A stretch of 42,187 bases of DNA from Neptunomonas sp. (GTDB lineage: Bacteria; Pseudomonadota; Gammaproteobacteria; Pseudomonadales; Balneatricaceae), in NCBI RefSeq assembly GCF_016744175.1, contig NZ_JADGEV010000035.1, positions 1 through 42,187 on the forward strand, written 5' to 3'. Under the pieces are notes generated by a model. That model did not search any database, was not told where the DNA came from, and worked only from the letters and a program-made list of their open reading frames with translations. Numbering within the stretch: the stretch's first letter is position 1; the number at the start of each line of letters is the position of its first letter. Position numbers and translations under genes: made by a program. Shown here in pieces: positions 1-42,187 of the stretch.

Positions 1-194
1 TGTTCATCTGCTTGCGGGATATCTTTCTGCTCATCTGCCAGAGCATCCTTTTCTATTGCCTCTTGTGCAGCAACTTCGGATGCTACTTCCAAGCCATCAC
101 TGGCAACGGAACCCTGTTGACTGTCAACTGCTTCAGCAACTTCTTTTTGTGCCTCTTCGCTGGATGAAAACATTGATCTCAGCTTCTTAAACAT
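1..194 (-). CDS. N-terminal part of a protein with a very acidic N-terminus, possibly FtsY (partial)
   Basis: The gene runs off the left edge, so only the first 64 codons are visible. The ATG at 194-192 (minus strand) is preceded by GAGGA about seven bases upstream, a good ribosome binding site. The protein begins with a short basic-hydrophobic stretch (MFKKLRSMFSSSEEAQ) and continues as a low-complexity region rich in Glu, Asp, Ala and Gln. That pattern fits the A domain of the signal recognition particle receptor FtsY, whose GTPase domain would lie outside the window. Other membrane-associated proteins with acidic linkers are equally possible, because no conserved domain is visible. The gene is divergent from the antiporter gene, with a 144 bp region between them. 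Confidence 0.55.
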   Translation of the reverse strand, partial: MFKKLRSMFSSSEEAQKEVAEAVDSQQGSVASDGLEVASEVAAQEAIEKDALADEQKDIPQADE

Positions 195-263
195 GCTTGT
201 TCCTCAAAACACTGAATACGCCAATAACTAATGAAAAAATGCAATAATAATATGGCAGTTACG

Positions 264-296
264 ACTATGATTTAAAAAAGAATATCTTATCATAGT
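264..296. repeat. 8 bp inverted repeat in the divergent promoter region
   Basis: ACTATGAT at 264-271 is repeated inverted as ATCATAGT at 289-296 with a 17-base AT-rich spacer. It lies between the partial gene at the left edge and the antiporter gene, 43 bases before the antiporter start. It could be a two-site operator or a chance repeat in AT-rich DNA. Confidence 0.35.
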
Positions 297-338
297 GCGA
301 CGCTCCACAAACCCATTGATCTAAAAATGTAGGAAACT

Positions 339-1949
339 ATGGACTTTATCTGGATTTTGTTTGCTTTTGTTTGTGGGCTCATGGTCAAGCTGATCTCTCT
401 CCCTCCCCTTATAGGTTTCTTGTTTGCCGGTTTTGTACTCCATTTTATTGGTGTCGAGCCAACAGACTCTCTCAGTACTCTGGCTGATCTGGGCATTACA
501 CTCATGCTGTTCACTATCGGTCTTAAATTGCATGTTTCCGATCTACTCAAACGAGAAATATGGGCCAGCACTTTGTCTCACATGGGTATTTGGACACTTT
601 TATTTGGCTCTTTTTCTCTACTCTTAGCCCTTGCATCTTTTCCATTTTTTTTAGATATAAGCTTACAAACCGCAGCCCTTCTCGGTTTTGCATTAAGTTT
701 TAGTAGCACCGTCTGTATTATAAAGTTGCTAGAAGAAAGCGGGGAAATGAAAACTCGCCATGGTCAGATTGCTATCGGCGTGTTGGTTATGCAAGACATA
801 GCTGCTGTTATATTTTTAGTTTTTGCTACCGGGAAAATCCCTTCTATTTGGGCGTTAGGGTTATTTGCTCTCGTATTCATCCGCCCCCTTTTTGATGCGT
901 TGCTCAATAGGGCTGGGCATGGCGAAATGCTGCCTTTAACAGGCTTCTTTCTTGCCCTTGGTGGCTACGAGCTATTCACTTTAGTAGGCGTTAAAGGTGA
1001 TCTGGGCGCTCTCTTATTTGGTGTATTATTGAGCCATCACTCAAAAGCAAGCGAGCTAACAAAATCCCTCCTCAGCTTTAAAGACCTGTTTCTAATCGGT
1101 TTCTTTCTCTCCATTGGCTTCACTGCACTCCCCAACTGGGAAATGCTTGGCATGGCCTCTCTCGTTTCTTGTGTAATTCTTATAAAATTTCTTATGTTTT
1201 TCTTTATATTCTTACGTTTAAATTTACGAGGTCGAACATCCTTCCTCTCCGCCTTAGCACTGAGTAATTTTAGTGAATTTGGCTTAATAGTAGCTGCACT
1301 ATGTGTAGACTCAGGGTGGTTAAATAAAGAGTGGCTTGTAATTCTTGCTTTGTCCGTATCGATATCTTTCATTCTTACGAGTCTTTTTTATAGGCATGCT
1401 CATCAGATTTATCGAATATACAAAGAAAAAATCAAGCATTTCGAAAGTCACACTCGTTTAAAGGAAGACTTATTCATCCAACCCCCTCATGCAGAAATTC
1501 TAGTAATCGGCTTAGGGCGTGTCGGTAAAGGAGCATTTAAAGCGTTACAAAATATTGTTGATCAACGCGTAGTTGGCATGGATGCAGACAGGATTAGAGT
1601 CAAAGAATATCAGCTACTAGGTATGAATGTATTTTTTGGAGACGGTGAAGATGCCGACCTATGGGAAAGCTTTGATACTTCAGGCATAAAACTTATTCTA
1701 CTGGCACTCCCCTCCATTGAAGATGATAAAAATATAACCATTCAGCTTCGAAATGCTCACTACAAGGGTCAGATTGCAGCAATTGCACGCTATCAGGATG
1801 AGCGCGACCAATTAATCAAAGCGGGCATCAATAATGTCTTCAACTTCTATACCGAGGCAGGTATTGGTTTTGCGGAAGAAAGCTTGTTACTTATTGGAGA
1901 ACAGCCTTGCGAAAAACAACACAGAGCTAAGCTTTTACCAATACTTTGA
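339..1949 (+). CDS. Kef/YbaL-type monovalent cation:proton antiporter (CPA2) with RCK domain
   Basis: This is an inner-membrane transporter expected to exchange K+ or another monovalent cation for H+. About the first 350 of 536 residues form a run of hydrophobic helices typical of the CPA2 fold, including the conserved stretch near residues 115-135 (LGFALSFSSTVCIIKLLEE). From about residue 385 a cytosolic RCK/TrkA-N domain begins with the nucleotide-binding glycine motif VIGLGRVGKGAF, followed by an acidic residue after the second strand (GMDAD). A full KefC C-terminus is shorter here, so YbaL- or KefB-like is a better description than KefC. No KefF/KefG-type quinone reductase lies next to it. 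The start is an ATG with AGGAA a few bases upstream. A plus-strand terminator lies at 2081-2120. Confidence 0.85.
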   Translation: MDFIWILFAFVCGLMVKLISLPPLIGFLFAGFVLHFIGVEPTDSLSTLADLGITLMLFTIGLKLHVSDLLKREIWASTLSHMGIWTLLFGSFSLLLALASFPFFLDISLQTAALLGFALSFSSTVCIIKLLEESGEMKTRHGQIAIGVLVMQDIAAVIFLVFATGKIPSIWALGLFALVFIRPLFDALLNRAGHGEMLPLTGFFLALGGYELFTLVGVKGDLGALLFGVLLSHHSKASELTKSLLSFKDLFLIGFFLSIGFTALPNWEMLGMASLVSCVILIKFLMFFFIFLRLNLRGRTSFLSALALSNFSEFGLIVAALCVDSGWLNKEWLVILALSVSISFILTSLFYRHAHQIYRIYKEKIKHFESHTRLKEDLFIQPPHAEILVIGLGRVGKGAFKALQNIVDQRVVGMDADRIRVKEYQLLGMNVFFGDGEDADLWESFDTSGIKLILLALPSIEDDKNITIQLRNAHYKGQIAAIARYQDERDQLIKAGINNVFNFYTEAGIGFAEESLLLIGEQPCEKQHRAKLLPIL

Positions 1950-1974
1950 ATCTATTTATTATTTGAATAAACCG

Positions 1975-2006
1975 TTTAAAAAAACCCCACATGAAACCAT
2001 GTGGGG
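1975..2006 (-). terminator. Rho-independent terminator of the prp operon
   Basis: A perfect 9 bp stem (CCCCACATG at 1985-1993 with CATGTGGGG at 1998-2006) and a four-base loop are followed on the minus strand by a run of seven T (1984-1978). It serves transcription leaving prpF. It lies only 36 bases after the antiporter stop codon, beyond the plus-strand terminator. Confidence 0.85.
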
Positions 2007-2080
2007 CCAAAGAAGTAGAAGCAGACCCTTCCTGATAGGGAGTTGGATCTACCACATCCCCACTTCAACCGGAAAACAAT

Positions 2081-2120
2081 AACCCGGCCATTGCAGTAAT
2101 GACCGGGTTAATGGTTTTTT
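2081..2120 (+). terminator. Terminator of the antiporter gene
   Basis: AACCCGGCCATT (2081-2092) pairs with AATGACCGGGTT (2098-2109), apart from one internal C/A mismatch, around a five-base loop. TTTTTT follows at 2115-2120. It is oriented for plus-strand transcripts from the antiporter gene and ends 15 bases before the prpF stop. Confidence 0.7.
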
Positions 2121-2134
2121 ACTAATTAACTTCG

Positions 2135-3313
2135 TTAGAAAGCATCGCCAGGAATACGCACCCAGCCTTCCATTAGCACACGAGCGCTACGGCTCATAAT
2201 GGCTTTAGTCGCTGTCCACTCGCCATTAACTTTTGCAGCTTCAGCACCTACTTTTAAAGTACCTGAAGGATGGCCAAACGTGACAGCATTGCGATTTCCA
2301 CCACCCGCAGCAATATTGACTAATGTACCGGGAATAGCAGCCGCTGTACCAATAGCAACAGCCGCCGTGCCCATCATAGCATGGTGTAATTTACCCATAG
2401 AAAGTGCACGAACAGCCACATCAATATCATCAGTGGTGACTTGCTTTCCACTAGAAGAAACATAGTTTTGTGCAGGTGCGCAAAAAGCGACCTTAGGTGT
2501 ATGTTGGCGAGCAACCGCTTCTGATATGTCTTTAATAAGACCCATGCGGACAGCTCCGTAGGCCCTTATGGTCTCAAAGCGCTCTAGTGCCACCGGGTCG
2601 CCATTAATAGCCTCTTGAAGCTCAGTTCCATTGTAACCAATTTCATCTGCGTTAAGGAAAATGGTAGGGATGCCTGCATTAATCATCGTTGCTTTAAACG
2701 TACCAACGCCCGGGACGTCAAGATCATCAACGAGGTTGCCAGTAGGAAACATAGCCCCATCACCATCTGCCGGGTCCATAAACTCAACTTGAACTTCTGC
2801 TGCAGGAAACGTCACACCATCCAGCTCAAAATCACCTGTTTCTTGCACTTCACCATTAGTGATAGGCACATGAGCAATAATTGTTTTCTTAATATTTGCC
2901 TGCCAAATCCTAACAATACACACGCCATTTTCAGGAATGCGGTTTGCATCAACCAAACCACCACTAATAGCAAATGCACCTACCGCCGCTGTTAGATTAC
3001 CGCAGTTACCACTCCAATCTACAAAAGCTCTATCTATAGCTACTTGACCAAACAGATAATCGACATCATGTTCAGGTTGGTTACTCTTATCTAGAATAAC
3101 TGTTTTACTTGTACTCGACGTAGCTCCGCCCATTCCATCAGTTTGCTTACCATATGGGTCTGGAGAACCGATAACGCGCATAAGTATATTATCGCGCGCA
3201 GCACCAGGTACCTGAGCAGCTTCAGGAAGGTCCTGGCGGCGAAAAAACACACCTTTACTCGTTCCACCGCGGATATAGGTAGCAGGAATTTTAATTTGAG
3301 GTACTTGCGACAT
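2135..3313 (-). CDS. prpF: PrpF, methylaconitate isomerase (AcnD accessory protein)
   Basis: PrpF is a cytosolic two-domain isomerase of the diaminopimelate-epimerase-like fold. It is required with AcnD to turn 2-methylcitrate into 2-methylisocitrate, probably by shifting the double bond of the methylaconitate made by AcnD. The 392-residue length and the motifs IPATYIRGGTSKGVFF at the N-terminus, SGNCGNLTAAVG near residue 100 and GGGNRNAVTFGHPSGTLKVG near residue 340 are those of the family. It is the last gene of the operon prpR-prpB-prpC-acnD-prpF and is separated from acnD by a 250-base region with a hairpin. The ATG start has a modest AGGA upstream. Confidence 0.93.
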   Translation of the reverse strand: MSQVPQIKIPATYIRGGTSKGVFFRRQDLPEAAQVPGAARDNILMRVIGSPDPYGKQTDGMGGATSSTSKTVILDKSNQPEHDVDYLFGQVAIDRAFVDWSGNCGNLTAAVGAFAISGGLVDANRIPENGVCIVRIWQANIKKTIIAHVPITNGEVQETGDFELDGVTFPAAEVQVEFMDPADGDGAMFPTGNLVDDLDVPGVGTFKATMINAGIPTIFLNADEIGYNGTELQEAINGDPVALERFETIRAYGAVRMGLIKDISEAVARQHTPKVAFCAPAQNYVSSSGKQVTTDDIDVAVRALSMGKLHHAMMGTAAVAIGTAAAIPGTLVNIAAGGGNRNAVTFGHPSGTLKVGAEAAKVNGEWTATKAIMSRSARVLMEGWVRIPGDAF

Positions 3314-3497
3314 AATATAATTGTCCTATCTTATCGGGCGCTAATGATCATCAGCACCACGGTTCAGAAAAATCTTAATAACGTCAACTACGGTTCAGCG
3401 GCATTGCAGCCAACCTACACAGCAGAGGTAATTAAAAGTTTTCTTGTGGTTATTAAAATCGTGTTGCTTAAGTAGACCGGTATGCGCTGCCCCTCAT

Positions 3498-3525
3498 ACA
3501 GTACACAGCAATGACTGTGTACTGT
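3498..3525. repeat. 11 bp perfect hairpin between acnD and prpF
   Basis: ACAGTACACAG (3498-3508) and CTGTGTACTGT (3515-3525) form an 11 bp stem with a six-base loop, 39 bases after the acnD stop codon. No T-run follows on either strand, so it does not look like a simple terminator. It may be an mRNA-stabilising or processing element that sets different levels of AcnD and PrpF, or a protein-binding palindrome. The rest of the 250-base gap shows nothing recognisable. Confidence 0.6.
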
Positions 3526-3563
3526 TTGAAGACAAAACAACACTTACCGATCGTATGTAATGC

Positions 3564-6173
3564 TTAAACGGTTGCTTCTAAGAAATCCTGAGCAAAACGT
3601 TGTAGTACACCACCGGCGTTGTACACATTCACTTCAGCTGCAGTATCCAAACGACAAGTCATGGGCACTTTAACTGTTTCACCATTGGCACGATTAATGA
3701 TGACGGTAAGCTCTGCACGAGGAGAGACATCGCCTTCTACATCAAAGGTTTCTGTACCATCAATCGCGTAAGTTTTACGTGTTTCACCCTCTTTAAATTG
3801 AAGTGGCAATACACCCATACCAACAAGGTTCGTACGGTGAATACGCTCAAAGCCTTCAGCCATGATCGCTTCAACACCTGCTAGACGTACACCTTTTGCA
3901 GCCCAATCACGTGATGAGCCCTGACCATAGTCAGCACCCGCAACGATAATTAACGGCTGCTTACGCTCCATGTAGGTTTCAATCGCTTCCCACATGCGGC
4001 TTTCTTGGCCTTCTGGTTCAATACGCGCCAACGACCCCTGCTTAACATCACCTTTTTCATCAAGGCACATTTCGTTTAGCAGTTTAGGGTTAGCAAACGT
4101 TGCACGCTGTGCCGTTAGGTGATCACCTCGATGTGTTGCATAAGAGTTGTAATCTTCTTCTGGCAAGCCCATTTTGGCGCAATATTCACCTGCAGCACTT
4201 GATGCTTGAATTGCATTTGATGGAGACAAGTGATCAGTTGTGATGTTATCGCCAAGTACAGCCAATGGACGCATACCTTTCATCGTACGCTCACCTGCTA
4301 AAGCACCTTCCCAATAAGGAGGACGACGGATGTAAGTAGTCTGTGGACGCCAGTCATATAGCGGACTTGCAGATTTCTCTACTGCTCCTAAGTCAAACAT
4401 TGGGATGTAAACTTGGCTAAACTGCTCAGGTTTAACGGCCTTCGCAACAATCGCATCGATCTCTTCATCACTAGGCCAAATATCTTTCAGAGTGATTGGA
4501 TTACCGTCTTTATCATTACCCAATACATCTTTTTCAATATCAAAACGTATCGTACCGGCAATCGCATAAGCGACAACTAGCGGAGGCGAAGCCAAGAACG
4601 CTTGCTTTGCATGCGGGTGAATACGGCCGTCAAAGTTACGGTTACCAGAAAGCACCGCTGTAGAGTACAAATCACGATCGATGATCTCTTTCTGAATAAC
4701 AGGATCCAATGCGCCACTCATGCCATTACACGTAGTACAGGCATAACCAACAATACCGAAACCTAGTTGTTCCATCTCAGACAACAAACCCGCTTCTTCT
4801 AAATACAACTTGGCCACTTTAGAGCCTGGCGCAAATGACGACTTAACCCAAGGCTTACGAACAAGGCCTAATTCGTTTGCTTTCTTAGCGACTAAACCTG
4901 CTGCCACTACGTTACGTGGATTAGAGGTGTTAGTACACGAAGTGATCGCGGCGATAATTACCGCGCCATCAGGCATCAAACCATCAGCTTCTTCAACCTT
5001 AGCCGCAGCCAACATGTCGTCACTGGCGATACCGCGCTCATTTAGCGCAGACGTTGGTAGACGGCGGTGCGGGTTCGACGGACCAGCCATGTTGCGGACA
5101 ACAGTCGACAGATCAAACTCAAGAACACGCTCATATTCAACACTTTCTAGATCATCTGCCCACAAACCTGTCAGTTTGGCATACTGCTCAACAAGAGCAA
5201 CTTGCTCAGGCTCACGCCCCGTCAGTTTCAAATAGTCGATGGTCTGCTCGTCAATATAGAACATACCCGCAGACGCACCAAACTCAGGCGTCATATTGGA
5301 GATAGTGGCACGGTCACCGATCGTTAGGTTTTTAGCACCCTCACCAAAGAACTCTAGGTAAGCAGAAACAACTTTCTGGTTACGTAAAAACTCGGTGATA
5401 GCCAATACGATATCTGTAGCAGTAATGCCAGGCTGGCGCTTACCCGTAAGCTTTACACCAATGATGTCCGGTAGGCGCATCATGGACGGTAGGCCCAGCA
5501 TAACGGTTTCAGCTTCAAGTCCGCCAACACCAATCGCAACAACACCTAACGCATCAACATGTGGCGTGTGAGAGTCAGTACCGACACAAGTATCTGGGTA
5601 AGCAACACCATCACGCGCTTGAATAACTGGGGACATTTTCTCCAAGTTAATCTGGTGCATGATGCCGTTACCAGCAGGGATTACATCGACATTATCGAAT
5701 GCAGTCTTGCACCACTCGATAAAGTGAAAACGATCATCGTTACGACGGTCTTCAATTGAACGGTTCTTTTCAAATGCATCTGGATCAAAACCTGCCGCTT
5801 CAACAGCAAGGGAGTGATCAACGATTAACTGTGTAGGCACAACAGGGTTAACTTTAGAAGGGTCACCACCTTGATCAGCAATCGCATCACGCAAACCAGC
5901 CAAATCAACCAAGGCTGTTTGTCCTAAAATATCATGACAAACAACACGTGCCGGATACCAAGGAAAATCCAGTTCACGTTTAAATTCGATAAGCTGTTTT
6001 AGTGAATCAGTTAATGCTTCAGGCTCACAGCGGCGAACCAGCTGCTCAGCCAATACGCGGGAAGTATAAGGTAGTTTTGCATAAGATCCAGGTTGAATCT
6101 CTTCGATTGCTGCACGCGTATCGAAGTAATCTAGCTTTGTACCTGGTAATGATTTGCGGTATTCAGTATTCAT
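3564..6173 (-). CDS. acnD: AcnD, Fe/S-dependent 2-methylcitrate dehydratase (2-methylaconitate-forming)
   Basis: AcnD is an aconitase-family [4Fe-4S] enzyme that dehydrates 2-methylcitrate to a methylaconitate isomer in propionate breakdown. With PrpF it replaces PrpD, which is absent here. The 869-residue protein shows the aconitase layout: substrate motif near residues 195-205 (CVGTDSHTPHVDALG), cluster cysteines in ITSCTNTSNP (about 420) and YACTTCNGMSG (about 485), and the mobile swivel domain at the C-terminus with GADYGQGSSRDWAAKG. The position between prpC and prpF supports AcnD over the housekeeping aconitase AcnA. GGAG stands about ten bases before the ATG. A terminator-like hairpin separates it from prpC, so it may be expressed at a lower level or from its own promoter. 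Confidence 0.93.
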   Translation of the reverse strand: MNTEYRKSLPGTKLDYFDTRAAIEEIQPGSYAKLPYTSRVLAEQLVRRCEPEALTDSLKQLIEFKRELDFPWYPARVVCHDILGQTALVDLAGLRDAIADQGGDPSKVNPVVPTQLIVDHSLAVEAAGFDPDAFEKNRSIEDRRNDDRFHFIEWCKTAFDNVDVIPAGNGIMHQINLEKMSPVIQARDGVAYPDTCVGTDSHTPHVDALGVVAIGVGGLEAETVMLGLPSMMRLPDIIGVKLTGKRQPGITATDIVLAITEFLRNQKVVSAYLEFFGEGAKNLTIGDRATISNMTPEFGASAGMFYIDEQTIDYLKLTGREPEQVALVEQYAKLTGLWADDLESVEYERVLEFDLSTVVRNMAGPSNPHRRLPTSALNERGIASDDMLAAAKVEEADGLMPDGAVIIAAITSCTNTSNPRNVVAAGLVAKKANELGLVRKPWVKSSFAPGSKVAKLYLEEAGLLSEMEQLGFGIVGYACTTCNGMSGALDPVIQKEIIDRDLYSTAVLSGNRNFDGRIHPHAKQAFLASPPLVVAYAIAGTIRFDIEKDVLGNDKDGNPITLKDIWPSDEEIDAIVAKAVKPEQFSQVYIPMFDLGAVEKSASPLYDWRPQTTYIRRPPYWEGALAGERTMKGMRPLAVLGDNITTDHLSPSNAIQASSAAGEYCAKMGLPEEDYNSYATHRGDHLTAQRATFANPKLLNEMCLDEKGDVKQGSLARIEPEGQESRMWEAIETYMERKQPLIIVAGADYGQGSSRDWAAKGVRLAGVEAIMAEGFERIHRTNLVGMGVLPLQFKEGETRKTYAIDGTETFDVEGDVSPRAELTVIINRANGETVKVPMTCRLDTAAEVNVYNAGGVLQRFAQDFLEATV

Positions 6174-6296
6174 TGCGTCTGAACTCCATTAAGTATGGTT
6201 CAGAGAGACGGGGCAGGCGTATTAGTGAATGGAAGCCAACCCAACCTTTTCTAAAGCAAAATTAATTATGGCCAAGCAGATATCTGTTAGCGCATA

Positions 6297-6327
6297 AAAA
6301 CTGTAAGGGCTGAAGAATCAGCCCTTA
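6297..6327 (-). terminator. Terminator-like hairpin between prpC and acnD
   Basis: GTAAGGGCTGA (6303-6313) and TCAGCCCTTAC (6318-6327) form a perfect stem around a loop of about four bases, ten bases after the prpC stop codon. On the minus strand it is followed by AGTTTTTATG. It has the form of an intrinsic terminator inside the operon and would reduce readthrough from prpBC into acnD-prpF. Confidence 0.75.
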
Positions 6328-6336
6328 CTCGATCAA

Positions 6337-7467
6337 TCAACCACGGTTTTCGATAGCAACCCACTGCGCAGATTCAGGACCTGTGTAGTCAGCACTTGGA
6401 CGAATAATCCGGTTATTTGCACGCTGTTCCATCACATGGGCCGTCCAACCAGCCGCACGTGAACAAACAAAGATCGGCGTAAATAATTTGGTAGGAATAC
6501 CCATGAAGTTGTAAGCAGAAGCATGGAAAAAATCAGCATTACAAAAGAGTTTTTTCTCACGCCACATTATTGCTTCAACACGCTCAGAAACTGCATATAA
6601 GCTAGAGTCGCCAACTTGTTCAGATAATTTCTTAGACCATTCTTTAATAATGGCATTACGTGGATCAGACTCACTATAGATTGCGTGCCCAAATCCCATA
6701 ATTTTGTCTTTGCGCTCTAACATACCCATGATTTTAGCTTCTGCTTCATCAGGAGTTTTCCAGTTTTCAATCATATCCATCGCAGCTTCGTTCGCGCCAC
6801 CATGAAGTGGGCCGCGTAGCGAACCAATCGCTGCCGTTACGCAGCTATGAATATCCGACAACGTAGAAGCGCAAACACGTGCAGTAAACGTCGATGCATT
6901 AAACTCATGCTCAGCATACAAAATCAGAGAAGCATGCATTACATCGACATGCAAAGGCTCTGGTTTTTTATCGTGTAGCGTCCATAAAAACTGCTCAGCG
7001 ATAGAATCGGCGCCGGTATTTTCGTCAATGCGCTTGCCGTTATGGCTGAAGTTGTACCAGTAATTGATCAAGCCTGGGAATACGGCCAGCATACGATCAA
7101 TATGATCAAGCTGATCAGTAAAGCTCAGCTCAGTTTCTAGGTTACCCAGCATTGAGCAACCCGTACGCATAACATCCATTGGATGTGCATCCGCAGGAAT
7201 CTGTTCCAAAACAGTTTTCAATGCTGCTGGTAATGTACGCATGCCTTTTAGACGTGCTTTATATGCATCTAGCTCTGCTTGTGTTGGCAAAGCGCCGTAC
7301 AGTAACAGATATGCAACTTCTTCAAATTGTGCTTTATCAGCCAGCTCTTTAATGTCGTACCCACGATAGGTCAGACCTGCACCGGTTTGCCCCACAGTAC
7401 AGAGTGCAGTAACACCAGCAGACTGACCACGCAGGCCCGCACCACTTAGTTTTTTTGCTTCTGCCAT
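6337..7467 (-). CDS. prpC: PrpC, 2-methylcitrate synthase
   Basis: PrpC condenses propionyl-CoA with oxaloacetate to 2-methylcitrate, the entry step of the cycle. The 376-residue length is that of the short citrate synthase family. Catalytic motifs are present: GPLHGGANEAAM near residue 220, GFGHAIYSESDPR near residue 258, and the C-terminal region NADFFHASAYNFMGIPTKLF with its arginine-containing partner VCSRAAGW. Assignment as methylcitrate rather than citrate synthase rests on length and on the prpB and acnD neighbours. AGGAG stands about eight bases before the ATG. Confidence 0.94.
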   Translation of the reverse strand: MAEAKKLSGAGLRGQSAGVTALCTVGQTGAGLTYRGYDIKELADKAQFEEVAYLLLYGALPTQAELDAYKARLKGMRTLPAALKTVLEQIPADAHPMDVMRTGCSMLGNLETELSFTDQLDHIDRMLAVFPGLINYWYNFSHNGKRIDENTGADSIAEQFLWTLHDKKPEPLHVDVMHASLILYAEHEFNASTFTARVCASTLSDIHSCVTAAIGSLRGPLHGGANEAAMDMIENWKTPDEAEAKIMGMLERKDKIMGFGHAIYSESDPRNAIIKEWSKKLSEQVGDSSLYAVSERVEAIMWREKKLFCNADFFHASAYNFMGIPTKLFTPIFVCSRAAGWTAHVMEQRANNRIIRPSADYTGPESAQWVAIENRG

Positions 7468-7488
7468 CTGGTTTCTCCTTCTGTCATT

Positions 7489-7567
7489 GGGAGGCTTCGC
7501 CTCCCGTACCAGTTTTTCTAATTATTTAATTTTAATCGTACGATAAAGCTCTTAACAAATTTGTTAA
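7489..7567. repeat. Three palindromes in the prpB-prpC spacer
   Basis: Within 100 bases lie a hairpin GGGAGGC/GCCTCCC (7489-7505, loop TTC), the 10 bp palindrome ATCGTACGAT (7535-7544) and the 16 bp perfect palindrome TTAACAAATTTGTTAA (7552-7567), which ends at the prpB stop codon. None is followed by a T-run on the minus strand. They may act on mRNA processing or stability, or one may bind a protein. Confidence 0.5.
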
Positions 7568-8458
7568 TTACTTGTTTTTACCTTCAGCAAAAAGCGCATC
7601 TAGCTTCTGCTCAAAATCATGATAGTTTAAGAAATCATATAGCTCCATACGCGTTTGCATCGTATCAACTACTGCTTTTTGATCACCATCACGCAGTAAT
7701 GCTTCATAAACATTCAGTGCTGCTTTATTCGCCGCACGGAAAGCTGAAAGCGGGTACAGCACCATAGAAGCACCATTTGCCACAAGCTCTTCTGTGTTAA
7801 ACAACGGCGTAGCACCGAATTCAGTAATATTCGCGAGTAAATGAGCTCCGTTAATACCATCTGCAAACGCTTTGTAATCTTCTAGTGTGTGAACAGCTTC
7901 TGCGAAGATACCGTCAGCACCTGCTTCAAGACATGCTTGAGCACGATCTACTGCAGAGTTTAAACCTTCCATTTGGAAAGCATCAGTACGTGCAATAATG
8001 AAAAAGTCATCATCTGTTTTCGCATCAACAGCAGCTTTAACGCGATCAACCATTTCCTGAGAAGAAACGATTTCTTTATTTGGACGATGGCCGCAACGCT
8101 TTTGTGCAATCTGATCTTCTATGTGAACAGCAGCAGCGCCGGCTTTAGTCATCTCTTTAACTGTGCGAGAAATGTTAAACGCCCCACCCCAGCCTGTATC
8201 GATGTCAACTAATAAAGGAGTTTCAACAGCACTACTGATACGACGAACATCTTCCAGAACATCATTCATGGAGGTCATACCCAAATCAGGCAAACCATAA
8301 GAAGTATTGGCAACACCACCACCCGAAAGGTAGATAGCTTTATGGCCAACACGCTCAGCCATCATCGCATGGTACGCATTAGTGGTGCCTACAATTTGAA
8401 GTGGTTTTGCTTCTAATAGCGCTTTGCGGAATCGACCGCCTGCAGTAAGTTTAGCCAT
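7568..8458 (-). CDS. prpB: PrpB, 2-methylisocitrate lyase
   Basis: PrpB cleaves 2-methylisocitrate to pyruvate and succinate, the last step of the methylcitrate cycle. It belongs to the isocitrate lyase/PEP mutase superfamily. The 296-residue protein has the expected [18 protein letters not shown] near residue 45, the metal-site aspartates in DIDTGWGG near residue 85, and the catalytic cysteine loop in [10 protein letters not shown] near residue 120. The ATG at 8458-8456 lies inside the end of the regulator gene (8-base overlap), with AAGGGG just upstream, so translation of the two is probably coupled. Confidence 0.95.
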
Positions 8459-9146
8459 TTTTTTCCCCTTTGAGGTCAGTTGCGGTGTTCAGCTTCTCTT
8501 CTATGTTCTTACGCGCAGCACTAATATGCCGGCGCATTAGAATCTCTGCTAGTTCAGGATCCCTCGCCTCAATAGCATCGACAATCTGACGATGCTCCTT
8601 GAGTGCGCGCTTGGGACGTGAACTCGATACACTGAATTGATAGCGGTACATACGTACCAAGTGATACAGGTCACTACCGAGCAGTTCCAACAATGTTTCA
8701 TTTTTGCTGCCCTGCACGATTCGGTAATGAAAATCTAGGTCGCCTTCCTTTTGAAAATACGACTGTCCATCCAGTTGCGTTATTGACCGATCATGTTCGT
8801 CTAATAATGATCGCAAACGAGCAATTTCTTCATCTGGCATAAACTCCGCAGCCATGCGGCAAGCCATACCTTCTAAAGCCTCTCGAACCCGATAGATTTC
8901 GATTAACTCTTTTTCATTAAGTTTTACAACTCGAGCACCAATATGAGGCTTACGTTCAATTAGGCGCAATGCCTCTAGCCTACGCATTGCTTCGCGCAAC
9001 GGACCGCGACTAATGCCATAGATACGAGCCAATTCTGGTTCACTTATCTTTTGCCCAGGAGGAAAGTCTCCTACAACAATGGCATTGATAATTTGCTCAC
9101 ACACTTTGTCAGCGAGTGTTCGGCTTTCTATCGGTGCTTCATTCAT
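8451..9146 (-). CDS. prpR: GntR/FadR-family (FCD) regulator of the methylcitrate operon
   Basis: The protein has an N-terminal GntR winged helix ([32 protein letters not shown]) and a C-terminal FCD ligand-binding domain with the usual helix carrying [16 protein letters not shown]. It is the first gene of the prp operon and probably its autoregulator. It is not related to the sigma-54 activator called PrpR in E. coli. I chose the ATG at 9146 (231 residues). An upstream TTG at 9191 would add 15 residues, but it lies within the palindrome ATTGTCGACAAT (9181-9192), which looks like the operator. Neither start has a strong ribosome binding site. Its ligand is likely 2-methylcitrate or a related metabolite, which is inference. 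Confidence 0.85.
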
Positions 9147-9180
9147 ATTTTCATATCTGCCATTAACAATCAGTTTTTGG

Positions 9181-9192
9181 ATTGTCGACAAT
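9181..9192. promoter_or_regulatory. Candidate PrpR operator (12 bp perfect palindrome)
   Basis: ATTGTCGACAAT is a perfect palindrome 14 bases downstream of the predicted -10 of the prp operon, a position suited to repression. FCD-type GntR proteins commonly bind short palindromes of the TTGT..ACAA kind. A near-identical copy lies before the alpha/beta hydrolase gene, and a weaker 8/12 match lies at 9253-9264, upstream of the -35. Confidence 0.6.
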
Positions 9193-9206
9193 CTTTATTT
9201 AATACA

Positions 9207-9235
9207 ACGATAGCGTGCGTTTTTAAGCGCGTCAA
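9207..9235 (-). promoter_or_regulatory. Predicted sigma-70 promoter of prpR-prpBC-acnD-prpF
   Basis: On the minus strand TTGACG (9235-9230) and TATCGT (9212-9207) are separated by 17 bases. The operator palindrome follows directly downstream and the regulator ATG lies about 60 bases from the -10. It is the best-matching promoter in this region. Confidence 0.55.
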
Positions 9236-9292
9236 CCGTAAAAAAGAATAAAGTTGTCAACACAATACAAAAGTTTAAGAGTTTACCCTTAC

Positions 9293-10156
9293 TTATAAAC
9301 TTCTATATCGTAAAGTTTCTTCGTTCATTATCTTGGCAATCTGACGAGGCTTCTGAAATGGCAAAGAGTGATCTGTTCCCTTTACAAGAAAATAATGCCA
9401 ATTGGGCAAACCTTCTGCCATATCTCGATGATATTGGTGCATTAAATCGACACTTAAGCCGCCAATGAGGCTTGTTACATCCCCTTGAGCGGCCACAAGT
9501 TCTTCTCTATTAATCAAATTTATTGCATCAGTGACGCAATCTAGCGCATACGCAAATCCCAACGGGCGCTTCCCTAGCCGAGAAGCCGTTAAGTCATCAA
9601 TCTGCACTGAAGTTCTCCTGTTTGGAGAAATAGTATTCATGAAATTACGAATGCCCTCATCATGGTTATTACTGCGTAGATGATCTGCAGCCTCACTGTA
9701 CCGTTGACGTAACAAAGCAGTTGAATCCCAACAAGGTCTATCGAGTAACGCTGACTCTAAAAGGAATTGCTTACAGACTCGGTCAGAATGTTGTTGCTTA
9801 TATAACATACACACCATCCCGCCTAGCGAGTACCCTCCCAAATCAAAGTGCCACCAATTCACATGATCCACGACGGCACTCAAATCAGCCACCAGCATTT
9901 GAGCACTGAATGGATAATCTTGCTTATCTGGATAGTGTGTATCTCCCATCCCTCGCAGATCAGGTATCAACACCTCCTCCCATTGAGTTAGCATAGAAGC
10001 AATTAACACCCATGTATCATTTCCCGCCACACCTGCACCATGTAGCAATACGAGCTTTTTCCCGTTATTCACATTCGGATTTTTAACGATACGATAGGTA
10101 ATAATCTGATCGGGTAAATGCAACTCTCTTTGAGAGACATTTTGGTTGCTGCGCAT
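9293..10156 (-). CDS. Alpha/beta hydrolase, substrate unknown
   Basis: The fold is clear from the oxyanion motif LVLLHGAGVAG near residue 40, the aspartate-containing VLIPDLRGMGDT, the nucleophile elbow GYSLGG (serine about residue 110) and a late histidine in VKGTDHSLPF. Together these give the Ser-Asp-His hydrolase plan of a soluble esterase- or lipase-like enzyme. No signal peptide is seen, so it is probably cytosolic. It sits 147 bases upstream of the prp regulator gene in the same orientation, and its own promoter region carries an ATTGTCTACAAT palindrome nearly identical to the prp operator. Co-regulation with propionate metabolism is therefore likely, though the substrate cannot be deduced. 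An alternative ATG at 10168 adds four residues. I prefer 10156 because GGATGG is correctly spaced for it. Confidence 0.82.
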   Translation of the reverse strand: MRSNQNVSQRELHLPDQIITYRIVKNPNVNNGKKLVLLHGAGVAGNDTWVLIASMLTQWEEVLIPDLRGMGDTHYPDKQDYPFSAQMLVADLSAVVDHVNWWHFDLGGYSLGGMVCMLYKQQHSDRVCKQFLLESALLDRPCWDSTALLRQRYSEAADHLRSNNHDEGIRNFMNTISPNRRTSVQIDDLTASRLGKRPLGFAYALDCVTDAINLINREELVAAQGDVTSLIGGLSVDLMHQYHRDMAEGLPNWHYFLVKGTDHSLPFQKPRQIAKIMNEETLRYRSL

Positions 10157-10178
10157 GAATAAAACCATCCCTATATAA

Positions 10179-10198
10179 ATTGTCTACAATCCAGTATA
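10179..10198 (-). promoter_or_regulatory. Hydrolase promoter -10 with PrpR-like operator
   Basis: TATACT (10198-10193, minus strand) is a good -10. Immediately downstream ATTGTCTACAAT occupies 10179-10190 and matches the prp operator at 11 of 12 positions. It would cover the expected transcription start. No clear -35 is visible. Confidence 0.5.
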
Positions 10199-10323
10199 CG
10201 CCTTCCATTGTGCAGATAAAGATAGAGTAGGAGTAACTCTCGCTATCCATAAGTAGGATGCGTAAAATGCCCTTCTTTATATAACAGTTTCAGAATAACC
10301 GTATAACTATAAGGTTCGATCGA

Positions 10324-11694
10324 TTGCTTAGATGCATTGCACTGCCATACCATGTCAGCACGACTGACTACTATGAGCGTATCAGAGACTTAGGTAACGC
10401 CATTCTTCTTGATAGCGGAAAACCGTGTAGCGAACGAGGCCGTTTTGATATTTTGGTCGCTGCACCCCTATGCGAACTCAGCTACCGCCAAGGCTTACTT
10501 TCAGGGACAAACTTACCCATCAGTATCAGTCCAGATACTGATCCATTTGCCGCACTTGAGAAGCTTTACCAATATTCGCATACAGATCCGAAGCACCTAC
10601 CAGAAAACGTTCCTTTTAATGGTGGGCTAGTAGGGCACTTTAGTTATGACTTAGGGCGGGCGATAGAGCGCATACCTGAGCAAGCCATAGACGACACGCT
10701 ATTACCTGAGATGCAAGTCGGTTTATATGGCTGGTCTATAGTGATAGATCATGAAATAAAAACAGCAAACCTTTATGGTTCTCACCTTGTTGACGAAACA
10801 GCCCTTCGTAAAATTTCCAAAAAAGCATCGACGTCCATTCGTTCGGTGAAAAAGCCTTTCCAATTGACCAGTAAGTTTGTCAGTAACCTAGATGAGCAGG
10901 CATACCATACAAGCCTAGCGAAGATTGACGATTACATTCATGCTGGCGACTGCTACCAAGTTAATTTAGCACAGCGCTTCAGCGCTAAATGCGATGGAGA
11001 TCCATGGGAAGCATACAAACAACTTCGCCGCGCTGCACCTACACATTACGCCGCTTATTTTGATACCGAACATGGTGCTGTTTTATCATTATCACCAGAA
11101 AAGTTTTTATCAACGGACACGCAAGGTCACGTCATCACCCAACCTATAAAAGGTACTCGCCCAAGAGGCGGTGACGAAACAACAGACCTTCAGCTAGCCA
11201 ATGAACTAAAGAACTCAAGTAAAGATAAAGCTGAGAACGTCATGATTGTTGATCTATTGCGTAACGATCTTAGCAAAGTATGCCAACACCACAGTGTAAA
11301 AGTACCCTCTCTCTTTGCTATTGAGAGCTACAAAAATGTGCACCATTTAGTGAGCACAGTGACCGGGACTCTTGAACCCAATGCATCACCTATTAGCCTA
11401 CTTAAAGAGTGCTTTCCCGGTGGATCAATAACCGGCGCGCCCAAAATAAGAGCGATGGAGATCATCGATGAATTAGAGCCTCATCGCCGCAGTATTTACT
11501 GCGGAAGCATAGGCTATATTGGGTTAACAGGACAAATAGACACAAGCATTACTATTCGCACCTTATTAGTTGAGAACAACAAAGTACATTGCTGGGCGGG
11601 TGGAGGAATTGTTGCTGACTCAATAAGTGAAATGGAATACCAAGAAACTTATGATAAAGTCAATAACTTGCTTTCAACGCTCACAGAGCTTTAG
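10324..11694 (+). CDS. pabB: PabB, aminodeoxychorismate synthase component I
   Basis: PabB converts chorismate plus ammonia (from PabA) to 4-amino-4-deoxychorismate for folate synthesis. The 456-residue protein has an anthranilate-synthase-like N-terminal domain and a C-terminal chorismate-binding domain with QPIKGTRPRGGDE, ENVMIVDLLRNDL and FPGGSITGAPKIRAMEIIDELE. Lysine in PIKGT, where TrpE has Ala, marks PabB. The open frame has a stop at 10282 and no ATG before the conserved region IALPYHVSTTDYYERI, so the TTG at 10324, with AAGG about ten bases upstream, is the probable start. The gene stands alone. No pabA or pabC is adjacent. Confidence 0.93.
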   Translation: MLRCIALPYHVSTTDYYERIRDLGNAILLDSGKPCSERGRFDILVAAPLCELSYRQGLLSGTNLPISISPDTDPFAALEKLYQYSHTDPKHLPENVPFNGGLVGHFSYDLGRAIERIPEQAIDDTLLPEMQVGLYGWSIVIDHEIKTANLYGSHLVDETALRKISKKASTSIRSVKKPFQLTSKFVSNLDEQAYHTSLAKIDDYIHAGDCYQVNLAQRFSAKCDGDPWEAYKQLRRAAPTHYAAYFDTEHGAVLSLSPEKFLSTDTQGHVITQPIKGTRPRGGDETTDLQLANELKNSSKDKAENVMIVDLLRNDLSKVCQHHSVKVPSLFAIESYKNVHHLVSTVTGTLEPNASPISLLKECFPGGSITGAPKIRAMEIIDELEPHRRSIYCGSIGYIGLTGQIDTSITIRTLLVENNKVHCWAGGGIVADSISEMEYQETYDKVNNLLSTLTEL

Positions 11695-11770
11695 AGCGAA
11701 GGTCTATCTGAGTAGTGTTTTTTAAGCGCCAGTATCTACGCTAGGCAAGTTTTATGCACAAGAACCAAGC

Positions 11771-11902
11771 TTACTCTGCGGCTTCTTGCTTAGCTCTTTC
11801 TTCTTTAGAAATATATCGTGGTTTATTGCTAGGATTCACCTTACTGTTGGCTTTTTTGGCTCTTTTAATAAGAATGCTGTTAATTTTCTTCTTTCGATTC
11901 AT
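11771..11902 (-). CDS. DUF2986 family small basic protein (43 residues)
   Basis: The minus strand encodes a 43-residue, very basic protein starting MNRKKKINSILIKRAKKAN and ending in an acidic, alanine-rich tail (EERAKQEAAE). This is the pattern of the DUF2986 proteins I know from Vibrio, Shewanella and relatives: MNRKKKI start, a lysine-rich helix, KPRYISKEERAK near the end. Function is unknown. The charge would suit binding to RNA or ribosomes, but that is speculation. It lies downstream of yacL in the same direction with an 85-base gap and opposite to pabB. A weak ribosome binding site precedes the ATG. An overlapping plus-strand 60-codon frame shows no family features. Confidence 0.75.
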   Translation of the reverse strand: MNRKKKINSILIKRAKKANSKVNPSNKPRYISKEERAKQEAAE

Positions 11903-11987
11903 GATGCCACTGCAGTTTTAGGAAATAATTTTCGGACTATTGTAAAGCTATCTGTGCAAATATGGTAATTATCTATTACCAGTACTC

Positions 11988-12350
11988 TCAACTAACAAAT
12001 GACTGCCACGATATCAGTGCTTGTTTAAAATCAGGTAATCCGCACCCTGCATAAGACTCTTCATCATACAAATTGGTTTCTTCTGGTAGCTCTTCATCCA
12101 CATCAAGTCCCAAAGCCAAAGCAACAACTTCGACTTCATTTTTATTAAGTCGTAACTGAAACTCTTGTCCCGATTGCTGGTGATCAATCATATTCCCAAG
12201 CTCTATCTCTTCTATAAGAAGCACTAGCTGGTCCATCTGCTGTCGATCCCCTCCTAATTCTTCCGAAAACCACCGACCTATAGCCTCTGCTCCCATAGAA
12301 AACTTGGCCACTGGACGTCCCAACTCATCAAAAGTAAATTCGTAATCCAT
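11988..12350 (-). CDS. yacL: UPF0231 family protein YacL
   Basis: The 120-residue acidic protein starts MDYEFTFDELGRPVAKFSMG and carries ELPEETNLYDEESYAGCGLPDF near its C-terminus, matching the E. coli YacL (UPF0231) pattern at both ends (MDYEF start, SMG.E..G.WF.EE, NYYDEES..CG..DF). No enzymatic motif is visible and function is unknown. It follows the YgjP-like gene by 44 bases in the same direction, so the two may be co-transcribed. Confidence 0.88.
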   Translation of the reverse strand: MDYEFTFDELGRPVAKFSMGAEAIGRWFSEELGGDRQQMDQLVLLIEEIELGNMIDHQQSGQEFQLRLNKNEVEVVALALGLDVDEELPEETNLYDEESYAGCGLPDFKQALISWQSFVS

Positions 12351-12394
12351 TGCATTTCTCGGTGTACTTTAGTGGATGGGCATTCTACATTACT

Positions 12395-12901
12395 TTAGGA
12401 ATAAAGCGCGCCATCTAACTCTAAGTACGTAAGATAGAGCCGCATTTCAAATTCTAGTAGGTGATAGTCCGGCAACATATACTGGCATAATTGATAAAAT
12501 GCTTTGTTATGCTCCTTCTCTTTCAAGTGCGCTAATTCATGAACTACGATCATATTTAAAAAAACTTCAGGTGCTTTTTTAAAGATTACGCTGATACGAA
12601 TCTCATTTTTACTTTTTAGCTTTGCCCCCTGCACTCGGGAAACATAGCTATGCAGCCCTAAAGCATTATTAATCACATGAATTTTACTATCATAAGTCAC
12701 TTTACTAAGTGGAGCCGATTTCTTTAAATATCGATTTTTAAGTGCCATAACATACTCACGCAAATACTTATCATTACTAACGTCATGTACTTGCGGGTAC
12801 TTTTTTAGCAAGAAACCAGCCAATCGTTGTTGGTCAATCATCTGCTGTACTTGCTGTTGCAGCTCAGGAGCATAAGCGGTTAGATACTTTAACGTAGACA
12901 T
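12395..12901 (-). CDS. YgjP-like M48/DUF45 zinc metallopeptidase family protein
   Basis: The 168-residue protein contains the zinc-binding signature HELAHLKEKEHNKAFY near residue 120, with two histidines and a glutamate in HExxH plus the later histidine and tyrosine. This is the layout of the YgjP/DUF45 family. It is soluble with no signal peptide. The physiological substrate is uncertain. Its ATG overlaps the stop of the upstream gene by one base (TAATG), so the pair is translationally coupled and the proteins may work together. Confidence 0.85.
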   Translation of the reverse strand: MSTLKYLTAYAPELQQQVQQMIDQQRLAGFLLKKYPQVHDVSNDKYLREYVMALKNRYLKKSAPLSKVTYDSKIHVINNALGLHSYVSRVQGAKLKSKNEIRISVIFKKAPEVFLNMIVVHELAHLKEKEHNKAFYQLCQYMLPDYHLLEFEMRLYLTYLELDGALYS

Positions 12902-13686
12902 TAAAAAGCACCCCTTTTATATTCCAGCAGCCTTGCTAACACTTCGGGACGTTTATCGATTTGCTTGCATGCTTGCTTATAATCGCTTTTCAAATGTTTT
13001 TTTAGACAAGCAAAGACTTGCGGGTCTGGTATTTCTTTTAAACGGCAGTAAAGCGCTAAAGAAAATACTATTTCACTTTCAGATAAACTCGCTTGCCGAT
13101 TTGCTTGTGCGTTGTAGCAACTACCACACCCCCCTCTAAATGTATAAGCCGAGTTAGCCAACATAACACCGAAACCCATGTAAACAGCGGTGATTTCACT
13201 TCCTTCTATAAGGTAGTCAACCCCGCCAGGCGGAAGCTGATGAGACTGAAGCATCAAATGTTGGGCAATTATATGAGCAAAGCTTGATGATAAATCTTCA
13301 GGCTTCAATGTCTGTTGTCGGTTATAAGTGATATTAAACGGGCACTCATACATAGCGACAGGCAAAACTTCGTCACATGAATTACGCTCGACATCAATTA
13401 GTGCCATTTGTTGAACAGGCAAGTTTTCAAATACTTCCGGTGATTGAAGTCTGAAAGGCCAATGCTCTAGCCCGGCATATTTCAGCGTATGCCTGAATAT
13501 ATTCTCCGCTTTAGCATGAACACTATCGACACTCCCTGGAAAAAATTCATTAGTGGGCTGTATTAATTGGCTACGTTGAAAAAACTCTTTTTTATCAAAA
13601 TTTTGTATGGCCCACTCAAATGTATCGTAAATCCAATCAGCACTTGATGTTTCAATGAGTGGGCGATATTTAAAAATAGATAGCAT
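12901..13686 (-). CDS. Conserved-looking protein of unknown function (261 residues)
   Basis: I do not recognise this family. The protein is soluble, without signal peptide or membrane helix. Two features stand out: a helix with HIIAQHLMLQSHQLPPGGVDYLIEGSE around residues 135-160, containing an HxxxxH spacing, and a glycine/cysteine cluster TFRGGCGSCYNAQANRQASLSE around residues 182-203 following a hydrophobic segment (AVYMGFGVMLANSA). The histidines, acidic residues and CGSC motif could bind metal, but no known active site can be assigned. It is translationally coupled (TAATG) to the YgjP-like metallopeptidase gene, and the two precede yacL in one direction. A role connected with that peptidase is an inference from position only. 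Confidence 0.85.
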   Translation of the reverse strand: MLSIFKYRPLIETSSADWIYDTFEWAIQNFDKKEFFQRSQLIQPTNEFFPGSVDSVHAKAENIFRHTLKYAGLEHWPFRLQSPEVFENLPVQQMALIDVERNSCDEVLPVAMYECPFNITYNRQQTLKPEDLSSSFAHIIAQHLMLQSHQLPPGGVDYLIEGSEITAVYMGFGVMLANSAYTFRGGCGSCYNAQANRQASLSESEIVFSLALYCRLKEIPDPQVFACLKKHLKSDYKQACKQIDKRPEVLARLLEYKRGAF

Positions 13687-13793
13687 GGAATATATTCTTT
13701 ATTGAAAGTAGTTGGTTAATACAACAAAAAAAGCGTTAACTCTTATTATGAACGATTAAGGCTAATAAAGTTCTTCACAGAGCAATTCAAAAG

Positions 13794-14336
13794 TTACTCC
13801 GTAAGCTTAATCGCCTGATAAACAGAAAACTTGATAGAATCACTCCAATAATTATCTGCAAACCCCGCTTTACGCTTCAAGTGCACTATAAAATCTCGAA
13901 CATTGGGTAAAACTTCCCATACGGCAGGCAAAAATGTCGCTCTATGAGAACCATCTTCTAATAGCAAGCCATCAATGCCAGGACGTATTTTATCTATCAA
14001 ATCCTGTTCACTATCAATACTTAGTAACAATGCAGGCGTGATGACTGAAATTTCTATTTTCACACGGCCCAACTCGTCCATATCTAATGGAGGAAACCTA
14101 GGATCATTAAGCGCTGCACTATAGGCATTTTCCCACACATCCACAGTTAAAGGGCGACTGGCCTCAAGTGATCCAATACACCCACGTAAACTCCCGTTCA
14201 ATGACAGTGTCACAAAGCAAGCGCCTAGTTCCTCTTGATCCAAGCTAGTGGGGCGCTGCTCTCCCCCTCCAATTACCCCCTGTGTAATAGACGCTCGCGC
14301 ACATGCTAATAATCTCGTCGTCTCTTCTGCATTCAT
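13794..14336 (-). CDS. amrA: AMMECR1-domain protein (AmmeMemoRadiSam system protein A)
   Basis: The AMMECR1 fold is recognised by CFVTLSLNGSLRGCIGSLEA near residue 50, followed by NAYSAALNDPRFPPLDMDELG and VKIEISVITP, with a C-terminal block FLPAVWEVLPNVRDFI and LKRKAGF. I place the start at the ATG at 14336, one base after the stop of the Memo gene, which gives 180 residues and starts MNAEETTRLL. Longer frames from 14399 run back into the Memo gene. Biochemical function is unknown. An RNA or nucleotide modification role has been proposed for the family from comparative genomics. It forms a tight pair with the Memo gene. Confidence 0.9.
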   Translation of the reverse strand: MNAEETTRLLACARASITQGVIGGGEQRPTSLDQEELGACFVTLSLNGSLRGCIGSLEASRPLTVDVWENAYSAALNDPRFPPLDMDELGRVKIEISVITPALLLSIDSEQDLIDKIRPGIDGLLLEDGSHRATFLPAVWEVLPNVRDFIVHLKRKAGFADNYWSDSIKFSVYQAIKLTE

Positions 14337-14337
14337 A

Positions 14338-15132
14338 TTAAAAAATACCATAACCTGCATATCCAACGACGCGATCTTTAGCTCCCGCCGTATCACCACT
14401 ATTACATTGAGATAATTTTTTGATAGTGAGATTCTGATGCTTTATCGCCAGAAGCAAGCCATTTAACGCGTTACATCCACATGCCTCGGTAGGTTTTAAA
14501 TCATGGTCAGCATTCATTATTTTAAGATCGGTATGCGCATCAACTTTCTGTGCATTTTTGTAAGAGTGAAAATGACTGAGATCAGTACTGACAACCACCA
14601 ATGTAGTTGGATCAATCAATAAAGGCTCGATAATACAAGCAATATCAGAAACGGCACATTCCCCTACAATAACAGGCACTACCGGGCCATTAATTTGCAG
14701 ATACTGAAGGAAAGGCAGTTGAACTTCTAAGCAATGCTCCTGAGCATGAACCACATCTGATTCGATTACTATCGAGTACTCCAAAAGCGCTTTAATAGCC
14801 TTGCGGTTAACGTCAACATTACCTAATGGCGTGGAGAAATAATCACTTAGGGGAACGGCACACCCCTCTAAAGGGACTCGGTGGTTAGGGCCAAATAAAT
14901 AGATACTATTAAAACTTGAGCATTTCTTAAGAAGCCTATATCCAAGTGCTGCAACGGCACCAGAATAGATATAACCTGCATGAGGCACAATCAATGCCAT
15001 AGGGCTCTGTCGCTGATAGAGCGGCACATTTTCCAGCGGGTTGTCCGGCATTAAATCAGCAAGCACACTGCATAAAGCAGCTTTATCTTCGGGATAGAAA
15101 AGCCCGGCAACAGCGGCAGGTCGAATCTTCAT
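14338..15132 (-). CDS. amrB: Memo-family protein (AmmeMemoRadiSam system protein B)
   Basis: The 264-residue protein belongs to the Memo family, related in fold to extradiol-type dioxygenases. It has PHAGYIYSG (His51), LFGPNHRV (His84), EHCLEVQLPFLQ, STDLSHFHSY and SQCNSGDTAG (Cys243), which correspond to the two histidines and cysteine reported to bind metal in human MEMO1. No transmembrane segment is seen. The stop codon is one base from the AMMECR1 start, so the two are co-translated. The radical SAM partner is divergent, 87 bases away. Human MEMO1 has been linked to metal and redox biology, but the bacterial role is not established. Confidence 0.92.
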   Translation of the reverse strand: MKIRPAAVAGLFYPEDKAALCSVLADLMPDNPLENVPLYQRQSPMALIVPHAGYIYSGAVAALGYRLLKKCSSFNSIYLFGPNHRVPLEGCAVPLSDYFSTPLGNVDVNRKAIKALLEYSIVIESDVVHAQEHCLEVQLPFLQYLQINGPVVPVIVGECAVSDIACIIEPLLIDPTTLVVVSTDLSHFHSYKNAQKVDAHTDLKIMNADHDLKPTEACGCNALNGLLLAIKHQNLTIKKLSQCNSGDTAGAKDRVVGYAGYGIF

Positions 15133-15219
15133 ACGCTACCCTCCCCGACCAATATGTTTTATATTGGCGTTTATGGATACTCTTATCAGTACACTTTAGA
15201 TACTAAACCTGCATTGCTT

Positions 15220-16296
15220 ATGAATCCAGATCAAAGAGAGACTCTTTTCTGGCATCCACTGGATAACAAACGCATTCAGTGCGACCTATGCCCTCATCAC
15301 TGCACATTGAAAGATGGGCAAAGAGGCGTGTGTTATGTTCGTGGCAATGTAAACGGACTGATGCAACTACACACCTATGGTAGATCTAGTGGCTTCTGCA
15401 TTGACCCCATCGAAAAGAAACCACTAAATCACTACCTACCGGGCACACCCGTTCTGTCTTTTGGAACAGCCGGATGTAACCTAGCGTGCAAATTTTGCCA
15501 GAATTGGGATATTAGCAAAGCAAGAGGCATGGATCTCCTTTGCAATAACGCCACTCCCAAACAACTTGCCACAGCGGCCACGGACAATAAGTGTCGCGCT
15601 GTTGCTTTTACTTATAATGACCCTGTCATCTTTTTAGAGTACGCTGAAGATGTCGCCGCCGCATGTAGAGCGGCAGATATAAAGAGTATTGCAGTCACCG
15701 CTGGATATATAAGCGATGCCGCTCGTCCTCGCTTCTTTTCATCTTTTGATGCAGTAAACATTGATTTAAAAGCATTTACCGATCATTTCTACCGGCACAT
15801 TTGCGGCGGGAAACTCAGTACGATACTAGATACACTGATGTACCTTAAGCACGAAACCTCTATTTGGTTTGAAATCACAACGCTGTTAATACCAAACAAA
15901 AATGACTCTAACGAAGAGATTGAAGCGTTATGTAGTTGGGTAAGTAAGAACTTAGGACAAGACGTACCATTACATTTTTCAGCATTTCACCCTGACTGGA
16001 AAATGCAAAATATTCCAGCTACACCACTAGCAACATTATTAAGAGCGCGCAGCATCGCTCTACAAAACCAGATTCGTTATGTATACATTGGAAACATACA
16101 ACACGTGCAAGCCAGTTCTACTTATTGCCACAACTGCAAAACCTTGTTGATTGAGCGTAATGGATACCAGCTAGACAGCTGGTATATCCATGATGGCAAA
16201 TGCGGTCAATGCGAAACAGTCATTCCGGGTATTTTTGGAAAAAACCCAGGTAATTGGGGCCCTAAACGCCAACCCATTTTCATTGATGAAAATTAA
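15220..16296 (+). CDS. amrS: AmmeMemoRadiSam system radical SAM enzyme
   Basis: This radical SAM protein is of the pyruvate-formate-lyase-activating-enzyme-like type. The cluster motif is GTAGCNLACKFCQNW (Cys86, Cys90, Cys93, spacing CxxxCxxC). An N-terminal cysteine set CDLCPHHC (Cys21, 24, 28) with a further Cys38 and a C-terminal zinc-ribbon-like pair (CHNC, CGQC) suggest extra metal or cluster sites. The motif GRSSGFCIDPIEKKPLNHYLPG is typical of the AmrS family. I use the ATG at 15220 (358 residues). The frame is open to an upstream ATG at 15154, but those 22 residues do not resemble the family. It is divergent from the Memo/AMMECR1 pair and its stop overlaps the dusC stop. Its substrate is unknown. 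Confidence 0.9.
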   Translation: MNPDQRETLFWHPLDNKRIQCDLCPHHCTLKDGQRGVCYVRGNVNGLMQLHTYGRSSGFCIDPIEKKPLNHYLPGTPVLSFGTAGCNLACKFCQNWDISKARGMDLLCNNATPKQLATAATDNKCRAVAFTYNDPVIFLEYAEDVAAACRAADIKSIAVTAGYISDAARPRFFSSFDAVNIDLKAFTDHFYRHICGGKLSTILDTLMYLKHETSIWFEITTLLIPNKNDSNEEIEALCSWVSKNLGQDVPLHFSAFHPDWKMQNIPATPLATLLRARSIALQNQIRYVYIGNIQHVQASSTYCHNCKTLLIERNGYQLDSWYIHDGKCGQCETVIPGIFGKNPGNWGPKRQPIFIDEN

Positions 16297-17270
16297 AGCT
16301 CGCGCTCTAGGCAAGCACGTAAATCACCAAGATCATTAATAGTTTTCACGCTAAAAAACAATTTTTCCGCCTCCTCACGCTGAGGGCGCATCATATGCAG
16401 CCATTGCTTTATACGACCATGCACATATTTAGGGGGTAGTTTTTGCTCAACAAATGAAAAATACTCCAGTAAGAGCATAATGATCTGTGACCATGCTGCT
16501 GCCCCCCCGCTTTGGCCAAGCTGATAACTTTTGATCATTAGACCTAACTCGGGGCGTGCAATAAGGCCTCGACCAATCATCACATCGTCACAACCACTGA
16601 GGTCTTTACAGCGTTGATAGTCTTCGCAGTTCCAAACTTCACCATTAGCAACAACGTGTAAATTCACACTCTCTTTTATTCGCCCTATCCACTCCCAATG
16701 AGCAGGTGGTTTATACCCCTCCACCTTGGTCCTTGCATGAACGGCCAAACTATCAGCACCTGCTTCTTGGATAGCAATGGCGTTATCAATTGCTAGTGAC
16801 TTATCCAAGTTTCCTAGCCGCATTTTTGCTGTCACAGGGACATCATCGGGCACCGCTTGCCTGACCATTTTCACTATCTTATGTATTAAGGCTGGTTCAT
16901 CGAGCAGCACCGCACCACCGCGATGTTTATTAACCGTTTTTGATGGACAACCAAAATTCAAATCAATGGCTGGAGCACCCATTTTCGCAGCACTAACAGC
17001 ATTCATCGCTAACAACTCAGGTTCACTTCCTAATAACTGCACAACAACCGGCACGCCAGCAGGTGTTTTTCCTTGATTAGCCAACTCAGGTGCCGATTTC
17101 AAAAACTCTTTCTCAGGCAAAACATAACCGGTAATACGTATGAATTCCGTAACGCACAGATCAACCCCACCTAACTGAGTTATAAGATGGCGCATGGTCG
17201 CATCTACAACCCCTTCCATGGGAGCAAGTATGATTTTACCCGTCTGCGTATTCACTTTATCAGCGTTCAT
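16293..17270 (-). CDS. dusC: tRNA-dihydrouridine synthase DusC-like
   Basis: This FMN-dependent TIM-barrel enzyme reduces uridine to dihydrouridine in the tRNA D-loop. It shows LAPMEGVVDATMRHL, the catalytic cysteine in DLNFGCPSKTVNKHRGGAVLL (Cys108), VTAKMRLG and VANGEVW, followed by the helical tRNA-binding domain with KYVHGRIKQWLHMMRPQ. The MEGVVD start and the 325-residue length point to DusC (position 16) rather than DusA or DusB. It converges with the radical SAM gene, with a four-base overlap in which TTAA supplies both stop codons. Confidence 0.9.
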   Translation of the reverse strand: MNADKVNTQTGKIILAPMEGVVDATMRHLITQLGGVDLCVTEFIRITGYVLPEKEFLKSAPELANQGKTPAGVPVVVQLLGSEPELLAMNAVSAAKMGAPAIDLNFGCPSKTVNKHRGGAVLLDEPALIHKIVKMVRQAVPDDVPVTAKMRLGNLDKSLAIDNAIAIQEAGADSLAVHARTKVEGYKPPAHWEWIGRIKESVNLHVVANGEVWNCEDYQRCKDLSGCDDVMIGRGLIARPELGLMIKSYQLGQSGGAAAWSQIIMLLLEYFSFVEQKLPPKYVHGRIKQWLHMMRPQREEAEKLFFSVKTINDLGDLRACLEREL

Positions 17271-17308
17271 GTCTATGCTTTATTCACTATATAATTAAGG
17301 GATATCGG

Positions 17309-17836
17309 ATGCGTCTTTTTATTGCTATAGACCTACCCGACACCGTTCAACAGCAGATATCTCAGCTGTATTGTAATTTCCACGGTGTAAAATGGGCGCC
17401 ACCAGAAAGGCTTCATATCACCTTGGCATTCTTAGGGTCAATCAAAAAGAAGTGGCTTCCGGCACTAAACCAGCAACTAGAAAACATCTCCTTTGAACCG
17501 TTTACATTACATTGTGATCGGTTTGGAAGTTTTCGTAGCGGGGACATCTGGCTAGGTATTAACCCTGAGGAACCAGTAGTGTTACTCCACCAAAAAATTC
17601 TAAGTGCGTTACACGACATTGATATGGGCTTTGAAGGGAGACCTTTTAAACCTCATATTACACTGGCTTACACTCACAAGAGTGACGAGCATTTAGTATT
17701 AAATCTACTCGAAAGCCGTCGAGTATTTGACACCCTGAGTTTTACAGTAGATCACTACAATTTAATAAGCAGCTGGTCAAGACCGACAGGCTCTTTACAT
17801 CGTATTGAAGCAATCTATAGTGCCCAAACTCAATAA
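17309..17836 (+). CDS. thpR: ThpR, RNA 2',3'-cyclic phosphodiesterase (2H family)
   Basis: The 175-residue protein has the two HxTx motifs of the 2H phosphoesterase superfamily: LHITLAFLG (His36, Thr38) and PHITLAYTH (His116, Thr118). ThpR/LigT proteins open 2',3'-cyclic phosphate ends on RNA and can join tRNA halves in vitro, but their cellular target is poorly known. AAGGGA stands about eight bases before the ATG. It is divergent from dusC with 38 bases between and its stop codon abuts the metZ stop with no gap. Confidence 0.93.
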   Translation: MRLFIAIDLPDTVQQQISQLYCNFHGVKWAPPERLHITLAFLGSIKKKWLPALNQQLENISFEPFTLHCDRFGSFRSGDIWLGINPEEPVVLLHQKILSALHDIDMGFEGRPFKPHITLAYTHKSDEHLVLNLLESRRVFDTLSFTVDHYNLISSWSRPTGSLHRIEAIYSAQTQ

Positions 17837-19054
17837 TCAGAGCGAATCTAAACCTCTCTGCATATCAGTGCGAATGTCTTCGATATCTTCGAGGCCTACC
17901 GATAAACGGATTAAGTTTTTCTTAATACCTGCATCGGCTTTCGCCTCATCAGTCATTCGTCCATGAGTTGTCGTTGCCGGATGTGTAATCGTAGATTTCA
18001 CATCACCAAAATTACCCGTAATCGATACTAATTTCGTAGAATCAATAAAACGCCATGCAGCGTCTTGCCCACCGCTTACCTCAAACGATAGCACACCACC
18101 AAAACCGGTCTGCTGCTTTATTGCCAACGTATGTTGAGCGTGACTCTCTAAACCAGTGTAATAAACTCGCTCAACCCCTGGCTGCTGTTGCAACCAAGTG
18201 GCTAACTCTAGCGCACTTTTTGCATGAGCTTCCAAACGGACTTTCAAGGTTTCCAATCCTTTGTGGAACACCCAAGCATTGAATGGACTCATGCATGCTC
18301 CGCCAGTGCGGATAAAACCAAAAACCTCTTCCATAAGAGCATCTGATCCAACAACAACACCTCCAACACATCGTCCTTGGCCATCTAAATACTTAGTCGC
18401 CGAGTGGATAACGATATCAGCACCAGACTTTAACGGCTGCTGGAAGATAGGCGTCAAGAAACAGTTATCAACTGCGACTAAGGCATTATTATTATGTGCA
18501 ATATCAGCTAAAGCTTGGATGTCCGTTAACTCTCCAAGTGGGTTTGAAGGTGTCTCTAAAAACAACAAACGTGTATTTGGCTGTATCGCTGCTTCCCATG
18601 CACTTAAATCTTTAGGATCAACAAAACTAGTGGTAATGCCAGCACGAATAAGATATTTCTCAAATAGCGAAATAGTTGAACCAAAGACGCTGCGTGAGCA
18701 GACAACATGATCGCCCTGCTGTAAAAGAGACAACCCAATACTCAGAATGGCAGCCATGCCTGATGACGTTGCTACTGCTCTTTCAGCGCCTTCTAACGCA
18801 GCCATTCGCTTTTCAAAAGCATTAACGGTTGGGTTAGTAAAGCGTGAATAAATATTGCCTTCTTCATCACCACTAAAACGCGCAGCCGCTTCTCGCGCAC
18901 TTGAGTAAACAAAACTGGATGTAGGGAAAATAACATCGCTATGCTCACCCTCTGACGTCCGCGTTTGTCCCGCCCTAATAGCCAAGGTTGAAAGCCCTGC
19001 ATCTGGCAGTGCGAACTGAATTCTTTCTTCTCGCTCAAAACCTGGTTTAGACAT
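17837..19054 (-). CDS. metZ: MetZ, O-succinylhomoserine sulfhydrylase
   Basis: This PLP-dependent Cys/Met metabolism enzyme makes homocysteine directly from O-succinylhomoserine and sulfide. It has SRFTNPTVNAFEKRMAALEGAE near residue 70, DNCFLTPIFQQPL near residue 196, and the PLP lysine in HSATKYLDGQGR (Lys221). The 405-residue length and the neighbour purF fit MetZ of Pseudomonas-type genomes. Cystathionine gamma-synthase cannot be fully excluded. I prefer the ATG at 19054. A GTG at 19066 would add four residues. It follows purF by 14 bases and is likely co-transcribed with it. Confidence 0.92.
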   Translation of the reverse strand: MSKPGFEREERIQFALPDAGLSTLAIRAGQTRTSEGEHSDVIFPTSSFVYSSAREAAARFSGDEEGNIYSRFTNPTVNAFEKRMAALEGAERAVATSSGMAAILSIGLSLLQQGDHVVCSRSVFGSTISLFEKYLIRAGITTSFVDPKDLSAWEAAIQPNTRLLFLETPSNPLGELTDIQALADIAHNNNALVAVDNCFLTPIFQQPLKSGADIVIHSATKYLDGQGRCVGGVVVGSDALMEEVFGFIRTGGACMSPFNAWVFHKGLETLKVRLEAHAKSALELATWLQQQPGVERVYYTGLESHAQHTLAIKQQTGFGGVLSFEVSGGQDAAWRFIDSTKLVSITGNFGDVKSTITHPATTTHGRMTDEAKADAGIKKNLIRLSVGLEDIEDIRTDMQRGLDSL

Positions 19055-19068
19055 TTTAGAGATCACTC

Positions 19069-20595
19069 TTATGAAATTTCAGTATGAAGATCAGCAGGAG
19101 CTTCATCTTCATGATCGACCGTTTCAGGTACTATTTTAGCTGCATCTTTGCGCTTCTGATCTAAGCGCTCCAAGTAAGGCGTATCAATATCACCTGTTAC
19201 GTAGTAACCATCAAATACTGATGAATCGAAGTCACTGATAGTATCTGAATTACCTTCTGATACAGAATCCTTGAGATCATCCAGTTCCTGAAAGATCATC
19301 CAATCGGCACCTATAGCCTCGCCGATTTCATCAACCGACCGGTTGTGGGCGATAAATTCTTCTGGGGATGGCATATCAATACCATACACATTTGGAAAAC
19401 GAACGGGAGGCGCTGCTGAAGCAAAATATACTTTACGAGCACCCACATCTCTTGCCATCTGAACTATCTGTTTTGATGTCGTTCCACGAACAATCGAGTC
19501 ATCGACCAACATGACAACTTTATCCTTAAACTCAAGCTCGATCGGATTAAGTTTACGACGAACTGAATTATTACGCTGCGTTTGCCCAGGCATTATAAAG
19601 GTACGACCAATATATCGGTTCTTAATAAAACCCTCACGGAATGTAACATTCAAATGCTTTGCCATCTCAAGAGCAGAGGTACGGCTAGTGTCAGGTATTG
19701 GCATAATCACATCAATATCGTGGTCGGGTCGTAAGCTTTTAACTTTTTCAGCAAGCTTAATGCCCATGCGCATACGCGCTTGGTGGACATTAACGTTATC
19801 AATAATAGAGTCTGGTCTAGCTAAATAAACAAATTCAAACAAACAGGGAGTAATCTTAGTGTCTTCTGCGCATTGCTTTGTGAAAACATTACCATCCATA
19901 TCAATGAATATTGCTTCACCTGGTTCAATATCGCGAACACGGGTAAAGCCTGCAATATCCAATGCAACACTTTCAGAAGCGACCATACATTCTTCACCGT
20001 CGGGTGTTGATCGCGTTCCATAAATAAGTGGGCGAATGCCATTGGGGTCACGAAACGCCACTACACCATAGCCAGTAATAACCGCAACAACGGCATAACC
20101 ACCTTTTACTCGCTTATGTACCTTAGAAACTGCTTCGAAAATATCTTCAGGTTCCGGCTTTAATTTTCTCTGGTGCTGCAATTCATGTGCAAACACATTA
20201 AGCAATACTTCAGAGTCAGAAGTTGTGTTGATGTGACGTAAATCTTCACGAAACATTTGCTCGACAAGTTCTTCAGCATTGGTCAAATTGCCATTGTGAG
20301 CCAAAGCGATGCCATAGGGAGAGTTAACGTAGAACGGCTGGGCCTCAGCAGCACTTGAGCTGCCTGCTGTTGGGTAGCGAACATGCCCGATACCCACATT
20401 GCCCATTAAACGTTTCATATGACGTGTGCGAAACACCTCATTAACCAATCCGTTATCCTTACGTAGGAAAAATCGGTTTCCTTCGCAGGTCACCATACCA
20501 GCGGCATCCTGTCCGCGGTGTTGAAGCACAGTCAGCGCATCAAAAATTGTCTGATTAACAAGGGATTTGGCTACTAGCCCAACAATACCGCACAT
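19069..20595 (-). CDS. purF: PurF, amidophosphoribosyltransferase
   Basis: PurF transfers ammonia from glutamine to PRPP in the first committed step of purine synthesis. The N-terminal Ntn-hydrolase glutaminase domain needs Cys as the residue after the initiator Met. I therefore start at the ATG at 20595 ([10 protein letters not shown], 508 residues), not the GTG two codons earlier. GAGG stands eight bases before this ATG. Further landmarks are [23 protein letters not shown], and the PRPP-binding loop [18 protein letters not shown] near residue 365. The C-terminal tail after about residue 450 is acidic. It sits between cvpA and metZ. Confidence 0.97.
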
Positions 20596-20657
20596 GTACA
20601 CTACCTCAAGAGGAATCAGAAAAAACTATTTGATCTTAAATGTAGACCACTGTCTTA

Positions 20658-21152
20658 TTAACGTCCTGCGTTCCAAATCAATTGACCAACCTCAGTTGCA
20701 ACCTCTTTGGACCATGTTTCCATTAAAGCAAAATGAGGAATCAACTGCGATTCCTTCCACCAAGCATCTTGCACTGCCGGCGTCTCTCCCAGCAAAGCAA
20801 CAAGCACAACAACCACTATGGCACCTCGCGCTAATCCAAAGCCCATACCTAGGATTCTATCAGTACCGCTTAACCCCGTCGCCTCAACCAGTAAACCAAC
20901 CAAATTGCTGACTAAAGCGCCAACAATCAACGTCAATATAAACAGTATGGCAAACGCGGATACAATACGAAATGATGGTGTTTGAATATAGTCAGTCAAA
21001 ACAGTCGCTAAAGCATCAGTGAAAAGCCGCGCAATCACAAATGCAGTGACCCATGTTAGTAACGACAATGCTTCTTTTACAAAGCCACGCCTGATACTAA
21101 AGAGTCCTGAAATCCCTACAATTCCGAGGATTACCCAGTCAGCCCAGTTCAT
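20658..21152 (-). CDS. cvpA: CvpA family membrane protein
   Basis: The 164-residue protein has four predicted membrane helices (residues about 5-20, 28-45, 65-90 and 103-122). It opens with NWADWVILGIVGISGLFSIRRGF, characteristic of CvpA, named for colicin V production and found next to purF in many proteobacteria. It has been linked to envelope stress resistance, but its molecular activity is unknown. The gap to purF is 62 bases. A TGTTAGAAT extended -10 lies 30-38 bases before the ATG. Confidence 0.93.
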   Translation of the reverse strand: MNWADWVILGIVGISGLFSIRRGFVKEALSLLTWVTAFVIARLFTDALATVLTDYIQTPSFRIVSAFAILFILTLIVGALVSNLVGLLVEATGLSGTDRILGMGFGLARGAIVVVVLVALLGETPAVQDAWWKESQLIPHFALMETWSKEVATEVGQLIWNAGR

Positions 21153-21181
21153 TTTTCATATTACCTATCCAATTTGCGCGC

Positions 21182-21190
21182 ATTCTAACA
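21182..21190 (-). promoter_or_regulatory. Extended -10 promoter candidate upstream of cvpA
   Basis: TGTTAGAAT on the minus strand matches the TGnTATAAT extended -10 class. It lies between dedD and cvpA and would allow cvpA-purF-metZ transcription independent of the upstream genes. No good -35 is seen. Confidence 0.35.
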
Positions 21191-21210
21191 GAGGGTTAAG
21201 ATGAACCCAA

Positions 21211-21774
21211 TCACTGAGTCGTGAATCTGAAAATTATTCCATCAAGGCCGAAGTCATTTTGAAGCAACTCTTTGAGCTTCTCCAGACGTTCACGCTGCAT
21301 ATCCGGTCCTACATAAACTTTAAAGAGATTCGCATTCTTTCTCGTATAAACTTTGTGCCCAGCTTCAACTAGCTGTTTACGTAGAGCTCGCGCATTTGAT
21401 TCGTCCTTAAAACTAGCAAGCTGTAACGTCCAAGCAACCGGTACATTTTGCTCATCCAATTGAGGCTTATCATTACTCGTACTGACTACTGGCCGTTTCT
21501 CTTTAACCTGCACTTCTTTTTCAGGAACATCTTCTACTAATACCACAACCTTCTCGGGAGAACCCTGTACCGGAGCAAGTTTTGACGTGTCCGGAAGCAA
21601 CTGAGTTTGTGGCTTCATATCTACAATTTCAGGCATATCAGGTGCTACAGGTATGCGGCTTTCTAAATGCCTTTCCCTATACCCTTCACCGGTAAGAAAT
21701 AAAGGAAAAAGAATTACAGCAGCGAGCACAATCACAGACAAGCCTAACAGCCGCCTTTTCACACTATCGTCCAT
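21211..21774 (-). CDS. dedD: SPOR-domain protein (DedD-like)
   Basis: This is a 187-residue bitopic inner-membrane protein. A short cytoplasmic start (MDDSVKRR) is followed by one membrane helix (residues about 8-27), a proline- and charge-rich periplasmic linker, and a C-terminal SPOR domain from about residue 110 (TLQLASFKDESNARALRKQLVEAGH, then KVYVGPD). SPOR domains bind denuded septal peptidoglycan, so a cell-division role is likely. The ATG overlaps the folC stop by one base (TAATG), indicating coupling, and cvpA follows. Confidence 0.9.
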   Translation of the reverse strand: MDDSVKRRLLGLSVIVLAAVILFPLFLTGEGYRERHLESRIPVAPDMPEIVDMKPQTQLLPDTSKLAPVQGSPEKVVVLVEDVPEKEVQVKEKRPVVSTSNDKPQLDEQNVPVAWTLQLASFKDESNARALRKQLVEAGHKVYTRKNANLFKVYVGPDMQRERLEKLKELLQNDFGLDGIIFRFTTQ

Positions 21775-23048
21775 TAAAGCAGTTCTCTCTGAAGAACGGG
21801 ATAAGCATCCCCTACTGTATAAAAAGAGCCAGCAACTACAATCAAGTTGGTGTCGCCCTCATTGCCTATCAGTGTATCAATAGCCGATGCAACCGTATCA
21901 TGGCAAATAATAGTTGCGTCACTCATACTAGAGACGTGAACACTTAGCTGTTCAGCTGTTTGCCCTCTTGGAACATCTAAAGTGACTAAATGCCAACATG
22001 CCACAACAGGTGATAACGCCTTGATAACAGCAGCACAGTCTTTATCCGCTAACATACCTAAAACTAACTGAACGTTATTGTTTTCAAGCGCTATTAACTG
22101 CTCCGCTAAGTAGGTAGCTGATTGTGGATTATGCGCTACATCAAGAATAAAATGACGACCTTGATATTCAGCAGATTCCATACGGCCTGAAACTTTCGCA
22201 TCTCGCAATCCCATCGCGATATTTGCAGGAGTGCATTTTAAATCAGACATTAAAACTGTCTGTATAGCAGTGGCAGCATTTTGTAGAGGTAAACGAGGCA
22301 ACGGCAGGTCATCGAAAAACAAAGACTCATCGTTAATATCACATCCGCGCCAAGTCCAGTGATTACCTTGTACCTGATATTCAAAAGATTTGTTAACTTG
22401 TCGTAAACGACTACCGAGCTCTAAGGCATAATTTTCTATAGAGAGAGGAGGATTTAACTCACCGCATACCGCAGGTTTATCTTTTCTAAAAACACCGGCC
22501 TTTTCCCAACCAATTTTTTCACGATCACTACCAAGCCAGTCAACATGATCTACATCAATGGTGGTGATGACTGATACATCAGCATCCACTACATTGATGG
22601 CATCTAAACGCCCCCCCAGACCCACTTCTAATAGCGCTACATCAGGCTGCTGTTCTGCCACAATCCATAAGGCAGCAAGCGTTCCCATTTCAAAATATGT
22701 TAAAGAAACATCTTCACATGCCACATCAATTGCATTGAAAGCATCAACTAAAGTGCGGTCATCTACTAACAGCCCGTTTAAGCGGACTCGTTCATTATAT
22801 ATTTGTAAATGAGGAGATGTATAACAGACTGTTCTATACCCTGATTGGCGATAAATAGCATCCAAGATAGCAACAGTGGAGCCTTTACCATTAGTGCCAG
22901 CTACCGTAACAACATGCACATTATCAAAATTTAATGACAATCTATTAAATACGGCTTGCACCCGCCCAAGACCAAGATCAATGGCTACCGGGTGGCTTTG
23001 CTCCATCCAACTTAGCCATTGTTCAAGTGAGAATTCTGATCTATTCAT
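21774..23048 (-). CDS. folC: FolC, dihydrofolate synthase / folylpolyglutamate synthase
   Basis: FolC adds glutamate to dihydropteroate and to folates, a Mur-ligase-type ATP-dependent reaction. It has the P-loop VAGTNGKGSTVA near residue 47, SPHLQIYNERVRLNG, the conserved EVGLGGRLDAINVVDADVS near residue 140, and HVDWLGSDREKIGWEKAGVFR. The C-terminal domain contains LDVAHNPQSATYL and is normal at 424 residues in total. A hairpin terminator lies between accD and this gene, so it may have limited readthrough from accD. Confidence 0.95.
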   Translation of the reverse strand: MNRSEFSLEQWLSWMEQSHPVAIDLGLGRVQAVFNRLSLNFDNVHVVTVAGTNGKGSTVAILDAIYRQSGYRTVCYTSPHLQIYNERVRLNGLLVDDRTLVDAFNAIDVACEDVSLTYFEMGTLAALWIVAEQQPDVALLEVGLGGRLDAINVVDADVSVITTIDVDHVDWLGSDREKIGWEKAGVFRKDKPAVCGELNPPLSIENYALELGSRLRQVNKSFEYQVQGNHWTWRGCDINDESLFFDDLPLPRLPLQNAATAIQTVLMSDLKCTPANIAMGLRDAKVSGRMESAEYQGRHFILDVAHNPQSATYLAEQLIALENNNVQLVLGMLADKDCAAVIKALSPVVACWHLVTLDVPRGQTAEQLSVHVSSMSDATIICHDTVASAIDTLIGNEGDTNLIVVAGSFYTVGDAYPVLQRELL

Positions 23049-23052
23049 TAAA

Positions 23053-23095
23053 ATAGTTTACCAAAAGAAAGGCCGGCAAGACCGGCCTAAACTAT
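23053..23095 (-). terminator. Nested hairpin terminator between accD and folC
   Basis: AGGCCGG (23070-23076) and CCGGCCT (23082-23088) form a GC-rich stem with a five-base loop, 13 bases after the accD stop. On the minus strand TTTCTTTT follows. An outer pair, ATAGTTTA (23053-23060) with TAAACTAT (23088-23095), could extend the structure around the T-tract. It ends just before folC. Confidence 0.7.
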
Positions 23096-23100
23096 CTAGT

Positions 23101-24060
23101 TTATGAGCTGGAGTCTTTATCAGAGCGCTCTTCATCAGAAGTATCTACATGCTCTTCCGAAAGCTCTACTGTTTCCACCATAGCCACTTCTTCAACAGCC
23201 GGTTCTACAAAACGATGCATAAACATTGACAAGATTGAGTACAAGCGTTCGCGCATTTCTAAACGTGAAACAATCATATCAACCTGGCCGTGCTCCAGTA
23301 GGAACTCAGCTCTTTGAAAGCCTTCTGGTAACTTCTCTCGTACGGTTTGCTCAATAACACGTGGACCAGCAAATCCAACTAACGCTTTTGGCTCAGCAAT
23401 ATTCAGGTCTCCTAACATTGCTAAACTAGCAGAAACGCCACCGTAAACAGGATCAGTAAGCACTGATATATAAGGAATACCTGCTTGGCGCATTTTCTGT
23501 AATGCTGCACTCGTTTTAGCCATCTGCATTAAAGAGATCAGCGCTTCTTGCATTCGAGCACCACCAGACGCCGAAAAGCATATAAGTGGAATATTTTCTT
23601 CAAGCGCTATATTAACAGCACGCACGAAACGCTCACCAACAACAGCACCCATTGAGCCACCCATGAAACGGAAGTCAAAAGCAACAGCAACAACAGGCAT
23701 AGATAACAAGGAGCCACGCATAGCAACCAACGCATCTTTTTCGCCAGTGGCTTTTTGCGCTGCTGATAGTCGGTCTTTATATTTTTTTGTATCTTTAAAC
23801 TTCAAACGATCAACTGGCTCTACTTCTGCAGCCAGCTCTGTATAGGAATCTTTATCTAAAAAAAACTCCAAACGCTGACGTGCAGCTAAGCGCATGTGAT
23901 GATCGCATTTAGTGCAAACATTAAGGTTTTTTTCTAACTCCGGAAGATACAAAACAGCCTCACATTTAGGGCATTTCTTCCAAAGACCTTCAGGAACACT
24001 CGCTCTTTTATTTTCAGAACGGGCGAGCGACGGGACAATTTTATCTAACCAGTTACTCAT
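23101..24060 (-). CDS. accD: AccD, acetyl-CoA carboxylase carboxyltransferase subunit beta
   Basis: AccD pairs with AccA to carboxylate acetyl-CoA for fatty acid synthesis. The N-terminal zinc finger CPKC...CTKC lies at about residues 29-52, followed by the crotonase-fold carboxyltransferase domain with [36 protein letters not shown] and [17 protein letters not shown]. The C-terminal tail after about residue 285 is a 35-residue acidic, serine-rich extension (ending [14 protein letters not shown]), longer than the E. coli tail. It follows trpA by 34 bases, the order seen in Pseudomonas. Confidence 0.97.
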
Positions 24061-24094
24061 TCTTATCTAAATCCAGTATGATAATTCGTTATTC

Positions 24095-24898
24095 TCAGGC
24101 ATCCATAGCACTGCGCATTTGCGCAATGATAGCAGCGACATCAATAGAAATCTGTTCTGGCTGGGATACATTTTCAGCGATCGCATTAACCAATACGCTT
24201 CCTACTATAACCCCATCAGCAACGTTAGAAACTGCAGCAGCAGACTCCCCGTCACGAATGCCAAAGCCGACACCTACTGGCATATCAGTATGGCGACGTA
24301 TCACTTCAAGTTTGCTGGCAACTTCATTAACATCCAATGCCGCTGAACCAGTTACGCCTTTAACTGACACGTAATAGACATAACCTGATCCAAACTCACA
24401 AACTTGCTGAACACGACTCTCTTCTGTTGTTGGCGCTAACAAATAAATCACATCTAGCGCATATTTTTTCATGATGCCAGCAAATTCAACAGATTCCTCC
24501 GGTGGGAGATCTACTGTCAATACACCATCAACACCTGCGTCACTAGATTGCTTAGCAAAGCTTTCGTATCCAAGCGTTTCTATTGGATTTAGGTAACCCA
24601 TTAATACAACAGGTGTTTTCTTATCTATCACACGAAACTCTTTAACCATCTCCAATATATCGAGGAGACGTGTACCATGACTTAATGCTCGCTCGCATGC
24701 CAACTGGATAACAGGCCCATCAGCCATAGGATCCGAAAAAGGCACTCCTAGCTCGATGATATCTGCGCCAGCATCGACCATAGCATGCATCAATGGCACA
24801 GTAACTGACGGCTGAGGATCTCCTGCAGTCACAAACGGAATGAGCGCTTTTCTGCCATCCGCTTTAAGAGATTCGAAACATTGATTAATACGACCCAT
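24095..24898 (-). CDS. trpA: TrpA, tryptophan synthase alpha subunit
   Basis: TrpA cleaves indole-3-glycerol phosphate and channels indole to TrpB. The 267-residue TIM barrel has the catalytic glutamate in [17 protein letters not shown] (near residue 48) and the catalytic aspartate in [12 protein letters not shown] (near residue 60 of the canonical numbering). Glycine-rich phosphate loops occur at [19 protein letters not shown] nine bases before the ATG at 24898 decides the start. A TTG two codons earlier is less likely. It is 20 bases after trpB and is part of trpFBA. Confidence 0.96.
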
Positions 24899-24918
24899 TC
24901 TCAAAATCTCCTTAGCTA

Positions 24919-26139
24919 CTAAATTTCAATACCATCAATACCAGCAACGGTATGAATATCTTTATCACCACGACCTGATAGGTTGACCACAACTATCTGA
25001 TCTTTATCCATCTCTTTAGCGACTTTCATTGCATGAGCAACAGCATGACTGGACTCTAAAGCAGGCATGATACCTTCAACTCTTGTTAACATGCGAAAAG
25101 CATCCAATGCTTCATCATCGGTAATCGCGGCATACTCTGCACGCCCTGAATCTTTCAGCCATGCATGCTCAGGGCCAACACCTGGGTAATCTAAACCCGC
25201 CGAGACAGAGTGCGTACCCAAAATTTGCCCAGCATCATCTGACATTAAATAGCTTCGATTCCCATGCAATACTCCCGGACGACCCGCACATAAAGGTGCT
25301 GCGTGCTGCCCAGTTTCGACACCGTAACCACCTGCCTCAACACCGATCATCCGCACATCGGCGTCTTCTATAAACGGATAGAACAAACCAATTGCATTGG
25401 AACCACCACCAACACAAGCAACAAGAGCGTCAGGCAAACGCCCTTCGTGCTCAAAACATTGCTGGCGCGCTTCGCGTCCAATAACACATTGAAAGTCACG
25501 TACCAATTTAGGATAAGGATGCGGACCTGCTGCTGTACCTATAATGTAGAAAGTATTATCGACATTGGTTACCCAATCACGCATCGCTTCATTCATAGCA
25601 TCTTTAAGCGTGCGCGTTCCTGACTTAACAGCAACGACCTCTGCACCCAACAATTTCATACGATATACGTTCAACGACTGACGATGAACATCATCTACAC
25701 CCATGTAGACTTTACACTCAAGACCAAGACGAGCCGCAACGGTAGCAGAAGCCACACCATGCTGCCCGGCACCTGTTTCAGCGATAATACGCGGCTTGCC
25801 CATAAATTTGGCTAACAAAGCTTGGCCAATCGTATTATTAATTTTATGCGCACCAGTGTGGTTTAAATCCTCACGCTTTAAGTAGATTTTTGCGCCACCT
25901 ACTTCTTGCGTCAAACGCTCGGCAAAATACAACGGCGATGGACGACCAACATAATGAGCTAAATCGTAATCAAACTCTTTTTGGAAATCCGCATCCGCCG
26001 ACAGTTTTTCATATACTCTTTCAAGATCCTGAAGAGCCCCCATTAGTGTTTCGGATACAAAACGACCACCGTAAGGCCCAAAGTGGCCTTTCTCATCAGG
26101 CAACTGCATTAAAGCAGCCAGCTCAGTTGTTGTTGGCAC
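24919..26139 (-). CDS. trpB: TrpB, tryptophan synthase beta subunit
   Basis: TrpB condenses indole with serine using PLP. The 406-residue protein has [15 protein letters not shown] with the PLP lysine (about residue 96), [21 protein letters not shown] and the phosphate-binding loop [15 protein letters not shown] near residue 240. It starts with GTG, has GAGGTGG upstream, and overlaps the end of trpF by 17 bases, so TrpF and TrpB are translationally coupled. Confidence 0.97.
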
Positions 26140-26749
26140 GTGCCACCTCTTTAAAAAAACAATTAATTTTATTCGCGTCTTTAAGACCCGCTGACTCTTC
26201 TACCCCGCCACTCACATCAACAGCGTAGGGTTTTACTTGTTCTATTGCTTGTGCAACATTATCGGCAGACAAACCACCCGCTAAAATAATACTAGAACGC
26301 ATGGACCGAGGTATACGATCCCACTCAAAAGATTCACCCGTCCCTCCCGGCACCCCCGCCTTATATGCATCAAGCAAAATAGCACGGGACGAAGAGTAAA
26401 TCTCAGCTTGATGCATTAAATCAAGACCCGGTTTCATTCGTAGTGCTTTTATATATGGGCGATCAAACTGTTCACAAAATTCTGGCGTTTCTTTACCGTG
26501 AAACTGTAGGAGATCGACTTTTGAAAGCAATAGTGTTTCGTTAATAACGACCGGCTCTTCATCAACAAAAAGCGCAGTACTCGTGATAAAAGGCGGAAGT
26601 AGTGAAATGATATTCGCAGCAACAGAAGGCTCAACATATCGTGGACTAGGCTTATAAAAAACAAAGCCCAAAGAATGCGCTCCAGCGGCTATCGCTATTA
26701 GCGCGTCTTCGATTCGAGTGATGCCGCAAATTTTTACGCGTGCTGCCAT
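26123..26749 (-). CDS. trpF: TrpF, phosphoribosylanthranilate isomerase
   Basis: TrpF performs the Amadori rearrangement of phosphoribosylanthranilate. The 208-residue barrel starts with [15 protein letters not shown], containing the catalytic cysteine, and has [13 protein letters not shown], the catalytic aspartate in [19 protein letters not shown], and the phosphate site [15 protein letters not shown] with [12 protein letters not shown]. It is the first gene of trpFBA, and a TGTTAGAAT extended -10 lies upstream. Confidence 0.95.
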
Positions 26750-26782
26750 GATTTAGTCGATATATGATTAGGCAAAGAGGGA

Positions 26783-26791
26783 ATTCTAACA
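26783..26791 (-). promoter_or_regulatory. Extended -10 promoter candidate upstream of trpF
   Basis: TGTTAGAAT, identical to the one before cvpA, lies 34-42 bases upstream of the trpF ATG in the 59-base gap after truA. No -35 is clear. It would make trpFBA-accD at least partly independent of fimV-truA. Confidence 0.35.
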
Positions 26792-26808
26792 GAACTAGCG
26801 GCTCAACG

Positions 26809-27663
26809 TTAGCCAGTAATATTAAGGAAATAGGGACCTAGTTCAGATTTAGGTAATGAATAGCTTTGCGGGTATTGCACATCAACAAAATATAAACCTG
26901 ATGGAGGTGCAGTTATTCCTCCTGCACAACGATTTCTTGCTTCCAAAACTTGCTGCGCCCATATAGGCTCGGCCTCACCGGCTCCAATACTCATAAGCAC
27001 GCCAGCTATATTTCTAATCATATGATGCAAAAACGCATTTGCCTGTACATCAATAACAATTAGCTTACCTGAGCGATAAACATTTAATGCTTTTACATCT
27101 CTTACCGGGCTATTTGCTTGGCACGCAACGGCTCGATACGAAGAAAAGTCATGCCGACCCACCAAATAGGCACCGGCTTCCCGCATTCTATCAATATCTA
27201 ATGGCTTATAAGTCCATGTAACACCTTTGGAGAGCAATGCAGGCTTGATTCTAGTGCTGTAGATTAAATAACGATAGCGCCGCTCCTGAGCGCTAAACCG
27301 CGCATGAAATGTGTCATCAACAGGAACAGCCCAACGAATAGCAATATCATCAGGCAAGTTGCTATTTCCACCCAATACCCATGCACGCTGTTCTCGTTTA
27401 GCGTGAGTATCAAAATGGATTATTTGATAAGTACCGCTTACACCCGTATCTGTTCTACCTGCACAAACTACAGATACAGGTTCATTAGCAACAACAGAAA
27501 GCGCTTTTTGAATATGCCCCTGAATAGTAGGAACCTCATCATTCTTTTGAATCTGCCAACCATTGTAACCGGCTCCCGCGTACTCTACACAAAGCGCATA
27601 CCGATAAGGGGCGACCGAAGCCGCCCCTTTTTCACTGTTTAGCTGTATGGCGTCTTGCGTCAA
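26809..27663 (-). CDS. truA: TruA, tRNA pseudouridine(38-40) synthase
   Basis: TruA forms pseudouridine at positions 38-40 of tRNA anticodon stems. The protein has YAGAGYNGWQIQKN near residue 30, the catalytic aspartate in VCAGRTDTGVSG near residue 67, and FLHHMIRNIAGVLMSIG near residue 205. No Met codon precedes the conserved region YRYALCVEYAG, so TTG at 27663 is the likely start. That TTG is part of TTGA, shared with the fimV stop codon, so TruA translation is probably coupled to FimV. Confidence 0.95.
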   Translation of the reverse strand: MTQDAIQLNSEKGAASVAPYRYALCVEYAGAGYNGWQIQKNDEVPTIQGHIQKALSVVANEPVSVVCAGRTDTGVSGTYQIIHFDTHAKREQRAWVLGGNSNLPDDIAIRWAVPVDDTFHARFSAQERRYRYLIYSTRIKPALLSKGVTWTYKPLDIDRMREAGAYLVGRHDFSSYRAVACQANSPVRDVKALNVYRSGKLIVIDVQANAFLHHMIRNIAGVLMSIGAGEAEPIWAQQVLEARNRCAGGITAPPSGLYFVDVQYPQSYSLPKSELGPYFLNITG

Positions 27664-30608
27664 ACAAGCCCCCCTAACAACTCTGTAGCTTCAGCTTTCT
27701 GCGAGTCATTACCTTCTTGAGCTATCTCTTCAAGGATATCTTTAGCACCTTCAACATCATCCATATCAATGTAAGCTCTAGCCAAATCAAGTTTTGTTTC
27801 AACTTCATCAGCCCCATCCAAGAAGCCTAAGGCATCAAGAGACGGTTCATCATCAGACAAGGATTCTTCAAGAGCAATGTCATTATCAGTACTATTGAGC
27901 AGCGCTTCTAGCTCATCATCAAGCTCAGCATCTAAATCATGTTCAATATTTGAGGTTAATTCACGAGTAACTTCTTCATCAGAAGGCGTGCCCGGCAATT
28001 CATTTAACGAATCATCGCCACTAAGATCATCTAGATCAAACCCAGCCAAGTCCATCGGCTCATCATTAGACTCAGAGGAATCTGATTCCTGCGGTTCTAA
28101 ATCATCCAATAAATCAGCGGCATCCTCTGAAAAGTCATCAGCTTCAACAATATCTTGATCAAGAAGTGTCGCCGCCTCTTCAACTATAGGCTCTTCACCA
28201 ACAACATCCTCTTCCTCAAATCCTAATACATCATCTAAATCACCGAAGTCATCTAAATCATCAACACTTGCTGACTCTTCATCCAAAGAGGCCAGTGTTT
28301 CAGCAATACCACTGTCGTTACTGCTTGATGTATCCGCGACTTCTTCCTGGGCGTCGTCTTCTAGAAGAGAATCTAAATCTGCCATCAAGTCAGTCTCAAG
28401 ATCCAAATCGCTCTCATTTAACTCAAGCGCCGCACCCGATTTTGCTGTCTCTTCAGACATATCTAGGTCAAGATTATCTAATTCAAAATCAAGCTCATCT
28501 AGCTCACTTTCTAGATCTTTCATTTCTTGGCTTGGCTCGTCCGGCTCAACATCACTTAGATTGAACTCAAGATCATCATCTTCTTCGTCAGCTGGCTCAT
28601 CAGCAGTTACCAGCTCATCATCCAACTCACCTAGCCCCAACGACTCGAGCGTTTCGTCAATTTCATCATCTTGTGAAACTGAATCAACCATTCCTAGGCC
28701 TGAACGGGCTTTCTCTATCGCCTCTTCCTCAGCACTATCTTCAGCTAACAAGTCATCTAAAGCAGTGTCAGCCGCTAACGCACTATCCGAAAGCTCGCCT
28801 AATTCAAATTCATCATCGCTTGAAGACTCTGCGGGCTCTTGCTCTTCCAAGTCAAGATCAGTGGCGCTATCCATATCAGCCAACTCATCTAACCCAAGAT
28901 CAAACTCATCATCATCAGACTCATCCAAAATTGAGCCCAACAAATCATCACCATCATCTATATCACTCTCATCTGAATCAGCAGAGTTGTCGTCAATAGC
29001 ATCTTCTATTGCCATTACATCAAGATCATCATCAAACGAATCATCTAAATCTAGATCCATATCTAAATTCAGATCATCAAGATCATCAAGATCATCATTT
29101 AAATCAAACTCACCTGAAGCGACATTCTCACTACGCTCGTCGGAGGCAGCTTCAGCAGCTGCTTCAGCCAAATCATCTGAAGCCTCTTCGAGTTCAGCAA
29201 GCTGAGACTCTTCATCAAGATCACTACTCTCATCAAGATCAACAGCATTGAAAAACTCTTCTTCCTCAACCGCATCTTCTGCTTTTTTCTTGCGCCGCAT
29301 CATTAACCACAAGCCAGCAAGCACAGCGATAAGCCCTCCACCAATACCCGCAAGGTACTCAGGCGCCTGAAGTATTTTGTCTATGAGGCTTTTTTCTGGT
29401 GGTGGCGGTGGTGGTGGCGTAACAGGTAAAGGGGGTTTACTAACTTCACTTTGCAATGTAGCTAGTTGCTGATCTTTCAGCTGAATCAGCCTCTGTAATG
29501 AGTCTAATTGCTCCTGAATAGCATCCAATTTATCATTTAGATCTACGTTGTCCCGTTCCAGTCGGTCTATTGACTCCATCGAAACAGCCAGCTGGTTTTC
29601 TAATGACTCATTTTTCTCAATAAGCTGTTGCTTATCGAGATCTTTAGTTTGACTATTTTGACCATCGACTGCCGCATCATCTTTATTTACTGACTCAGCA
29701 GGCGTCACAACTTTTAACTGACCAGCATCTGCATCGTTAGTTTCTTGAGACTCTGCGGCTTCACTCTTTAAACTTTTTTTCGATCCATCAATGGGAGCTT
29801 TATCCTGTGCAGGAGCCCCTCCTTGCTTCCACAAGGCTGTTTGCCGATGAACCTCTACTGCCGCTTGCGCGGAACTGACAGCACGCGCCTCAGCTTCTGT
29901 AGGGAGATTAATAACAACACCCGCTTTCAGGTTGTTGATATTTCCATCAGGAAACGCTTGAGGGTTCTTTTTATGCATCGCCACCATCATTTGGTAAGAC
30001 GACACATCTGGAGCAACACGATTTTCAATCGCTAATCCCCACAAAGTATCCTGTACATCTACATATGCTTGGGTTTTCTTGTCCGCTCGCGATCGAATGT
30101 TGGAAGCGCTTTCCGTTTGGCGAGTTGAAGGCGTATTTACCTGCGTGCTCGAACGCGTATTTATTGGAGTAGATACTGCCGGCGCTACTATTTTCTGAGT
30201 GGGCGATGGATCAAAAACAGGAGGGTCTAATAAAAGTGTGTATTCTCTTACCAACCTACCGCTAGGCCAATTAACTTCCACCAAAAAATTTATAAACGGC
30301 TCTTTTACCGGCTCTCTGGAGGTTAAAAGTATAACACCGGTACCGTTTGGGTTAACTTTCACCTGAAAGCGAATATCAGACAGAGCCCTTTGCTGGCTTA
30401 GGCCTGCTAGTGCAAATTCATCCTGGTTGGCCATTCTTGGCCGTATCTGTAAAGGGTTTAAATCTCGTATCTGATGCAGTTTTATCTCTGCACTTAGAGG
30501 CTCATTTAGAGCTGATTTAATCTTAATATCACCAAGCCCTAACGCGTTTACCTGCGTTGATACAAGAGCACCTGCAACAGCCAGACTTAAAGCAAGTTTG
30601 CGCAGCAT
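27660..30608 (-). CDS. fimV: FimV, polar peptidoglycan-binding hub protein
   Basis: FimV organises type IV pilus, motility and polar functions in related bacteria. The 982-residue protein is arranged in the family order: signal peptide (residues 1-22, ending VNA), FimV N-terminal domain (about 23-135, GLGDIKIKSALNEPLSAEI), LysM domain (about 175-235, DVQDTLWGLAIENR), coiled coil (about 330-390), proline-rich run and one membrane helix (about 415-437), then some 490 residues of extremely acidic low-complexity sequence rich in Asp, Glu, Ser and Leu. The last 45 residues form the conserved TPR-like FimV C-terminal motif (DLARAYIDMDDVEGAKDILEE). The acidic bias creates large spurious frames on the other strand. 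Confidence 0.95.
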   Translation of the reverse strand: MLRKLALSLAVAGALVSTQVNALGLGDIKIKSALNEPLSAEIKLHQIRDLNPLQIRPRMANQDEFALAGLSQQRALSDIRFQVKVNPNGTGVILLTSREPVKEPFINFLVEVNWPSGRLVREYTLLLDPPVFDPSPTQKIVAPAVSTPINTRSSTQVNTPSTRQTESASNIRSRADKKTQAYVDVQDTLWGLAIENRVAPDVSSYQMMVAMHKKNPQAFPDGNINNLKAGVVINLPTEAEARAVSSAQAAVEVHRQTALWKQGGAPAQDKAPIDGSKKSLKSEAAESQETNDADAGQLKVVTPAESVNKDDAAVDGQNSQTKDLDKQQLIEKNESLENQLAVSMESIDRLERDNVDLNDKLDAIQEQLDSLQRLIQLKDQQLATLQSEVSKPPLPVTPPPPPPPEKSLIDKILQAPEYLAGIGGGLIAVLAGLWLMMRRKKKAEDAVEEEEFFNAVDLDESSDLDEESQLAELEEASDDLAEAAAEAASDERSENVASGEFDLNDDLDDLDDLNLDMDLDLDDSFDDDLDVMAIEDAIDDNSADSDESDIDDGDDLLGSILDESDDDEFDLGLDELADMDSATDLDLEEQEPAESSSDDEFELGELSDSALAADTALDDLLAEDSAEEEAIEKARSGLGMVDSVSQDDEIDETLESLGLGELDDELVTADEPADEEDDDLEFNLSDVEPDEPSQEMKDLESELDELDFELDNLDLDMSEETAKSGAALELNESDLDLETDLMADLDSLLEDDAQEEVADTSSSNDSGIAETLASLDEESASVDDLDDFGDLDDVLGFEEEDVVGEEPIVEEAATLLDQDIVEADDFSEDAADLLDDLEPQESDSSESNDEPMDLAGFDLDDLSGDDSLNELPGTPSDEEVTRELTSNIEHDLDAELDDELEALLNSTDNDIALEESLSDDEPSLDALGFLDGADEVETKLDLARAYIDMDDVEGAKDILEEIAQEGNDSQKAEATELLGGLV

Positions 30609-30680
30609 TTTATTTTCCTTAAGTTACTTACCGATTATTTCTTGCATAATCAGCAAGTTGCCGATCCGATGTTTGTTCAA

Positions 30681-30709
30681 AGTATTGTTAAAAAGTAGCA
30701 ATCGGTCAA
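30681..30709 (-). promoter_or_regulatory. Predicted sigma-70 promoter of fimV
   Basis: TTGACC (30709-30704) and AATACT (30686-30681) on the minus strand are separated by 17 bases. The -10 is about 72 bases before the fimV ATG. It agrees with fimV-truA being separately transcribed from usg. Confidence 0.5.
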
Positions 30710-30711
30710 GA

Positions 30712-30763
30712 AACTGAGGCAATAAGAGTGTATTTTTTTCATTTACACCCATATTTCTCAGTT
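30712..30763 (-). repeat. Nested inverted repeat between usg and fimV
   Basis: AACTGAG and CTCAGTT (30712-30718 and 30757-30763) enclose a second imperfect stem (GGGTGTA with TACACTC). A short T-rich stretch follows on the minus strand. It could serve as the terminator of usg, ahead of the fimV promoter. Confidence 0.35.
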
Positions 30764-30783
30764 ATACCTCTTATTTAGTGCCT

Positions 30784-31806
30784 TTATAGGTAGTCATTTA
30801 CTACTAATTCAGCAACTTGTACTGCATTCAAAGCAGAACCTTTTTTAACATTATCGGCCGTAATCCATAAACTTAAACTCTGATGCCCATATAAGTCTTC
30901 TCTGATGCGACTCACATATACAGCATCACTACCAGCAGCGTCCGTCACTGGCGAAGCAAAATCCACTTCAGAATTTCGACCAATTACTTCAATACCTTCT
31001 ATTGCTTGTAACGTTTCTACCACTTCTTCAGCACTGATATAAGCTTGTGTCTCTATTGAGACAGATTCACTATGGCCAAAGAATACAGGAACACGAACAC
31101 AGGTAGGGTTAACTCGAACGGAAGCATCATCAAGAATTTTTTGCGCCCCCCATACTAAGTTCATCTCTTCCTGAGTATAGCCGTTTTCCAGAAAACCGCT
31201 CGTTTGTGGAATTACATTGAATGCAATTTGCTTGCTGAATACATGTGCTTCAATCTCCCTTGCATTCAGTAATTGCGTTGTTTGCTTTGCTAACTCGCCC
31301 ACGCCTTTTCGACCCGCACCAGAAACAGCTTGGTACGTAGACACCGTGATACTTTCAATACCAACAGAACGATGAATTGGTGCCAAAACCATCAACATCT
31401 GTGTAATCGAAGCATCTGGAATACTGATCATGTTCCGAATGGAAAAATCAGCAATTCTATAGGCGTTAACTTCAGGAACCACCAATGGAACATCAGGATC
31501 ATTACAAAAAGCAGCGCTAGTATCGATAACAACACAACCCGCATCAGCAGCAATTGGCGCATACTGAGTGGCGATATCTTCAGGAGCGGCAAAAAAAGCG
31601 ATTTGTACTTGGCTGAAATCAAAATCAACAATATTTTGGACTTTTACAGTTTCTCCTTTAAACGATATTTTCGTACCAATAGTACGCTCGCTCGCTAAAA
31701 GATATAGATCGCCTATTGGAAAAGCTCTCTCTTCAAGTATGCTCAGGATATTCTCACCTACCAGCCCCGTTGCACCCACTACTGCGATATTAAACTGTCT
31801 ATCCAT
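30784..31806 (-). CDS. usg: Usg, aspartate-semialdehyde dehydrogenase paralogue lacking the active-site cysteine
   Basis: The protein has the NAD(P)-binding start IAVVGATGLVGENIL and the semialdehyde dehydrogenase dimerisation fold, with YQAVSGAGRKGVGELAKQT near residue 160. Where Asd enzymes have NCST around the catalytic Cys, this protein reads SIPDASITQMLMVL, two residues shorter and without Cys. It is therefore probably not an active dehydrogenase. That fits Usg-type homologues located between asd and fimV in Pseudomonas and relatives, whose function is unknown. I start at the ATG at 31806 (340 residues, MDRQFNIAVVG), preceded by GAGGG. The ten upstream codons to 31836 overlap the preceding terminator hairpin. 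Confidence 0.9.
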   Translation of the reverse strand: MDRQFNIAVVGATGLVGENILSILEERAFPIGDLYLLASERTIGTKISFKGETVKVQNIVDFDFSQVQIAFFAAPEDIATQYAPIAADAGCVVIDTSAAFCNDPDVPLVVPEVNAYRIADFSIRNMISIPDASITQMLMVLAPIHRSVGIESITVSTYQAVSGAGRKGVGELAKQTTQLLNAREIEAHVFSKQIAFNVIPQTSGFLENGYTQEEMNLVWGAQKILDDASVRVNPTCVRVPVFFGHSESVSIETQAYISAEEVVETLQAIEGIEVIGRNSEVDFASPVTDAAGSDAVYVSRIREDLYGHQSLSLWITADNVKKGSALNAVQVAELVVNDYL

Positions 31807-31812
31807 CTTACC

Positions 31813-31845
31813 CTCAAAACAAAACAGCCCGAACAATGTCGGGCT
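31813..31845 (-). terminator. Terminator-like hairpin between asd and usg
   Basis: AGCCCGA (31826-31832) and TCGGGCT (31839-31845) form a 7 bp stem with a six-base loop. TGTTTTGTTTTG follows on the minus strand. It sits 23 bases after the asd stop and just before the usg ribosome binding site. Confidence 0.65.
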
Positions 31846-31868
31846 ACTATAAACTAAACAAAATATTA

Positions 31869-32984
31869 TCAGGCTTGTTCAAGCAAGATCCGCAACATAC
31901 GACGTAACGGCTCTGCCGCTCCCCATAACAGCTGATCACCGACACTGAACGCATTCAAATATTGGCCACCCATATTCATCTTACGCAAACGGCCGACAGG
32001 AACACTCAATGTGCCGGTTACTTTCGCGGGCGTTAACTCCGCTGCTGTAATATCACGCGAATTAGGTACAACTTTCACCCAATCATTTGCTTCAGCAATC
32101 ATTGCCTCAACTTCATCCATCGGGATATTTTGCTTTAGCTTAATAGTAAATGCTTGGCTGTGGCAGCGCATCGCACCTATACGTACACACGTTCCATCAA
32201 TTGGAATAGGGCTTTCAGAACGGCCAAGAATTTTGTTGGTTTCAACAAACCCCTTCCATTCTTCTTTGCTTTGTCCGTTTTCCAACGCCACATCGATCCA
32301 AGGAATCAAACTGCCAGCTAGCGGCACACCAAAGTTGTCTACGGGCATGCTTGTGCCACGAATAGTTTCAGCAACACGCTTATCAATATCTAAAATGGCA
32401 CCATTGACGTTTACTTGATCTGCAACAGAGTTATGAATCACTCCCATCTGGCTGATCAACTCACGCATGTGGCGCGCTCCACCACCGGAAGCTGCTTGAT
32501 AGGTCATAGACGTTAGCCATTCAATCTGACCAGACTTAAATAAACCACCCAAGCCCATCAGCATCAAAGAGACAGTACAGTTACCACCTATGAAATTCTT
32601 AACACCTGCAGCCAACCCTTTATCGATAACTTGGCGATTCACAGGGTCTAATACAATGATACTGTCATCAGCCATGCGCAATGAAGAAGCTGCATCAATC
32701 CAGTAACCCTGCCAACCCGATTCACGTAGCTTTGAGAACACTTCTTTCGTGTAGTCGCCGCCCTGACAGGAAATAATAGCGTCCATCGTTTTTAGTTCTT
32801 CAATATCAGTAGCGTCTTTAAGTGCCGGAATCGGTTTACCGACATCCGGGCCCGCTCCACCGACTTGAGAAGTAGTAAAAAAGACGGGCTCATCGATAAA
32901 ATCGAAATCACGCTCTTCCATCATGCGTTGCATCAGCACAGAACCAACCATTCCGCGCCAACCGACAAAACCTACACGTTTCAT
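31869..32984 (-). CDS. asd: Asd, aspartate-semialdehyde dehydrogenase
   Basis: Asd reduces aspartyl phosphate to the semialdehyde that feeds lysine, diaminopimelate, methionine and threonine synthesis. The 371-residue protein (ATG at 32984) has the start [20 protein letters not shown], the active-site cysteine in [19 protein letters not shown] (Cys136), and the [15 protein letters not shown] region. It is the gammaproteobacterial form. GGGGAT stands upstream of the ATG. A TTG four codons earlier is less likely. It is the functional counterpart of the adjacent Usg paralogue. Confidence 0.96.
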
Positions 32985-33014
32985 TGGTATCCCCAATTAA
33001 ATAAACAAAGTACA

Positions 33015-33045
33015 TAAACACAAAAGCCGACTTCCGAGGAAGTCG
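33015..33045 (-). terminator. Terminator-like hairpin between leuB and asd
   Basis: CGACTTC (33028-33034) pairs with GAAGTCG (33039-33045) around a four-base loop, and the minus strand continues with GCTTTTGTGTTTATG. It lies about 36 bases after the leuB stop. The T-rich tail is interrupted, so termination may be partial. Confidence 0.55.
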
Positions 33046-33080
33046 ACCACTACACGTCACACTCTTGTCAACGTTAAAAA

Positions 33081-34163
33081 CTATCCGTTAAGCGCAGCAA
33101 CAACCGCATCACCCATCTGAGCAGTGCTAACAGCGGTCATGCCATCAGACATTATATCTGCAGTACGTAAATTCTGATCTAAAACCTGACTAACAGCAGC
33201 CTCGATTTTATCTGCAGCATCACCTTGATCGAGTGAATAACGTAACATCATAGCGGCAGAAAGAATCGTTGCCAATGGGTTTGCTTTACCTTGGCCTGCA
33301 ATATCCGGGGCAGAGCCATGGCATGGCTCATACATTCCCTTACCATCCACATCCAAAGAAGCAGAAGGCAACATGCCGATGGATCCAGTCAACATTGCAG
33401 CTGCGTCTGACAATATATCACCAAACATATTACCCGTAACCATAACATCGAACTGTTTTGGTGCGCGAACCAACTGCATTGCCGCATTGTCTACGTACAT
33501 ATGACTTAGCTCAACATCCGGATATTCCTTAGAGAGCTCTTCCATAATCTCACGCCAAAGCACAGTCACTTCTAGCACATTGGCTTTATCAACAGAACAC
33601 AACTTCTTGTCGCGCTGACGTGCTGCTTCAAATGCTACTCGACCAATACGACGAATTTCATTTTCATCGTACACATAAGTATTATATCCCTCACGAACGC
33701 CACCTTCTTTGATACGTACGCCGCGAGGCTGGCCAAAATAAATCCCCCCTGTCAGCTCACGAACAATCAAAATATCCAAGCCTGATACAATTTCAGGCTT
33801 CAGCGAAGAAGCATGCGCCAATTGAGGGTAAAGAATCGCGGGGCGCAGATTCCCGAATAAACCCAAATTGGAACGAATGCCCAACAAACCTTTTTCTGGG
33901 CGAATTTGAAAATCAGGGATAGCATCCCATTTTGGCCCACCAACAGCACCAAGAAGAATAGCATCAGCTTTTTTAGCTGCATCCAACGTTGATTCAGGTA
34001 AAGGAACACCATCTGCATCAATAGCCGCACCACCTATGAGCGCTTCAGAAAACTCAAGACCAAGTGAAAACTTAACATTCACCAGTTCTAAAACACGTTT
34101 TGCCTGCTCTACAATTTCAGGGCCAATGCCATCACCTGGCAGAATCAGAACACTTTTACTCAT
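33081..34163 (-). CDS. leuB: LeuB, 3-isopropylmalate dehydrogenase
   Basis: LeuB oxidatively decarboxylates 3-isopropylmalate in leucine synthesis. It has [19 protein letters not shown] at the N-terminus, [15 protein letters not shown] near residue 137, and [42 protein letters not shown] near residue 225. The 360-residue length is normal. It follows leuD by 28 bases in leuCDB. Confidence 0.97.
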
Positions 34164-34191
34164 TGCAAAATCCTTAACTTATCTACTTCTA

Positions 34192-34839
34192 TTACTTGAT
34201 GGCGTCAAACAGCCATGGTGCTTCCTGGCGACGTCGCGTTTCGTACGCTTTGATATCTGCTGCATTTTCAAGCGTCAAGCCAATATCATCCAAACCGTTT
34301 AGCAAACAATGCTTACGAAAAGCGTCCACTTCAAATTCCATTTCAGCACCGCTTGGTGTAATCACCTTTTGATTTTTCAGATCAACGGCCAACTGATACC
34401 CTTCAACAGCTTCTACTTCGACAAATAACTGATCAACCTGCCCATCACTAAGAATGATAGGTAACAAGCCATTTTTAAAGCAATTATTATAAAATATATC
34501 AGCAAAACTAGGCGCTATAACGCAGCGAATGCCAAAATCATCCAATGCCCATGGCGCATGCTCGCGGCTTGAACCACAGCCAAAATTTTCACGTGCTAGT
34601 AACACAGTTGCGCCTTGGTATCGATCTAGATTCAATACAAATTCAGTATTTAACGGCCTACCTACGCAATCCTGATCTGGCTGCCCTTCATCTAAATAGC
34701 GTAACTCATCAAACAAGTTTGGACCAAAACCTGAACGTTTGATGGATTTCAAAAACTGCTTAGGAATGATCATATCCGTATCAACGTTGGCACGATCCAA
34801 TGGCGCAGCTACACCCGTTACTTTAGTAAAACTTTTCAT
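34192..34839 (-). CDS. leuD: LeuD, 3-isopropylmalate dehydratase small subunit
   Basis: LeuD forms the swivel domain of isopropylmalate isomerase with LeuC. The 215-residue protein shows [21 protein letters not shown] at the N-terminus and the conserved [24 protein letters not shown] near residue 80. It lies 34 bases after leuC. Confidence 0.97.
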
Positions 34840-34873
34840 TATATTCTTCCTTCTCTAGTAAGCCACTGCGACC

Positions 34874-36295
34874 TTAATTGCTCATCAACTCACGAACATC
34901 AACAAAGTGTCCAGTAACAGCCGCCGCTGCTGCCATTGCAGGACTCACAAGGTGCGTACGCCCACCAAAACCTTGGCGCCCTTCAAAGTTACGGTTACTA
35001 GTAGACGCACAGTGCTCACCACTCCCCAACTTATCAGGGTTCATTGCCAAACACATAGAACAGCCTGGCTCACGCCATTCCAAACCAGCTTCTACAAATA
35101 TTTTATCCAATCCTTCTTTCTCTGCTTGCGCTTTAACCAAGCCAGAACCAGGAACAACGAGCGCTTGCTTGATTGTTGAAGCAACCTGACGTCCTTTCAC
35201 AACAGCCGCCGCTGCTCGTAAATCTTCAATACGAGAATTTGTACAAGAACCAATAAAAACACGATTCAACTGAATATCTGTTATTTTCTGGTCCGCATTC
35301 AGTCCCATATATTGCAAGGCACGACGAATACCATCAGCTTTAGTTGGGTCGAGTTCCTTATCAGGGTTAGGCACTGTATCACTCACGCTGACAACCATTT
35401 CAGGAGATGTTCCCCACGTTACCTGAGGAATAATCTCTTCTGCTTTGATAACAACGACTTTATCAAACTCTGCATCATCATCTGATACGAGCGTTTTCCA
35501 TGCGGACGCTGCTGCATCCCATTGAGCATCTGTCGGCGAGAACGGACGCCCTTTAAAGTAATCAATTGTCGTTTGATCAACAGCCACAATGCCTACTCTT
35601 GCACCTGCCTCAATCGCCATATTGCATATCGTCATCCGACCTTCCATCGAGATACTACGAATTGCCTCGCCACCAAACTCAATCGCAGAACCATTACCAC
35701 CCGCTGTTCCGATAACACCGATGATATGCAAGACAACATCTTTTGCTGTTACGCCTACACCCAGCTCACCGTCTACGCGTACCAACATGTTTTTCATTTT
35801 TTTAGCAATGAGGCACTGTGTTGCCATTACATGCTCAACTTCAGACGTACCTATCCCATGCGCTAAAGCGCCAAACGCACCATGCGTCGAAGTATGAGAG
35901 TCTCCACAAACAACAGTAGAGCCCGGAAGAGTCATCCCTTGTTCAGGGCCAACCACATGAACAATACCTTGGCGGTTATCATTCATTTTAAATTCGACAA
36001 CACCAAAATCATCACAGTTGTCATCCAGCGTTTGTACTTGAATGCGTGACACTGGATCGACAATCAAATCAACGCCTCCTGACCGCTCTGTCGTGGGTAC
36101 GTTATGATCTGGCGTAGCCAAGTTAGCGTCAATACGCCACAGCTTTCTTCCTGCAATACGCAAGCCTTCAAATGCTTGAGGCGATGTGACTTCGTGAAGG
36201 ATCTGGCGATCGATATAAATTAACGCACTACCGTCTTCATTTTGACGAACAAGATGCTGATCCCATAACTTGTCATATAATGTCTTACCTGCCAT
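34874..36295 (-). CDS. leuC: LeuC, 3-isopropylmalate dehydratase large subunit
   Basis: LeuC is the [4Fe-4S]-binding subunit that interconverts 2- and 3-isopropylmalate. The three cluster cysteines are in [13 protein letters not shown] (about residue 350) and [10 protein letters not shown] (about 410-413). The substrate motif [22 protein letters not shown] is near residue 133. GGAGAGGG precedes the ATG. It is the first gene of leuCDB, with a leader of about 120 bases if the TATAAT at 36424-36429 is used. Confidence 0.97.
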
Positions 36296-36423
36296 CAGAA
36301 CCCTCTCCTGTATCTGGCTATAATCTCTTCTAAATCAGCTAAAGGCTAACTAGAACTCAGTTGTGCATGCTCTTTTCTTAACGTGCAACTTTAATATACT
36401 GCTATCGTAATAGAGCACCATAA

Positions 36424-36429
36424 ATTATA
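36424..36429 (-). promoter_or_regulatory. Candidate -10 of leuCDB
   Basis: A perfect TATAAT lies on the minus strand about 130 bases upstream of leuC, in an AT-rich 264-base divergent region. No matching -35 is visible. The leader holds no clear leucine-rich peptide or terminator hairpin. Confidence 0.35.
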
Positions 36430-36559
36430 CAAATTCATAATTTTTATAGTTTGGATTCCAAATAGGAATAAATAAAAAATCCTTTTCTAAAACTGCTTTA
36501 TATCAATGTTGATACGAACAAATACTTTAAAATAAGCACAGCGAAATATGGAGAAACTA

Positions 36560-36823
36560 ATGAAACCGAACGCAACAACCGCCATGGAAGCACTCATTGA
36601 AGAAGTACGCTTCACTATTCCTTTTGAGCTTCCTGTTAGCGACTTGTGTTCTGGCATTTGTACAGGGTGTTCGAAAAAGTTAATTGATTTTCTCGATATA
36701 GAAATTGGAGAGTGGGAGCAGCGACTACAACAAGGAGAAAAGCCAGGCCTAGGAGATATTGACAAACTAGCCAAGACCAGCCGAAAGATTTATCGAGTGC
36801 TGCAGAAAAACCAGCTAGTCTAG
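36560..36823 (+). CDS. Small conserved-looking protein with CxxxCxxC motif, unknown function
   Basis: The 87-residue protein starts MKPNATTAMEALIEEVRF. The ATG at 36560 follows GGAG at a spacing of about seven bases, better than the ATG four codons upstream. Its centre carries SDLCSGICTGCSKKLIDFL, three cysteines spaced C-x3-C-x2-C before an amphipathic helix. The rest is acidic and helical (EIGEWEQRLQQGEKPGLGDI). The spacing resembles a radical SAM cluster motif, but the protein is far too short to be such an enzyme, so a metal- or thiol-linked role is only a possibility. It lies between leuC (divergent) and hisA (convergent, 15 bases). Confidence 0.75.
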   Translation: MKPNATTAMEALIEEVRFTIPFELPVSDLCSGICTGCSKKLIDFLDIEIGEWEQRLQQGEKPGLGDIDKLAKTSRKIYRVLQKNQLV

Positions 36824-36838
36824 GCTAACAGTACAACT

Positions 36839-37603
36839 TTAGGGCTTAGTGTTTTTATTCCAATCAATACACGATTTTAACGTAACACCAGAACCACCGA
36901 ATACATCCAGCGCACTACCAATTGTCAAATCAACCTTCCCGTCGGATAAAGAACTAACTTGCTGCAAGTCCTCCATAGAACGCGCTCCACCTGCGTAAGT
37001 AACGGGAATAGTAGCTATTTCACCAAGCAACCTTACCAAGTCTTTATCGATACCTGCCTGTAAACCTTCAACATCAGCAGCGTGAATTAAAAACTCAGCA
37101 CAATGCTTTTCTAACTCACGTAATGTATCAAGGTTTATGCTTGTTTCTGTCACCGTTTGCCAGCGATCCGTTGCTATATTCCAGCCAGAATTTGTACGCC
37201 GACAACTCAAATCCAAAACAAGTTTATGTGTCCCTGTTTCAGCTTTAATTTCTTCAAGACGCTCCCAAGAAAAACGCCCTTTATCAAAAAGGTACGAGGT
37301 CACAATTACATGAGAAGCACCTGCGTTAAGAAATTCGGCAGCATTTTCTTTATTCACACCACCGCCAAACTGCAACCCATTAGGCCAGGCACTCAGCGCC
37401 AATAATGCCTGCTCCTTATTGCCAGAACCGAGAGCAATAACATGTCCGCCTGTAAGATTATGCTCTCGATATAAACGCGCATAATATGCAGCATCATAAG
37501 CACTTACAAAATTTGTTGTGGCCCCCTCTTCATTCAGACTCCCACCAACAATTTGTTTAACCTTACCCTGATGCAAATCGATACAAGGACGAAACTGAGT
37601 CAC
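36839..37603 (-). CDS. hisA: HisA of the eukaryotic (HIS6) type, ProFAR isomerase
   Basis: HisA performs the Amadori rearrangement of ProFAR to PRFAR in histidine synthesis. This 254-residue protein follows the fungal/plant HIS6 form: RPCIDLHQGKVKQIVGGSL at the N-terminus, ATTNFVSAYDAAYYARLY, HVIALGSGN, QFGGGVN, VTSYLF, VLDLSCRR, FLIHAADVEGLQAGID, TYAGGARSMEDL and GKVDLTIGSALDVFGG. The catalytic aspartates would be those in CIDLH and VLDLS. It starts with GTG, preceded by AGGAG. No other his gene lies in the window. Whether the genome also holds a normal bacterial hisA in a his operon cannot be seen. It is located between minE and the small protein gene. Confidence 0.9.
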   Translation of the reverse strand: MTQFRPCIDLHQGKVKQIVGGSLNEEGATTNFVSAYDAAYYARLYREHNLTGGHVIALGSGNKEQALLALSAWPNGLQFGGGVNKENAAEFLNAGASHVIVTSYLFDKGRFSWERLEEIKAETGTHKLVLDLSCRRTNSGWNIATDRWQTVTETSINLDTLRELEKHCAEFLIHAADVEGLQAGIDKDLVRLLGEIATIPVTYAGGARSMEDLQQVSSLSDGKVDLTIGSALDVFGGSGVTLKSCIDWNKNTKP

Positions 37604-37704
37604 TACTTTCTCCTACGCTTAAACAGCGAAATTAACAGTAGCATCAACACTACTGAAAATTTCGTCACTGCTTATATTTTCACCAAGCAACTACAAAGTA
37701 GCCA

Positions 37705-37956
37705 CTACTCCGGCAATGTGATATTCAACTCCAGCACCGAACAATCATCACTATTATCCAATTGCACTGAAACCTGATCTTTTTCAATATTCACATATTT
37801 ACGAATCACATCAATTATTTCCTGCTGCATTAACGGCAAATAATCAGGCTGCTGACGCTTAGTTCGCTCATGCGCAACAATAATCTGAAGACGCTCCTTT
37901 GCGACCGATGCTGATGTCTTTTTCTCTTTTTTCAGAAAATAGTTAAAAATACTCAC
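37705..37956 (-). CDS. minE: MinE, cell division topological specificity factor
   Basis: MinE drives pole-to-pole oscillation by stimulating MinD ATPase. The 83-residue protein starts [21 protein letters not shown], the membrane-binding and MinD-contact region with [10 protein letters not shown], followed by the topological domain ending in LELNITLPE. Its ATG overlaps the minD stop by four bases. Confidence 0.96.
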
Positions 37957-38765
37957 TTTTTACCTCCTAACAAACGCTTTAGAAAGCCTATTTTCTGCAC
38001 CTCAAGAAAGCGATGTTCCACTTCTTCGCCTAGCAAACGAGATACTGCATCTAGGTACGCCTGGCCTGCTTCTGAGTCTTGATCCAAGATAACAGGAGCC
38101 CCTTGGTTAGAAGCTTTAAGTACAGCTTCAGACTCAGGAATAACACCCAACAAAGGAACCGCCAAAATATCTTCGACATCAGCAACGCTTAACATTTCCG
38201 CTGCTGCAACACGCTCAGGATTATATCGGGTTAATAGCAAATGCTCTTTAACCGTACCACCTTGCTCAGCTTTTAAAGACTTACTCTGCAAAATACCTAG
38301 AATACGGTCAGAGTCACGTACAGACGACACCTCAGGATTAGTGACAACGATTGCTTCGTCAGCAAAATACAACGCCATCTGAGCACCTTGCTCAATACCT
38401 GCGGGAGAGTCGCAAATGATATACTCAAAATCTTTAGCTAATTCATTTAAAACGTCCTGCACACCCTCCATCGACAAAGCGTCCTTATCACGCGTTTGCG
38501 ATGCTGGCAAAATAAACAGACCTGGTGTGCGCTTATCTTTGATCAGCGCTTGATTTAAGCTTGCTTCTTTATTGATAACATTAACAAAGTCATAAACGAC
38601 TCGTCGCTCACACCCCATGATTAGATCTAGGTTACGCAAACCCACATCAAAATCGATTACAACCGTTTTAAAGCCACGCAGAGCTAATCCGGTAGCAATA
38701 GCAGCACTTGTCGTTGTTTTTCCTACTCCACCTTTACCGGAGGTCACTACAATAATTTTAGCCAC
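37953..38765 (-). CDS. minD: MinD, septum-site determining ATPase
   Basis: MinD is a membrane-bound ATPase that recruits MinC. The deviant Walker A motif [18 protein letters not shown] is at residues 6-23, followed by [18 protein letters not shown] and DSPAGIE. The C-terminal amphipathic membrane-targeting helix is [14 protein letters not shown]. The 270-residue length is typical. It lies 49 bases after minC and overlaps minE. Confidence 0.98.
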
Positions 38766-38814
38766 TTTTATTCCTTAATTACCTGATTTAGCGGATCCAT
38801 ACCACAGCATTTTT

Positions 38815-39522
38815 CTATATAGCTGCAACCTGAATGGACTCACCTTCTAAAAACACATGCGCGGGTTGTTTCCAACATTGCTCACGAAGCTTATCGTTTA
38901 ATATAAAATATCCTGCAACAGACACTAATTCAGCTTCCATCTGACGACAAAAAATACGCGCCTCCGCGTCTCCTTTCACACCCGCTAACGCCCGGCCTCG
39001 TAAGGGTCCGTAAACATGGATATGCCCGTCAGCCAGTACCTCTGCCCCTTCACTCACCGCGGCCATTAGTATCAAGTCAGCCCCTTCAGCGTACACCTGC
39101 TGACCCGACCGAACGGGTTTAGTAATAACTTTACTAGGCCGAAACGCAACGGGCTCCAACAAAACCTCTGCTTTTTCAACAGGCTTAGATTGGATTTCAG
39201 TAGATCTTGCATTTGATGCAGGCAATGAAGCCATCCCTATTTGCCGCACAGCACTTAGCAACTTATCAGGTACTGCTTTGCACGCCATAGGCTGCAACCC
39301 TAACTCCCTACACGATGATACAACCTGAACGAGTTGCTCAGCCTGCAAAACACCATCGTATTGAGATAAGTTAAGAACCAGCGGAGATGCATTAAAAAAC
39401 TGTGGAGCTGAATCAATTTTTTGCTTCAACTGCTCAAAAAATTCAACCGAAGAGTAATGATAAAGATCCATCACAACCGCTGTTACCGCGGTGCCTTTCA
39501 TCTGAAAACAAACATCTGCCAT
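38815..39522 (-). CDS. minC: MinC, septum formation inhibitor
   Basis: MinC blocks FtsZ ring formation away from midcell. The 235-residue protein has the N-terminal FtsZ-inhibitory domain (about residues 1-105, with FNASPLVLNLSQYDG) and the C-terminal beta-helix dimerisation domain (PVRSGQQVYAEGADLILMA, DGHIHVYGPLRGRALAGVKGD). A linker of about 25 residues joins them. AGGA stands before the ATG. It is the first gene of minCDE. Confidence 0.96.
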   Translation of the reverse strand: MADVCFQMKGTAVTAVVMDLYHYSSVEFFEQLKQKIDSAPQFFNASPLVLNLSQYDGVLQAEQLVQVVSSCRELGLQPMACKAVPDKLLSAVRQIGMASLPASNARSTEIQSKPVEKAEVLLEPVAFRPSKVITKPVRSGQQVYAEGADLILMAAVSEGAEVLADGHIHVYGPLRGRALAGVKGDAEARIFCRQMEAELVSVAGYFILNDKLREQCWKQPAHVFLEGESIQVAAI

Positions 39523-39554
39523 TCAGCAATCCTAATTTACAAAATCGGCACATT

Positions 39555-39581
39555 ACTATACTCCGCAGCATTTGCCGTCAA
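39555..39581 (-). promoter_or_regulatory. Predicted promoter of minCDE
   Basis: TTGACG (39581-39576) and TATAGT (39560-39555) on the minus strand are 15 bases apart, a little short. The -10 is 33 bases before the minC ATG. The rest of the 413-base gap up to 39935 holds the weak hairpin at 39753-39774 and otherwise nothing I can identify. Confidence 0.45.
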
Positions 39582-39742
39582 TCAGGGCCACAGAGCAATT
39601 ATTCAACAAGTGAAGAATTCAGGACGGCTACTTTACCAAATTGCGCCAGCACCAGGAAACAAATCCCACCCTTGACTGCAAATATATTACGCAAATGCAC
39701 AATATACGACACACCTGCATTACTAAAGAAACCAGCAGGATA

Positions 39743-39774
39743 GAAAAGTTCCGCTCTAACAGGGCTTTTAGAGC
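39743..39774 (-). terminator. Possible terminator of the diguanylate cyclase gene
   Basis: GCTCTAA (39753-39759) and TTAGAGC (39768-39774) form a 7 bp stem, with an alternative GGGCT/AGCCC pairing inside. GGAACTTTTC follows on the minus strand. It lies about 160 bases after the gene's stop, so the evidence is moderate. Confidence 0.4.
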
Positions 39775-39935
39775 CCGCCCAATAGCAAAAAGACGTATCT
39801 TATTAAGTTCGATACCCACCAATCAATGATAAAACCTGTAACAATCACACCTCTATGGCAACTAAAATAATAATAGAGCCAGCCTACTCATCTTCACTAC
39901 TTCATGAATCATCCCGCAAAATAACTCAGGATATT

Positions 39936-41957
39936 TTAGTCGCCACTTCCAACACCATCGCATTCAAACTCATTCAAAAAAACCTGATAATTATCACCGC
40001 CTTCTTTTTTAGCCTTATACAAAGCAAGATCAGCATTTTTAATAACATCCCCTGAGTCCCCTCTCTCTAGCGAGAACAAACTAATTCCTAAGCTACAAGT
40101 AACCTCTACATGCTGATTAGCGATGAGCACCGGCGCTCTAATCGACTGCAAAATCTGATTTGCGATTTTTTTTATACACTCGCGTCCGTTCGCACTTTGT
40201 ATAATAATCGTAAACTCATCGCCTCCTATACGTGCAACCGTATCGGTTTTTCGTACACATAACTCCAATCTTTTAGAGATAGTTTTCAGCAGTTCATCGC
40301 CAGCATCATGCCCTAGGGTGTCATTAATTAATTTGAATTTATCAAGATCTAACATAATTAAAGTCAGTACTGATGCAGAAGAGCGTAAACAAACAGCTCT
40401 AGCCTGCGCTAAGCGATCATAAAACAATCTACGATTTGCCAACCCCGTTAAAGGGTCATACAACGCCAATTGCTCAAGCTTATGTTGTACCTCTTTCTGC
40501 TCCGTCATGTCTTCACTCACACTAACAAAATGAGTAATTTCACCGTATTCATCGCAAATTGACGAGATTGACATGAAAGACCAATAGCACTCTCCTGTTT
40601 TTGTTCTGTTGTAAGTCTCTCCTCGCCAATCATCTCCCGACAAAATAGTTTCCCACAAGTCACGATGCGTTTGAGAGGGCGTATGCCCAGTACTAATAAG
40701 CGAGGGTGTTTTCCCTATTACTTCGGATGATTCGTAACCCGTCGTTTGACAAAAACTTGGGTTCACATACTCAACCACTCCCTGCTTGTTGGTTATCATG
40801 ATTGAGCTGCCCGCATGCTCAACGGCTAACGAAAGTTTTTTCAGTGCCATCTCAGATTTTTTTTGCACAGATATATCTGTAATAAATGCAAAAACACCCG
40901 AACCATCAACAATAGTTCCTCCTGAAAACTGCACGTAAACAACCCCACCACCTTTTCTCTTTAGAGCAGCCCCCAAACTCCAGTTATTATTCGAGTGCAA
41001 CGTCGCCGATAAGGTATTAATCAAACGAGTATCTGGGAACGAGAGAAGGGAATAAATAGATCTACCGAGAAGACGGCCGCCAGAATAACCCAGCATTTTG
41101 CAAAACGCTTGATTGGTATCAGTAATAAAAAGAGATCTATCAAGCGTGATAAACCCATCGGTTGTAGTGGAGATGAATGAGCGAAGCATAGCCTCGCTTT
41201 GTTGCAACTCACGTTCAGCCTTTTTTTGAGCGGTAACATCATTAACGATTGAATGTAAAAACTCTTTACCTTTGGACCTAAACGAACCACAGAGCACAGC
41301 TACATCACGTATTTCACCGTTTTTTAACTGATGTTGAAAATCAAAAAAGCTCTTCTTATCACGCTTGGCGTTTTCTACTTCAATTTGAAACCGATCAGCA
41401 GATAATGTGTTTATGTCTGTGATTTTTAAGTTTTTTAATTCACCTAAGCTATAACCATAATATGCCAGCGCTGCTGCATTAGCATCAATGATGAACCTAG
41501 TATCAAAATCAATGATGAGCTGAACAGCTTTGCTACGCTCAAAAAGCAGTTTATAAATATCTTCAGCCGCATAGTTATTTAGCCCAGACGCTTTTTGCTC
41601 TGTAACATCAACAATATACCCATGAATCCAGCAAGGCTCATCTCCATGTAAATCAATCAGTACGCTCCTATCAACAACCCAGCAATACTCACCCGTTTGA
41701 TTTTTTACGCGATACTCCTGCTCAAAGCTCTGACCACCTTCCTGAAGAAGACGTTTATTACCTTCTTTTACCCTGAGTAAATCATCAGGGTGAATTAGAT
41801 CTGAATACTTAACTGCGCCATTTATGAAATCAGCGGAGCGGTAACCAAAACACTGAACATTATCTGAGACATAACGGACAGACCAATCCTCATAAGGGTT
41901 CCATACAAAGAAAACGACCGGTCCATTGATATGTGAGAAAACATTTTGAGGGCTCAT
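39936..41957 (-). CDS. Multi-PAS diguanylate cyclase (GGDEF)
   Basis: This predicted cytosolic sensor makes cyclic di-GMP. The 673-residue protein has no membrane helix. PAS domains cover about residues 10-125 (PAS_3-like, ending in the PAC motif IHGYIVDVTEQK), 128-245, 250-370 and 370-490, each closing with a D[VI][ST].QK-type PAC end. The C-terminal GGDEF domain begins at DPLTGLANRRLFYDRL and has the active-site motif RIGGDEF (GGDEF at 578-582). RKTD at 569-572, five residues before it, is an intact product-inhibition I-site. No EAL domain follows, so it is a cyclase only. Ligands of the PAS domains are unknown. The ATG is preceded by GGGGT. Confidence 0.93.
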   Translation of the reverse strand: MSPQNVFSHINGPVVFFVWNPYEDWSVRYVSDNVQCFGYRSADFINGAVKYSDLIHPDDLLRVKEGNKRLLQEGGQSFEQEYRVKNQTGEYCWVVDRSVLIDLHGDEPCWIHGYIVDVTEQKASGLNNYAAEDIYKLLFERSKAVQLIIDFDTRFIIDANAAALAYYGYSLGELKNLKITDINTLSADRFQIEVENAKRDKKSFFDFQHQLKNGEIRDVAVLCGSFRSKGKEFLHSIVNDVTAQKKAERELQQSEAMLRSFISTTTDGFITLDRSLFITDTNQAFCKMLGYSGGRLLGRSIYSLLSFPDTRLINTLSATLHSNNNWSLGAALKRKGGGVVYVQFSGGTIVDGSGVFAFITDISVQKKSEMALKKLSLAVEHAGSSIMITNKQGVVEYVNPSFCQTTGYESSEVIGKTPSLISTGHTPSQTHRDLWETILSGDDWRGETYNRTKTGECYWSFMSISSICDEYGEITHFVSVSEDMTEQKEVQHKLEQLALYDPLTGLANRRLFYDRLAQARAVCLRSSASVLTLIMLDLDKFKLINDTLGHDAGDELLKTISKRLELCVRKTDTVARIGGDEFTIIIQSANGRECIKKIANQILQSIRAPVLIANQHVEVTCSLGISLFSLERGDSGDVIKNADLALYKAKKEGGDNYQVFLNEFECDGVGSGD

Positions 41958-42169
41958 TGGTTTTACCCCGATTTTTAAATAAGTCCGTTTAGCGAAAACG
42001 ACCTAATCCTTTAAAATCGAACCAGCAAAGGAAAATGCTTAAGATGACAGTCACATAAATTTATATTTATTGCATTGATTTATAGCAAGAGGGCTTTTGT
42101 CGGCTTCTAACGGCCAGCAGGCACTTTAAAAAAGTAATTACAGCTTGATATAGAAAACCAAAGAAAAGA

Positions 42170-42187
42170 TGGTGCCCGGAGCCGGAA
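42170..42187 (-). tRNA. 3' end of a tRNA gene cut by the window edge (Phe or Leu-UAA)
   Basis: The minus strand of the last 18 bases reads TTCCGGCTCCGGGCACCA. This is the 3' side of a T-arm, a seven-base acceptor strand TCCGGGC, discriminator A and encoded CCA. The matching 5' acceptor strand would be GCCCGGA, which is that of E. coli tRNA-Phe and tRNA-Leu(UAA). The anticodon lies outside the window, so identity is open. Confidence 0.7.

Follow-up and report, generated by a model that had tools for sequence, protein, structure and literature searches.

A complete AmmeMemoRadiSam system beside dusC and thpR in Neptunomonas sp.: an ordinary member of its family in an old but local gene neighbourhood

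Gene content and layout

The window, a stretch of 42,187 nucleotides of Neptunomonas sp. (phylum Pseudomonadota, order Pseudomonadales, family Balneatricaceae), carries three adjacent genes for an AMMECR1-like protein, a Memo-like protein and a radical SAM enzyme. The initial annotation had recognised this trio, and each product exceeds its curated NCBIfam cut-off in the profile search. The AMMECR1-like product, known as AmmeMemoRadiSam system protein A, has 180 aa and carries the motif LRGCIG; it is encoded on the minus strand at 13794..14336 and scores 181 bits with TIGR04335 (cut-off 99) and 142 bits with PF01871. Next on the same strand, at 14338..15132, comes the gene for system protein B, a Memo-like protein of 264 aa with 233 bits for TIGR04336 (cut-off 26) and 156 bits for PF01875; the two genes are indeed separated by a single base. 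An alternative GTG start at 14399 would extend AMMECR1 over the 3' end of the Memo gene. The radical SAM enzyme lies on the plus strand at 15220..16296 (TIGR04337, 584 bits, cut-off 220; PF04055, 52 bits) and has a length of 358 aa if translation starts at ATG 15220, or of 380 aa if it starts at ATG 15154. Conservation does not decide between the two starts, because the conserved part of the protein begins only at residue 33. The space that separates the radical SAM gene from the divergent Memo gene (15133..15219) has the 87 bases originally described as a shared control region if ATG 15220 is used, but it shrinks to 21 bases with ATG 15154. No sigma-70-like promoter was found within it, and the whole region holds 3 sigma-70-like sites against a mean of 8.1 in shuffled sequences.

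The divergent layout is the same in 23 of the 27 loci of the order, the window included, while in 3 of 26 genomes (G066, G098 and G084) the radical SAM gene is located away from the Memo-AMMECR1 pair. Across the order sample of 115 genomes (E limits of 1e-60, 1e-15 and 1e-10), every genome with the radical SAM gene also has Memo (26/26), and 25 of these 26 have AMMECR1. The three genes are not strictly obligate, since 4 of the 30 Memo genomes have Memo and AMMECR1 without a radical SAM match (G068, G112, G070 and G108, the last two only 86-87% complete). One further genome (G009) carries AMMECR1 alone. According to automatic labels, at least 8 of the 107 loci carry a fusion of Memo and AMMECR1 beside the radical SAM gene; the labels are approximate because noise affects gene calling where loci are rich in G+C. 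By the same labels the radical SAM gene is seemingly alone in 25/107 loci, partly owing to contig ends and gene-calling losses; three loci labelled in this way (L052, L080 and L082) do have Memo nearby. In plasmid records, genes of the system are called amrB and amrS.

Judged by these profile matches and intact motifs, the locus encodes an AmmeMemoRadiSam system of the ordinary chromosomal kind, with all its parts present.

The radical SAM protein

The CxxxCxxC motif is intact (CNLACKFC), and the extra cysteine sets pointed out at the outset are present at both ends: C43, C46, C50 and C60 at the N-terminus and C325, C328, C350 and C353 at the C-terminus (numbering from ATG 15154). Both sets are invariant in 24 aligned sequences (the window and 23 proteins of the order) and again in 36 (the window and 35 of 80 named loci, the best 80 of at least 591 confirmed relatives), so they are a trait of the family. 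The extra cysteines are common to 26 of the 27 proteins of the order. Three of these 27 fall outside the 24-sequence alignment: L036 and L040, in which both sets are present, and L054, a protein of 304 aa that stops before the C-terminal set. As the named loci were the best-scoring ones, they represent near relatives and not a random sample.

The window protein has the lowest TIGR04337 score of the 31 in the family sample (60 genomes, of which 31 carry the trio, in 10 trio-bearing genera). When 106 radical SAM proteins are arranged in a tree, it falls on a long, unsure branch, away from the family member G037. Six radical SAM paralogs with one in-frame TGA were considered as candidates for selenocysteine and rejected; the TGA proved to be the usual stop codon following ...VWT or ...VWA, and the sequence past it is not conserved.

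The predicted metal site of the Memo-like protein

The metal residues had been proposed as His51, His84 and Cys243. Both histidines stand, being the same in 80/80 bacterial Memos compared (window included), but the third ligand position is Cys218. The iron site of human MEMO1 (H49/H81/C244) aligns with H51/H84/C218 of the window protein: C244 falls opposite Cys218 in three MAFFT modes, and in the HMMER alignment the human ICG stretch pairs with ACG of the profile. Cys218 is likewise conserved in 80/80, as are the nearby His133, Asp184 and His187, which also match human MEMO1. Position 243 is variable (of 65 Memos, 41 have Arg there, 17 Cys and 7 another residue) and does not correspond to human C244. 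A two-histidine-one-carboxylate site with Asp247 as ligand was also considered and rejected, as numbering from His49 places C244 at the ICG cysteine, opposite Cys218. According to the available text of PMC11081632, iron is bound by the matching residues in human MEMO1. The window Memo would accordingly have an iron site of the MEMO1 type, the predicted metal being taken from the human protein.

The dusC and thpR neighbourhood

Downstream of the trio lies a dusC-like gene for a tRNA dihydrouridine synthase (16293..17270, minus strand; PF01207, 230 bits; NF007838, 285 bits, under the DusC cut-off of 395). Its stop overlaps that of the radical SAM gene as first noted, the latter ending at 16296. 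It is followed by a thpR-like gene for an RNA 2',3'-cyclic phosphodiesterase (17309..17836, plus strand; TIGR02258, 125 bits), one of two copies in the genome (the second at G000:C56:11354-11893). Next come metZ, encoding O-succinylhomoserine sulfhydrylase (NF006003, 665 bits), and a purF-like gene named by eye (together 17837..20601, minus strand). The profiles thus bear out the identities first given to dusC and thpR, with dusC under the cut-off of its own subfamily model.

The initial annotation had read this setting as consistent with an RNA role. The linkage is deeper than one strain: the tail-to-tail order of the radical SAM gene and dusC is kept in 23 of the 31 trio genomes of the family sample and in 6 of its 10 trio-bearing genera, and thpR is also present at the locus in 16 of the 31. 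For dusC, however, it was found only in the family, and the neighbourhood is weak evidence for such a role. No dusC was found near the trio in 25 other loci of the order or in the 80 named loci (best 80 of at least 591), a single 18-bit match in L076 being left uncounted. For thpR, searched with a model built from 19 sequences, conservation outside close relatives is thin: it is absent from the 25 other order loci, occurs in 1 of the 80 named loci (L117, 80 bits; best 80 of at least 591) and was found once more in G302. Conserved linkage with both dusC and thpR was not found beyond the family. These absences have to be read against the length of the loci. The order loci span 5.2-19.9 kb (15 kb reached by 18 of 26 fetched) and the named loci 3.4-21.1 kb (15 kb reached by 43 of the best 80 of at least 591); many are short, so that a missing neighbour in a short locus tests little.

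In 3 of 4 family genomes without the trio that were checked (L055, L177 and L178), dusC-metZ-purF persists; the fourth (L056) has dusC without metZ and purF. Moreover, radical SAM and dusC are convergent and hence do not form one operon. The survey of co-occurrence that had been suggested gave a divided answer in tests that ignore kinship. In the order, thpR co-occurs with the trio (20/26 vs 26/89, p = 2e-5), and the signal is weaker in the phylum (42/60 vs 122/219, p = 0.054; tally checked by script). For dusC there is none in the order (16/26 vs 51/89, p = 0.82). The neighbourhood is old but local, and dusC and thpR are most simply explained as inherited neighbours within the family rather than parts of the system. 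Pure inheritance does not account for the fact that thpR is found close to the trio in two different contexts, one being the family block and the other a block with ispD-ispF.

Among the 107 loci, no general neighbour cluster of the trio was found. The largest cluster outside the trio frames, a response regulator named by eye, is present in 11/107 loci at varying distances. Larger clusters (49, 25 and 16 loci) were set aside by eye as shadow frames of the trio. Smaller recurrent sets, also named by eye, are rimP-nusA-infB-rbfA-truB-rpsO-pnp (5/107), a gene resembling alpha/beta-hydrolases that follows the radical SAM gene (5/107) and gmk-rpoZ-spoT (4/107). In L117 and G302 the isoprenoid precursor genes ispD-ispF are divergent from the trio, with thpR behind them in both. 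ispD/ispF occur in 1/80 named loci (best 80 of at least 591), in 0/27 order loci and in 0/31 fetched family loci.

Viral fusions

Two viral contigs (L168 and L165) encode Memo, AMMECR1 and radical SAM as a single protein of 730-733 aa (730 aa in L168), the two proteins being 59% identical. In both, the CxxxCxxC and LRGCIG motifs are retained, along with the N-terminal cysteines and the His/His/Cys residues of Memo. They share their three domains and motifs with the window trio but differ in forming one chain and in lacking the C-terminal cysteine part (the profile ends at 282 of 349). The fusions surfaced through the Memo and AMMECR1 searches; radical SAM alignment patterns found no relative in viral contigs, nor did the window radical SAM protein in the phage collection. 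One fusion adjoins two tRNA genes and a GOLLD RNA, while the stretch around the other gave no tRNA and no Rfam match. A 735-kb phage, searched with the fusion queries, carries AMMECR1 alone, and its AMMECR1 stretch likewise gave no tRNA and no Rfam match. In the available text of the literature searched, including PMC7162821 and PMC12724379, no report of a phage-encoded AMMECR1 or trio was found, though one may exist; PMC12724379 does locate a prophage before an AmmeMemoRadiSam gene.

The one-chain proteins invite a bolder reading, in which the AmmeMemoRadiSam proteins make up one physical enzyme, their sites lying on a single functional unit. Phages akin to the largest known ones would carry it as a one-chain gene, in one case next to tRNA genes and a GOLLD RNA, and use it to modify tRNA or other RNA during infection. 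This is a long shot: the fusion itself is read in the sequence, the RNA target is a guess.

Proposed function and alternatives

No substrate of the trio is established in the available text of the literature found, in line with the initial annotation. The three proteins most likely act as one redox-modification complex, a reading that rests on family membership, intact motifs, co-occurrence and the fusions of two and of three proteins. The radical SAM protein, as a relative of PflA, would start a radical reaction via its [4Fe-4S] cluster, Memo may hold Fe(II) at His51/His84/Cys218 as human MEMO1 does, and AMMECR1 may bind or position the substrate. That the proteins form such a complex, with dusC and thpR as mere inherited neighbours, is considered probable. 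Human MEMO1 counts against it in one respect, as no dioxygenase activity was seen on the standard substrates tried, according to the available text of PMC11081632. As to the class of substrate, a nucleotide or RNA base and a small metabolite or lipid are given equal weight, each well short of even, and a protein or peptide a little less.

Alternatively, the trio may modify RNA, at a base of tRNA or rRNA, and lie next to dusC and thpR because of this shared job; a nucleotide-base role was reportedly proposed by Burroughs et al. in 2019. The linkage within the family, the thpR genes of L117 and G302 and the co-occurrence of thpR in the order are consistent with this, as are the rimP-nusA-infB-rbfA-truB genes near the trio, the tRNA genes and GOLLD RNA beside one viral fusion and, in the available text of PMC6393860, the listing of archaeal AMMECR1 with a link to a PIN/Zn-ribbon protein. 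Several results argue the other way: outside the family dusC was found in none of the loci sampled and thpR in very few, dusC shows no co-occurrence in the order, the thpR signal weakens in the phylum, dusC is not co-transcribed with the radical SAM gene and holds its place beside metZ and purF without the trio in 3 of 4 genomes checked, and the second fusion and the phage AMMECR1 lack tRNA and Rfam matches nearby. An RNA target in this form is a possibility, though a doubtful one.

Somewhat less probable is a small metabolite or isoprenoid lipid as substrate. An isoprenoid link is said to have been proposed by Burroughs et al. in 2019 as well, and the ispD-ispF genes divergent from the trio in L117 and G302 would fit it, but no further case was found in the named loci (best 80 of at least 591), the order loci and the fetched family loci, and the largest neighbour cluster is the response regulator. 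The match of Memo to human MEMO1, a structural relative of iron dioxygenases in the available text of PMC11081632, also points to a small substrate. A protein or peptide target is given slightly less weight again; taken furthest, this reading has the radical SAM protein, as a PflA relative, maturing Memo or AMMECR1, with the Memo-AMMECR1 pair as the working enzyme. The radical SAM gene never occurs without Memo in the order sample, whereas the pair occurs without it in 4/30 genomes; PFL activase is the closest solved structure by sequence; and a related radical SAM domain is reported from peptide-processing conflict systems (PMC7159879, available text). Yet the Memo residues and LRGCIG are unchanged in G068 and G112, which have no radical SAM match, and the three-domain fusions fit joint catalysis as well as maturation.

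Relation to known systems and significance

The joint redox complex remains the preferred reading, and the window trio agrees with the AmmeMemoRadiSam system (TIGR04335, TIGR04336 and TIGR04337) in its families, divergent layout and conserved residues. It differs in the low score and long branch of its radical SAM protein; no other unusual feature was seen. That protein shares its core with PflA (residues 105-265, or 96-275 against PDB 3c8f) but differs in the extra N- and C-terminal cysteine sets and in scoring 57 bits against a cut-off of 232. The AMMECR1-like protein matches archaeal-type structures (PDB 1wsc, 1zq7 and 1vaj, deposited as hypothetical proteins) at E 1e-15 to 1e-17. Memo shares the iron-site residues of human MEMO1 (PDB 3bcz and 7kq8), although the single-sequence match amounts to only about 66 bits. 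Human MEMO1 is not known to have a linked radical SAM partner.

The window adds one more ordinary AmmeMemoRadiSam member and cautions against a functional reading of its dusC/thpR neighbourhood. With the one-chain viral version, a single protein could be purified in place of three. Relatives of both Memo and AMMECR1 exist in humans, and the available text of PMC11081632 describes human MEMO1 as a protein whose primary molecular function is unknown. As the human iron-binding residues are kept in 80/80 bacterial Memos, a bacterial knock-out could reveal transferable chemistry.

Occurrence and arrangement of the trio

The AmmeMemoRadiSam trio of the window is real and ordinary. All three proteins score above their own curated AmmeMemoRadiSam cut-offs: AMMECR1 (13794-14336, minus strand) with 181 bits against a cut-off of 99, Memo (14338-15132, minus strand) with 233 against 26, and the radical SAM (rSAM) protein (from 15220 or 15154 to 16296, plus strand) with 584 against 220. 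The initial annotation had recognized the trio correctly, including the single base between AMMECR1 and Memo. The 87-base gap that it placed between the divergent Memo and rSAM genes holds for an rSAM start at 15220, but shrinks to 21 bases if the ATG at 15154 is chosen. A dusC-like gene (16293-17270, minus strand) and a thpR-like gene (17309-17836, plus strand) do adjoin the trio, downstream of the rSAM gene.

The window also encodes a 261-aa protein with a CGSCYN motif (12901-13686, minus strand), for which no Pfam or NCBIfam match was found, and an adjoining short YgjP-like metallopeptidase (12395-12901, minus strand). Among the relatives searched, these genes occur in same-genus loci only (both in L175, the YgjP-like gene alone in L176). 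The stretch 2135-9191 holds genes that, by eye, resemble a prp (methylcitrate) cluster and include a regulator of the GntR type.

In a sample of 115 genomes of the order Pseudomonadales, the rSAM protein was found in 26, Memo in 30 and AMMECR1 in 30. Every genome with the rSAM protein also carries Memo (26/26), and all except G093 carry AMMECR1 (25/26). Memo and AMMECR1 occur without an rSAM match in four genomes (G068, G112, G070 and G108), and G009 has AMMECR1 alone.

The divergent layout noted for the window, with AMMECR1 and Memo facing one way and rSAM the other, is the usual arrangement in the order (23/27 loci). The exceptions are L030, which lacks AMMECR1, and L047, L048 and L054, where the rSAM gene stands apart and the Memo-AMMECR1 pair lies at another site of the genome. 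In L047 (7800-9224) and L048 (10404-11831), from two genomes of one genus, this separate rSAM gene sits behind a gene of 474-475 aa whose product starts with a cysteine-containing stretch. The extra N- and C-terminal cysteine sets of the rSAM protein exist as described and are common to 26/27 order proteins, L054 lacking the C-terminal set.

A wider survey of 107 loci, labelled automatically and including the best-scoring 80 of at least 591 confirmed relatives, gave the window-type three-gene layout in 50 loci, an rSAM gene labelled alone in 25, divergent Memo and rSAM in 13, a Memo-AMMECR1 fusion adjoining the rSAM gene in eight, a one-way three-gene operon in six and other pictures in five. 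A second, divergent set made of rSAM and a fused Memo-AMMECR1 was seen in genomes of the phylum (L147, L148, L150, L151 and L152), four of which additionally carry a standard rSAM copy.

The Memo metal site

According to PMC11081632, the iron of human MEMO1 is bound by H49, H81 and C244, and the standard substrates tried revealed no dioxygenase activity. When the numbering of MEMO1 is anchored at His49, three MAFFT modes align its H49, H81, H131, D189, H192 and C244 with H51, H84, H133, D184, H187 and C218 of the window Memo. These six columns are uniform in 80 bacterial Memo sequences. His51 and His84 were thus assigned correctly, while the proposed Cys243 was not the metal cysteine: position 243 is variable (Arg in 41/65, Cys in 17/65, other residues in 7/65). 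As judged from the alignment, the metal site is complete, with Cys218 as its cysteine.

The dusC/thpR neighbourhood

In 60 sampled genomes of the family Balneatricaceae, the rSAM gene was found in 31 and dusC in 56. The rSAM and dusC genes lie tail-to-tail in 23/31 trio genomes, covering 6/10 trio-bearing genera, and thpR lies between dusC and metZ in 16/31 (the window and G037 being among the genomes counted). In the other eight trio genomes dusC is located elsewhere. Four family genomes without the trio were fetched; dusC, with or without thpR, adjoins metZ and purF in three (L177, L178 and L055), and in L056 dusC lies without either.

Outside the family, dusC was found near the trio in 0/25 order loci and in 0/80 named loci (the best-scoring 80 of at least 591). 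The dusC link is therefore an old feature of one family, and this part of the proposed RNA-enzyme neighbourhood does not hold past it. For thpR the outcome is mixed, with 0/25 order loci but 1/80 of these best-scoring named loci (L117, Burkholderiales) and one further genome, G302, which emerged from cross-comparing the phylum rSAM and thpR results. Both share the order thpR< ispF< ispD< Memo> AMMECR1> rSAM> (L117:1273-5551; L206:5829-10078 in G302): here the trio is divergent from genes for isoprenoid precursors, and thpR lies beyond the latter. Apart from L117, neither ispD nor ispF was found in the 27 order loci, the best-scoring 80 named loci (of at least 591) or the 31 fetched family loci. 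This second setting is a thin lead.

With kinship ignored, co-occurrence with the trio in the order is absent for dusC (16/26 vs 51/89, p = 0.82) and clear for thpR (20/26 vs 26/89, p = 2e-5), the latter being weaker in the phylum (42/60 vs 122/219, p = 0.054, kinship likewise ignored).

Proposed joint action of the three proteins

Co-occurrence, layout and gene fusions support a joint action of the three proteins. AMMECR1, Memo and the rSAM protein would form one complex, in which the rSAM protein would start the radical reaction, Memo would carry out the iron chemistry and AMMECR1 would place the substrate; we infer both this division of labour and the substrate. We consider it probable that the window holds an ordinary chromosomal set acting as one complex, with dusC and thpR as inherited neighbours. 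The thpR genes of L117 and G302 count against pure inheritance and lower our confidence slightly. The target may instead be any protein or peptide, in the sharpest form with the rSAM protein maturing Memo or AMMECR1. In the order sample Memo-AMMECR1 may occur without the rSAM gene but never the reverse, so that the rSAM protein looks like a dependent partner. Such a pattern fits maturation and therefore keeps it under consideration. The broad definition of the target, together with a related radical SAM domain reported from peptide-processing conflict systems (PMC7159879), slightly raises the weight of this reading, although we regard a protein or peptide target as rather unlikely.

Viral three-domain fusions

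A Memo search of IMG/VR, together with an AMMECR1 search, led to two viral contigs in which one open frame encodes the Memo, AMMECR1 and rSAM domains together. The fusion of L168 (IMGVR_UViG_3300028299_000006, 70,757 bases) spans 4206-6398 and 730 aa; its scores are 168 bits for Memo, 143 for AMMECR1 and 287 for rSAM. That of L165 (IMGVR_UViG_3300024262_001784, 33,689 bases) spans 10001-12202 and 733 aa, with 160, 141 and 255 bits in the same order. The two proteins are 59% identical. Both retain PHAG, TSHK, DHNLE, SSD.SH, CG, LRGCIG, the N-terminal CxxCxxxC and the CxxxCxxC, and both stop short of the C-terminal cysteine part.

Just downstream of the L165 fusion lie tRNA-Met, tRNA-Glu and a GOLLD RNA (172.7 bits). 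This contig also has a homing endonuclease match, and its DNA methyltransferase shares 57% identity with a counterpart in the 735-kb phage record LR756501. L168 carries an endolysin-like gene near the fusion; no tRNA or Rfam match was found in the stretch read. LR756501.1 encodes AMMECR1 as a separate gene (L166:7998-8546, 182 aa, TIGR04335 156 bits), 51.7% identical to the AMMECR1 of L168, and the fusion queries gave no Memo or rSAM match there. PHROGs returned no Memo or AMMECR1 family for either fusion or for this AMMECR1. In another viral contig (L163:4001-5428), probably a provirus edge, a Memo-AMMECR1 fusion adjoins tRNA-His and a gene that appears recombinase-like by eye.

A Segatella hominis plasmid has the identical domain order as two genes, amrB (1,476 bases) and amrS (888 bases), which suggests a Bacteroidota source for the viral fusions. 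An RtcB-family gene is also present on this plasmid, some 1.2 kb away from amrB-amrS (L174:1033-2205 and 3411-5828). A by-product of the study, the viral fusion is of more interest than the trio itself.
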